64,000 nucleotides of DNA from Brachycybe producta (taxonomy: Eukaryota; Arthropoda; Diplopoda; Playtdesmida; Andrognathidae). This document shows, piece by piece, positions 1-64,000 of the stretch (position 1 is the first letter of the stretch; every line of letters begins with the position of its first letter). A model generated the notes under the pieces. The model saw only the letters and a program-made list of their open reading frames with translations. It was not told the DNA's origin and did no database searches. Both the position numbers and the translations under genes were made by a program. The stretch spans positions 1,116,001 through 1,180,000 of the forward strand of contig JAUPFP010000030.1 of the NCBI GenBank assembly GCA_036925085.1, read 5' to 3'.

Positions 1-21
1 TTCTGTGTGAAGCCGCTCTAA

Positions 22-313
22 TACCTTGTACACACACATGAATTCGAATTAAATGTGTTTAGGTGAATTATACGGAATCCCGTTAAGGACACATGAACCA
101 CATAAAAAATGAATTTATTATTAATATTTTAAAATTGAAATACCAACTCAATATTTTGTTAATAGTTTATATATTTAAGTATTAACTCAATATTTTCAGA
201 TTATTAAGTGAATAAATTGAATTCGACATATTGTTTGTTTGTCCTTCACAGGGCTCTGTAGAACACATTTATTATTTAAATGCATTTAAACTATCAGGTG
301 TGTGTACTAGGTA
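22..313 (+). mobile_element. R1 MITE, copy 1 (PIF/Harbinger-like)
   Basis: A 292-bp non-coding element with inverted termini, TACCTTGTACACAC on the left and the complement of TACCTAGTACACAC on the right. It is flanked by TAA on both sides (19-21 and 314-316). A 3-bp TWA duplication is typical of PIF/Harbinger transposons. There is no transposase, so it is a non-autonomous copy. Related copies lie at 2929, 9576, 48774 and 59680. Confidence 0.8.
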
Positions 314-535
314 TAAGGATCATAAAATAAAAGAATAAAATAAAATTATATTTATATATATATTATATATATAATATCCCAGGTCTGTGTTTGTGTGTAA
401 CGTCGGAATTTATATAAATTTGAATAAATGAACTGCTTTTTTTTTTCTCAAGGTCAACTATATGTTGCACCCTTCCCATCCAAGAACCCCATGATATTAA
501 ACTGGAGAGGGGGGAAAAGGTTGGAAAGTGTAGAC

Positions 536-553
536 GGGGGGGGGGGGGGGGGG
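536..553 (+). repeat. poly-G tract (18 G)
   Basis: An uninterrupted run of 18 G inside a purine-rich stretch (about 500-660). Nothing coding is supported in 314-680; open frames on the - strand there are low-complexity Pro/Leu/Ser translations of the C-rich complement. Confidence 0.9.
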
Positions 554-681
554 AAAGAAAAACGTGGAGGGAGTAAAAGTGGGAGGGGTGACTGAAATTG
601 AAATGAAAGAGTAAAAAGAAGGAACAAACGACGCGCATGCGCACACCAAAAAAAGGGAGGAGATAATAGTAGCAAAATTAA

Positions 682-846
682 ACTAGAATTTATCACGGGC
701 AATTGTGCCCAGCACTAGAATTTCTTTTGATCCGCCCTTTTATGAACGTCATCAATTTCTAATTGGTTTGTTACTTGATCTGACGTCATAAAAGGGCGGA
801 GGAAAAGAAATTCTAATGCAGGACACAATTGCCTGTGAATTTGGCT
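682..846. repeat. foldback element, about 165 bp
   Basis: The two arms are nearly complementary over about 60 bp each: GGCAATTGTG, then CACTAGAATTTCTTTT, then CCGCCCTTTTATGA on the left, and the same blocks in reverse complement on the right. The loop is about 30 bp. The inner arms carry AACGTCA and the palindrome TGACGTCA, a CRE-type octamer. No flanking duplication was identified, so whether it is a mobile element or a structural element is unknown. Confidence 0.65.
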
Positions 847-2813
847 CCCGTGACTTGTCATTTATGACGGGTTACCCCACTAGTTTTTATATAATTAATG
901 TCCAATATGGGGTTATATTTTTTACATCAATAGAAACCAAGTATGCTGCAACAAAGGTCTATACATTTCTTGAATCTCTTGTTGAGTTTAAAATTGTGTG
1001 CTCAAAACGTGGAGCTCAAGCCAAGTTTATTTCGAAAGATATTATAAAAAATATTCTTTAAGTAGCTTCTAAATTAAAGTTTACTCTAATTATGCAAATT
1101 ACAGTATTTATTAGGAAATTTACTGAATAACCACCACCACCACTAAAAAAATCCCCAATCTCAACTCCATTGTCAGGCTCGACCCAACCCTTCAACCTCT
1201 CCATTAACAACCTGCGATCCTATAAATTATCATCACCGAACTCTCTTCTCTCTCCCCTCATCTTTAACCATCCATCCCATTCCCCCTTCTTTCTAGAATG
1301 ACCAGTGAAAAAATCCCTTTCATCTCAAGAATTGAATTTCAATAATGCAAAACCCCCTTCTTCAGTTCAAAACTTGAATAAAAGTGTTCTTTAGGGAGGG
1401 TAAGGGGATGATGATGATGATAATGATGATAGGAAGGACAGCTACTTTCACACCTACTGGTTAGACAAAAGGTTTCTGACCACTGTCCACTCACGCATGC
1501 AATGCACAAGAACAATGTTCAGTGAAAAAAGTAGCAGCTTTTTTTTTCTCTTTTCTGAACAAACATTGTGGACAGAGCTAACCAACTACAGTAAGAACAA
1601 TAAAAACTCAAAAGGGCTTAAATCCTTTTTTATCCTCACTTTAAAAAAAAAATAGTGGTCCTTAAGTGAACGACACCAAAAAACCTTAGAAAATCCAACT
1701 TCCATTGTCATCCTAAGCCAATATAAATCGCATGACAAATATTGTCTACTGTACTGCCAAATAGAGCGAGTTTGTACCTTGAATCACACATGCTGAATAA
1801 AATCCAACTGAATTTCAGTTAGTAAGGTATTTACCAGAAACACCATATATTTTTGAGCGGAAAGGAACACAAAAAGTTTATTTCTTTTTTCTGGTGGTTT
1901 TGCAGCGTGTGTGATTCTTCCTTAAGAACGTGTACTACAGATCTAAATTGTGTAAAAATTTGGAGCCCAGCCCAGCCCAGCCCAGCAAGCCCACCAGACT
2001 TATGAAGCCCATAGAACTATGAAGTCCACAAGACCATCATCACGTTCACATTTATGAAAAGTTTGAGACAAGTCGCTCAATAGTTTGAGTAACATCTCTA
2101 GAAACATTAGAGAAACTTCTTTCTAAATCCCTTAATAGTTAGCCTCCACCTCCAACCATCGTCGTCTGGAGAGCTCCGAGAACCATTTGACAAAGAGATA
2201 AATTTCAATCATTAAATGATTGTCATTTAATTAATTATTCTTGAAAATATAATTAATTATTCTTGAAAAGTTTTGGTTTGGACAAAGTGTAGACATGTTT
2301 CATTATATAACATTGAAATTCATAGTCTGAGAAACTAGAAATATGCATCTTAATTCTTTAATTGGCTTTGGATGGTCATGAATAATTAAACCCACAGTCA
2401 AACATCCAATTTCAGTTTATCTTGACTTGAACAAATGTCTAACTTAGACAACGAAATTAAACAACAAAAAAAATATTCAATAAAGATTACTAAGTCCAAT
2501 CTTGAAGAACTAGTTTCAAATTATTTTATCAACAACAAAAAAAAAAAGATGACAGAGACATCAAAAAAAAAAATATTTATCTTCATTATAAAAACTGCTT
2601 TTCCTGTATTTTCAAATATAAATATAGTTTGATTTAATAGTCTTCTTCTTATTAGGTTATTTAAGTTTGACATCTAATCAAACATCTAATTAAACTTCTT
2701 TTGAACAAAAAAATTAACATAGGATGTGATCTCATTTTAAATACATTAAAAGTTAAAACTGTATAAAAACGAAAATCATTAGAAAATGTGGAACTATTAA
2801 ACTTTTTTTTCAG
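847..2813. other. gene-less stretch with short repeats
   Basis: I see no supported exon. It contains a GAT/AAT microsatellite near 1408-1430, four and a half AGCCC units at 1964-1986, an R5 module at 2131-2172 (AGCCTCCACCTCCAAC), and a short AT-rich duplication (AATTAATTATTCTTGAAAA, twice, about 2230-2270). Confidence 0.6.
1964..1986 (+). repeat. AGCCC tandem repeat
   Basis: About four and a half copies of the pentamer AGCCC. It lies in non-coding sequence. Confidence 0.85.
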
Positions 2814-3536
2814 TACAGGGTGGCATGTGTCATTTTTTCCACCATCACTTTTTTAATTGTTTATATTTTTTAAACCATATTATTATTGGTTTTAAAGTCG
2901 AGACTCTGAATTGGCGATCGGAGTCTAATACCTAGTACACACTTGATAATTTAAATGCATTTAAATAATAAATGTGTTCTACAGAGCCCTGTGAAGGACA
3001 CACAAAGAACATGTCAAATTCGATTTATTCAGTTAATAATCTGAAAATATTGAGTTAATACTTAAATATAATATATAAACAATTGACAAAATATTGATTT
3101 CGTATTTCAATTTAAAATATTAATAAAGTCAATTTTTATTTGGTTCATATGCCCTTAACAGGATTCCGTATAATTCACTTAAACACATTTAATTTGAATT
3201 CATTTAACTCATGTATGGTGTGTACAAGGTATAAGTTATTCGAGCTTCGCGACTCATAATCATCAAACCCTCGACTGAACTGCCGCTGGAGATGATCCAT
3301 AATAGCTGCTGCCTTTCAAAGCCGCTTGAAATATTGCATCATTGTAAAGAGACAAAACACGGAACAAGAAATTTTGAAATTTTATAGTTTTTTATTTTTT
3401 GTTGAAATTGTTGAGAAAATTATTAATTTGTAAATGAAGTCATTAGTACATTTCAGCTTTCAAACAAAAAAAAAAGATTGTTAAAAAACCTTAAAAATTA
3501 AAAAAAGTTATGGCGAAAAAAATACGCCACCCTGTA
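2814..3536. mobile_element. CAGGGTGG-terminal element, 723 bp, carrying a nested R1
   Basis: It starts TACAGGGTGGCATGTGT and ends with the complement of TTACAGGGTGGCGTATT. A TA borders each CAGGGTGGC terminus, as expected for Tc1/mariner-type insertion. There is no transposase. The R1 copy at 2929-3231 sits inside it, so the un-nested element would be about 420 bp. Confidence 0.6.
2929..3231 (-). mobile_element. R1 MITE, copy 2
   Basis: A reverse-oriented copy, starting TACCTAGTACACAC and ending TGTACAAGGTA, flanked by TAA on each side (2926-2928 and 3232-3234). It is nested in the CAGGGTGG element, so it inserted later. Confidence 0.8.
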
Positions 3537-3722
3537 AATTAAAATTAAAGAGAGAAAAAAAAAAACGAAGTTTAAAAAAGACAACTGGTTTTAAAAAGTG
3601 ACGTCATTACACCTTTAAAATTACAGATAGAAAAAAAAAACCGACCCAAGATAAGATATTACAAAAAGTTGACGAAAAACTTTTTCTTTTTGGTCTCCAC
3701 CCTTGTATAACTTGAGACAGAG

Positions 3723-3755
3723 AGGCGGAGTTTTCTCACGCGCGCACGGCACGTG
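3723..3755 (+). promoter_or_regulatory. HES gene A upstream block: CSL site plus HES-repressor site
   Basis: AGGCGGAGTTTTCTCACG (3723-3740) differs by one base from the block upstream of HES gene B at 10879. Its right end, TTCTCACG (3733-3740), is the complement of CGTGAGAA and fits the Su(H)/CSL consensus YGTGRGAA. CACGCG overlaps it at 3737-3742 and GGCACGTG follows at 3748-3755; both fit class C sites bound by Hairy/HES repressors. A TATA-like AT run lies at 3767-3779. Activation by Notch with self-repression is inferred. Confidence 0.6.
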
Positions 3756-3850
3756 TTGCGCCTCAATATATATATATATCTATAGAGAGACAACCAATGG
3801 CCCCCTCCACAGGCGTCGCGCGTCGCCGCCGCTCGTTCAAAAATGCAACA

Positions 3851-3858
3851 TTCCCACG
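3851..3858 (-). promoter_or_regulatory. Su(H)/CSL-type site
   Basis: TTCCCACG, the complement of CGTGGGAA, is a full match to YGTGRGAA. It is one of four such sites within 235 bp upstream of HES gene A. Confidence 0.5.
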
Positions 3859-3881
3859 CACATGCAGTAATAAGCGAGAAT

Positions 3882-3894
3882 GAGAGAGAGAGAG

Positions 3895-3925
<31 letters not shown>
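3882..3925 (+). repeat. GA tract upstream of HES gene A
   Basis: A nearly pure (GA)n run with one AAAAAG interruption. HES gene B has a comparable tract at 11216-11246 in the corresponding position. GA tracts can recruit GAGA-type factors in arthropods; that role is not shown here. Confidence 0.8.
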
Positions 3926-3929
<4 letters not shown>

Positions 3930-3931
3930 TG

Positions 3932-3963
3932 TGTGGGAATGTGCGGGACGTTGCATTCTCACA
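3932..3963. promoter_or_regulatory. Su(H) paired site (SPS) architecture
   Basis: TGTGGGAA (3932-3939) on the + strand faces TTCTCACA (3956-3963, complement TGTGAGAA) with 16 bp between them. Head-to-head CSL sites 15-17 bp apart define the SPS on which NICD/Mastermind dimers assemble at Notch targets such as E(spl) and HES1. The pair lies 420 bp before the start codon of HES gene A. The transcription start is unknown, so it may be in the promoter or in the 5' UTR. Confidence 0.7.
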
Positions 3964-4026
3964 CATTACAACGTGCACTCTTGTGAAGTTCAATGCATAC
4001 ATTGCAGGGAGGGACCCGGAGGAGGA

Positions 4027-4056
4027 GATGATGATGATGATGATGATGATGATGAT
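4027..4056 (+). repeat. GAT microsatellite
   Basis: About ten GAT units in the upstream or 5' UTR region of HES gene A. Confidence 0.9.
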
Positions 4057-4382
4057 CAGCAAAGCATTATCATCTATCCACACGCAATTGAAGCCTCCTC
4101 ATGCACTGTCGACGTCACTGCCAAAAAGTGCGCCTCTCGACTCACCCTGACCTCTCGGCACAACCACCACTGAAAACAAACTTATTCAATATTGGAATTC
4201 CATCACAAGAAGACGGTTTTTTTATTTCTTTTACCGAACAACTTGCTCATCTTCAAATTTTGAAGAGGTTAGAAAAACCCTTCTGCTATAACCATATTAT
4301 ATGCATGACCATTGACCATTACTCAAACTGACCCATAAAGATGACAAACTCAATCTAAATTAACCTAATTTAAATTAATTTG

Positions 4383-6658
4383 ATGTTTGTGATTCATAAC
4401 AGTGGACAGGAAGAAGCAGAAGAAGAAATGGAACAGCACACTAGAATTTCTAGTCCGAACATGGAACATCATCATCATCATCATCATCTAGGATTTCATA
4501 TCCGTGCTACGGCCACCACCTTGAACAGTCCAACCACAACCACCACCAATAATCCATATTCTATGGAAAAACCTTTGTCCAAAGGATCAGATCATCGAAG
4601 AGTAAGTTTAACAAATTTAAAACTAACACCATTAATCAAAACACGCTGCAATTGGACTTTTATCCCTATGTCACAGGCCTTCTTGGCTGCTTGGCAGAGT
4701 CATATTTTCAAATTTAAATATTTCAAAATGAAGAGAAAATAAGAGTGTTTTAAAAACTAGAAAGGTAGCTCAATTAATCTCTTTAATTTCACGTTTGATA
4801 TCTTTCAAAATACAACTTTTTATGTCAGTTTCAAAATGACCCAACTTTAAATAGCTTATATTTTTAAATTTTTGTCTATAAGAAAATTATTTCGAAAATA
4901 TTAACTGACTGTGCTACCCTTCTAGTTTTTTAATTTGCTCCTGAAATCCACAGAATAATCAAGATTTCGATAATCAGCCATTCAATAACAATTGTATTTT
5001 CATGTTATCAAAATAAACTTTGTATTTCGATTATTTCGAAACCCACATAAAAAGCTTATTTTGAAAGTGAAAGTATCTTTACAATTACGTGATTGAAGCT
5101 ACCCTTCTAGTTTCTAAAACACATTCAAGTTTCTCTTCAGTTTGCACTTGAAACACAGAATAATCAAAGTTCGAGAGGCGTTTGATAGCGAGTCACTGTT
5201 ACTGCTATGTTTATAGTTGGTATTTTGTAATCACACCCTTTCAGATCAGTAAACAGTGACTATAAACACGACATTATGATTACGGAAACTTACGAAAGTG
5301 AACCTAAATGTGTTTTTTCGTGCCCCAACAGAGCAACAAACCAATTATGGAGAAACGAAGACGAGCTCGAATCAATCACTGTTTAGGAGAACTCAAAGGG
5401 CTCATTCTCGAAGCCATGAAGAAAGATGTAAGTACAGTATATAAGACTAGATTAATATCGTGAAAAATTAACGATCATTTTAAAAAAAATTGTATAAAAT
5501 TTGCAGCCAGCAAGACATTCGAAACTGGAAAAAGCGGACATATTAGAAATGACGGTGAAACATCTTCAGAACATGCAACGGCAGCAAATGGCCGTCGCTG
5601 TGGCTACAGATCCCACAGTTATGACTAAATTCCGAGCAGGGTTTAACGAATGTGCCACCGAAGTGGCCCGTTACGTGAGTCGCATCGAGGGAGTGGAACC
5701 GGGAGTGCGACAAAGACTCCTCGTCCATCTTCGCAGTTGTCTCACTGGATTAAACTATCTGACACCCGGCACGTTCGCATGTCTTTTACCCGAGAGTGGC
5801 ATCGGGCAAGCAACTTTTATGCCACCGAATCTACAACCCGTACACGTTCAAGTATCGCCTTCTTCGACAAATGAGTCAACTCTCGGCGTTCTTCCACCGC
5901 AAGCGCCTTTCAATAACAATAATAATGCCGGTGGAGCGGGAGAATCTAGAATGTTTTCAGGATTGCACTTGGTTCCGAGCCGCCTTCCTAACGGTGACAT
6001 CGCTTTCGTCCTTCCACAACAACGACAACCACCTGCTCCAGTATCGCCACCGTCACAAGAAAGCGAAGACGAATCTCGTAACAGTACTCCGAGCACACCT
6101 CCAAATAGAACTAGTCCTCCAACGACACCACTCTCGTCCTTTCCCAATAACTCGCCGATGACCACTACTGCTACAACAACAAATACGGCCAATCGGCGCA
6201 CTCCCAGTGCATTCACTTCAGTTCTGAATAACGGAAGTGGCAACAACAGTTCCTTGTTACGAGTGAGCCACAACAGCAGTACTACATGCCCAACAATGTC
6301 AAGCGTGTTCAGTTCAACACCCTTCCAGACTAACAATGGCAACAAAAACATCCCTTTGTTATGCATCAAGCGTGAAGATCCTTCTCAATATCCTTCTCGT
6401 GTGAAGTCCTCATCAGGTTCATCAGAATCCAAAGATAGTATTCCCAGTGTCAACAATGAAAATCCTGCGAGAATCTCACCGCCACCCCCACCACCAATGC
6501 CGCCGCCGCCACCACCATCAAAATCTCCTCCTCCTTCGAAATGCAAATCACAGACTTCACAAAATTGTAATCAAAGCGAAGCTTATGACCTGTCTAGACC
6601 TTCCACCTCAAACGTTTGTTCCATGACAGACAATGACAAAATGTGGAGACCCTGGTAA
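4383..6658 (+). CDS. hes: HES/Deadpan-Hairy-type bHLH-Orange transcriptional repressor (gene A)
   Basis: Coding exons are 4383-4601, 5332-5427 and 5507-6658 (stop TAA). The two introns (730 and 79 nt) are GT-AG and phase 0, giving 488 aa. A stop at 4371 precedes the first Met; Met16 (4428) has a better start context. Exon 1 carries a 7-His run. The basic region holds the HES-specific Pro in [14 protein letters not shown] (about residues 75-88), and helix 2 holds [15 protein letters not shown]. The Orange domain is about 144-187, and [19 protein letters not shown] begins near 257. A Pro-rich tract precedes the terminal WRPW, the Groucho/TLE-recruiting motif. IKRE (psi-K-x-E) near 6366 may be a SUMO site. 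It should act as a DNA-binding Notch-effector repressor in the nucleus. Wording in the bHLH and Orange regions resembles Deadpan/HES1 more than E(spl); the exact orthologue is unresolved. Confidence 0.95.
4647..5190. mobile_element. repeat cluster in intron 1 of HES gene A
   Basis: 4647-4731 (GCTGCAATTGGACTTTT and on) is a dispersed repeat also found at 21599-21682 and, more diverged, at 33702-33800. 4757-4975 and 5046-5190 are two degenerate R2 copies, recognisable from AACTAGAAAGGTAGCTCAAT, GATATCTTTCAAAATA and TACCCTTCTAGTTTCTAAAA. The repeats account for most of the intron. Confidence 0.6.
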
Positions 6659-7570
6659 TAATAGGGGGGGTCCAACGACCTAACGCCCCCCCCCCTTTCC
6701 ACTTTGATCGACCTCACTTTAACTTTCTCACCTTACGTAAGCGAAATGATGATAGTTTCTCTGGGAGTGGTGGCGACCATCAAAAGCACCCCCCCCCCAC
6801 CTCCCTTATGAAAAAAGTATCAAAAATCCACTCCTACCCTCTCTCCACCCTCCACATTTTTATATAGACCTGGGAATCTGAAAGTTCATAGAGGAGAATT
6901 ACTTTAAATGCCTTGTTACCATCACCTTTCAGACACTTATGACCTTACCTTCTTTTATGATAACACAGAGGAGACTAATGTCATTCTCAAATGGAAATAT
7001 GTCACCAACGAAAAGCAACTTTTATTTTCTGTGAATATTATTATTTATAATGTGTGTGTTTTTAACCTATATTCATCTTAGCACTTGAAGTTCAACTTTG
7101 AACACTCAGAACAGGGTTCCAAAATAGAAAAAAAAAACCCACCTTGTTTTATTGAGTACTCTCTACAGAGGGTTCAAGTTTGAAGTTGAAGCGCTAAGTT
7201 TCCCTTTTTGAATTTGGGACCTAGATGGCACCTTTCTAAAAACAACGGCAAATTAATGTCCTGCCCTTAAAGCCCATGGGTTAGGATGGCAATTTTATGA
7301 TAAAAACTCATTAGTTTTGTCATCCTCATGAGACCTGGTCTGCTTTGTATTTCTGGTGGAATGTATATACGGGCCACACATGGGCCTCATCGAATTTTCT
7401 ACAAGAAAGCATTTAATTTAATAATATAATTAATTCACATAAATAAATAGCATGTTGTTTCAACTTGTTTGTACAAATTGACAAATTGTATATAAAATTA
7501 TATAAGAAAAATATATTAAAATATCTCATTAAATGTATTATTGATTCATTCAAATAAATTAATAATCAAT
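6659..7570 (+). other. probable 3' UTR of HES gene A
   Basis: Candidate poly(A) signals AATAAA lie at 7442-7447 and 7553-7558. An ATTTA-containing AU-rich stretch is near 7038-7050, of the kind associated with short-lived HES mRNAs. I found no GTCTTCC (miR-7 seed match) here, unlike gene B. The transcript end is inferred, not seen. Confidence 0.4.
7077..7198. repeat. imperfect hairpin repeat in the presumed 3' UTR
   Basis: CTTAGCACTTGAAGTTCAAC on the left pairs imperfectly with the complement of GTTGAAGCGCTAAG on the right. A related stretch at 53278-53390 shares ACTCTCTGAGCAGGGTTCC-type sequence, so this is a dispersed repeat rather than a gene-specific structure. Confidence 0.45.
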
Positions 7571-9267
7571 TTTAAAACATAAGTTTTTCTTACCAATTTT
7601 TTTGAGTCTAAAAAGCGCTTTTTTTCAAATAAGCAAAATTCTGGAATGACAAAAAAACGAACAATTGTTCAATATAAACTATTTTTTATGGTTAAATTTA
7701 AAAAAAAAAGACAGCGGAGAAATGTACAAAAAAAATTATTAACAATTGATGCAGAAAAATTCCAACATTTTGGTAAAAAAAAAAAAATTCAAAAGGTCGT
7801 GAACTGAAGTTTTTTTTTGTGTGTAAAAAATGGATTATGAATAATAATAATAAAATTCACTAGTGTTGATGTACTTTTCATAAATAAGGTTATATTTGCA
7901 ATAGAGTGGCTGTGGGTGGGTGGGTGTAAAGGAAGAGAGGTAATCTAGCTACTAACAAGGGTGTCTCTTTACCCTCTTATGGTGAATAACCTCTATAAAT
8001 ACAATACAAGAGGAGGAGGGTATTTAAAAAAAACACCTGAAGGTTCGGATAAATGAAGCTATCAACTCAACTAATTTTTTCCCACGTTCTAAGGTATATC
8101 TATTCTCCATATGACGTCACAAATTACAAGAGAGCAATGCAAACGTCACCTGAGACTGTCCCTCAGGACCCTCAATCCTCCCCTCCCCCTCCACAATATA
8201 GAAACAGGTGAGATTAAGAAATGTGGGGGTGGGGTCGGGTAGAGGGTAGAGGGTAGAGAGGAGGACTTTTGAAAAGATTCAAGGAACCGTGCAAAGAACA
8301 AATTATAATGTTGCAACTTCAGTTGAATACTAAAATGTGGACTTAATAAAAGGAAAATTTAAAATTAACACCAAAAAAAAAAATCCAGAAATCTAATTAA
8401 GAGTCTGTTTGAAGTGTTTGTATAAAATATTAAAATAAATGTAATGAGAACAACAATTATTTTTTTTTACAAGAAGACAGAACTTACATATTGATTTAAA
8501 TTAACCTGGTTAAGAAAATGTGTTTTCAATAATAAATTAAATTTAAAATTCTTAATTCAACTCTATTGCTGAAACACAAAGACAACCCTCCTGATCACAA
8601 TTTAAAATTGTTTAAAATTATTCTTAATTACCATTGGTGCAAAACGAGATTGGAATCTCAAAGTCACACTGAATTAATATTATGCAAAATATATGTACAT
8701 TTACTTGCATTGGAAACATATTTAGCTAGAGCGTTCTACCCCAGCCATATTATACATGGAGGTAGCTCAACTAAGAGCTTTGCCAAGGGCCCAAGGCTAT
8801 GGAGCACCTTATAACTGAGTGTAGCCAATAGAGCCTAAATTGCCTTTTTTGTTTAGTTCTGAAAACTACCAATAGATGTCACACTGAGGCCTGCTACTAC
8901 CTTTTGTAAGAATAGATCAAAAAAAGACAAATCCCTAAATATAAGGTTTTTTTGCAAAGCAGATTTGCATGCAGTGATTGCTACGTTAAAGGCGCAGCAG
9001 TGCATTATTGTTTTCCCTGTTTCTTACGAAGTTCAACATTTTGTAAAATAAAACATCATATATGTTCGTGTTTTATAACTTCAATAAAACCCAGATTAAA
9101 AATATTAAACATCTGTAACCAAAATAAATAAATAGGTTGCGTGCAATTTCATGAATTGCATTAATTGAACCAAAAAGCAACTTAGAAACACAATCAACAT
9201 GAAAATGACAATCTTCAAAAATAATAGTATTAAGTCAATTGTCACTTATCAAACTATGAAATCTTTA
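7571..9267. other. gene-less stretch
   Basis: AT-rich sequence with a G-rich purine patch near 8222-8265 (GTAGAGG units) and homopolymer runs. I see no exon, RNA gene or complete repeat. Confidence 0.55.
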
Positions 9268-9575
9268 ACGTGGTTTTAAAGTGGAAATACACCACCCTCC
9301 CTCAAGACTCTTGCATGATTATTCTGTCTTTCAGGAGCAAAATTAAGATAAACTTGAAAATATTTTAGAAACTAGAAAGGTGACCCCTCAACTACGTAAT
9401 GTGTCACGTTGCTGTCATTTTATAGCTGTTTCGAAATGACCCAACTTCAACCAAGACAATCTTGTTTAAATGTTCGTCTATTAAAAAAATTATTTTGAAC
9501 AATATATATACAATATCAACATGAAAATACCATTTTAAGTGATTCAGTTTTTAAAACACTTTCAATTTCGCCTTA
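9268..9575. mobile_element. R2 foldback element, interrupted by R1
   Basis: It begins with GTGGTTTTAAAGTGGAAAT and continues with TTTTAGAAACTAGAAAGGTG and a complementary second half. The sequence breaks at 9575, where R1 copy 3 is inserted. Confidence 0.65.
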
Positions 9576-9876
9576 TACTTTGTACACTCACATGAGTTAA
9601 ATGAATTCAAATTAAATGTGTTTAGGTGAATTATACGGAATCCAGTTAAGGACAATGAACCCAAATAAAAATTAACTTTATTATTTATATTTTAAATTGG
9701 AATACTAAATCAATAGTTTATAAATTATATTTTAAATATTAATCTCAATATTTTCAGATTATTAACTGAATAAATTGAATTCGACGACGCATTGTTTGTT
9801 TGCCCTTCACAGGGCTCTGTAGAACACGTTTATTATTTAAATGCATTTAAATTATCAGCTGTGTGTGTGCTAGGTA
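9576..9876 (+). mobile_element. R1 MITE, copy 3
   Basis: A 301-bp copy flanked by TTA on both sides (9573-9575 and 9877-9879). The TTA here against TAA at other copies supports a TWA target preference. It inserted at the edge of an R2 element. Confidence 0.8.
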
Positions 9877-9935
9877 TTACTGATACTCCTGAAAAGGAGT
9901 GACCATCATTGTTTTAATTAAACTTTCTATCTCTT

Positions 9936-10060
9936 ATACCTTGTACACACAGTCACATTTAAATGTATTTAAAAATTAAACATAATAAGTTCCTATATAT
10001 GTGTACATGTTCATTTAAGTGTAAATCCATTTAAGTCTCTTAAACACATTCTGTTCTAAA
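9936..10060. mobile_element. R1-related solo terminus
   Basis: TTA then TACCTTGTACACACAG followed by TTTAAATGTATTTAAA resembles the end of R1 that carries TTTAAATGCATTTAAA. I found no matching second terminus before 10.4 kb, so this is a truncated or diverged relative. Confidence 0.4.
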
Positions 10061-10878
10061 TGAGTTGTTAACATCTCTCTCACTATTGTTCGCCTTTTAA
10101 TACTCTTCGATTTATATTTTACATTTTTTAAAAGTGATATGATAAATTCCACTTTAAATAGTCTAAACCAAATAAAACGACAAATTAAAAAAAGAAATAA
10201 TTAACTTATAAAACACAAAATAGTAAGTAATTAAAATCTATCAAAAGATTCCAAAACAAAATTCACCCATTTTGTTGGTTATGTTGTCTAGTAATCAGTT
10301 GGGTGATATAATTGTATGGAGACCTAGTATCTAGTATTCAGCAAAAAAATCAAATAGTTGAATACTAAAACAAAATTTTGAGTGTTTGAAATGAAAAGTG
10401 AGAAAGTAAACATTTTCAGAGATGAATTAATTGTCAACAAAATTCTAAAAAAAGGTAGCATATATTACAAAGGTAACAAAGGTGTAAAAGAATGGCATAA
10501 GTCCGATATTTCATTTTTTTTTTGACTTACACCACTATCATTATTCTAAGGGGCTTTTTTATATATACATTGTAACATACATGTATATATGAAGGATTCA
10601 CAATTAATTGTTATAAATGTGGCTCAAATAAATGAGTAAATAGAATCTAACAAAAGCATTCGAAAGAGAGAAAGAGATAAATAGATATGAGAATTGACGG
10701 ATGCATCAACAAACAAATGTTCAAGGTTGATGATCTGCATTCTGCTGCAACAAGACGGTAAAAATAGATTGAAAATGAGATAACAACCACCGAGAAATTA
10801 TAAAATATATTCTGCAGTTGAGTAGAGCGTGAAAACAAAACCAAAAAAGAAAAAAAAAACCCGGTTGCTGCTTGAAGG
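10061..10878. other. gene-less stretch upstream of HES gene B
   Basis: AT-rich intergenic DNA. No exon or complete transposon is recognisable; short open frames on the - strand have no family resemblance. Confidence 0.5.
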
Positions 10879-10933
10879 AGGCGGAGTTTTCCCACGGTTG
10901 TCTATTACCCGCCCACGTACCAAAAGGCACGCG
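10879..10933 (+). promoter_or_regulatory. HES gene B upstream block: CSL site plus HES-repressor site
   Basis: AGGCGGAGTTTTCCCACG (10879-10896) matches the gene A block in 17 of 18 bases. TTCCCACG at 10889-10896 is a full CSL match in reverse. GGCACGCG (10926-10933) fits the class C site bound by Hairy/HES proteins. No head-to-head partner for the CSL site is seen within 30 bp, unlike gene A. Confidence 0.6.
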
Positions 10934-11171
10934 TACTGACTACTATGGCACACAGGTGCCTCACCACACGACAGTCGCTCGCTCACTCGCTCGCCCGCCC
11001 GCCCGTCACTAAAGTAAAATACCTGCGCTCACAGTGCAAACAGGTAGATCAAAACTTAAAGCAACACCAGCACCCAGCAAAAAAAAAACGTCATTCTGAA
11101 ATTTCACCAATGAAAGACAAGAGATTGTTCAAAGCAGTAGCAGCACTCCTGAATAAGTGGAATATTCAACA

Positions 11172-11211
11172 CACGAGACCTAAAAACACACGTTGACTTG
11201 CTTGCCACGCG

Positions 11212-11246
<35 letters not shown>
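11172..11246 (+). promoter_or_regulatory. N-box, class C box and GA tract upstream of HES gene B
   Basis: CACGAG (11172-11177, N-box CACNAG) and CACGCG (11206-11211) are further HES-type binding words. A GA tract follows at 11216-11246, 138 bp before the start codon, mirroring gene A. These are short motifs, so their individual significance is modest. Confidence 0.4.
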
Positions 11247-11248
<2 letters not shown>

Positions 11249-11384
11249 CCGTGTGCAATTTGAATGCCGCCACGCTTTTATTTTTTCCACAAACATAATA
11301 ACAGTGTATTAACAAACATCAACTGAAATATTTAAAATAATCCAATTTCTATATAAAATTGTGCGGATCTTTGTATAGAAAAAA

Positions 11385-14300
11385 ATGCCTGCAGAAAAAG
11401 TGACGACAAAAAGTGAAAATAGACGGGTAAAGAAGAATTTGTTTTTCACTCAAATTGAAATTCTAGTGTCTGTGTTTTGACTAGCAAACTTTTTTCATAT
11501 AATTTAAAAATGCAAACGGCTCGCAAAATCCTAATTATTTTATTGTCTTTCAGGTGCAAAATGAAAAAACAAAACAAAAAATGAAGTGGAATGTTTTAGA
11601 AACTAGAAGGGTAGTTCAATCACATAAGGGTATTTTTTCATCTCGATATCTTTCAAAATAAGCTTTTTATCTCAGCTTGAAAATTTTTGTGCGTAAAAAG
11701 TTTATTTTAAAAAAATATCAACATGAAAATATCCTTAAGTGATTTAGTTGCTTTTCTACTTTCTAAAGCATTTTCTAGTTTTTTCTTTTAATTTTTCGTC
11801 TGAAAAAAAAATAATCAAGAGTTTTGTAAACAACTGATTTGAAAAATTATTTAAAAAAAAGCTGGGGCAAAAAAAAAGTTCTTTAGGCAGACGACCACAG
11901 ACCACCTGAACATAAAACTCAATATTAATTAAATTCTATATGTAAAACAGAGCAATAAACCATTGATGGAGAAAAGGCGCCGAGCGAGAATCAATCAAAG
12001 CCTTTCGGAACTAAAGAACCTCATATTGGACGCTATGAAAAAAGATGTAAGTGTCATTAATTATTAACCACAAATAATAAATCACAATATCGAATGACGA
12101 CAATAAAACACGTCCTTTTACATAAAAAAACGGTGGTTCCCAAACTTTTTTTTGGTCATGGCACAGTATTATTTTGCCTTGAGAAAAAGCGGCACATCTA
12201 GCAAAACTCCCGGCACACTGATTTAGTAGTGCATATACGTGTAATAGCCTAGTATTGAAATAGTTAAAAGTTCACTTGAAAATATTAAACTATATTAACA
12301 TATGAAATATGACATCTAAATTATTGGGCGGCATCCCTGACAAAACGGCACATGTCCCCTTTGGGAATCACTGATAATACGACCTCGTAAAGGCTACAAA
12401 TTTGAAATTTCATATACTTGTTCATATTTTATTTGTACAGAAAATTGAAACATATTGGTCAATAATTATTTCATGTAACAGTTTGAAAATAACGTTTGAA
12501 GAATATCGTTATATATAGAAAAAATAGCTTTAATTATGAGGATCACTATTGGAAATGGGCACATTGTCTTCTTGTAATTTAACATTTAATAAGAAAACTT
12601 TATTAATTATTGTATTCTTGTTTCAAATGTTTTCATAGTTTATGTTTTAAAAATCTCAAAGCAAAATGAATTTCGTATTTATGTAATTAAAAAGATGAAA
12701 AAATATTTTCGTATATTTTTTTTCATCTTTGAAATTAGAATAAATACGACATTCATTGAGATTTTTAAAACATAAATTATGAAAACATGTTTCGAAACGA
12801 AAATAAACATCAAAAGGTGGCATATGAAGCATATTATCACCAATATTAGTATTGAGAGTGATGGTAGAAATTATTTCTCAAATTAATTAATTACAATTAA
12901 TAATTGCATTAATGTTTCCACAATACAATTTTTATTGTTGACAAATATGTTTCCATTTTTGGTCAAAAAAAATTTTATCACCTTGTTAACTAGTTTCCAT
13001 AATATTCTATGTTAAACATTTATCTGCACCAACTGGTATAATAGTTCTACATTTTTCAATTAAAAAAAAACTATTTCCAAATTTCAGACATCCAGAAGTA
13101 ATAAATTGGAAAAAGCAGACATTTTAGAAATGGCTGTTCGACATTTGCAAAATCTTCAACTCCAGAAACTGACCTCAGGTAATTAGTAATTACGTACATT
13201 TAATTTCACCAACCAACCGACTTCAGTTTACATTTAGGCTAATTATTGTACAGAACATCCTAGTCCATTTGAAACGTTTATGCATATAACAAATTAAAAA
13301 AAACGATTATTATTTAGTAAAAGCACAACTAATTAATTGTCTGAAGTCATTTATGCCCTAAATAGCTATACAATTGTCAAAACCACTAACAGAAAACGCA
13401 CAATCAAATCCTTTTTTTTTTTTTCTTCTTCTGGATAAAAACCTGTTTTTAAGAAAGAAATCAAATTATGAGACTTTCCAAAAAAATTATTATTGGACAC
13501 ATGCTATTTCTATGGTATCAGAATGTACTCAAAAGGGTTTTAATGGTCATTACGTGTTTTGGTGTACTTGGATGCCAATTTTTCGTCTTAGCCATCATCA
13601 TTCTCTTTGATGTCTGATTAAAATAAACAATGGTTTTCTGAATGCATGCATGCACTGAAGAACAGAAAAGACATTTCAAATATACAATCAATAATAAAGT
13701 TCTATTTTCTATTGTAGTTTCTGCAACAGCCACAACATCCTCTGAGGATGAATTGGGCGTCCACCAACATCAAAAGCACAACAAATATCGTGCCGGATAT
13801 AATGAGTGTGCCAAGGAAGTGTCGCGTTTTTTGGATACGGTCGATGGCATCGATTCGGTTGTACGAGGGCGATTGGTTGCTCATCTCTTGAATTGTTTGA
13901 ACGAAATGTCCTCCGAATCATCAACAATCAACAAAGGAAACAATAACAATAATAGACCTATAGTGCCTCCTGCATGCATCACTGCAAAAGATGACGATGA
14001 CAGTGGTTGCAATGTGACAGACTATAGTGTGAGCATGGACATGGAACCATCCTCCTCGGATGACACATCATCATTATCGTCGTCGTCGTCGTCGTCACCG
14101 GTGTCCTCGTCTGTCGATTGTCCACTTCCGGTCACCTCGACATCTTCCGTTGCCCAACCTATTCATATCCACATTCCAGCCACTTCTATTCCTCTCAGAA
14201 TTTTCTCATCAAATGGACATGATCAGGAAAAAGGAAATTCACCAAAAAATTCTACGGTAGTTTCTTCGCCTGCCGCCTTTAATGGACTTCAACTCATTCC

Positions 14301-14562
14301 TACTAGGCTGTCAACGGGTGAATTTGCCTTTGTAGTTCCGAATTCCCAGTCATGCAGTCCCATTCCCACCATAAATGGCACCGTGTCTTCTTCGTCCTCA
14401 TCTTTGGTGTCTTCTATTTCTTCGTACCCACAATCATCATCACAAAATTCAAAAATTGATCATATCCATCATGCGCGTCCTTCTTCCAGTTGTGGTTATT
14501 CGAAACGCAACAAACCTATTCCTTTAGTGATCAAAGACGAGTCCGTTTGGAGACCATGGTGA
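11385..14562 (+). CDS. hes: HES/Hairy-Deadpan-type bHLH-Orange transcriptional repressor (gene B)
   Basis: Coding exons are 11385-11426, 11951-12046, 13088-13178 and 13718-14562 (stop TGA). All introns are GT-AG; the first two are phase 0 and the third phase 1. The protein is 357 aa. Exon 1 gives only 14 residues before [14 protein letters not shown]. Exon 2 has exactly the length of its gene A counterpart (96 nt). Helix 2 contains [15 protein letters not shown], and the Orange domain is about residues 98-140. Ser-rich stretches follow, then [19 protein letters not shown] near 266. The tail [16 protein letters not shown] joins a CtBP-like PxPLVIK word, a psi-K-x-E SUMO consensus (IKDE) and the Groucho motif. 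Role: nuclear repressor, probable Notch effector. It is a paralogue of gene A, 4.7 kb downstream on the same strand. The extra third intron splits bHLH from Orange. Confidence 0.94.
11515..11830. mobile_element. R2 foldback element in intron 1 of HES gene B
   Basis: Left half: TCTTTCAGGTGCAAAATGA, then TTTTAGAAACTAGAAGGGTAG. The complementary half runs to about 11830. R2 pieces also occupy intron 1 of HES gene A. Confidence 0.65.
12131..12373. mobile_element. hAT-like MITE in intron 2 of HES gene B
   Basis: The 243-bp unit begins CGGTGGTTCCCAAACTTTTT and ends with the complement of CAGTGATTCCCAAAGGGG. CAGTGGTTCCCAAA-type termini are typical of hAT elements. The flanking octamers do not match, so the target duplication has decayed or the ends are slightly misplaced. 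Confidence 0.55.
12632..12790. repeat. long inverted repeat in intron 2 of HES gene B
   Basis: The left arm TTTATGTTTTAAAAATCTCA recurs in complement on the right, with GTATTTAT and AAAGATGAAAAA blocks pairing further in. The arms are about 70 bp and the loop short. There are no target duplications and no coding potential. Confidence 0.55.
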
Positions 14563-14670
14563 TTTTTCTTCCGGATTTCAGAAATTGAAATGAAAGTGCT
14601 TCTTTTGCACATTAGCACTGAACTCAATTTGAATTCAGATTGGCAAAAATCTTTTTTCTACCTAGTCTTA

Positions 14671-14680
14671 AATAAATAAA
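14671..14680 (+). terminator. proximal poly(A) signal of HES gene B
   Basis: Two overlapping AATAAA hexamers about 110 nt after the stop codon. Use of this signal would leave the miR-7-type sites out of the mRNA. Confidence 0.4.
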
Positions 14681-14743
14681 ATGGATCCAGAATGAATTTC
14701 TTAGTAATTTGTTGCATAAGTACAATCTTTCAATATATCACAA

Positions 14744-14782
14744 GTCTTCCTAATTTGAACACCTTTGTAACCAACGTCTTCC
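14744..14782 (+). promoter_or_regulatory. two miR-7 seed matches (GY boxes) in HES gene B 3' UTR
   Basis: GTCTTCC occurs at 14744-14750 and 14776-14782; the second is followed by A, making an 8-mer match to the miR-7 5' end. In Drosophila the same heptamer (GY box) mediates miR-7 repression of Notch-target bHLH and Bearded-family mRNAs, and hairy is a known target. The sites lie between the two candidate poly(A) signals, so they matter only in the longer 3' UTR. Confidence 0.55.
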
Positions 14783-14907
14783 AGTTAGAAATTACAATTG
14801 TTACAAATTTTCTTTAAATGTTTCAAGTGTCTATTCGAATGATGTTTTATTGGGGGCCTTATTAAAGTTACCAAATAGTATTAAGTTGATATATCATTTG
14901 TATTTCA

Positions 14908-14913
14908 AATAAA
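14908..14913 (+). terminator. distal poly(A) signal of HES gene B
   Basis: AATAAA about 350 nt after the stop codon, followed within 30 nt by a T/G-containing stretch. Confidence 0.45.
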
Positions 14914-14920
14914 AATGTAT

Positions 14921-15677
14921 ATAATAATGTGTAGTCGTCATCTTGTAAAATTATTTCTTGTATTCATTAGAATCAAAAGATTTTGTTATTTCGTCACCAT
15001 TTTCAATACTCATTTTTTTTTAGTTTCATTTCTTCAACTAAATCTGACCTGTCTTTTCATAACATCAGAGCAATCTGGCTACTTTTCATAAGCTTAGGCT
15101 ACTTTGCACTATGACCCACAAATAGTATTTCCCCTTAGAACACGGGACAACTGATTAGCTTTAAATTGTGGTCACACAGTACTTCAAGGTTCAGACTACT
15201 GTATACGATTCCTATGAACAGCTAACAATTTGTAAAACATTTTGTCACAAGTCTATCTTGGAATTCTTTCCTATCTTTTCCGAAATAGTTTGGGTGTTCG
15301 TACTTTTTACCAATATTTTACCAACACTGATATTGATAACATGACCTAATAAGTAGACTAACAACAAAAGCAAACAAGAAATTTAACAATTTTCCGTTAC
15401 CTAGGGATAAAAAGCACCCGACACATAGTCTGACTCCAGTTTCAGGTATGTACTGTTTATTTATAACAGAGGGGTGAAATTGCATTCACCATCCCTAACT
15501 GAGTAAACCAAAAATTCCATTTGGTCATATATTAACTTAATAAGTGCAAGAAGGCACACGCCTACAAATACAGTTGTTCATGGTAACACACAAACAAAAT
15601 ACCAGTTCACCAATGAACACCTACCTTTTGAATTCAAACAAACCAAATTCCGGTACTACAACCAGTTTGGTCATATA
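14921..15677. other. gene-less stretch
   Basis: No exon or classified repeat seen. It contains AGCTTTA near 15160, the Brd-box word, but it lies beyond the likely end of the HES gene B transcript. Confidence 0.5.
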
Positions 15678-15982
15678 CAGGGTGACCATTAAGTTTAGCA
15701 TCCTAGAAAAAAATACTAAAAAGGAAAAATTCTATTCACAAAACTGGCTCAATCAATATGTCCAACATTTTTCTTAATAATTTCTTAGAATGGTTCAATT
15801 TTACAATTTTCTCCAATTTTTATATCAGCATTTGTCAAATAAAACTATTTCTAACACTGTGCACTTAAGAGCTATCAACTGGTTTAGCACACAACTGAAT
15901 GATGTCGCATACAAAATGTTCAACACTCCTAATTTTCAGAATATGAATTTTTCTTTTTATGTCAGACTTATGTGACACCCTG
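15678..15982. mobile_element. R4-type MITE, 305 bp
   Basis: TA then CAGGGTGACCATTAAGTTTA on the left; the right end complements CAGGGTGTCACATAAGTCTG then TA. The TA borders and CAGGGTG termini are mariner-like. No transposase. Confidence 0.55.
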
Positions 15983-16604
15983 TAGATCTCCTGTATGTCT
16001 ACATGTATATGCTGCTCACGGGCATACCTGTCCTCGACGTGATGGCTAGGAAGGCAAGCAATCAGCATATCTCACATACAGTAGGGTGTCAAAACACATG
16101 CCCAAATAAATGAACGAGGAGATTGGTGTACCAGATGGGTCTACAAAGGTGGAATACATAAATATACTTGGTGCCTATGGTCAACCTTCCAATGGCTTAC
16201 ACGATTTTTCATGTCAGAAACAAGAAAAAAAAACCCCTTCATAAACTTATATCGTTCCAGAAGATGATTTATATTAATGGAGAAAAAAATTGAAGTAGTA
16301 TAGGGAGGGGATTTGAAGGTTTTTTTTTCCAAAAAAAAAAAAATCTATCCCTTTCTCAAGGTCCAGGTAACAAAAGATCACATACATAGACAGCATAGCG
16401 CATTGCTTAGCAAGTGGCCAATACATTACACTAACATTAAATAACCCACAGAGAGAAAGGTCAGCTACAAAAGTTAGCCACATTAACCACTTTTTGGTCT
16501 GACCCAGACGTAAAATAAAACATTCGTGACAACCAAAAATACACACACAACACACACACACTCTCACTCATTTATATTCGAGTCTGTATTTAATGTCTTT
16601 ATAT

Positions 16605-16737
16605 ATAAAGACATTAAATACTTAGTGAAACTTGTTTGTTGCAAAAATAAAACACAAGTGAATAATGCAATGAATGACACCAGTGTCCATATTTAGCAAT
16701 TAAATTGATACGAAAAAAAAAAGATCATATTAATTTT
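16605..16737. other. spacer before R3
   Basis: A short palindrome, TTTAATGTCTTTATATATAA and its complement, lies just before it (about 16588-16620). Nothing else is recognised. Confidence 0.4.
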
Positions 16738-16814
16738 GCTCGGATTTTTATGCAAATATCAAGCAGATTTTTTCTCTATTTGTGGCTAAAATTTCAAATT
16801 ATGAATTAATCATT

Positions 16815-16846
<32 letters not shown>

Positions 16847-17066
16847 TAGAGAAACTGTTATTATGCTTTTTCGAATCAAAAAGGCCGGTTAGAGGATAGA
16901 AATCTGGTTACTATCAGTTGTCAACTACAGTTCTAGCCTCTAACCAGTGTTTTAGACTGAAAACACCATAATTGTTGGTTGATCTAAACACATTTGGTTC
17001 TTCTGCGACAGATTGAGAAACAGTTGCTTGATATTGCATAAAAATCCAAGCCCTGCTTATAACAGA
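16738..17066. mobile_element. R3 foldback element with expanded ATC microsatellite
   Basis: It starts GCTCGGATTTTTATGCAA and ends with the complement. The inner arms share GGTTAGAGG and CCTCTAACC blocks. An ATC array at 16809-16848 sits where other copies have only a few ATC units. Confidence 0.65.
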
Positions 17067-17099
17067 TCGGAATATCGACTTTATTAGTTAATTTTATAA

Positions 17100-17335
17100 A
17101 TGCTAAAATGCTCAAAATGAACTTTTTACAGACAAAAATTAAAAAAAAATATTTTCAGCTTAAAGTTGGGTTTATTTCAAACTGACATAAAAAGGATATA
17201 CTTTTAAAAGATACCGTATCAACATGAAAACACCCATTAAATGATTGAACGACCCTTCTAGTTTCTAAACCACACTCAAGTGTCTGCATTTTGTACCTTG
17301 TACCTGAAATACAGAATAATCGGAATTCGATAAAA
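17100..17335. mobile_element. R2 foldback fragment
   Basis: It contains CAACATGAAAACACCCATTA, then CCCTTCTAGTTTCTAAACCA and CTGAAATACAGAATAATC, the right half of R2. The left half is degenerate. Confidence 0.55.
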
Positions 17336-17404
17336 AGTATCCAAACCCTGACAATTGAATCCCTAACACTATAGTTTGGAGTTGTAATGTTAATTATAAT
17401 TGGT

Positions 17405-17590
17405 ACATTTGGGGTCATGAGCACACAGACCACTTTTAACCACTTTTTGTGCTGCAAACTGAAGTCGCAGGTGGTTAGGTTGTGGTTGCAATGTATTTTC
17501 TATGTAAAGACTAACAAATGGTCCGTTTTGGCGACAACCCGACTTCATTCTGCAGTCGAAAAGTGGTCTGTATGTTCCAACCCTAAAAAT
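17405..17590. mobile_element. R6 foldback element
   Basis: Arms with GACCACTTTT and AACTGAAGTCGCAGG on the left pair with the complement of CTGCAGTCGAAAAGTGGTC on the right. GTTTTGGCGACAACCCGACT is shared with 58800-59250 and 60300-60495. Confidence 0.5.
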
Positions 17591-18859
17591 TACCCAGGGG
17601 CTCACTCACACAATTAAGTGATAAATAAACAAAACAAATGATGAGCCAATTTCTGTATCTGATTTTTTTTTACCAATAAAATAAATGTTGTAGATTATTT
17701 TGAAAAATTCAGGAAGTAGTGGTATTTCATGTGGGGCTGAGGGAGAGGGGGGGGGCACTGACTGACTGAAATCGTCGAGGGGAGGAGGGGGGAAACAGTG
17801 AGGGTAAAAAACAAAAATAGGTCAAATCAACATTATCGTAAATTTCAATCAAAAATAAAACAGAGACACACCTACAACCCCCTACCATCAATCTCACCAT
17901 AAATTCTCATTCTACGATTCTACCCCACCATAAATTAATTCCAATTTAACAGATTAATTACAACTTTCTCACCCTCATTTTTAGAACCATATTGGATTTT
18001 TTTTTTCAAACGTTGTGCACTGACTGGAACACAACACACTTTTTCTTCATTGCTAATGTATATAACACAAAAGATAAAAAAACCTATTGTTGTATTTGAA
18101 AAACTACTCTGTAAGTAGTAAAGAAGGCATGTGACAGAGAGACAAACGTCCAATTGTAGAACCTGTTTAAATTCCTTTTGCTGCAAAACAAACCCAATGG
18201 ATGTTTTTAACTGGTAAATCATTTCGAATGCGAAAAGTTTGCATGAAATGCACAACAGTTCGAACATTATTGGGTACCACTATGATATACCATATGTAAG
18301 TGTGAAATATGCAATAATAATCAGTTTAATCCAAAATAAAAAAAATAATTAAATAAACCAAAAAAGATGTTGCACATTTGCAGTTTGGTCCTAATAATTT
18401 CTGTGGTCCAATAGTGTTAAGTCTGAAATTGCGGCCTTGGACAAGCACCTCAGATATAATCCCGACTACTGGCCAGAGGCTCATGGACGACACAGGTGGA
18501 TGTGAACACCTAACGGCCTATGGAATGTAAAATGTAGTCATAGAGGCATGTTTTTTTTTAAAAAAAAAGTGTGCTTTAAATAAGATGGATTTCTATCGTG
18601 ACTGTCAGATTAAGATACAAAATAACAAATAGTTACTATAATGCAAAAATACAATTCGAGAAGATGCTAATTTCAGGTAAATAGGTAGCTCCACTCAATC
18701 ACTCGTGAATTATTAGGCTGCCACAAAAAAAGAATTAACCTAACAAACACAGTAATACACATAGACTCTATACAAACACACACACTGTGACGCACACACT
18801 TGTCTAAGTCTTACTTATAAATTCTACACAATAAAGAAACACCTGATGAATAATATATA
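17591..18859. other. gene-less stretch with a possible SINE remnant
   Basis: About 18415-18540 contains GCGGCCTTGGACAAGCACCT, reminiscent of the CTTGGACAAG word in the conserved core of several tRNA-derived SINEs, but no tRNA head was identified. The rest is AT-rich, with a G-rich patch at 17738-17800. Confidence 0.35.
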
Positions 18860-19587
18860 CAGGGTGTCCATAAAGCAATTGGACAGTTTCAATTTGTAAT
18901 AACTTCAATTCAATTCAACTCCAGGACACCTGTAATCAGCTCGAGAGCCATTGTGGCGAGGCTTGCCACTTTTCCTCCTTTGTGGAGAACAGTCCTCCAT
19001 TCGGTGGAAATGTCCTCCGACCAGGACCGTATCTCACAAAGGCAAACATGTCCTCCACACAATAAATTGTATAAAAAATTAAATACGTTCGTGGAGGATG
19101 GTTCTGGCCGGAGGACAGTTCTTCCGAATGGAGGACTGTTTTCCACAGGTGGCAAGCCTAATTGTGGCAGGGGAGGAAATTCCCAATCATAGTTGAACTT
19201 GATTGTCATTTAGACAAAATTCAGACATCATTATCAAATTGAAATTGTCACTCTAAATACATTTAGATAGAATGACCACAAATGATCACTTTTATATAAT
19301 AAGATATAAAACAATCTGTAAAATGCAACTGAAATGGACACAAAACCTCACTCGATCTCGTCTCAACGATCTTTGTGATAGAATAACAAATGTGACCAGT
19401 GCTATAGCTCAAACTCGTATGCAGAACACGTGTTCGGAGGGAACTTTATGATTCAATAATTAAATGTACTAAATCTTGAATAAATTTCTTTACAGTTGCA
19501 TTTTACACATTGTATCTTACATGTATATACTGTAGAAGAGAAGTTATTAAAAATGAAAACCGCACAACGGACTTTATAGACACCCTG
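18860..19587. mobile_element. R4 element, 728 bp, with nested hAT MITE
   Basis: TA then CAGGGTGTCCATAAAG on the left; the right end complements CAGGGTGTCTATAAAG then TA. A CAGGGTGTCC terminus and TA target are common in mariner-like elements. No transposase reading frame. The hAT-like unit at 18958-19160 lies inside. Confidence 0.65.
18958..19160. mobile_element. hAT-like foldback MITE, 203 bp
   Basis: Termini AGGCTTGCCAC and its complement are followed inward by paired CAGTCCTCCATTCGG blocks. The octamer ATTGTGGC directly flanks both ends (18950-18957 and 19161-19168). An 8-bp target duplication is diagnostic for hAT-class insertion. Confidence 0.75.
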
Positions 19588-21524
19588 TATATTTAAGGCA
19601 GGATCGCACACTGACATCAACATTGTGCAAAAAAAAAGATGCATTAGAAGATTAAGATTTTAGAAGCTGAAAATAAGAAAACAGTTATTGAGTAAGATAT
19701 TATGAGCTTCTGAACAAGTTGAGTTATTCAGTCATAATTTTAAAATTCTGTTCAAAACTAATGTAAAATGGATGTATTTCATCTTTTTTGATTGTCAACC
19801 TGAAGAAGAAAATTCATAAAATGTTTATTTTATGTATTCTACTTTCTTTGACTTCATATTTTGTGCAGCTGGTAGTGATACATCTTAAAACATTCCTTTA
19901 TTAAAAGTTAAATAATAAGAATGAGATATGAAATTCAATGAAGCATGGATGGATCACCGGTGTCTGTCACTCGCCTTCCGTTTTGTGCGATTTATTCAAA
20001 AATTGCTTAACTCTCAAACCCATTGATTACTAAAGGGGCACCCAATTAGAGAATTCTAGAGTGTCTCATGAATAATAATAATAATAATAATAATAAACAA
20101 TAAAGACCACACCCAAAGATGTTTTTAAATTTTTTGTTTGTTTATAACATGGCAACAACTCAGCAATATTTTTTGCCTTAAATTGAAAACATCAGAAGGA
20201 CACATTTGAATAATTACAAAATTTCTATGAAAAAAATTATTTGTAAGCAAACAAACCTTGAAATTCTCAAGAGAAATTTCGATACAAGTAAACACATATA
20301 TATCAATATTTGTTAAAGGTAAATACTGTATTTTCTGACAGTATACAACCCTCATATTTGACTAACTACAGTAAGATTCACTAGCAAGCCATAGAGCTGA
20401 GCAAAGCCCTGTACTTCTTGAACGTTTGTTTGCTAGCTGCAGAAAATATTGCTTTGTCCAGACTGCCATATTTGCTTTCTGCAGCTTCAAAGCTACTGCC
20501 TGATGTTGATTTCTTTTATCTAAAGCAGCAAAATTTAAAGCCAAAAACTGCATTTTTGCATCAAAATCTTTAATAGGATACTTTAAAAGCTTAGCTTTAA
20601 AGATGCCAAAAGTAAAATGTAGTTGGAGCAGGCGTTTATTTGGGACAAATTTGTAACTTTAAACAAAAACTCTTTCCCGACTTTCAACTCCTTCGCATAA
20701 TTTGTGCAGCCACTTGATTGGGGGGGGGGGGTCCCAAGTGTTCTATTTTACTGAAATCTTTCTCAATATGTAGACCTATTTATGCAGATTTATTTAGAAA
20801 AATATCCTACATACAGCATATAATAATCAACTGAAATCTCCTCTCCTCCATTTTATATAGATTTATACATCAATTTAATTTCCCTTGACATACATGAGTA
20901 CATGTATATTACAAAAAAAATATATATAACATGAAAATTTGTTACTTTGTTTTTTTTTGTTGTGTGTGTTTTCATTCTGAATTAATAATCACTTCCAAAT
21001 AACAGATCAAATTCAATTCCAACTATAAAACAGATTTTTTTTTTAAAAATAAAAATTACAAAGTTCTGCAATTTGTAATTGAGTCTGTATCTAAGGTGTT
21101 TAGAGATAACACAAATAATAAAGATTATCCCCATAAAAATAAATATAAAACAAAAACTGGTTCGCAATTTGTTCAGTAATGATAACCGCCCTTTATATTA
21201 TAGACACGTCTTTCTCTTCAAGAAATAAAGCTTCGTCTTCAGGCAAAATCACCTTCCTCACAACTACAACATAATATATTCAATTATTCATTGCTTAAGC
21301 AGTTTAAAAGGCGGAGTAATCCCTATCCTATCTACCTACCTACCTACCTACCTAACCTACTCTATAAAAAATACGCATAAAAACCAAATGGATTGATTAT
21401 ACCTCTCCAATTAGATATGATACCACTGAAAGTTAAGGGTTACTACACAAAGGGTGCAAAATTCAGCCCAAAAACCAAACAAAAAAGTTTAGTCTCCTCC
21501 ACCTCAATGCAATTCCACCCATCT
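19588..21524. other. gene-less stretch with possible LINE fragment
   Basis: 20380-20430 on the + strand is about 75% similar by eye to 39806-39850 (AGCAARCCRTAGAGCTRAGC) and may come from the same retroelement. Poly-G at 20719-20729 and a CTAC array at 21332-21354 are simple repeats. No host exon seen. Confidence 0.35.
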
Positions 21525-21700
21525 ACAGGGTGTCCCATAACACAATGCAACAGTTATTGTGTTTTATATCTTTGGCTTTTGACAATGCATCTCAAATGCT
21601 GCAATTGGACTTTTGTCCTTCTGGCCCACGTCTTCTTGGCTGTTTGTAGAGTAATTTTTCAAATTCAAATTAATGAAAATGCCTTTGTAATGCCTAGCGA
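21525..21700 (+). mobile_element. R4-like terminus with dispersed repeat
   Basis: TACAGGGTGTCCCATAACAC opens a repeat continuing through GCTGCAATTGGACTTTTGTC. The same block lies in intron 1 of HES gene A (4647) and near 33702. No right terminus was found. Confidence 0.45.
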
Positions 21701-23919
21701 TCAGATGCTCGGATCTCACAACACTTGAGCTCTCAACTCATACAACACTTCAGTCCAGATACATGATCAGGTTTGATCCCATCATGAAAATGGGTGAGCC
21801 ACATTATGATTTCAGGCTTTATGGGTCACCCAGTACTTTCTTTATTTAAAAAAAAAATATTAGCCGCAACTCCCAAAGCTCAAGATAAATCTCATTTTTT
21901 GCATAATAAGTATAATAATAATGAATGTTTCCTATCTGATGAAACCGATTTTTACAACATAATTCTGCCACAAAGACATTGAAGCTCAGATACATTTTCA
22001 ACCTGTTTATATATCTCTCTCTCTCTCATACATGTTGATTATCATAGAATGATTTACAGTGATACATTATACAGTAGCCATTTACATATATACTACCAAA
22101 AGGTGTATCTGGTAAAAATGAAAAGACAATAAAAAAAGTGAACCACACTCAAAAATCTATTTTTTAAAGCTTTCAAAGTTGAAACAATAAAAAAGCCAAC
22201 GCCCAATTGTTTGTTTGTGTACATGTAACAAAAGATAAAGTTTCAACTATGAGAGATAATCATGCCAAATTGCCAATTTCAAACAGATAACACAAGAATT
22301 AATGATGGTTTCCAGTCAATTTTCTAAGACTTGACTACATCCACTTTCAAGTTCAAGTGACATTTGAAAACTCCCTTCTCTGAAAAAAAAAAAACACACA
22401 ATCAATTTTCCACCAACAACCAAACATAGGTAGGGCTGGCATGTAATATAGAAGACAGGTATCGATTGACATATTAATCAACTCGTAATACAGCAGTAAC
22501 ATGATCTTTATCATTGATCAGTGATCAATAATTTTATTGCCAGTTCTCCACTAATACTCAACTTCTCAAAATATAAATGACAATCATTTAAAAAAAATCC
22601 ACTCCCCATTGCATGGAATTCATATAATGTACTTAAAAAGGTAGATTTTATTGCAAAAGTTACAAGACAAGTTGAAATGTTGGAATAACTAACATTCTAT
22701 AATTTCTAGAAATTCTCTAATAATTTTGTAAAATAAGCAACATTTTAAGCAATTTGCAGAATGTCTGTAAGAAGAAGGCAATCTAAAATAAAGGTATAGC
22801 GTTAATGCTAGGGCTTATGGACTTAGATGTATGGTTAATTTCTATTATATACTATGCCCCATTTTTTTCAATGTGCCCATGGCAATTTCCCCACTCCGCC
22901 CAAGCCTTAATCCGGCCCTGGATGGTTCTGCCATTTGTCTTGTACAATTAAACGAATTTCTTGTTAAAAAATGTTTATGCTATTCTAATGAACGAGATCT
23001 AAAATATATATTTCTTCTTATATTATCCAATTTTTGGTATTATCTATTTTCACTGTAATTATGTGCAATAATCGATTCTCTACTTTGACAGTATTTTAAA
23101 TTGGCATTCAAGAATCTGTAAATACGTTTTATATATAACCACTTTAACTTGCATGCTGGCAATAATTATACCCTGATATAAAATTATGCCAAAACTTCCA
23201 AGACAATGAATCATACAATGACTACTTAAATGCCTAAATGCCTATAGGAAGTAATTGAGTTTCTACCTTTAAGCTGTCTATCACTTAAATGTTATCATAT
23301 CTGTTCATTAAAAAAAAATCTAAACATTTATACTGCAGATTGCTTGCTTCATTTCTCGGCAAAGATAAAAAAGGCAAAACCATATCATTGACTGCACACA
23401 CAATACAATAAGTTAAGCTTTAATTAATAGGAAGAAAAGGGTGGAATAAATCTTAAGACAAAGTCTTAATTAATTATATTATTAGATCGCGTGCAAAGAC
23501 AATTTAAGAGGAAAAACTCCTTAAAGGCAATGGAAGCAATAAATACATAATAGTCAAAGATATTTAAAAAGCAGCTGATTTTTTTGTGTGTAGTATAAAT
23601 TGATGATATTTAATATTATCGAGTGTCTCGATCATGATTACAAACGAGTTGCATTAATATTATTATCTATTAGGATCAAATTGGTGGCACGCACGCACGC
23701 AGATTACAAACGCTTGCAACAACAACATCACCTGCCCACAGTCACACTGTCACTGTCGTCACATGCACCACCGTGGCCACCAAAATCACCACCACCTTAA
23801 AACCATAAATATTATACCCTAGAAATTCTCAAATAATCGGTACTTTTTTAATCAAGTAGTCAACATTTTATTATACTGTTCTGTATAGAACACACATACT
23901 GAGCAGGTGTTTTCATATA
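21701..23919. other. gene-less stretch
   Basis: AT-rich sequence with CT and poly-A microsatellites. 22438-22452 and 47334-47350 share TAGGGCTGGCA and could be transposon ends. No exon supported. Confidence 0.45.
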
Positions 23920-24735
23920 CAGGGTGTCCATAAAGTCCCTATCTATTTTTATGTGAAATAACTGAAAAATATGTAGAATTCAATTATAAAACGATAGAGG
24001 CTTAACAATAATTAAGAGCAAAGCTGGATCTACACAAATGAGCACGAACGCGAACAAGGAAGGGCGAGGACACACGAATGCTTTATTGCAGTCTTTCTCA
24101 AACTTTTCTCACTAAATAAGTTGTCAATCCACATGCAGACCACCCACTTAAAATGCCTACAGCTTATGCATTAGTGCAAGTTGCCAGGGATCAGGCCCTT
24201 GACTCCTTGAGCCAGTAATGGCGCCCTACCATTCCGTTCGCTTCATATTAGAGAACAGTGGCTGTTATATCTAGAGTTATTTTGTTGACTTAGCGGACAA
24301 TAATCTGCTCTTTTTTTTGTAACTTCCGTTCTGATAGTTGGAGTGTAAAAAATTAAAAAAACAGTTTGTCTCTATGGTCCCGTCTGCAGACCACCTGGCA
24401 CACTACCATTGTGTACAATGCGCACTCATCCGAACGGCTTCAGGTTATGCGGATTCGCTGCGAATCCGAGCCACTTGTCAGTTTTTGCTCGGCGCCTCAT
24501 ACTGACTCGTTCGTTAAATCCTTCGAAATGAAAATTTTCAAGCAGCATGAAGCATTCATGTGTCCTCACCCTTCCTTGTTCGCGTTCATTTAATTTTTTT
24601 ATTTAATTATTATTAAGGTTCAACATAAATTCAAATTTAATATCTCAAAATTGTGTACACAGTTGCCCAGTGTAAGCCGAGAGTCTACTTGATTATTTCA
24701 CTAAAAAATAGATAAGTGCATTTACGAACACCGTG
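23920..24735. mobile_element. R4-type element with long inverted ends, 816 bp
   Basis: TA plus CAGGGTGTCCATAAAGTCC on the left pairs with the complement of CACGGTGTTCGTAAATG plus TA on the right, continuing through TATCTATTTTT and GTGAAATAA. Further inside, GAACGCGAACAAGGAAGGG occurs in both arms in opposite orientation. Homology between the arms extends about 150 bp in. Non-coding. Confidence 0.65.
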
Positions 24736-27700
24736 TATAAATCCGTAATTTCAATATATGGGGGGAAGGGGGGCATGTGTGCACGCCCTTGTACACCATG
24801 CACCCCTCCTCCTCTATAGGCCACACTCACTATTCATTATAAAAACGAAATTACAAGGATTAAATACAAAACGGAATACTTTTTTTTTTCTAAATCTTTA
24901 ATTGCTTCTTGCTCACAAACACAAAAGAAAACTGATATAAAACATTTCTAATTAGAAACTTAAAATTCCTTCACCACCCACCCACTCCCCATAGATTATA
25001 AAGGGCCTCCTCCTCCTCCTCCTATTCAAAAACACAACTAATGAGCATTGAGCACACACACCTCCGGATAATATTTTTACCAAGGTCTTGTTCCCATCAA
25101 GAACAGATCACTTCCAATGATAAAATATGTACTTAAGACGAATTTCAATGCAATGACAAGCTCCATATTGTATTTTGCCAATAAAGAGACTAGAATGATA
25201 AAAATTGCTAATTAATGCTCTGGTCGAGTCTACGTGGCTTACGGCTAACGACTAATGAAATCAAATTGGCGTCAAATGTCCTTTGTTATAGAAAGGCCTT
25301 GTTATTATCAATAACAACAATTATGCAAACCTTCTTATCACGTCATTCCTTTTCTGTAATTTTTTCTCTCCGTAAACTAAGGCAGAGTGTAGTTGACCAT
25401 AGCATAAGATCTAAAAAAAAAGTGAAGATTGTAATTTTCACACGCAGCACTTTTGTCTTTTTCATCCTTAATTAAAATCCCCCATTTAATAATATGCTAA
25501 TCAATACTAAATTTGTTTTCGCCATTAAATTAACTATTTACAGTCAACATTATTAGTTAGCCAATCATACTTAGAGCTTTTAATTAGTTTCACGCTTATC
25601 AAAAAGGTCATGCTCAATTAATTACGACAGTTATAGTCACATAATAATATATAATAAAAAGAGTAAATTAAACAATTAGTCAATGATTTTAATTAGTCCA
25701 TTTTCTTTGGACACCTGGCAACATTTTATTTTTTTTAAAAAACCTCAAGCAATTGATGTTTTTTTTTGTTTAAACATTTTTCGGAGTATTTTTACTTATT
25801 TCAATTAGAATCAATTTTGTTCTAACTTTAAAACTATAAAATTTGAATAATTTTTCACTTTAAAACACCTTTCTTCTGACTATTTCTATGTTATTATTAT
25901 GTCGAAAGTTAAACACAAAGTGGCTAGATCAATAAATAACATCAATGTACAAATGTATTTATACATTTAAAAAAAACCCCTTACACCTCAAACCAAATGT
26001 TCGGCAAAGTTTGAAACAATGAAACATAACTAAATTTAAAAAAACTTGTCTTGACCTTTAAAAACGCAATTAAATGTAAGCTTATTTTGGGGGTCTGTCA
26101 AAAAAAACATACTAATTCAAACTCATAAAAAAACGAATCGTTCCATAATTGACTATTTAAGTCTGGCTTCACACGGACCACTCATTGGCCGCCACCACCA
26201 CCACTAAGTAGCCTTACAAAGTGGCTCGTGAGAAGAAAATCATGGTTTAAAAGATAGTAAATTATCATATCTAGCTCATAACCTTGTAACAGACACAAAA
26301 GCAAAGTACACAAAACATTATTATGTAGTAAATATTGTCATATGTGTATCATATCTTTATGACTGTCATTGACCAATGTACAGCATGATTTGATATTTCA
26401 TAACATGATATGTACATCATAAACAGTGACATCTTAAGATATGAGTTTTTTCTTCTGTAATGACTCTAATGAGGTAACAGTGTTGTAGTGTTCTATCACT
26501 GTGAAATCACTTAACTTGAGAAACATACCATTGATCACTGTGTAGGATAATATCATATTTCATAAGGTAAATAAACAGTCAACTCATTAGATATGATTGT
26601 TACATTTTAATTTTGTTCAGTTATGAACTTATGATGTATCAGAGTTGTACTGTCTTATTAATGGGAAATCACTAACTATAGAAACATTAAAAATGGCGGC
26701 CATTTTTTTCTGCTTCCACACTTTTATAACTTCCATTGATCAGTGTTAAGTCTGCATAATGATATCATAATATATAATTATCACATTTTTATGAGTTTCT
26801 TCTTCTGTATAGTGTCCAATCAATGTAATTTCACTAACACAAAAAATGGTGGCCATTTTTCTGTTTTCAAAATTCGAAGATCTTAAAAAAAAAGTTTTCC
26901 AAAAAAGCATTTTTCACGCTTAAGATTATTGAGGCACAAACAAACACCTAAAAAAATGAAGAAACTTGAGAAAGGGGAGGAATTTTCTTTTAAAAAATAA
27001 TAGGCTTATATGGTAGCTTATATATAAGTAAAAGACACCTTCATTTACCTCCTATGGCGAAAAAGTGTTCAACAAAAGACTAGAAAGAGAATATACTTAT
27101 TTGCTTTTTAGTTTTTAAACAACAAAAGAAAAGCTTCATTATAATGTAGGTAGGCCTATATTAGGGTAGAAGAAGAAGAAAAAAAAAACCGAATTTCAAG
27201 GGGAGTTTGAAGAGAAATTCTTTTCTACCTGCAAAACATGTACAGAACTAATTAAGAATGACTGTAAAATATGAAGCTGGTTTACTTTTTTTCAACTTCT
27301 TCTTCCATTTCTGTTTTCTTAACAACCATTTAGAAATACAAGACAATAAATTTCTAAAGAAACATATACTTAGAAAAGTCATCTCATTTGCAACAAACAT
27401 ATAGAAATGTCAATTTTGAACTTTTTTTTTTGTTGCTGTTGTTAAATTTTTAACTTTGAAACAACAACACACGTGTGTATTATTTGTTAATAATAATAAG
27501 AAAAAAAAACCTACAGGCACCAGAGGGCGCTTAACATAATTTATGACCAATGTACACGCGAAATTTTTATATGAGTATATATTAAAAATTGTATAGGTAG
27601 GGACTTTCTTCCCCCCCCCCTCTTATTAGTAACGACCAAATTGCTCACAGATGGGACATCTAAGGCTAAATGACTAATTCTAATATTTACAACCATTTCT

Positions 27701-28053
27701 TAAAATGACGACAATGAAAAACGCAAATAAAAAATAAAAGCCGCCATTAAAATATAAAAAAATCACTTCATAACACTTGAAGGTTTTTCATTTCGAGAAA
27801 TGGGATGAAACATTATATAAATAACATATCTCAACAATATATAATAATCTAAGATGATGAAAATTAATGTTAGGAGGGTATGGATTGGGGAGGGAGGGGG
27901 ACACACCAAAAGGTTCCACCTTTTTACTCATAATATCATCATAATTTTGGTGAAGATTTTTTTTTATCAATGTTCCTATGATGTCAGCAAAACACTTCCA
28001 TGAACCTAAAAATCACAATATGTTTTTTTCCTCTTATTCGTTTTTGAAAGGCG
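24736..28053. other. gene-less stretch with degenerate tandem repeat
   Basis: 26340-26870 holds degenerate units with recurring words such as TTCTTCTGTA, GATCASTGT and AATCACT at roughly 160-200-bp spacing. Near 26163 is an R6-like end (GGCTTCACACGGACCACTC). The remainder is AT-rich with a CCT array near 25010. No exon supported. Confidence 0.4.
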
Positions 28054-28708
28054 GGTCCACATAGAAGCAACAAGTGGAGACATTAGGATTTACTGCAACA
28101 AAGTCTCCATTTAGTTGACGCAGAACTCTATAGATGAGTGTTTCCCAATTTAATTTGGTCACGAAACCCTTTCAAAATCTTTAAAATATTACGAAAATAC
28201 CTATAGTATTTTTACAGACATATAAATACTTTGCAGAAAAAGTAGTTATGGATAAAAATAATAGGTACATAATTTTAATAAAATAATTAAGGGTATCACA
28301 ATTCCCTGTTTATTTTTTGACATCGTGGAATTTATTAATTTTTTTTTATTTTCTTCACAGAACTTCCAAGGTTCTCATAACATCATTTGGGAAATGCTGC
28401 AGTGTTTCCAGTTTGAGCACTGGTAAAACCTCGAATGGAAAAGAACAACGTATGGCGAATGTTCCCGGATTTGTCTCTTGTGTGGACGGACAGTCTCTAC
28501 AATTCTCATCTTGGTATTTAACTTTGAGCAGATCAATATACATTTGCTGTCCCTATGCAGACTTTAAGTTGTTGAGAACGACAGCAACATGTTTCTCTCT
28601 CCTATATGGGGACACAATTTTTCCTCGTATTGCAACATGGTTCATGCTTATCGCAACAGCTGGAGACATTAGGTAACAAATGTTTCCACTTGTTGCGTCT
28701 GTGTGGTC
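28054..28708. mobile_element. unclassified TIR element, about 655 bp
   Basis: GGTCCACATAGAAGCAACA on the left pairs with the complement of TGACCACACAGACGCAACA on the right. TGGAGACATTAGG occurs near both ends in direct orientation. Long open frames inside on both strands show no recognisable domain. Confidence 0.5.
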
Positions 28709-31214
28709 AAAACTTTAAATTGCACTCTTGAAAATAGATATATTCTTCTTCCCTTTTGATACCAAAAAATGATAAAATACTACTTTTTCTACTGTTTTGA
28801 AAACAAGTCAAAAGTTTAATTGTTTCTTACTACACTAATGCATTAATAAATGCAGTAATAATGAATATACAATTAATTGAAATCTTCACTTGCAACATAA
28901 AACAACTCTTATCTTGGTCGATTACATTGGGCTGTATTAAAGCATCAAGCACACATACATAAAAGCAAGCAAAAAAAAAACAGAAAGAAAATAAGCCACA
29001 TTTCAGCTTTCCTTCGCATTCAAAGCTAATCCTGCATTACAAAAAGAACAATTTCGCCATTTTTCTGCCTACTTTCAACCAAATAAATACAATAGTATTA
29101 TTAAAACTAGAAAAAATCCTTTTTTTTTCAAGCTGATTTTTTTTTCTGCATGTGTGATCTTATCCTCACTGGTTAAAACTGGAAGAATGTTTAGTCTATA
29201 AAGGTACATTGTATAAACAGGATCAGCACCCTAAGGGGCCTTTTAATGATTAAACAATAAACAGTGCTTAAGCAAAAGTGGTAGAGAGATTAAAAACCAA
29301 TCAAAGTTAAGTTGTGTCTGTGACTTTTTTTTATTGTCACTCATTTTGTCCAAATCTGAAACAAAAGGCACTATGAATTTCAGTCCATCTGTCTTCATGT
29401 TTAAGAGTTGCCATAGCTAAGGTAATAATAACACAGAGAAATTCTAGTCACGCTCATAATGAGTGGCACTTACCCCCTAAAGTTACCACTCACTACGGGC
29501 GAGGAGGAAGAGGAGGAGGGGATATCAGTCTAGAGACTAGAAAAAAAAAATGGCAATCTAAAAGAAAGACAGCAAAGAAAGAAAAAAAAAGATTAATCGA
29601 AAACACAAGAACTGAGTGGAACGTGTTTCGAATATAGAGATAATCCAATAAAAGAAATCCCGGCCCCTAAAACTCACTCCAATGCTGTAGGGATAATAAT
29701 GGAAAAAAAAAACCTAAACGATTACTAACACGAGCCTAAGCAATTTTCAAATATTCCTACAAACAGTTCCATCATAGGAGGACCTACGGCCGGTTCAATG
29801 TTAACATTAAATAAATTGGTCAACGTTTGGAACCAATTTTTCAGCCCTGGTGGCACGCAAATATTTTCTAAAAAAAAACAACTAAACAGCTCGTTAGAAA
29901 TGAATTAAAATTTTTAAAAGAAACTAGAAAACGTATCTACAAACAAACCCCTAAAATGAAATTATACCGTGTACATTCTAGTTTTTATATAAATAAATGA
30001 ACAACCAAAGCATGTCAACTCTCTATGCACTTAACATAGGAAATTCGAATGAAAAAATATTTCATAAAAACTAAACAGTTCTATAGAAATGAATGGCATT
30101 TTAAAAGAAATTTCTTCAAACATGTCATATAATCCTAAAAAAAATCCCTTGTGCCTTCTAGTTTTTTAATTAGAAAATTAAATACCTATCGTCACAAGAA
30201 ATTAGGGCCAGATTTTAAAATATTTGAGCTTTTAAATTTTTTCCATTACATATTAATAAATCATTAATTGCATTTTTTTTTATTAAACTAATAAAAATAT
30301 CAATAAAATCGGCGTTAAGAAATGCCGATATATTAGCGGTATTATGATACGATGTGTCGGTTCCCCATTAAATTATTGATGATATATAAAAAAAAGAATA
30401 TTCACGACAACCGAATAAAATTCTGTTTCAAAGAAATGACTTTAAAAAAAAATAAAGATAGCAAAACTTGTAATTGTTTTCTGATGTGTTTGATGAACTT
30501 GATAATAGACTACAATTACAAGAGTTCATTGATACCCTTTGAAAATCACCACACAAAAAAAAAATGGCACAGAACCAAGTTGACTGACCAATAGAAAAAT
30601 CCAATTATAGTCAGTAAGATGAGACAATTTTGTGCTTTTTTATACATACATACATTTTCAAATAAACATAAATTATTAAAGAAGAAAAAATTAGCGTCAA
30701 CTTTTGTAATTAGAATTTCATTTAAACAGGAAAGACATTCTTTGTTATTCGTCGTTGAGAATAAAAATGGTTTCCTATTAGGTGGAAATTCAATCGTGCA
30801 GAGTGAAACTCAAAAGTTAAAACTACTAATAAACCTGTCAGTAGTTATTCGTCACACACCTCAAAAGTTATACCAGCAAAAATGACCACCACATCATTTG
30901 CATTTCGATAACTTTAACCTTTTTTGTTGTTGTTTGTTCTTTATTACACCATTACCACCACCACCACCACCACGACTCACCAACCACCACTGGCACCACC
31001 ACTTCTCGGCCATCAGGCCATTGTCCAAAACTTTAAATTTCCAAGAATAACCCCCTTTCATTACTCTTTACACATGATTAACACGGCATGTCACGAATTC
31101 AAAAAGGCATACCATCATTGTATTAGTATCAAGCTTTATATAATATTCATTTATTCTCGACTTCAATTCTCAAAAGCACATGAATAAAGATTGAATGTAT
31201 AATAAATTAATAAC
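28709..31214. other. gene-less stretch
   Basis: AT-rich with poly-A runs and a CCA array at 30955-30972. Short open frames with no family similarity; no exon, RNA gene or classified repeat. Confidence 0.45.
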
Positions 31215-31495
31215 TAGGGCTAGGATTTTTATGCAATCTCAAGCAAATGTTTCTCAATCTGTGGCCCAACAGCTAATTGTGTATAGTAACACTTTGGTTT
31301 AATTCAAACAACATTCAATCAAAAACACTGGTTAGAGGTTAGACCTTGTCTAGTTGACAACAGAATAATCAGACATCTAGCCTCTAACCAGCTTTTGTGA
31401 TTAGAAAAAGCATAATTTCAGTTACTCTAATTGGCACTTGAGCCACAAATTGAGAATCATTTGCTTGATGTTGCATACATATCCGAGAATTAATA
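31215..31495. mobile_element. R3 foldback element
   Basis: It opens GGATTTTTATGCAATCTCAA and TCTCAATCTGTGGCCCA, and closes with their complements. The inner arms are CACTGGTTAGAGGTTAGA and CTAGCCTCTAACCAG. This copy lacks an ATC array. Confidence 0.65.
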
Positions 31496-32849
31496 ATAGC
31501 CAAATCTGCAACAGATGGAAACCTCATCAAACTATACATTACAAATGATAAATCTGCAAGCAATTTAATGAATAAATGACTAATGGACAAAGAAATAAAA
31601 AAACCTCCATACACACACACACCCGACTAAAATTTTCCACCAAAAAAACCCATCCAACTTCTGTGAAAACCGTGCAAAACTGTCCTTTACCATTTATCTC
31701 CTATGAAGAAGAACGTAAAATTTAAAAAAAAGCCCAACTCACTCAACAAAACTATTTTTTTCAGGCTTAATCTAAGTCACGAAGTCAATACCATTATATA
31801 TACCTGAATTTTGCAAACGAAACACGAAAACGTAATTTATTAAATTGTACAATAAAGAAAGAAAAGCTTCTAGCTTTTTATTAAAAAAAACTGCTACCAT
31901 GCCAATGTTTCTCATTACGACAGGTGCCAGCCAACAGGTATCATTTGGCACACCACAATGCATATATGAGAGCTAACAGTTTTTATATAGATTTGGGCCA
32001 CCTATTATCCTGTGTGAAGACCTACAGAGACCTACAAACGTTATTGTTAGCCAAACCAACTAGGACCAATTTCAATCAACAATTTGCACTAATCACAAGC
32101 CACATTTTTATAAAAGCCCACCAGACCCACAAAGATTAAGGGCTTTACATAAAATGGCCAGCCCATTGCCGGGCCAGTGCATGGGCTGGACTTTACCAAC
32201 AGCTCACTAGCCCATTGGCTTTATTTAGAGCTCTCACTTACGAGCGACTTTTTGACGCACTGTCGCAACAATAAAAAGAAGCCAAAATAAATGGAACATA
32301 TTGTTTCAAATGGCACTAGACAGACGTGTGACAGTTTCGTAGCTGCGTCTAAAAAGATGCAACTTGATTCATTTTTTTGCATCGCGACAGTCGTGACCTA
32401 TGGAACGCATAAATTTCGTTTTTCATGACGAATACTGTCTCATGACAAAATGTCGCTAGTATGTAACGGTCGAATGACAATCGCGAGCAACTGCGACTTG
32501 CGACAAAACTGTTGCAAAACAAAATGTGCAAAAGCAGCCCTAGGATACTGATCCTGTGGGCATTGTGACAGGTATATTCGTTGCAAACCCTTTGTAAATG
32601 GCCCATGAGCTTTATGTAGGTCTCTAATCCTGTAGTGGGCATTGTGACAGGTATATTTGCTGCAACCCTTTGTACATGTTTGTTGTTTTATACCACTCAA
32701 AAGTTGCTACAATCAAGGCACCAAATATGCACAGTACATTACACACAAGTTTAGAATAAAGAAAAAGTTCTTATAAGTTCATTTTCGTCATTCCCACGAT
32801 CTTTTGTGTTGACCCCAACACCACATCTTAAATATATAAGTACCGAGAC

Positions 32850-32883
<34 letters not shown>

Positions 32884-33394
32884 TCTCAAAAAGTCTGACC
32901 TCACGTCTACCTATTAGAAGAGTACACTACTATCACCTCCCCTCTCGAAACTACAACAAAAAAAATCCTTTTTCAAATTCCAACTTTCTATAAGTGGCAG
33001 CCAGCCACGTTCTGTGGTAGGATGCTTGCGTGGGACGTCCTGTGCATGCGTGCCTCTTATGTTGAAAAGTATGCACGGCGTCACGGACTCGAGCAACCAA
33101 TTTTCAATTCTTGCATGACGGGCGCCCAATTTATATACAATGTAAGCGGCAGCGACACGTATAAACAAAAAAAAACCAATGATGCTGGATAAGACTCTTC
33201 TTTTCATTGCACCAGTCAATAATTTGGATTGCACCCTGTAATTTCCATTATTTTACATGTTATGTAAGCTTTGATCATTTAGTAAAATTATACAAATGAA
33301 AGTGAAACAATTGGTATTATTTACTTAGGGTTACTCTGCATTTTAGAAGCAACATCAAGAAGAAATTGAAAGTGTTTTCGTAACTAGATTTGCA
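31496..33394. other. gene-less stretch with local duplication
   Basis: ATCCTGT, then GGGCATTGTGACAGGTATAT and GCAACCCTTTGTA, occur at about 32551-32597 and 32627-32673, a duplication with about 76-bp period. 32851-32881 is a GAT array. 32120-32220 is a GC-richer patch with repeated GCCCA. No exon supported. Confidence 0.45.
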
Positions 33395-33620
33395 ATTTAA
33401 GGTGGTTTTAAATGGTAAACGGCGTTTCTCGAACTGGTGCAATAACTTGAGAAACTTGAAAGTGTTTTAGAAACTAGAAAGGTAACTCATTCACATAAGT
33501 TTTGAAAATGGTCCAACTTCATGCAAACGATTCTTTTAAACTTGTGTAAAACAACAACAAGAAAGTTCCATTGAATGATTTAGCTACTCTTCTAGTTTTT
33601 AAACCACTTAAGTTGTTTTT
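33395..33620. mobile_element. R2 foldback element, diverged
   Basis: Contains AAGGTGGTTTTAAATGGTAA, GTGTTTTAGAAACTAGAAAG and CTACTCTTCTAGTTTTTAAA in the usual R2 order. Confidence 0.6.
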
Positions 33621-35954
33621 CTGTCAAATGTATTCTATCAGCTGCATCAGAACACATTGCAATTGTTGTTGGATTTCTATCTTCCAGTTTTAACAATGCA
33701 TTTGGCATGCCGCAATTGTAGACCTACTTTAGTCCCTCTACTACAGGGCCGTCTTGTCTTGTTGGTTGTTTTTAAGAGTAATTTTTAAAATTTTTAAAAT
33801 AACCATAAGATTTTATGGCCTTTTGACCTAATAAAATACACAAAAAAGGTGTTTCATCTTGTTGTTTCTCAATGTTTTGTGGTTTGTTTACTTATGGTAT
33901 ATATTTCTACTTTTCTCTATTAATGTATTCGTTGCAAGATTTGTTTGACATAATACAAACATCCTTCATACATTATGTATTTATGTAGGGTGCAATTTTA
34001 ATAAAATTTGACACAAATCCGATTATGAACTGAAAACTGATTGTAAAAAACATTCTTTTCAACCCCTTTTTAATTTTTTCTTTATATATCTTTCTCATCA
34101 TATCTGATGGAGAATTTCGGTGTTTTTTTTTTCGAAAATAAATTTTCGTTAAATTATTATATAAAAACAAGATCTACTTTTTCACGAGAAGACAGACAAC
34201 ATTTTCGTTTTCATGATCTTAATCTGTGTTTTCGGCGTTCATGTAAAATTATAGACATGAAGACAACTTGTTTTCTCATTTTTCTTTTTTTTTTTCAAAC
34301 TAAAGATTATGAAACTTGATAACTATAGAGATTTAAAACGTCAAGATATTTAATAACTTTATTAATAATTATATAATAGGCCTACCTATAATAGGAATAT
34401 CATCTTCAAACGACTTTCTGTTGACACATTCTAAATAATCTAATATTTTAATAAATGATTCGAATTCTTATTTTTTTTATAGACTGCACCTTTTTTTTAT
34501 TATTTTCTTATCTTGATTTTCATTAATTTTGTAAATTGTCTTGTAATTAAAACTTCAGAAATTAATTCAAACTTTCATGGTTTATATATAAAACAGTCCC
34601 CATTTAAGGCCTTACACATAGAAATAAAAGAAAAACACCAAAAGGGCTCCATAAAGCTTTTGGAAAGGAGGGCCATATATACGAATATTGAAAGTGCCGG
34701 GTGGGCCAGACCGAAAAAAGACATACAAAGTTATACAAAATTGTTAAATTAACAAAAATGTTCTGTATACCATGAGAGAGTTCATTATAGAAAAAAAGAT
34801 CTAGAATTATGACAGTCTTACCTTTTGATGTCACTGCTTGTGTGATATTATTTTATGATTGTCATATCATTAAAGACAGTAGTCAATGGCAGTATAATGA
34901 CAACAATTTTCATAATAATACTTTGCATTTTTCTTTTGGGCCTGTTAGAAAAAATCGAAAGTTTAAGAAAAAAACTAGAAAATTCAATCATTTTTATGTT
35001 AAGATCTTTCATATTTATTCAATTTGAAAATGAAATTTATCTTAAAAATATGAAAAAAAAAAAATATTCTTAAAATTTTTGTTTTCAAATTATAGTCAGA
35101 TAAAAATCTTCACAAGCCGAATAAAATCTTTAAGTGGGCCGAATTTGGCCCTTCGGGCTTCGGCTATAATTTGAGGACGTCTGACCTACAGAATCATATG
35201 TGTGTGTAATTCCAATGTCGCAAATGTTGACATCTGATAACATTTTTAACATAAGACATGTTTTTATCACATTATATATATATGTCCACTACCCTCCACC
35301 CGACCCCCACCCCTCCCTTTCAGCAAACTAAATAAGATTCTATGTAATATAACGAAAATTACAGGTGTAAGAAACATCCTAGAAAAGTCATATGATGTGG
35401 TTTTTATTGCAATTTTGACAAACACAAAAGCGATATTATCATTGTTTTTCATCATTTCTCTCAAACAAGATACAATGTCGCAAGTTCGCAACAAATATCA
35501 TAAGATAACAGACTCACACGCATAAAGGACATCTCTTGGTCGTTACTTTATTAGATGATTACGATCACAAAAAAGTCTTAACTTTTGGGACCACGATACG
35601 ATCATGATACGAGTAGAGAATACCAACAAAAAAGAAATAAACATGAAATGTTTTTGATATTTTAAGTTTTTTTTTTTCTAAATTGTAGGTCTAACACTAA
35701 AAACGAAAAAAAAAAACACATCCACAACATTTTTCTATCATGTTTTTCGTGACTTTTTTCTTGAAGAAAAGTAGAAATGCATTTATGATTGAGCCCACAC
35801 ATAACTTTTACAGGATGTTTCAAACGAAATAAAACGAGACATGTCTCTCTGAAACTCAAACTTAGCCCCAGGACGCCCATGAGCCCCCTCCAATAAGGGC
35901 CTGTTTCAGCAAAGTGGGATGGTTGGCACTTGCTTCACTACAGATTAATGTTGC
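33621..35954. other. gene-less stretch with repeat fragments
   Basis: 33702-33800 is the third copy of the GCAATTG repeat. 34810-34870 resembles 51805-51870 (GATGTCA then TTATTTTATGATTGTCAT). 35090-35190, read on the - strand, starts CAGACGTCCTCAAATTA and contains GGGCCAAATTCGGCCCAC, like an hAT end. No exon seen. Confidence 0.4.
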
Positions 35955-36350
35955 TTAGAAAAACTACTTTTAAAAATATTTTTAATGTACTAATTACAAT
36001 AAAAAGTGTCTCATAATTAAGAAAACACTTCCATATTTTCTTGTATTCCATTTAAACGCTCAGAAAAGAAGAAAAAGCCTTGATTGCACCCACAACTGGC
36101 AAATTGGTTTCGTCATTTTTCCGTTACCACTGATTCGACTGTGACGTTATTATCTCTTCCTTACTATTCCAATGCTAGAACAAAATACAGAATTGTACAG
36201 TTGTGGCTGGAATCAAGGCTTTTTCTACTTTTCTGAGCGTTCAAATTGAAAAAACAACAAATTACGAAGGTAGATTAATGTTTTCTTAATTATGAGATGT
36301 TTTTTTTGGTTGTAATTAAGACGTTAAAAATATTTTTAAAAGCTTTTTTT
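35955..36350. mobile_element. foldback element, about 395 bp
   Basis: The arms pair over long blocks: TTAAAAATATTTTTAA, TCTCATAATTAAGAAAAC, AACGCTCAGAAAAG, AAAAAGCCTTGATT and CCACAACTG, each present in reverse complement in the right half. There is a short unpaired centre (about 36098-36200). No target duplication identified. Confidence 0.6.
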
Positions 36351-39300
36351 CTATGTGACAATAATTTTAGCGATGTAAGCGCACCCTACCGCAGCCCGAG
36401 AACACCAAAACAAAATGTTAGTAAAAATGTATGGGAGGCAACCACATACATTATATTAATATAATAATGTATATAAAGACACCTGCAGCAGCGAAAACTG
36501 AGTGACTCCCATGAGATATATATATTTACCTCGATCGTCTCTTGATTAAAAGTCACGCTTCTGTGCTCTCAAAATTCTTTTACAGGTGCAGCTGCTCCAA
36601 GGCCTTAGAAGGTTTTTTTTTTCGTAAAAAAAAAGTATTTAAAAAAAGAAATGCCCCTTAGCTCAATTAGTTTTCTTTTTCTGAATGTAACCTTAAACAA
36701 AGGGCCCTTATTATAACATGTGTGGCAAGTTTCTAACTTGAAGTTCAACTTGGAAAAGTTGATAAATTACTCACAAAATGAGGTACAACAAATGTTCAGA
36801 AAAGTTTGTTAAAAACTAGAATACAGTTGCTAAATTGTAAGCATGCAACTCGTGTGCACGCGAACGATATATATCGATTAAAATATCAATATTTTACCAT
36901 AATAAAGAAAAATTCTTTTCAAAATTCGGGACAGTCCTGGCTAATTCTGAATGGATGGCAACACTTAACTAGAAAGGTATCAAAGTAATTGCAAGATGAT
37001 TGATGATGCCAACACGAAAATGATTTTTCACAGATAATGCAAAAGCCAAAATTTAATAATATTCGAACTAAAAAAGAAAGTTTAGTTTTTAAAGATAATA
37101 ACTGAAATGCTTAACATTCTTCGTTTAAATAACTTTAAAATAATTTTATATTTATAAACCCCGAAAAATGACTTGTTTTAATTTGATTTTTTGACAGTTT
37201 GTGAGAGACACAAAAATTAACCAACCAACACTGACTAAAATTAGTTTTACTTTTCCCACGGATTGAAATGGAGCAACAACAACAACAAAAAAACCTCCGG
37301 AATTTTTTTTTTTTGAGTGTATTTTTCGTACTTCAATGCACGATTGGCGATGTTGATAAACGTTCGAAATTTCAGAAAGTAACCACTGGAACGAATCACT
37401 TTAGAATTTCGAGATATAATCGAAAACACAAGCACCATCAATGTGACACATTAGAAGAAATTTTTACCCCCCAAATCCCCTAAAAATGTTCAATACACCG
37501 TGAAGAGGGTGTAACTTCAAAGTTGTTGCTTGTTTCATCAAGAGACAACCGAAATTCAATTTTTTTTAGCAAAAAATGAAGAAAAATTACACCTTTATTG
37601 CAGCGTGACTATCTATTTAAATGGGAATAAGAATAATAATATAAAAAACAAGCCATAATTGCCAAGGTCTATATACATTATATATACATACGAGCTCATG
37701 TATGTGTGTGTGTGTGTGTGTGTGTTCCGGTGCTTTGCCTCCGTTTCCTGTGTTGTTGTGTTCGGAGGTCAAAGTGGAACCCCCTCTTCTTTAAAAAAAA
37801 CGTCCCAAACGAGTTTAATGCCCACTTCATCATACCCTCAAAAATATCTGTCAGGGGTGCTACTCATCTCTCCGGCAGGGTACTCATCTCAAATGACATC
37901 GAGGGTTGGAGGTGGAGGCTAACTATTTGAAGATTACATAAAAGTCAGGAGTGGACTGGGCCAAGGAACGGCCTGAAATTATCATTTAAATAAATCTAAG
38001 AAAATCCATAAATCCCTAGAGCACCACCAGCACTAGCGAGCGTAACGAGCAAAACAATTTTTGATAAAGTATGCCTCTACTAGCCTAGATGGTTATGGCT
38101 TTTATTCCAAAAAAAAAAATCATTTTTCCTTTTTTGATATTTTCTACTGCTAAAAGCATTAGTTTTCTGTTCATTTTTTCATGTGATTTTTAAATTTTCA
38201 TTGCGTTTCATTATGAAATCAGACCTATAATGCAAAATCTGGTCCTTAAATTATGTGGCCCATCTGGAAAATGTCCGATTGCTCGATAGGCAAGTCCGAC
38301 CCTTAATAAAGTATCATGTGAAGGAAACTAATGAGGGTTCCGAGCATGCCAACGACCAAATAAATTAACATCCTCCAACACCCAACATATACTCCAACCA
38401 CATTATCTAAAAAGCATTGTTAGCCTCCACCTCCAACCCCCGTCGTCATATGAAATGAAATCATTTGAGTTGAAACACACCATTCCTTTAAATATACCTG
38501 TCAGGGTAAGAGTAAGGGGGTGCAAATTCATCTCTCCCATCAAATTGTATGCAATAGAAACAAGTGCATCGCTCTGATTTTTTTTCTGAAGAAATTCTAC
38601 TTAAATCACTTTACAATTTTTTTTAAAAAAAATTTGCAATAAAATTGTATATTTCATTTTTTTGTTTAGCTCAAAACACAATTATTTAGGATGCTATAAT
38701 GACGTACAAATAAATGTAAATGACCAAAACAAGAATCATTTCCTTAAATTTCCTTCTTCATCTCCAACATTTAAAAAAATGATTAAGTAAATTCAGAGCT
38801 CTTGTTCATTTTTTTCTATCTTAAATTAGACTTTTAAATATATTTAAAAAAAAAAATGTAATTACTAATTTATCATTTAAAACTCAGTGAATAAATTAAA
38901 ATTAGCCTAGAAAAAGTTTTAGCAGAATCCACCACAAACATACAAAAAAAACAAATGCTCTTTTGTTTAGTGATTTTATTTTACAAATTACAATAGGAAT
39001 GTTTGTCTAAAAATAAACGGAAACGAAGACCAATGCAACCCTCTCCCTATTCATTCCCTTTTTATCCTTCTATAAAATCAAATGAAACAGTTCGTCCGCT
39101 CATTGTCATATTTAAATTCATTCTAATAATAAATTAAAAAGATAAGCCAATTAAGAAAGAAAAAGCGGATTTCCTCGTTTTGCGCGTGCAAACTCAATGC
39201 AAAATAGCCAAAGCCAAACAATGAGGAATGATGACCGAACACGGTGACCCTGGACACACATTTTCCAATTTACAAAGTCTGTTTTGTCTGTCTCTTCTTC

Positions 39301-39703
39301 CCTATACATTTTCAACAGGGCATTCGAGTTCGGGTTTGACGATTTGGATTTTATTTGGATTTAAGGATAAATGAAACAGATTTGGATTTACTTGTATTGC
39401 AAATTTAATAATTTGAATTTATAGTAATATATATTTTAATATGGTTTTAAAAATATTTTGTTAGATTTGGATTTGGAAATTCGATATGAAATGTACCAAT
39501 GAAGATTTGGATTTGATTCATTCTACTTTCAAATAAACAAACTCAACAGTCTCATTCGCGCACCTTCTGGTTATCAGGACGAAACTTCGCAAAGTTAAAT
39601 CCTATGACCGTGCTCCGGGTAACATAGGGTACCCCCGTTGTCCCTGACAACACAACACACATACACACACAAGACAGACAGATATTCACAGAAGGTCCTC
39701 CAT
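36351..39703. other. gene-less stretch with R5 modules
   Basis: R5 appears on the - strand near 37900-37925 and on the + strand at 38418-38450 (GTTAGCCTCCACCTCCAAC). Other features are a TG array at 37703-37724 and repeated GATTTGGATTT words at 39340-39520. No exon supported. Confidence 0.45.
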
Positions 39704-39860
39704 TATAGAAATGGTACAATGAAGGGCTGCAAGATATGCTAACGGTGAATACATGTATTCAAACAGAGAAACCCTCGATCATGCTCGATGAACAACTTCT
39801 GTGTGAATTAATAGCAAACCGTAGAGCTAAGCAAGGCCTTGCCCCTTCTTGAATTTTCGC
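39704..39860 (+). pseudogene. LINE reverse-transcriptase C-terminal remnant, broken
   Basis: Translation gives EMVQ, a stop, then RAARYANGEY, resembling the VQRRAARY word downstream of the RT domain in CR1/Jockey-type LINEs. Stops and at least one frameshift follow. Similar sequence occurs near 20380. A decayed fragment, moderate to low certainty. Confidence 0.4.
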
Positions 39861-41419
39861 ATTGTTAGATGGAATTCTTACCAGAAATCCCCTGTATAAG
39901 CAGAAATGGTCATCCGAAGCAAGAAAATGATCAAAAAAGGATGTCTGTATGTCCATACGTCCGGAACCCCGAGTTTGTGGAAATTGTGGGTCGAACAACT
40001 CAAGAACGGAATGAGATAGAGTTCATTTCAGTGCTTTTCAGGGTATCTAGAAGACTCATTTTTTGCCATTTTTTACTTTTTTGAATTTTTGGTCCTCGGA
40101 AGTCTGTTGGGCCCTCCTGAGTTCATTTCAGTACTCAGTTGTGATTTAGGACAAATTCAATTTGAAGATGATTTTTCTAAATGACATTCATTAATGATTG
40201 GGAATTATTCCCAGCCACAAAGGCTCTCGAGCTGCTTGAAGGTGTGTTGAGTTGAATTGAATTACAATTTCAAGCTAGAAAAACAAGTAGCAGTGACTAC
40301 CTTCAGATTTTTGGCAGATGCGACGGAACGGGCATATTTGCCCAAAATTCGTAATATAAAAATATATGACCACCAAATATATGAACCACCACAACAGTTT
40401 CAATTTAAAATATATTTTGCCCATCTATTTCTAGTCAACTATAAACATGTTAAAGTGAGGGTTAATGGTCAGTCCCCAGTAGCTATAACAAATTAAAAAG
40501 GCTCATAATTAAAGGCTGTGTTGGTTGTTTAAAAACCATGAGAAAAACCAAGTTGCAAATCATTAATTACTAACTGCGCCCATGTTTGACACGTGACCAA
40601 TAACGGTCTGACTTTTGACGGCCATATTTTATATCTAATTTTTTTTCTTCACTGGTTACGAAATAATAATAAAAAAATATTATATAGGAACTCCAGAGGC
40701 AACGAAATTAGCCAAAAAATTGGGTAAAAAACCGCCTGTCAAAATGTATAAAATATATATCTAGGGAAAAAGGAGGAGACAATAAAAAATGGTTTTATAA
40801 TAACAATTTAGAATCTTATCTTAAAGCAAGAGAAAAAAAAACAGAAATTGTCTTCAACAGTGTGATATAAAAAAATTTCTTTCAAGAAGTTTAAGAAAAT
40901 CCCCCCCAAAAAATCTATATAAAGAAAATTGCTTTTGGAAGTGAACTGACAAGAAACACATCAAAATACATTTTAAAATAATATGAACAAAGTGGCGAAA
41001 CAAAAATGCCGCTCACTCATTCACTCACTCACTGCAGAACAAAAAATATTAGTAAAGAAAAAAAAACGGAAAGACGCCCTAAATAATAGCACAAAAAATT
41101 TAAAATTACTTCAAAATTAGGCTTCAATTAAAAAGTGTGTCTTATCATGTAGAATTCAAAACTCATGGCTAGTGGGGTATTTTATATTAAATATTTCATT
41201 TTACTTAGGACGTCCCATCATGCAAGTAATCCCCCCCCCTTCTCTTTTCCAGAGACCCAATTCGTCCCCTTTTTTATTGTGGTAAAATCAATCTAGGTAT
41301 CAAATTTTCATTTTACATGAGTTTTCTAGGCTAATTTAATGTATTTTCCCTGAGGATGAAAAGGCTGTGTGTATGAGAGGTTTCTCCCAATTTAGGGAGG
41401 TTTGTTTAATATTTAGGGG
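39861..41419. other. gene-less stretch
   Basis: Unclassified AT-rich sequence. 40124-40260 is a partial near-palindrome with GAGTTCATTTCAGT repeated at 40018 and 40119. No host exon supported. Confidence 0.4.
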
Positions 41420-41922
41420 CAAGTGACGAAAGCTAAATCTGAAAATGACTAAATTATGCAGAAAATAGCAGGATGCGGGTTGACAGTGTTTTTTTTAATT
41501 TTAAATGGATATATTTATTGTACTAATAGATTTAGGGACTTGATTGCGTTAAGACCCCTCATTACACGTACACATAATGTGAGGATCGCACCACTGTGGC
41601 ATAAGGGCAATTGTAGAAGAGCTTACTTTTTTAATAGATTCATTCCTTTGTGGAATAGTTTGCCAAGCGATATGGTTGAGTCTGTTAAAAGTCTGTTAAA
41701 AGTTTTAAATATAAACTAAGTTGAAATTGTTAAATTTTGTTCAGTCCTCTGCATTCATATAAATTGTTTGTAAAAGTTTATTGTAAATGTACTATTTTTA
41801 TTGCTAATTTTTGTATTACTTGTGACAAACAATGTATTGTCTGTTGTGCATATTGCTTTTTGTACCATTTATGTAGCTACATGTCAGCAGAGTCTTGTAC
41901 TCCTTTGTGGTAAATAAATAAA
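41420..41922 (+). pseudogene. 5'-truncated non-LTR retrotransposon (LINE) 3' end
   Basis: An open stretch at 41456-41719 contains RTHNVRI and FFNRFIPLWNSLPSDMVES, the characteristic C-terminal end of CR1/Jockey/RTE-like ORF2 proteins. A 3' UTR of about 200 bp follows, ending in TAAATAAATAAA (41911-41922), a typical LINE tail. The RT and endonuclease domains are missing, as expected for a 5'-truncated copy. Confidence 0.7.
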
Positions 41923-43349
41923 TTTCTGCGAGCATAGCGAGCCGTATAAAATAACAGCAAGTTTTAATATGATGCACAACAGTGGCTCAAATAAGAAATT
42001 TGGCTTTCGAATTGAGGGCAAGTGACCTCTTGCCAGTATCTGTGGGTGCCCATGTATACATACTAGAATATACAAATGTATAATAGTGCTATTGCACAAT
42101 AAGGAGCCATTATTATATCCCCTATTTTGGTTAGATGTTTGACTTTTGGAGGCGGCTGACTTTAATTAAGCACACCTAGCTTATATATAAAATCTCTTGA
42201 GTTTTGAAGCAAATTTCAAATTCTCCAGGTTTTCAACGTTGGTGAAAGAAAAGAAAAAACACCTTATAATGTGTGCATTCTCAATTTCCATCAGACTGGA
42301 TTAAATATATGTGACGTTGATAGAATATTTGACTTGAACTAACTTTTTAAATTTCGAAATAAGAAATAAATCTAAAAATAAACTTCTTTCAAAATCAGTA
42401 TTTTTAGAATGAAAATTACAGCAAAAAAAAAAAAAAGAAACCTGAAGGGAAGAAAAAGTTGAGGGTTGTAATATGCTTCTCTGTGGGTGGTAAAGTCAGG
42501 TAGAAATTCAACACCACCCAAAAAAACTCCTTAAGAGAATTGTCTTCTTAATAGAAGAAAGAGGGGTGTAAAAATCATTGCCCAGAGAAAGAGATAAGAA
42601 AAAATGTCTAAAACAGCATCCTTTTAGGTGGAGAGAGAGAGAGAGAGAGATAAAAACCTCTTGACCCGAAAGAAAAAGTCATGGCTGATGGTCAAGAAGT
42701 TCAGAGTCTTCTACTCATTGGTCAATTGTATATAAGGTGCACTCTCTCTTTCACTCAGCACGAGACCTGTTTACTTTCTGTCAAAAAGCAAAAAAGCAAA
42801 AAAATGCTGTCTCAGATGATGAGGATGACCCATGTCGGCCACTGTCCATCAGTGGTCAACATACAAAACAAAAACAGAAATACACCAGGTGTATGTAGTC
42901 AATGAACAAAAAAATTTCGCGTAAAGCTCTTTATTTAAAAAAAATTGACCCTCTTAAAAAAGGGCATGACAAAATAACAACAATGCTTTTTTTTTTTTGG
43001 TTAGTTGAAATCAAGATTTTACATAATGTAAGATGAGGGAGATTTTTTTTTAACAAAAAATCATTTGTCCAGGGCATCTTTTTTCCCTTGTTGTTTATTT
43101 TGAACTTTTCATATAAAGAGCATCCATCTGTTATTCCCGTTAGAAATACACACACTTGAATAACTATTTATAAGTTGATTTTGTAGTGTCCACTCACTGG
43201 TCCACTGTATTAAGGGGTCAGGTATTAAACAATATGCACCTATTATGATACATAAGGTCAGGAGGGATTTCTTACAGGCTTTGACTTCTGAAAATGTTAC
43301 CTCTTAACAATAGTTAGGCCTGGTTCAGACCAAAAACCTCATGTGGCAT
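41923..43349. other. gene-less stretch
   Basis: Contains a GA array at 42632-42650 and AT-rich spacer. No exon or classified repeat seen. Confidence 0.45.
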
Positions 43350-43700
43350 TAAGGTAGTTTGAAAGTGTAAACGACTCTCGAACACTGTTCATTCTGCCTT
43401 TCAATTGCAAAATGAAGAAAAACTTGAATGTGTTTTAGAAACTAGAAAAAGTAGCTCAATCTCTGAAGAGAGTATTTCTAGTTGATATCTTTCAAAATAA
43501 GCTTTTTAGAGACAGAAATTAAAAAATATTGTCTACTTAAGGTTAAGACTTTTTTTATATATATAAAGTGACATTTTAAGTGCATATTTTGAAAGATACC
43601 AACATGATAATACCATTCTAGTTTATAAACATTTTAAGTTATTCTTCAATTTACACATGAAAGACAGAGTAATGAAGAGTTTGGCTGACGTTTTACACTT
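43350..43700. mobile_element. R2 foldback element
   Basis: It begins TTAAGGTAGTTTGAAAGTG, then GTGTTTTAGAAACTAGAAAA and GATATCTTTCAAAATAAGCT. The second half is complementary but shortened. Confidence 0.65.
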
Positions 43701-43734
43701 TACTACATTCTCAAACACTGACTAAACTGTCTTA

Positions 43735-44016
43735 AAAGGTGCAAACGAAGAACTTGAAATGTGCTTTAGAAACTAGAATGGTAACTCAATGTTGCTATTA
43801 TTGAAAATAAACTTTTTAGTTGGGTCATTTTTAAACTGAGATAAAAAGCTTATTTTGTAAGATATCAACACAATAAAACCCTTAAGTGATTAAGCTACTT
43901 CCTTCTAGTTTATAAAACACATTCAAATATTTCTTTAAACACCTGAAAGACAGAACAAACAAAGAGTTCGAGAGCCCCCCCCCCCCTATTTTACACTTTA
44001 AAACCACCTTAAGGTA
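43735..44016. mobile_element. R2 foldback element with intact right terminus
   Basis: The left part has GTGCTTTAGAAACTAGAATG and the middle is palindromic. The right end TTTACACTTTAAAACCACCTTAAGG is the complement of the left TIR seen at 61042. A C14 tract sits at 43976-43986. Confidence 0.65.
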
Positions 44017-44901
44017 AAGTCCCTCTCTACTGAGCATGTGCAAGATGTAATCACTGAAGTATTATTTACTTGGATTGGTGTATTTGAACCGTGGACATGC
44101 GCAGTAGAGAGCGATCTTAAACTACATTAAATTCATGGTCTGAACCAAACCTTAAGACCTCTGTTATTTTCACAATAATAGAGTTAAATAGAGAGACTAA
44201 AATTGTGTCCTCCATTTGTATTATGAACAACATCATCATTATTCATGAGTCAACAATTATTTTGTGCTTAGAAAACTTCCACCCCGTCCCGTAATAATTT
44301 CATTTATCTCTCCCCTCATTTTTCAGGACATGAATACAAAAAAAACTATGAAAACGGTTTCTAGAAACAGCTTATAAATGAATTTCAAGATTTATTTAAA
44401 ACTTAAGAGTGAAGAAAAAGCTGCAGAATAATTTTCATTTTAATATTTTTAAAAATAAAAATTGTATACACAATTTATTCATTTATTTGATGACTTAAAT
44501 TAAATGCTCAAGACCTAAACAAAGATTAGGACCTGACTCAAAAAAGCCCGAAACTATAACTATAGGGTGTTACTAGTTGGCGTTGGATCCAAATTACAAC
44601 AAAATAAAAAAGAAATAATCGGTTAATTAAATTAGTCTGAACTCACTTGTGTTTGGTCTTTTTTTTACTAGAAAAAACGTCATTCTCACCAGGGTAAATA
44701 TACAAATTTGCAAGGAATTTTTTTCATAATTATTTCCAATTTGTTTCGAATAACAGAAATGCAATTTCCAGAAACAAAAATTTCTAACAATTAAAATAGG
44801 TTAAAATCATTATTACCAAGCTTTAAAGTTTCAAAATCACTTCCATTAATTAGCAGCTATGGTTTATATCTAGGTGCAAAACGTATTTTTATGATGATTT
44901 T

Positions 44902-44956
44902 TAGAAATTTCATAAAAGTTAATGTTTAAAACATTAACTTTTATGAGATTTCTAAA
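44902..44956. repeat. near-perfect hairpin
   Basis: TAGAAATTTCATAAAAGTTA and its complement, with one mismatch (TTTCAT against ATGAGAT), form a stem of about 25 bp around a very short AAAA centre. Confidence 0.75.
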
Positions 44957-47689
44957 AAAAATGTTTTCAGTGCTATTTTTCTAACTTTTTTATCCAAAAA
45001 AAAAAGCAAAAAACTTGATAATTTTTAAACTGCTATAAAAAAGTTTATTATAAAGATATTATTGTGGAATTTGTTTTTCCATCTTCGTTTACTCTTCTAG
45101 TTTCAAAAGAATCTTTTCTTAAGTCCAATCCAAACTGATCTTAAGTGGCCATTGTAGCCATAACTAATCACAGGACCAACTGAGGTAGCCTTCCCCACCT
45201 CAGCAAATAACCTCGTAAGACCTTCTAGCTTTTAATAAGCAAATATTATTTTTTATTATTAATTATCGCAATAACTAAGAATTCTAAATTAACTTTATAA
45301 TAAAAAAGTAGCTCACGGAAAAATGTTTCAAAAAATCAAAACCAAAAAAAAAATGAAGCCGTCCATCAAGATATTAATTTAGGAAACTCCAGGCAATAAA
45401 TCGCCCTGTTGCAGGTAGAAATGGAAGAGAGAAAAAAATCTCCTGAAGGAAAATTAAAATTCAAAAAGTCATTCCCAAAGTAAATTTTTGGAAGGTTCTT
45501 TATATTGAAACAAAAAAAACACAGGTAAAAAAAGGAGAAGCAAAAATTGTATAAAGAAGAAGGCCCTACAGGTAAAAATTGTTTGTTAGTAATCCAATTA
45601 GCGTTCAGCCACACCATCAACATGAAAATCAATTAAGTTCACCAACTTGTTAACAATGGGGAAAAAAACATAAAGATTAATTTCTTCTGTCCATAAAGGA
45701 GGAATGTGTTCATCGTTAAAATAATGAAAAATTATTCTTTTTCACCATTCTTTGCAGGAGGTTCTTCAAAATTTAACAAGGGAAGAAGAAAAGATCCATT
45801 CATTCTGAAATTTCTTCTCAAAACTTGGCATTACAAATTCTGGAATTCAACATTCTGAAAAAACATTATCATCTAATTTGTACTTTTATCTACTTTATTA
45901 ATATACAAAGGGAGAAATCTATACAAAAACAAACTTCTTTTTATCAAATGAACTGTTTCAATGTGTAAACCCTGAAACATGTTAAGAAAATTCTCAAGAA
46001 ACTCGTGAAATTCACAAAAAGAAAAGCTACATCCAATGTATAGACTAGAATGTACTATTGTCTTTCCATACGTTTGCATATTTAGGATGGTGTATTAAAG
46101 TGTAAATAACTCTCAAACTCTGTTTATTCTATCTTTCTTAAGAGAAACTTCAACGTGTTTTAAAAACTAGAAAGGTAGCTCGATCACTACATCGCATACT
46201 TTCATGCTAATCTCTTTCAAAATAAACTTTTAATAAACATTTTATATATTTTTTAACTTTCTCCTAAAATACAAAATAATCGAAGTTCGAAAATCATAAA
46301 ACCACCTAATGTATTAACTCGACTCAAACGAATCAATGAATTCATGGGGAGGTTGTGACATTAATGTAACATTTACTTTCATTTCGTGCAAATTGCACGA
46401 CGGGTTTACTTATTTGTAAAATTCTAATAAACTTCGTGTATAGTTTCTTAGAAAAAAATAAGAAAAACTTCGAAAATCCACCTTTTAGCTAAAAATATGT
46501 CAAAAGAGAAGTTTCAAGCAGGTGTTTTTCTTAGCTGTTCAACATTTTCAAAACATGTATATAAATGAATCTTCAAAACTTGGATTTTTAAATTCGTGTG
46601 TGTGTTTGTCAATAATGTAGTTTGCAACGAATTCCCACCACTTTTATATCATAAAAACCCCTTTTTTAAAGGTACATATAGATTTCTACATAAAAGAATT
46701 TTAAAAAAAACCTCATAATCTGTTCTTTTCAACATCTTAATCCAGTTAATCTTAACCGTGAAAAGGATTAAAGTTGAGAAGGACACAGTCAAAAATTCAA
46801 TTTTTCGTTTTTCAAAAAAAAAAAACCCTTTCTTTTCTATACTTTTAAAGTAAAATCTATTTGGCACTTCTCTTCTCAAGTCAAAGAAAGGGGTAAAAAA
46901 CCGTGTAATGAAAGGGGGTTTTCACCTTTTTCCTCCACATAAAACTACCTCAAACACCGCAAATTATCAATCTTTCTTTATTTCACACGTTCTATTCCAA
47001 AAGAAAAGATTAAAACTGGACTCGAGAGAGAGACACAAATCACCGTCTCCAAATAATAAATTTACAGGTGGGAAAAACAGACGTCCCACTGAGTAATCAA
47101 AGTAATGCAATTCTACCCCTTTCAAACCCCGCTTTTTGGGGAACTTTTCTCTCCTTTCCCCTAAAGACCCCCCTCTTTAAGCAGATCATCATCATCATCA
47201 CAAGGCAAATCCTCACTTAAATCACACCATATTATCAATAATAACATATCTTAAAGAAGAATTATCATCTTCTTTAAAAATAATTCAAATTCTATTGTGA
47301 ATAACTTTATTACTAAAAATAGATATGTAGGGCTGGCACGGAAAAACTAACCCGGACTGGACATTGCAAGGAGTGACAGATTAAAAAGCTCTTTTGACCG
47401 TTGGCGAAACGGCTACATCAAGAATCGGCCTAACGGTTCCTTTTCGGTTACCATTGGTGGACAGGCCAGGAAAGAGGGCGGGCGGGAGGAGGGCCAGACG
47501 GGCCACTTGGTATGGGCCTACGATTTTCAGGGCGGCCTACTCATTTTGGTATTAAGCCTTTAAAGGTGTTCCTAGCGGCATTAAAGCTCAACAAAAAAAA
47601 AACTCCGAAATGATTGTTTTCAGAACTGTTTCACAGTTTTCTTCTGAAAAAACGACAACGTTTCTAGTTTCTAACTTCTAGTTTCAAAT

Positions 47690-47752
47690 AAATGTTAAAA
47701 TTATTTCGTAAGTTGCTTAAAAAAAGCAACTTACGAAATAATTTTAACATTT
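47690..47752. repeat. perfect 29-bp-stem hairpin
   Basis: The left arm 47690-47718 is the exact complement of 47724-47752, with a 5-nt A loop. Outer GTTTCAAAT and ATTTGAAAC extend the stem after a small bulge. The flanks resemble R2 centres (TTCTAGTTT), so this may be an internally deleted R2. Confidence 0.8.
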
Positions 47753-48564
47753 ACTGTATTTGAAACTGGAAGAGTAATAATATTCTTCATAATGATAACT
47801 TTAAAAAGAAACTTTATATTAATTACAAGTTTGAAAAAGTCAAAGGGACAAAAAAACTGTTTAACAATTTAAAACAATTTAAAACTTGTCATTCTTTTTT
47901 CTTTAAAAAATATCATCATAAAAATTCTTTATGCGCATTCGAGTTTACTCTTGTTATTTTTCATATAAATTTAAAAAAAGACTGTCATAAATTAAATTTT
48001 TTAAAAAATGGGGCAAAATTCGCCTCCTTTTTATGACTTGAGACTTAAAAGTGGTCAATTTATTTTTCATTTAAAAGCACCGCAATTTCCATTTTATATA
48101 AAGAACCTCTTGAAAACAAAAGTTTATTAAAAGTTTGAAAAAGACAAAAGGAACAGATAAAAACAGGTGAAAAATGAAAATTGACAATTCAAAACTTGTC
48201 AACTCAAAAATATCATCCTAAAAATACTTTATGTGCATTCGAGTTTACTCTTGTTACTTTTTCAAATAAATCTAAAGTTACTTTCATAAATTGCTTTAAA
48301 AAAGTTCTCAAAAATGAATAAAATTTGACCCCGCCTTATGGCAGGACCCATGTGGTCAGTTGTTGTTGTTTTTTTTTAGAAAAATTTCAAACCAACGCCA
48401 ATATCCATTAATATAACGAATATCGCGGTGCTTTTGAACTTAAAATTTTATATAACTAACTCTCTTTAAAAAAAGAAACTTTTTATTAGAAGTTTAAAAA
48501 GACAAAAAAGAAAAGTTATTTTTCAGATAAATCTTAAAATTCCTTTAAAATCGTTTATAAACAG

Positions 48565-49170
48565 CTGATTTTCGAACTTCTGTCCTTCAGAAGAGCAAAA
48601 TTAAAAATATAACTACAAAAGCCTTTTAGAAACTGGAACGACAGATTAATCACTTAAATTTACTTTCATGTTGATGATATCTTTCAAAATAAACTTTTTA
48701 TAAACAAAAATTTTAAAATGTGTGATTTTTAAACTGACATAAAAAACTTATTTTAATCAAGAAAATAACCTAATACCTAATACACACACCTGATTAATTT
48801 AAATGCATTTAAATGCAATAAACGTGTTCTACAGAGCCCCCTATGAAAGGCAAACAACCAGCATGTCCAATTCAGTTAATAATCTGAAAATATTGAGTTA
48901 ATACTTAAATATAATATAGAAACTACTGATTTGGTTATTTCAATTTAAAATATTAATAATAAAGTCAATTTTTATTTGATTCATGGTGTCCTTAACTGGA
49001 TTCCGTATAATTCACTTAAACACATTTAATTCGAATTCATTTAACTCATGTGTGTAAGACCCTATACTCGGTATTCGGTACATTCCAGTTTCTTTTCATT
49101 TTGCACCTGAATGACACAAATGATCCAAGTTTATACACTTAAAAAAAACACCACCTTCTCGAAAAATGGA
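48565..49170. mobile_element. R2 foldback element split by R1 copy 4
   Basis: The left part (48590-48770) has TTTTAGAAACTGGAACGACA and CATAAAAAACTTATTTT. The right part resumes near 49079 with ACATTCCAGTTTCTTTTCAT and GCACCTGAATGACA. The insert is the R1 copy. Confidence 0.6.
48774..49072 (-). mobile_element. R1 MITE, copy 4
   Basis: Starts TACCTAATACACACACC after TAA; the inner sequence (ATTCCGTATAATTCACTTAA) matches other copies. The right terminus is rearranged (GTGTGTAAGACCC), so its duplication cannot be read. Confidence 0.7.
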
Positions 49171-49775
49171 TCTTACGACTCAAGTGGTCAGTTTTTTTTC
49201 ACCTAACCATTTCCATTATATACTGTATACATGTGTGTATATATAGAACTTTTTAAAAGCATTTCTCACTCAAAAAAATAAAAAAATCTCGAGAATTCGT
49301 ACGACAAAAACAATTACCAAAGAATCTCCAGGTGTCCATGGAGAGAAATAGAAAAATAGAGAGTAGAAAAGTATCTTTTCCCGTTCCACATAATATGAAA
49401 ATTGAACGAAAAGGTGAGAAAAATCATTTTCAGGTAAAAATGAGTACTTTTCATGGCAGGGGTCACACGTCCAACACGTGTCCAATGCCTCCTACCGTTT
49501 ATTTCTAACCAGGTAAAAAAAGAGCCCCTCCCCCCCCCCCCCCTTTTTCTTCTTTAAACACTCCCAGGTAAATGATAGCATTTTCTTATGACTTCAAAGT
49601 AATACATTCATAAATTTTCTTAAGCATCCAATTCCACCCACATTATTATTATTTCATTCATTGTTTCCCCTCTTTTTTTTTTTGTCAAAAATATTAACGG
49701 CACATTTTTTGAAAGAAAAAAGAGTAAAGTGCAATCAGATATATATATATATTATATTTATAACTAATGGGCCTT

Positions 49776-50133
49776 AAGGTTCAGGATGATTTTTATGCAC
49801 TAAATGTCAAATGTTTCTCAATCTGTGGCCCAAAAAAACAATTGTGAAATAACCATCCCCATCCCATGTTTAGAGATCAACCAACAATTGTTTTTTGTTT
49901 TTTCGATTAAAAACACTGGTTAGACCGTTAGAGGCTAGAATCCTTAAGTTGACAACTGATAGTAACTAAGACATCTAGTCTCTAACCGGTCTTTTTTTTA
50001 CTAGAAAAAGCAAAATTGCATGCAGTTGTGCTCTAATGATGATGATGATAATGATGATTACTTCACAATTGACACTTGGGCCACAAATTTAGAAACAATT
50101 GCTTTGATATTTGCATAAAAATCCGAGCTCTAA
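49776..50133. mobile_element. R3 foldback element
   Basis: Opens ATGATTTTTATGCACTAAA and TCTCAATCTGTGGCCC, closes GGGCCACAAATTTAGAAAC and GCATAAAAATCCGAGC. GAT units at 50036-50057 occupy the mirror position of the ATC array in the copy at 16738. Confidence 0.65.
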
Positions 50134-51474
50134 TAATGGTCAAATGTACAGTAAATATTAAATAGGTTCCTAAAAGAGAAAAAAGACAGACAGACACGCG
50201 TACATTTAAAAGTGTGCGGAGCGCGTGCAAAAACAAATCCTACCTCCAGTTCGGCACGTGCAAAATAATAATATCCTCTCCCCTTATCTCTCTCTTTTTA
50301 TAAATTTACCGAAATATTTTAAAGGAAGAAAAAAAAAATATCACTCTCATGGCCCACCCCCTCCCTGTCTGTCTGTCTGTCTGTCTGTCTCTGCATTTTA
50401 TACCTGAAAATCACCTGAAGTGAGGTTAGGTTAAGGTTATATTTGAAGAAGAAAAAAAATCAGAACTGTAAAAATGAACATGCAAAACCACTTTCACAAT
50501 GACCAGCAAATAACATTTGAAAGAGCTGTAATAAAAAAAATGATTATCTCTCCATTTCAGACAAAACAACAAAATGTTTTTGTCTATTTTTTTCTGATAA
50601 AACAAAACAAAAAAGATTGAATTTTTTAAAAAAAATCTACTCTCAAAAGACCTTACTTTAAGTAATAGAAATTAAAAGCATTTCTTGTCACAAAAACAAA
50701 AGGTGTCTTACATCTGACAGGATAACAAAAGTGTCTGGAGGAGGTGGAGGCTAGAAAATCTACTTGTTAATCGGGGGCCAACACTGGAGTATAAGTTGGG
50801 CCTCCATTACCTTACCTAATCCCTAGTGGCGTCCATTTGTTTAAGCACCTGCAGCACAGTTGGTACTCTAATGAAATCCCCTAATAGCTAGCCTCCACCT
50901 CCAATCCCTTCATCGTCATATGGGACGTATATAAAATATTAAATTAGGAATACATTATTTTATCAATAATTGCAACAGTCTTAAAATAATAACAGAAATA
51001 AAAACTATTGAGTAATTTTGCCTACCATTTTTTTTTTGTTTGTTATAAATTGCACTGGTCCACCATAACTGGACATCCTCCATCTTGTTTCAGACTTAAT
51101 TCTTATAAATTGTGAAATGGACAAATGGCGACGAAAATAAAGATACAAACTTTTTCACTTCAAAATTGATGTATTTTTTTTAGAAACTAGAAGGGTAGCT
51201 CAATCAATTCATGCTTGTCCTTCATCAGAACTAAACGCATTCAAATTAAAATGTTTAATTGTCGAATTCGTTCACTTAATTGCAATTTGGCTACACATTA
51301 ATTAATCTATGTTAATTAATGACAGGTAATCAGGTAAAGACGCTTCTAATAATTGACAATTTCCTAGAAGGGGATAATAACAATTAGAAAATGAAATAAC
51401 CTTGAAATTCTTTTAAATTGTAGGCCTACTTTGTGGCTAAATGCAATCTATTGCATTGGATTTATTAAACTTAA
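50134..51474. other. gene-less stretch with R5 pair
   Basis: R5 occurs on the - strand at about 50733-50752 (GGAGGTGGAGGCTAG) and on the + strand at 50888-50925 (CTAGCCTCCACCTCCAATC); the pair may be the two ends of one element of about 200 bp. 51175-51215 is an R2 scrap. No exon. Confidence 0.4.
50365..50390 (+). repeat. CTGT microsatellite
   Basis: Six and a half CTGT units in non-coding sequence. Confidence 0.9.
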
Positions 51475-51655
51475 GATGGTTTACGAACAGCACTAAAGAA
51501 GAAAATAAAAAAAATGTTTTAGAAACTAGAAGGGTAGCTCAAGGGTATTTTAATGTTTGATAACTTTGAAAATAACTTTTTTCACCTGAAAAACACAACT
51601 AATCAAGGGTTTGAGAGGCCCCGTTTACACTTTAAAAACCCCACCTTAAATACGT
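51475..51655. mobile_element. R2 foldback element, internally deleted
   Basis: TTTTAGAAACTAGAAGGGTA is followed by AACTTTTTTCACCTGAAAAA and ends CGTTTACACTTTAAAAACCC then CACCTTAA. The central palindrome is shortened. Confidence 0.6.
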
Positions 51656-52674
51656 TTAAATTAATTAAATAATATTTCAGTTAATGGAAATTGTTTTATA
51701 TTATAAATGTTAATCATATTTAACAATTAAATACATTTAACTTATTAGTTGTTGACCAGAAGTCTCATTAGTAGTCATTACAGAAGAAGAAAAAATCATA
51801 AAATTGTGACAGTCATACCTTATGATGTCAATCCGTGTGCGCTATTATTTTATGATTGTCATAATTATATCTTTTATGACTATTACAAGGTTATGAGGTA
51901 GATAAAACAATAGTTAGCTGTCTTATGACCTTTCTGAAATGAAACCCAAGGTAATTAGTGTTGCTCCTTTTAATGTAAAAAATATAAAATGAGTTCGAAA
52001 ATCACCTGGTTCAGAAAACATCTTCAACAAAATGAAGAAAATTTCCTATTTTTCCAGTCTAAAATTTAACAAAAAAAAAAAAAAAAAAAAATGAGATTAA
52101 TGACTTTTTTTGAAATTTATTCTAAAATATTTCATACCAGTTTTCTTGCTTTAAAAAACAAAACAAAACATATTTTCATTGTTTAAGTATACATTTTTTT
52201 AAAAAACCTCACAAAATCCTTTTTTCATAATTGCAGTTATTTCTTAAAAAATACTTTAAAAATGTTGAAAATCAAGTCTTAAGTTCTTTACTTGTAGACT
52301 AGAAGTCTAGGCTAATGAAGCAAAAAAAGTCATAAACCAACAGGATAAAAAAAGACATTTTTGTTTGAAATTCTTCATGAAAAAATGAAAATAATACATT
52401 TTCTTTATACGTTGGACTGAAAAATAATGTTTGAAATTCCAGAAAAGTTTAAGTAAAAGTCAAAATTTATACTGACACAAGGTGGACGTTTTTTTATTAT
52501 ATTACTTGTACATGTATTGTATGACAGTTTCAGCTAAATGAAATCCATTCAGCCATCATTTATCATAAGAAATAACATGAACAAAAAAAAACAAACTAGA
52601 ATTTGTCACAAATTACCATACAATCAAAACAAAAATTTCAAGACCAAAAATACTGCGTTTTAATTTAATTTAAA
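51656..52674. other. gene-less stretch
   Basis: 51805-51870 repeats the 34810 sequence (TTATGATGTCAAT, TTATTTTATGATTGTCAT). 52069-52091 is a poly-A run. No exon supported. Confidence 0.4.
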
Positions 52675-53010
52675 TGGTTTTAAAGTATAAACGGGGCCTT
52701 GTCAATTCTGATTATTCTGACTTTTCAGGTGCAAAAAAAATGAAAAGAAACTTGAATGTGTTTTAGAAACTAGACGGGTAGCTCAATCACTTAAGGGTAT
52801 TTTCATGCTGATATCTTTCAAATTCTAAACTTTTTACGTCAGTTTGAAAATGATCCAATTTTAGAGCAGACGATATATTTTAATTAATGTTTTAATTTAT
52901 AAAGTGTTTATTTTGAAAGATATCAACATGAAAATACCCGTAAGTGACTAGCCTACGGTAGGCTACCCTTCTAGTTTCAAAAACACCTTCCAGTTGTTTC
53001 TCTTAAATCA
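52675..53010. mobile_element. R2 foldback element, well preserved
   Basis: It starts GGTTTTAAAGTATAAACGGG, then TTTTAGAAACTAGACGGGTA and CACTTAAGGGTATTTTCATG. After a short centre come the complements CATGAAAATACCCGTAAGTG and CTACCCTTCTAGTTTC. Best example of the family's foldback structure. Confidence 0.7.
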
Positions 53011-53404
53011 GGTAGTATTAAAAAAAACGGCCGCCATTTTGTTTCATTTTAGCAGACGACAACGTCTAAAATTAAGATAAAACAATTGTCTAAATTGCCT
53101 AGACAAATTATTATATTTTGAATGTTGTCATTTGTTTACAAACGAAAATGGCGCCAACAACTTTGCAAACAAAAAATAAAGCAATTAGAACGCCATCTGT
53201 TGCTAAGCAACTGAAGTGTTCATTTCCCCCCACTTATTTCAAATGCAGAAAAGTAGAAGATTCACATCATTGTGCCTAAAAGAAACACTTCAACTTGAAC
53301 TCTCTGAGCAGGGTTCCAATACAGAAACACAATTTTGAAGATTGGCGTCCTGTTGAGAGGGTTCAGGTGCTCAGCTTTGGCCTATTTGGCTTATAATAGC
53401 TGTA
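53011..53404. other. spacer with hairpin repeat
   Basis: 53278-53390 resembles the repeat in the presumed 3' UTR of HES gene A (ACTCTCTGAGCAGGGTTCCA, GAGAGGGTTCAGGTGCTCAG). No exon. Confidence 0.4.
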
Positions 53405-53692
53405 TTATACAGGTACAAAACTAAGAGAAACTAGAAAGTGTTTTAAAAACTAGAAGAGTGTATTTTCGCGTTGTTATTTTTCAAAATAAACTTTTTGCTG
53501 ACAAAAGTTTTAAAAATTATCGTCTGCTTAAAGTTCGTTCATTTTCAAACTGATGTAAAAAGTTTATTTTGAAAGATGTCAGCTATTACTATATTGAGCT
53601 ACCCTTCTAGTTTCTAAAACACATTCAAGTTTCTCTTCATTTTTTGCACCTAAAAAGAAAGAGTTTCAGAGGAGGCGTTTACACTTTAATAC
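53405..53692. mobile_element. R2 foldback element
   Basis: GTTTTAAAAACTAGAAGAGT and TTCAAAATAAACTTTTTGCT on the left, CTACCCTTCTAGTTTCTAAA and GCGTTTACACTTTAATACCA on the right. Confidence 0.65.
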
Positions 53693-54824
53693 CACAAAGT
53701 CACACGTCCCGTTATAAATAATACTGTAGTACCCTACCCTGACCCCCCCCTCAAAAAGGTGCTCGACGTTGGTGGCTGGGCCACACACAACGTAAATAAA
53801 GGGCAAAGGCTCAAACAAAAGGTTTTCAAGCCAGGTGGTGCTGCACCTCACTCAATTTGTGTAATGAAGAAGCTCCCACTCCCTCCCTCACTGCAGACAC
53901 TTTGCAAATTGTAATGGTCAATTTTAACAAATAATAACAACTACTGACCTCTCAACAAACACAATAGAAACTAGAAATACTTAAAATTCAAGTCTTTGCC
54001 ACTAAATCCATTATGTGAATAGAAAAAAAAAGAGGGGGGGGGGGGGTCGGCACACCCACACTTAAAAATTAAGGAGCTCTCATGTAGTAATTCGAAGGGC
54101 CTCAATTGTAATAATAGGCAACAATAAGAAGTCAAGTAGCAACTCCACTTGTAAAATTTATGATGCCCTTTAGGTTTACTAAACAATTACTAAACGACTG
54201 AATATCTGTGCTTTATGAGAGTCCGAAGTGCTTCGGTCAACTATGCACGGACAAAGTTAAGCTCTTTTATACACAACTCATTTTCAAACTCTGATTAATC
54301 TGCTTTTCAGAAGAGCAAAATTAAAAAAAACTAGAAAGGGTTTTTAATAATTACAGGGTATTTTTTATGCTCATATGATCATATCTTTCAAAATTAACTT
54401 TTTATAGACAAAATTTAAAAAATATAGTCTACTTAAAATTGATTCATAGTTATATTTACACAAAAAGTTTATTTTGAAACGTATCAAACATGAAAGTATC
54501 TTTAAAAGATTTAGTTATCCTTCTAGTTTCTAAAAAAAAACTTTCTAGTTTCTTAATTGTTTTTGTTTTTTTTCAAATTTATGAAAAATTTTCAAAGATG
54601 TCATATTGTGACAATTATTTCTGAAAATTTGTTTACCCTTCTAGTTTTTTTTTAAAGAAAAAAAATGAAATTGTTAACATACTTCGCTTCAACATGGATA
54701 ACAAACAGTCATTTATAAAATAATATAATAATAATAATATTAATAGATTTAATTGATATTTACACCTCCATTTGCATTGATTTAACAATTATTATCTTTT
54801 AAAATACAACATTTCAAAATGCAC
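53693..54824. other. 3' flank of the receptor gene
   Basis: 54270-54660 is a degenerate R2 copy. TTTAAT at 54748-54753 reads ATTAAA on the - strand, a candidate poly(A) signal about 75 nt past the receptor stop codon. A G12 tract lies near 54035-54046. Confidence 0.4.
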
Positions 54825-57800
54825 TTATAGAATTCTGTAATCATCGTTATTTAACTTTGCTTTCGATCGGTCGACACTTACGAACACAACTGACCTGGTG
54901 GTTTCATTAGAAACCGTTCTACTGACCGGCTTTTGACAGATGCAAATCACTTTGGCGCAATCTGGACATTTTTGAAACCTGTTAAAAATCGACTTAAGAC
55001 TAGACTGACAATAATAATTATAAACTTTAACATTACAAACAAACACAATGAAAATAAGAGTTCCATGAGACGCATTCAAAACAATGAAAACATAAGAAAA
55101 GAACTGATTCAAGAAAGTCCATTGGAACGGAGTCGAAACGAGAAAACCCAAAAGCCAAGAGAACCCCATAACGGTCGCAATTCGTATATAAACTATAGAG
55201 AGCCTCCCTTTCATAACGTAACCAGTGGTCAGTTTGGTCTCTCTACGAATCCTGCTAATGAAGAGCACGGTTCGAACATAAAAGAACAAATTGGTCAAGA
55301 GGATGAGTCCGGCAAGAAGAACGAAAGACAAGAACAGTGCCCAGGGATTCCCAATCCAACAAAGTCCACCGGTGCCGTAATCGATACGAATATCGACGGA
55401 AAATCGGACGAAGTTCAACAGAGTACACATCCCGACGACAACCGCAGGACAACCATAAGCGTAAACGAACATTCGGAACGCATGGCGCGGACTTGGATCC
55501 GAAACGGCCTTCAACATCTTTGTGCCGGAAGAAAACGTTCTGTGAAGATCGTAAGCGATGACGTTCATCCAGAAAAAATAGCACAGTCCGAAATAATGGA
55601 TAACGATCGAGGCTACTTGACACTCGATCGGATGATTCGTCGATACGGAACGACGTTCCGATAACACGAAAGCGAACTGAAAAATCCAAAGGCATCCGGT
55701 TAAGTTGAGAACATAAATTCCCGGCATGTTACGTAAATTCGAGAACGATGCGTATGTTATCATCGTTAAAAGACTCGCAAGAAGAGAAATGCCGGTCAGC
55801 ACCATATTCGTTATTCGTTGCGCAAAATCGTTATTGATATACGGCACTTGATCGACACTACCGTTACCACTCGGATCGTAAGGACTCAGATCGTAACAGA
55901 CGAGTGCCGTACCGTCGGGAAGTATTTCATAAGCATCTTCGTCGTAAATCAACGAAAGGCTTCCGTTACCTAAATAACGAAGACTCGAATTTGGCAGAAT
56001 CTCGTAATCCGAAGGCGTTATCAAAACACGTGTGCAATTATTTTCGGGTATCTCATGACATACGATAACATACCCAGAAAAATTCGCTTCTCGTTGTTGT
56101 TGACTTCCCTGAAATACGATACTTGCCAAATATTGTCCGGGATGGTAAGTTAGATTTGTGGCAATCACGTGAACGTCCATGGCCACGTTACCATTGTCAA
56201 CCTCGTTAAATTTCGGCTCGATATCGTTGTTCTCGTAATAAAGTTTTTGCCCTTGACTGCACCAATTGAGTAAATCCGAATTGTTGTTCAGAGTCGCAAC
56301 GATTTTTTCAGAAATTCCCGTTAAGTGGACGGTAATGTTATTTTCGATATGCAAAAAATATTGGCTCAGTGATATGCCGGTCGAAAGAGACGATACGATC
56401 TTCTCGATCGACGGTTCGCTAAAATTACCCACTTTATCTTGAGATTCACTGAGCAAGAATGTTACATGGCTTTTGAATCCATTCTGTTCCGTCGCAATCG
56501 AATCATTATCGGGAAAGGTATCATTAACGATAAGAGTAAAATTGGCAAATCTGTCACTACTTGCGTCGAGACTGTTAGCCAAAGAATGCAGAAAATTTCG
56601 TTGTAATGATGCGGTAACACATTCCGAAAGTGGTTTGTTCAAACGGATGTTAAGAGACATTTCGACAGTTGACATGTCCTGCCTGAGAAGGGCCTCGGCC
56701 AAAGTGCTATTGTCCACACGTTGACCTTTACTCGCTGTCGAGTTGTCGTAAATTTTCACACACTGAAAATTTACGAGAACAAAATCGGAACTGCAGTAAA
56801 TCCTACGACACATGTTCGTAAAAGGATCCCAGATTTCTAAATCTTGACAGTTAGATTTAGTTTTGGCCCAGATCTCTCTATCTTGTGAATCGAACATGGT
56901 CCTCATCAGACCATTTGTATCGAAATTGAACAAAATGGTAAAGGCAGCCGGAATGTCGTCACCTATGTGCGAATTATCGCCATGCCACACGTTACTAAAC
57001 ATGGGCACCATATTATTCCTCGTTCTCGTGTTGTTATCGGAAGCCACAAAAACATTCCAGGATGGATAGTAAAGATTTTCCAACTGAATGCCATTGCAAG
57101 ATGCGCAATAGACATTCTTATATATTAAACGCTGTCCATCTGGATCCAACTGACCAATAACAGGTTTGCTAAACGAGGAACAGTTCTCGATGTCGCTCTT
57201 TTCCGTACCGTTGCCACGAGAACAGCTTCCAACGTCGTACGAACAAACACGAAAGTCTTCGTGGAAACTAGGCGGAAGATATCCTAATATGGGACATGGA
57301 ACATCGGGCACCGAAGAATCTAAAAGTTGCGACGATTTAATTCGAGACAAAATTATATTACCGGAATCGTTGGAACACTTTCGTTGAATTGTCCACTCTA
57401 CGGTGTCCCTATAACCATTGCAACGTGCACAGTGGACATTACGAAAAACCAGACCGGATGACTTCGAAGTAACCGGAACGTATACATCGGATGTTCCTTT
57501 TTCGCATCTCCGTCTCTCTACGTCGTATTTCGCATCTTTCGACCACCACGCCGGACATTTGCTGACCATCAGCGCTCTGTCACCGGATTCGGTATCGATG
57601 AGAACGCATTCGAATTGCAAACTTTCACGATAAGAACTGCTGTTACTCACGGAAGAAACACTGAAAACATGCTGATGACATTCTCTGTCATAGTCGTAAC
57701 AACAATCGTTATAGAAATCGCACAGAGAATCACAAGCACAAGTATATGGAATACCGTTACGAACGTTACCGCAACGACCTACGCAAGTGGTCCAGACGTC

Positions 57801-58085
57801 GCTCGAACATAATTTCCACATGTCGTCCCTGGATTGCTTTACGGCATCTCGACTACACGGTTGCGGTACACCGAACCGGTACACCCAGGTCATTGTTGTG
57901 GCATCCGTAACCTCCGCAGACGAAATGTTGTACGGTTCTTCGTCATCCAAAGAGATCCAGTCGTAAGGATCTAATTTGTCGGGATTTAAAACTTCAACAA
58001 TGCTACTGGTGACAATCATTAAGATGACCGACATGGTCAGTTTCTTGGAGACCATTGTTAAATTGTGGCCACTCGTAATGGTCAT
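54825..58085 (-). CDS. somatomedin-B-domain secretin-family (methuselah/adhesion-like) GPCR
   Basis: A single uninterrupted frame of 1086 aa. A hydrophobic segment at about 17-32 (LTMSVILMIVTSSIV) is the likely signal peptide. Residues 101-136 form a somatomedin B knot (CVGRC, CDSLCDFYNDCC, DREC). The long ectodomain carries many N-glycosylation sequons and two copies of NVxCAxCNG (about 216-224 and 324-332). Seven transmembrane segments lie at about 757-778, 788-808, 824-846, 870-891, 914-937, 963-984 and 989-1016. FFWMNVIAYDL (TM3) and GFSWLLGFL (TM6) are class B signatures. The canonical GPS residues before TM1 are not evident, as in Methuselah proteins. The tail has a CPDC/CIC cluster and ends DDYRIL. 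Ligand unknown; it should signal at the plasma membrane. Start at the first Met; Met11 or Met18 are alternatives that keep the signal segment. Confidence 0.9.
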   Translation of the reverse strand: MTITSGHNLTMVSKKLTMSVILMIVTSSIVEVLNPDKLDPYDWISLDDEEPYNISSAEVTDATTMTWVYRFGVPQPCSRDAVKQSRDDMWKLCSSDVWTTCVGRCGNVRNGIPYTCACDSLCDFYNDCCYDYDRECHQHVFSVSSVSNSSSYRESLQFECVLIDTESGDRALMVSKCPAWWSKDAKYDVERRRCEKGTSDVYVPVTSKSSGLVFRNVHCARCNGYRDTVEWTIQRKCSNDSGNIILSRIKSSQLLDSSVPDVPCPILGYLPPSFHEDFRVCSYDVGSCSRGNGTEKSDIENCSSFSKPVIGQLDPDGQRLIYKNVYCASCNGIQLENLYYPSWNVFVASDNNTRTRNNMVPMFSNVWHGDNSHIGDDIPAAFTILFNFDTNGLMRTMFDSQDREIWAKTKSNCQDLEIWDPFTNMCRRIYCSSDFVLVNFQCVKIYDNSTASKGQRVDNSTLAEALLRQDMSTVEMSLNIRLNKPLSECVTASLQRNFLHSLANSLDASSDRFANFTLIVNDTFPDNDSIATEQNGFKSHVTFLLSESQDKVGNFSEPSIEKIVSSLSTGISLSQYFLHIENNITVHLTGISEKIVATLNNNSDLLNWCSQGQKLYYENNDIEPKFNEVDNGNVAMDVHVIATNLTYHPGQYLASIVFQGSQQQREANFSGYVIVCHEIPENNCTRVLITPSDYEILPNSSLRYLGNGSLSLIYDEDAYEILPDGTALVCYDLSPYDPSGNGSVDQVPYINNDFAQRITNMVLTGISLLASLLTMITYASFSNLRNMPGIYVLNLTGCLWIFQFAFVLSERRSVSTNHPIECQVASIVIHYFGLCYFFWMNVIAYDLHRTFSSGTKMLKAVSDPSPRHAFRMFVYAYGCPAVVVGMCTLLNFVRFSVDIRIDYGTGGLCWIGNPWALFLSFVLLAGLILLTNLFFYVRTVLFISRIRRETKLTTGYVMKGRLSIVYIRIATVMGFSWLLGFLVSTPFQWTFLNQFFSYVFIVLNASHGTLIFIVFVCNVKVYNYYCQSSLKSIFNRFQKCPDCAKVICICQKPVSRTVSNETTRSVVFVSVDRSKAKLNNDDYRIL

Positions 58086-59400
58086 TTGTCGACTTAATCA
58101 AACACAATTTGGTTCACTTTTAGTACAGATAAAAGTCATAAATTACTAGAAAATTTGTCATGTTCTCATTGTTGTCTAAAACTTCTAATCCTCTCGATAT
58201 AAATTCATCATTTTGATAAAAGTAATATTTTTCAGATGAAAATTGTAGAAAAAACGATCATATCGGGAAAAATGAAGTTCATATATTTTATAGATTTGAT
58301 TTTTAAAAAATGATAAGCAATTAATGGTGAACGCCTTTTTAACAAGAGAAATCAGAAGAAGAAAAATAATGATAACAATGATAAAAGTTCTAATGAGCTT
58401 ATCATTTTTTAAACTTGAACTTTCCATTTAGGCGTAGATATATTTTTTGTTGTTGATGTAAAATGATAATAAAAAGTGGCTCAAAATGATAACGACACAT
58501 TTAGAAGTGATAACAACAACAAAAAAAAAACTTATTCACAGAAAAATGCACACCATGTCCACACAAAATACAGCTAGGTTAGTTAGGTGTCAATAATTTG
58601 TCACTTTGGAGTCAGTGACACTTGAGCTGTGTGACACTCCAAAGTGTTATTACTCAAGTGTTTACGATATGTATTTTTAAATGAAACACCTTTGCTACTC
58701 AGTAGATTGCACTTTTTTTTGTGCAATTACCTTATTCGTAATCGAATTACCTGAAATTATTACCATTACTAAAAATTAGCTTAAACCATTTTCGATGTCT
58801 CTGAAACTAAAAAAAACAAAGACCCTTATAGTCACATGAACCACTTGTGGCGGTCGAGTTCGAACTGCAGAATGTAGTGAGACGGCATGTCGCCAAAAGC
58901 AACTACTCGAATCGCCTTTTTTTTTTGCGGTTAACTCAATAACAACACTAAGACCACTTTTCCAGTCACCGCAGTCGACTCGAGTGGTCGATTTTGACAC
59001 TGTGATGCAAGAAAACAGTGGCAGTGGCTCGTGTAAACAACACCCTTATAAACTGCTAAAGTGACTCGGACTTCCTTCACAAGAGACACCGAGTGGTCCG
59101 TGTGAAGCAAGCCACATCAACTACTTTGTGCTAGTGTTGTTGAGTCAACTGTAAATAAAAGTCGACTCAACTGATCGGTTTTGGCGACAATCCGATTACC
59201 ATTTTGCAGACTAACTCGACCACCCAAGGTGGTTCGTGAAAGAAAGCTAGCTCTGTTACAAAGTCACTTTGTCAGATGACATGTCACGTACACCTCTGAC
59301 ACTTAAATTAAGTGTTGTTGGATAGAAACACACACAAAAAGAAACTTATCAAATTAGATTTGATTATGATAAATGTTTGTATACTGCCGCAAATGATTAT
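58086..59400. other. 5' flank of the receptor with R6 fragments
   Basis: 58800-59250 is an R6-related region (CGAACTGCAGAATGTAGTG, GTCGCCAAAAG, CACCGAGTGGTCCGTGTGAA). 58570-58660 has a short palindrome around CACTTTGGAGTCAGTGACAC. No exon of either neighbouring gene is recognised. Confidence 0.4.
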
Positions 59401-60118
59401 CAGTGGCGCAACAACGAGGAGGATGGGGGAAAGTTGCTTTCCGGGCGCCAACAAACAGGGGCGCCAAACGCTTAGAAATTAAAATTAAAAAAGTTATAAA
59501 TTTTGAATTTCTACTTTTTTTCCCCACTATTTTCCTTATTGTACATAACGTAGTAGTTTTCATGTATTGTTCAAATTATTCACACTAGTAAACGCGTCGT
59601 GCAATTTACAAAATTTACAAAAAGTTGCACTAAGCTATACCCAATAAAGTGAATATAGTAGTTTTTGATTTTAAGCTAATATCTTGTACACACACGAGTT
59701 AAATGAATTCAAATGAAATGTGTTTAGGTGAATTATACAGAATCCAGTTAAGGACATGAACCAAATAAAAATTGACTTAATTATTAATATTTTAAATTGA
59801 AATACTAAATCAATATTTTGTCAATAGTTTATATATTATATTGAAGTATTAACTCAATATTTTCAGATTATTAACTGAATAAACTGAATTCGACGACATA
59901 TTGTTTGTTTGCCCTTCACAGGGCTCTGTAGAACACGTTTATTATTTAAATGCATTTAAATTATCAGGTGTGCACTAGGTATAACACTTGCAAACCTAAA
60001 AATTCCCATTTATTCACACTATACTAACTACTCAAATTTGTTTGAGTAGCTTGTAGGGAGGTAAGGGGCGTTTGCAGTAATACAGTCTCCGGGCGCAAAA
60101 TTCCTAGTTGCGGCACTG
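59401..60118. mobile_element. hAT-like element, 718 bp, with nested R1
   Basis: It begins CAGTGGCGCAACAACGAGG and ends with the complement of CAGTGCCGCAACTAGGAAT; CCGGGCGC follows inside both ends. ATGATTAT flanks it exactly on both sides (59393-59400 and 60119-60126). This 8-bp duplication and the CAGTGGCG terminus identify hAT. No transposase; R1 copy 5 lies inside. Confidence 0.85.
59680..59981 (+). mobile_element. R1 MITE, copy 5
   Basis: A 302-bp copy flanked by TAA (59677-59679 and 59982-59984), starting TATCTTGTACACACACG and ending GTGCACTAGGTA. Nested in the hAT element. Confidence 0.8.
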
Positions 60119-61004
60119 ATGATTATGATTATTAAACGTTATTGTTTCGTATGAAATAAAAATGATAAACAACAAGTGGTTCAATAAGATCTTCTTATAA
60201 AGCTTGAAGCTTTTATCGTAAATTTAAGCTAAAATTCACACACGTGAAACTCAAGGTCAGAGTTTGGGGTTTAAACCTCAAGTGAGATTTCAAGTAAGGG
60301 TTGGAAACACACAAGACCACTTTTGGTGGTCGATTTTGACTGTAAATGAAGTCGAATCGTCGCCAAAACGAAGCATTTCAAGTGTTTCCATAAATATAAA
60401 TTGCAACCTCGTTCCCACAATTACATTACTGCAATTACCTGCAACATCATTTTGCAGTCGAAAGCGACCACCAAATTTGGTATGCGTGCCAAGGGGCCAT
60501 AATCTCAATGTTAACACAAACAAACGAACAAACATTGGCATTGGTTTATTGTCGATGATGGCAGTTTTTTTGTTGCAATAATTTTTGCATAAAAATGAAT
60601 TGAGTAAGTTTTAAAAATAACAATAAATCCACAAAAATTCATTTTTTTCGTGAATTTTTCTAAAAAAAGGAAAAAAAATTAAAAAAAGAACAATTGAAAT
60701 ATTTTCACACAATTCTGAAACTAATTTTTTGTGTCTGTTTTTGTGTGTGTGATAAAAAAAGTAAATGGCAGGATAAGAGCTTTTTAAAAAAATAAATAAT
60801 TAACAAAAACAATTAAAACCCCGAACTTATCTTTGTTCTTAAAATAAAATCCGTGTCCATCTTCGATCGTTTGTTTTCAATCATTTTGGCGAGAAACAAA
60901 ATCTAACCAAAATTAAAAAACAGAAAATAAGTTAACATGTTTTATGAACAAACGATTTTCAAAATATTTGTTATTCTGTGTTTCATGAAGAAGTGAAACT
61001 GAAA
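60119..61004. other. gene-less stretch with R6 copy
   Basis: 60300-60495 is an R6 foldback (AAGACCACTTTTGGTGGTCG, ATCGTCGCCAAAACG, TTTTGCAGTCGAAAGCGACC). The rest is AT-rich. No further EGF exon is recognisable, so the 3' end of the EGF gene remains unlocated. Confidence 0.45.
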
Positions 61005-61330
61005 TTGTGTTTTAGAAACTAGAATGGTAGCTGAATCAGTACCTTAAGGTGGTTTCAAAGTGTAAACGACCTTTACGAATTTCTGATTACTCTGCAAAAT
61101 GACGAGAAACTTAAATGTGTTTTATAATTTCAACTCGTCAATTTTTAATTTTCACTTTAAATTGGGACAAAATGTTAAAACACATCCTAAAACTTAAAAT
61201 CTGGCAATTTCAAAACTGCCATAAGAAGCTTACAGTATTTTAATTTAAAAGATAACGTAAAAATACCCTCATGTAATTCAGTTACACTTCTAGTTTATAA
61301 AATACTTTCAATTGTTCATTTAAAATGTTT
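61005..61330. mobile_element. R2 foldback element(s) beside the EGF gene
   Basis: A partial copy ends with TTTTAGAAACTAGAATGGTA. A second starts at 61042 with the clean terminus TTAAGGTGGTTTCAAAGTG and runs to TTCTAGTTTATAAAATAC near 61307. Confidence 0.6.
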
Positions 61331-61429
61331 TCAAATTCAAAACCTAAGAGTTTACAGAGTTCTCGTGAACATTTTTACTTATAAAAAGAATAAACGACAA
61401 TTGCGTTTTGAGGTAGGTGGTGGTTTTAC

Positions 61430-64000
61430 CTTCTTTGTTTTGTTGGCAGGTGGGTCCCGTCCAGCTAACAGGACAGTCACACGACCCATCTTGAGGGTCA
61501 CAATCTCCTCCGTTATAACACAGACACGAATTAACACAATTCGGTCCAAATCTTCCATCAGAACACACTGAAATTTAAGCAAATACACGAAAACAAACTT
61601 AAGATGTCCGTTCAAGTTGTTTTTAATCAACCCGTGTACATCATTAGTTACCTTGGTGACACTCGAGTCCTCCGAGTCCGAGTGGACACACACAGAGTCC
61701 AGTTTCAGGATGACACCTGTGACCGCCACAATTACATTTACTCTTGCAATGGCGACCATAAAACCCAGATTCACAAACTAAAGAGAAACAACTCAAAAAT
61801 TGCAATTGAAAAACTGTCAAAATGGCAACAACAAAAAAAAGCTTCATAAAACTGACCACTTTCACAACGTTGTCCAATGTAACCAGGAAGACAAACGCAC
61901 TGACCATTCGAAGGGTCACAAGTAGCATTATTGAGACAATTGCAATGATGCTCACAATGGAAGCCGTACAGCCCAGCTGGACATCCTGTAATAACGATAT
62001 CGTTAAGTAAGCAGTCCTAGGGCTCGGATTTTATGCATTATCAAGCAAATGTTTGTCAATATGTGGCCCAAGAGCCAATTGTGAAGTAATCATCATCATT
62101 AGAGCAACCAACAATTACAGTTTTTTCAATCAAAAACACCGGTTAGAGGCTAGAACTTTCTAGTAGAAAATAGAATTGGCACTTGGGCCACAAATCGAGA
62201 AACATTTGCTTGATATTTTGGAAACAACCGTGTTCACAGAGATGACCGAAAAAACCGTCGGCACACCGACAACACCCAGAAATCGGATCACAAGTTGCGT
62301 TATTCTGACACAAACAAGGATATCGACAGTTCGGACCAAACGAACCCTCGAGACAAACTATACGCAAAATAAAAGCGAATTAATGTTATGCGTAAATGAC
62401 AAGAAAAACAGATCCGGACTGACAAACCATCATCACATTTTGGCCCAGTTCGACCAGAAACACACGTGCACGTGCCATTCGCCCGGTCACATTTTCCATA
62501 TTTTGAGCAGTTGCACGTTTCCGTACATTCCAAACCAAATAAATCATTTGGACATTCTAGTTATTAATTCCAATAATAAAATATAATCATACGATTGGTC
62601 TCAAATAATGTAAATGCTAAACAAAAACCTTCGTCACAAAGAAGTCCAGTGAATCCAGGAGGACATTGGCAAGTGCCACTGACGTGATTACACTGGGCTC
62701 CAAAGGCACAACGTGGGCACGTTTGATTACAATCGGTTCCGAACCAACCCTGTGGACAACCTGTAAAATTGCACGTCAAAAATGTTTCATTGTAAATTCT
62801 CCTCAAGCTTGAACGTGTTTTAGAAACTAGAAAGTAGCTCAGCCACTTGTGGGTATTTTCACGTTCACATCTTTTAAAATGAGCTTTTCTTTCTATTTCA
62901 GTTTGAAAATAACTCAACATTACGTGGACAATATTTTTAGTTTTTGTCTCATTAAAAAGTTTATTTTGAAAGATATCATCATGAAAAAACTTTTAGCATT
63001 ATCAATTTATCACCAACTAATCTTCTTCTGAAAAAAGTTTCACTGAAAAGTTAAAAACCCTACATTTTCTCCAAACCGCGGTTGGGGTGATTCAACTATG
63101 AAACCACCTTAAATGATTCAGGTTGCCATTCTAGTTTCTGAAACACTTTCAATTTCTGCATAGTTTTACTTTGAGTACAGGTGGGCCCATAGAACCCAGG
63201 TGGACATTCACAACGACCAGTATGGGGGTCGCAACTCGCATTATTCTTGCAAAAACACCTCAAATGACAGTTGACGCCGAAGAATCCATGTGGACAACCT
63301 AAAACAAACCAATCACAAAGGCAAAGGGTCAAAGCAAAAGGTCACAACGAAATACATTTATAACGTTGTGACCTTTTTTGCAATGTTTTCCTCTGTGTCC
63401 CGGTTTACAAACACAATCGCCACTGATGGCGTTGCAAATTGTATTCTTTGGACAAAAACAATTCTTTTCGCATCCATGGCCATATGTTCCCTCCGGACAA
63501 ACTAGTATAATAATCAATTTTTCAAATTAATCAAACGTTTTGAACAGTCGATTCAAGACTTTCGGACTACTTACGCATCTCGCACTGGGGTCCAGTTTTT
63601 CCGGGTGGACAATGACAGTGCCCAGTGACATGATCGCATGACTCTTCAATGTCACAGTCACATTCTTGGCTACAGTTTTTACCATAAAAATCTTTTGGAC
63701 AAACTTTGATAAAGAAAATTCACTTTAGCTGTTAGCAATATTATTTTCTCTTTTAAGGTTTACTTTTTTCGCAAAATTCGCCCACAAAACCAGGTGGACA
63801 GACACAGTGTCCAAACTTCGAATCACAAGGTGCATCATTGAGACATTTGCATATTTCTCGACAATTTACGCCAAAAAACCCGGGAATGCAATCTGGTTAA
63901 AATCAAATACTAACAATATATACAATATGATCACTCATAAGATAAATATAAAAACGATAAAATACAAATAAACGGACCCAAATCGCAAAGTTCTCCCATC
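61430..64000 (-). CDS. multiple EGF-like domain protein (MEGF10/Draper/SREC-like), internal exons, partial
   Basis: In transcript order the exons are 64000-63978 (partial), 63892-63764, 63703-63575, 63501-63373, 63298-63170, 62760-62629, 62556-62428, 62357-62229, 61985-61857, 61777-61652 and 61567-61430. Full exons are 126-138 nt (seven of the ten are 129 nt), all with phase-1 boundaries and AG/GT borders, and each encodes one 8-cysteine EGF repeat of about 43 residues: C-x8-C-x3-C-x-C-x5-C, then C-x-C-x8-C with minor variation. Examples are [16 protein letters not shown] and [16 protein letters not shown]. Such repeats form the ectodomain of phagocytic and scavenger receptors such as Draper, MEGF10/11 and SREC. 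No signal peptide, EMI domain or transmembrane exon is in view, so a secreted or other EGF protein is possible. Several donors are weak (GTTGTT, GTTTTT). The upstream part lies beyond 64000; 3' exons were not found. Confidence 0.88.
62013..62220. mobile_element. R3 foldback element filling an EGF-gene intron
   Basis: GGGCTCGGATTTTATGCATT opens it and TGGGCCACAAATCGAGAAAC with TTTGCTTGATATT closes it. It occupies about 85% of the 243-nt intron at 61986-62228 and stops about 8 nt from the splice donor. Confidence 0.65.
62800..63165. mobile_element. R2 foldback element filling an EGF-gene intron
   Basis: AACGTGTTTTAGAAACTAGA on the left and CATTCTAGTTTCTGAAACAC on the right, with the palindromic centre between. 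It makes up most of the 409-nt intron at 62761-63169, ending at the splice donor (GTAAAACTATGCAG). Confidence 0.65.

Follow-up and report, generated by a model that had tools for sequence, protein, structure and literature searches.

Several described systems bring a CSL site together with other control sequences at genes of the HES family. In the available part of PMC3390367, Drosophila E(spl) genes carry Su(H) paired sites (SPS) as well as modules termed 'Su(H) plus local activator', in which a CSL site in a HES-type promoter stands with a second site that would set specificity. Mammalian HES promoters likewise combine CSL sites with other docking factors (RBPJ and PRC1.6, with E2F6/MGA); as far as the accessible text of PMC8325870 goes, E2F6 and L3MBTL2 are found at HES1, HES4 and HES5, RBPJ binding is reduced without them, and docking through E2F and E-box sequences is suggested. 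Excerpts of three further papers describe Hairy binding to class C sites, ggCACGCG (PMC449821), support for E(spl) feed-forward repression (PMC3536677) and, for insects and crustaceans, an E(spl) complex in which HES-family repressors are clustered (PMC4575448).

The diplopod Brachycybe producta also has a HES cluster, but one of hairy/HES type whose genes contain introns. Upstream of four of its five genes, and of a fifth block-bearing HES gene on a different contig, lies a conserved block of 18 bp in which a CSL site is likewise joined to a second element. Unlike in the Drosophila modules, this second half is GC-rich and held at fixed spacing and orientation, and is neither a CSL site nor a loosely placed activator site. 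In contrast to the mammalian promoters, E2F and E-box sequences have no close match here. Downstream of it, GGCACGCG in genes B, B' and D is the class C consensus core published for Hairy, whereas A and C carry the variant GGCACGTG; both are putative sites.

The window, the whole stretch of 64,000 nucleotides analysed here, contains two of the genes, HES-A and HES-B, with the following features.

4428..6658, plus strand: HES-A gene; coding exons 4428-4601, 5332-5427 and 5507-6658; 473 aa; HLH and Hairy_orange domains; WRPW end
11385..14562, plus strand: HES-B gene; exons 11385-11426, 11951-12046, 13088-13178 and 13718-14562; 357 aa; HLH and Hairy_orange domains; WRPW end
3723..3740, plus strand: block copy A, AGGCGGAGTTTTCTCACG, 18 bp, upstream of HES-A (sequence, window and genome searches)
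10879..10896, plus strand: block copy B, AGGCGGAGTTTTCCCACG, 18 bp, upstream of HES-B (sequence, window and genome searches)
3723..3730, plus strand: GC half of copy A, AGGCGGAG, where a partner factor is proposed to bind
10879..10886, plus strand: GC half of copy B, AGGCGGAG (from the sequence)
3733..3740, minus strand: candidate site for CSL/Su(H) in copy A, reading CGTGAGAA on the minus strand (consensus match)
10889..10896, minus strand: candidate site for CSL/Su(H) in copy B, reading CGTGGGAA on the minus strand (consensus match)
3748..3755, plus strand: C-box-like HES/Hairy site of HES-A, GGCACGTG
10926..10933, plus strand: putative Hairy class C site of HES-B, GGCACGCG (consensus from the available part of PMC449821)
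3851..3858, minus strand: second CSL site of the HES-A promoter, reading TTCCCACG on the plus strand
3932..3963, no strand assigned: HES-A SPS, a head-to-head CSL pair, TGTGGGAA N16 TTCTCACA
3882..3925, plus strand: GA tract of HES-A, interrupted
11217..11246, plus strand: GA tract of HES-B

Both Pfam domains lie above cut-off in HES-A and HES-B, HES-B' has Hairy_orange and HLH matches, and the DNA of HES-C, HES-D and HES-E reads WRPW ahead of the stop. Another contig (C1) of the same genome encodes proteins whose basic region is probably of E(spl) type. Five repeats of the telomere word TTAGG occur at 7,853 overlapping places against 4 for the control, and the matches listed all lie near the start of C1; both this repeat and the E(spl)-type proteins are in keeping with an arthropod. 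The profile of the Bearded class (PF15952) has no match in the genome, and its controls are likewise silent.

A preliminary description of this DNA had reported a block in two copies with one difference, ending on the right in a CSL site and followed in each gene by GGCACGYG and then a GA tract ahead of the coding start, all in the same order and orientation. These details are borne out for both copies, with GGCACGYG 7 bp beyond copy A and 29 bp beyond copy B, and order and orientation now extend to 5/5 copies, a minus-strand gene included. What it understated was the extent: the block stands at five HES promoters on two contigs, the three further ones being HES-C (on the minus strand) and HES-D, both to the left of the window in the same cluster, and HES-B' elsewhere. 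HES-E, the fifth gene of the cluster, is without it. The GA tract proved less general, a run of at least five GA being present at A, B, C and D and missing at B'.

The block is rare and nearly restricted to HES promoters. The exact 18-mer AGGCGGAGTTTTCYCACG occurs at 2 places in the 295-Mb genome, both within the window, against 0 for the reversed pattern, and 3 places each lie at one and at two mismatches. Five of these eight places are upstream of HES genes and on the coding strand. The other three (L004 with one mismatch, L006 and L007 with two each) are treated as chance matches, the surrounding 10 kb in each case being free of HES exons. At up to three mismatches the genome holds 101 places against 125 in the reversed control, so the word is special only in its low-mismatch tail; in the window, the same threshold recovers only copies A and B (chance expectation 0.01). 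The 16-mer GGCGGAGTTTTCYCAC occurs 4 times, at HES-A to HES-D and nowhere else in the genome (0.08-0.16 expected), and B' carries a near-copy of it. A transposon or common repeat was rejected as the source, there being only 8 copies at two mismatches or fewer, with flanks of the HES copies aligning in register only for B/B'.

When the spacing was relaxed, GGCGGAG followed at 0-12 bp by TTCYCAC was found at 90 genome places (backwards control 3), which by hand count comprise 31 places of one repeated string, GGCGGAGAGTTCCCAC, 48 of GGCGGAGCCAACTGAAGTTCTCAC and its variants, 7 singles and 4 HES copies. The opposite arrangement, GTGRGAA and then GGCGGAG within 0-12 bp, gave 24 genome places against 31 in the control, and by listing the nearest lies about 155 kb from any of the 15 Hairy_orange matches in the genome.

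The surroundings of the block have diverged. Among genes A to D, dS is 2.5-3.3 in three pairs and undefined in the other three, so that synonymous sites are saturated, and outside the block the promoter flanks show no in-register alignment except in B/B'. Against this background the block looks constrained. With low-complexity words left out, the longest same-strand word common to A-D within 1 kb either side is 12 bp and falls inside the block; 200 shuffled sets gave at most 9 bp, and the real set with the block masked gave 8 bp. Among pairwise same-strand matches the block ranks first or tied first in 7/10 promoter pairs, being beaten by dispersed or simple repeats in D/B' and C/A and by chance words in C/B', and an opposite-strand match outscores it in D/B, D/B', C/A and A/B. 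The B/B' pair has 43 bp in common at a dS of 0.62, and its identity may therefore partly reflect recent descent.

All five copies match the CSL consensus, reading TTCYCACR on the coding strand and YGTGRGAA on the other. The highest-affinity consensus given in the portion of PMC4176381 available is [T/C]GTG[G/T]GAA, from which GTGAGAA, in copies A and B', departs by one base. An SPS has two head-to-head CSL sites about 15-17 bp apart. The block is not an SPS, since it has a single CSL site, and the 500 bp upstream of all five copies contain no YGTGRGAA; the SPS of HES-A begins 191 bp beyond the block and is separate from it. Genome-wide, just 2 places match TGTGRGAA N14-18 TTCYCACA, this SPS being one of them, and HES-C has an SPS with 17-bp spacing. 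Base-composition models predict some 32,000-50,000 CSL sites in the genome, far too many for such sites alone to mark direct Notch targets.

The remainder of the block, which the preliminary description had left unexplained, is best redrawn as the 8 bp RGGYGGAG, matched in 5/5 copies. Only R1, Y4, Y14 and R18 vary within the block, and the last two are the two varying positions of the CSL consensus. The GC half is set 2 bp from the CSL site, with centers about 10-11 bp apart; this is about one helical turn, a distance that would place both on the same face of the DNA. Sp/KLF proteins bind GC or GT boxes with a GGGCGG or GGGTGG-like core. Our best guess from the sequence is that a zinc finger of this type is the partner, GGGCGG itself being found in copy C only, with AGGCGG in A, B and D and AGGTGG in B'. 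In the stretches read, the GC half is absent at HES-E, three other HES-family genes and three HEY copies, and thus is not a general HES requirement.

The three HEY-type copies keep only AGTTTTCCCACG, without RGGYGG, so the CSL half may extend over the neighbouring AGTTT. They also lend something to the proposal that this half alone is functional, with AGTTT as a preferred flank, and that RGGYGG is a leftover of an ancestral promoter. We find this improbable: RGGYGGAG, unlike the adjoining DNA, is retained in four paralogues whose synonymous sites are saturated, and the 12-bp core AGTTTTCYCACG by itself is not enriched (41 genome places against 41 in the control).

GGCACGYG follows the block by 7-130 bp, less than 150 bp from the block start, in 5/5 copies. 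It occurs 10 times in 448 kb of strand, these five included, and is absent from the 4.6 kb upstream of the block-less HES-E and from 3 kb of upstream DNA at three other HES-family genes. The cleanest new cases are C and D, because the observation started from A and B, and B' is related to B.

We propose, with a probability of about 0.6, that hairy-type HES genes have in this block an upstream composite Notch-response element, made of a CSL site and a partner in fixed register and subject to feedback through the C-box; it is probably a switch through which Notch activates these genes. According to this model, CSL/Su(H) on the 3' half would repress without signal and activate once joined by Mastermind and the Notch intracellular domain. 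A second factor on RGGYGGAG, in fixed register, would help CSL act at HES promoters. HES protein would bind the C-box downstream and, via WRPW and Groucho, silence its own and sister promoters.

The preliminary description had also raised a core promoter element, and RGGYGGAGTT might indeed position polymerase with the CSL site merely adjacent, given that the block is upstream and co-oriented in 5/5 genes and that a TATA-like run lies 44 bp past the block start in A and at +90 in D. In the other three copies, however, no TATA-like word appears downstream until about +470, the first ATG is 506-1428 bp away and the next downstream CCAAT 71-228 bp. Such variable distances argue against this option, as the CSL site is the sole constant partner of RGGYGGAGTT, and we regard a core promoter element as unlikely. 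Similarly low credence goes to a PRC1.6-type platform, with the GC half E2F6-like and CACGTG/CACGCG MGA/MAX-like, aiding CSL loading as reported for mammalian HES1, HES4 and HES5. The CSL site is indeed flanked by GGCGG and CACGYG. E2F sites, however, are GGCGGGAA-like, which GGCGGAGTT fits poorly; B' has GGTGG, and B, B' and D carry the Hairy core CACGCG instead of CACGTG. An overlapping Rel/NF-kB site (consensus GGRNNYYYCC) is very improbable, as GGAGTTTTCC in B, C and D fits but GGAGTTTTCT in A and B' breaks the consensus with the CSL site intact, and the conserved RGGYG is left unaccounted for.

The composite Notch-response element may also be new. The papers listed on the promoters and clusters of HES genes, on SPS and on GC boxes, with most subscription papers outside this scope, gave no sign of such a block; five 12- or 13-mers of it matched full texts only under unrelated titles, and in the available portions of three papers on HES clusters (PMC8166818, PMC8320183, PMC4172395) 'promoter' occurs 0 times. 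We suggest tentatively, at a little below even odds, that a CSL site one helical turn from a GC-type partner site, followed by a HES C-box, is an undescribed composite that marks the hairy-type HES subclass, as opposed to E(spl)- or HEY-type genes, and has been kept in paralogues with otherwise diverged promoters.

A near-invariant, HES-specific composite defines a partner site of 8 bp and its fixed geometry concretely enough to be probed by mutation, and supplies a query word for other arthropods, for example RGGYGGAGTTTTCYCACR. Since the composite was kept while other promoter DNA diverged, the HES cluster, if this reading is true, would answer Notch signals as one unit, by way of a CSL partner dedicated to it.

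The two copies of the 18-bp block lie where the preliminary description had placed them and differ by one base, and the C-box (GGCACGYG, a Hairy/HES-type site) and GA tract that it had reported for each of HES-A and HES-B were likewise found. The genome-wide check that it suggested gave a clear count: the exact 18-mer occurs only twice in the 295-Mb genome, both times within the window, so it is not common. No third copy was detected in the window, even when three mismatches were allowed.

Features in and around the window (genome G000)
Window 3723-3740, plus strand: block of HES-A
Window 10879-10896, plus strand: block of HES-B
Window 3882-3925 (A) and 11217-11246 (B): long GA tracts, after the block and ahead of the coding start
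Window 3932-3963: an extra, canonical paired CSL site (SPS) of HES-A
Window about 1-310, 2930-3230 and 9570-9880, both orientations: AT-rich repeat around HES-A, seen by eye, with words like ACCTTGTACACAC and CAGGGCTCTGTAGAACAC; probably a mobile element
C30 (the window's contig) about 1084600-1130600: cluster of five intron-bearing HES genes with WRPW, in mixed orientation; window 1-14600 is its right end
C1:9505012 (L013), C1:9533990 (L014) and C24:1397500 (L047): very similar HEY-type upstream regions and first exons, the first two on the same contig

Searching 164 kb of the window's contig by tblastn with the window's HES exons revealed five HES genes, of which E and C are on the minus strand and D, A and B on the plus strand; all end in WRPW (A and B from proteins; C, D and E from printed DNA); the A and B proteins contain HLH and Hairy_orange domains. 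Eight genomic places match the 18-mer with at most two mismatches, and five are HES promoters (A, B, C, D and B'). Two of these sit on the window's own contig, 9.9 and 25.3 kb beyond its left edge, and another is on contig C1, 545 bp ahead of the first ATG of a sixth gene, B', a near relative of B; HES-E is the sole cluster gene lacking it. Upstream of A to D the block is always on the coding strand, C's copy being on the minus strand like its gene. At each of the other three places (L004, L006 and L007), the surrounding 10 kb that was examined contained no HES exon. All four genomic copies of the 16-bp core GGCGGAGTTTTCYCAC fall within the HES cluster; Markov models of order 1-4, fitted to 326 kb of fetched DNA that included the block copies, predict 0.08-0.16. 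Overall, the 12-mer AGTTTTCYCACG shows no enrichment, with 41 places in the genome and 41 in the control; HES or HEY genes account for six of the genomic ones. GGCGGAG is also combined with a CSL-like word in two repeated strings, GGCGGAGAGTTCCCAC at 31 places and GGCGGAGCCAACTGAAGTTCTCAC, its variants included, at 48; these look like repeat families that join the two by chance.

Among at least 15 Hairy_orange matches in the genome, the block is present at five: A, B, B', C and D. At two C1 genes, which we take to have an E(spl)-type basic region, and one C30 HES-family gene, the best match had no fewer than six mismatches on either strand in the 3 kb that ends with the bHLH exon. Three further copies, presumably HEY judging by their first exon, carry CAGTTTTCCCACG without RGGYGG; two are ~96% identical, the third was compared by eye, and one is tied to a gene 27 kb off through a similar first exon. 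They represent either recent duplication or assembly haplotype copies. The remaining three matches are on C4, C5 and C7, contigs with none of the eight block places.

The five-copy consensus is RGGYGGAGTTTTCYCACR. Its right 8 bp form a CSL site by sequence (YGTGRGAA), the variable Y14 and R18 falling where that consensus itself varies, and exactly two T separate this site from the GC word. A C-box follows every copy on the same strand, offset from the block start by +25 (A), +47 (B), +55 (B'), +80 (C) and +148 (D); these five are among only ten GGCACGYG in 448 kb of strand. Hairy binds ggCACGCG(A/C)C (PMC449821). Across the five genes the distance from block to ATG varies (506-1428 bp), the next CCAAT is 71-228 bp away, and TATA-like words are close by in A and D only. 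C and D, too, have GA runs close to the block, and B' has none; like the long tracts of A and B, these runs are possibly GAF-type sites or simple repeats. The strict pair TGTGRGAA N14-18 TTCYCACA occurs twice in the genome, as the HES-A SPS and at C65:182657-182689 (near-perfect palindrome TGTGAGAACTAGGCATTATGCCTAGTTCTCACA); HES-C carries an SPS-like CSL pair with 17-bp spacing.

Could the block be leftover identity from duplication? For A to D this is unlikely from the sequence comparisons, because dS among the cluster genes is 2.5-3.3 in four of ten pairs and undefined in six, because the longest same-strand word common to A-D (±1 kb, low-complexity words excluded) is the block's 12-bp GGCGGAGTTTTC, and because of its pairwise ranking. 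In 200 shuffled sets the longest common word never exceeded 9 bp (reached in four), and masking the block reduced the real value to 8 bp (9 with both strands). The in-register block match ranked within the top three same-strand matches in all ten promoter pairs, and in seven of them it led, alone or in a tie; dispersed repeats, simple repeats or chance words outrank it in three, and certain opposite-strand matches also outscore it. Between B and B' (dS 0.62), the shared DNA consists of 43 bp around the block plus the first coding exon, with little else that long.

The best-supported reading, drawn from sequence and known HES biology, is that CSL would dock at its half of the block alongside a partner factor in register, negative feedback on the HES genes then acting through the C-box. 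As partner of the GC half, an Sp/KLF factor is a tentative candidate because the R1 and Y4 variants GGGCGG, AGGCGG and AGGTGG resemble GC/GT boxes; an E2F-like factor is improbable, and Rel more improbable still. A 'local activator plus Su(H)' logic is documented for Drosophila (PMC3390367), and PMC8325870 reports that further factors dock at HES genes of mammals. HES genes are already known to carry CSL sites, SPS and C-boxes; the portions of the literature searched contained no description of a HES-specific GC half in fixed register, a feature seen here in copies that all come from one species' genome.
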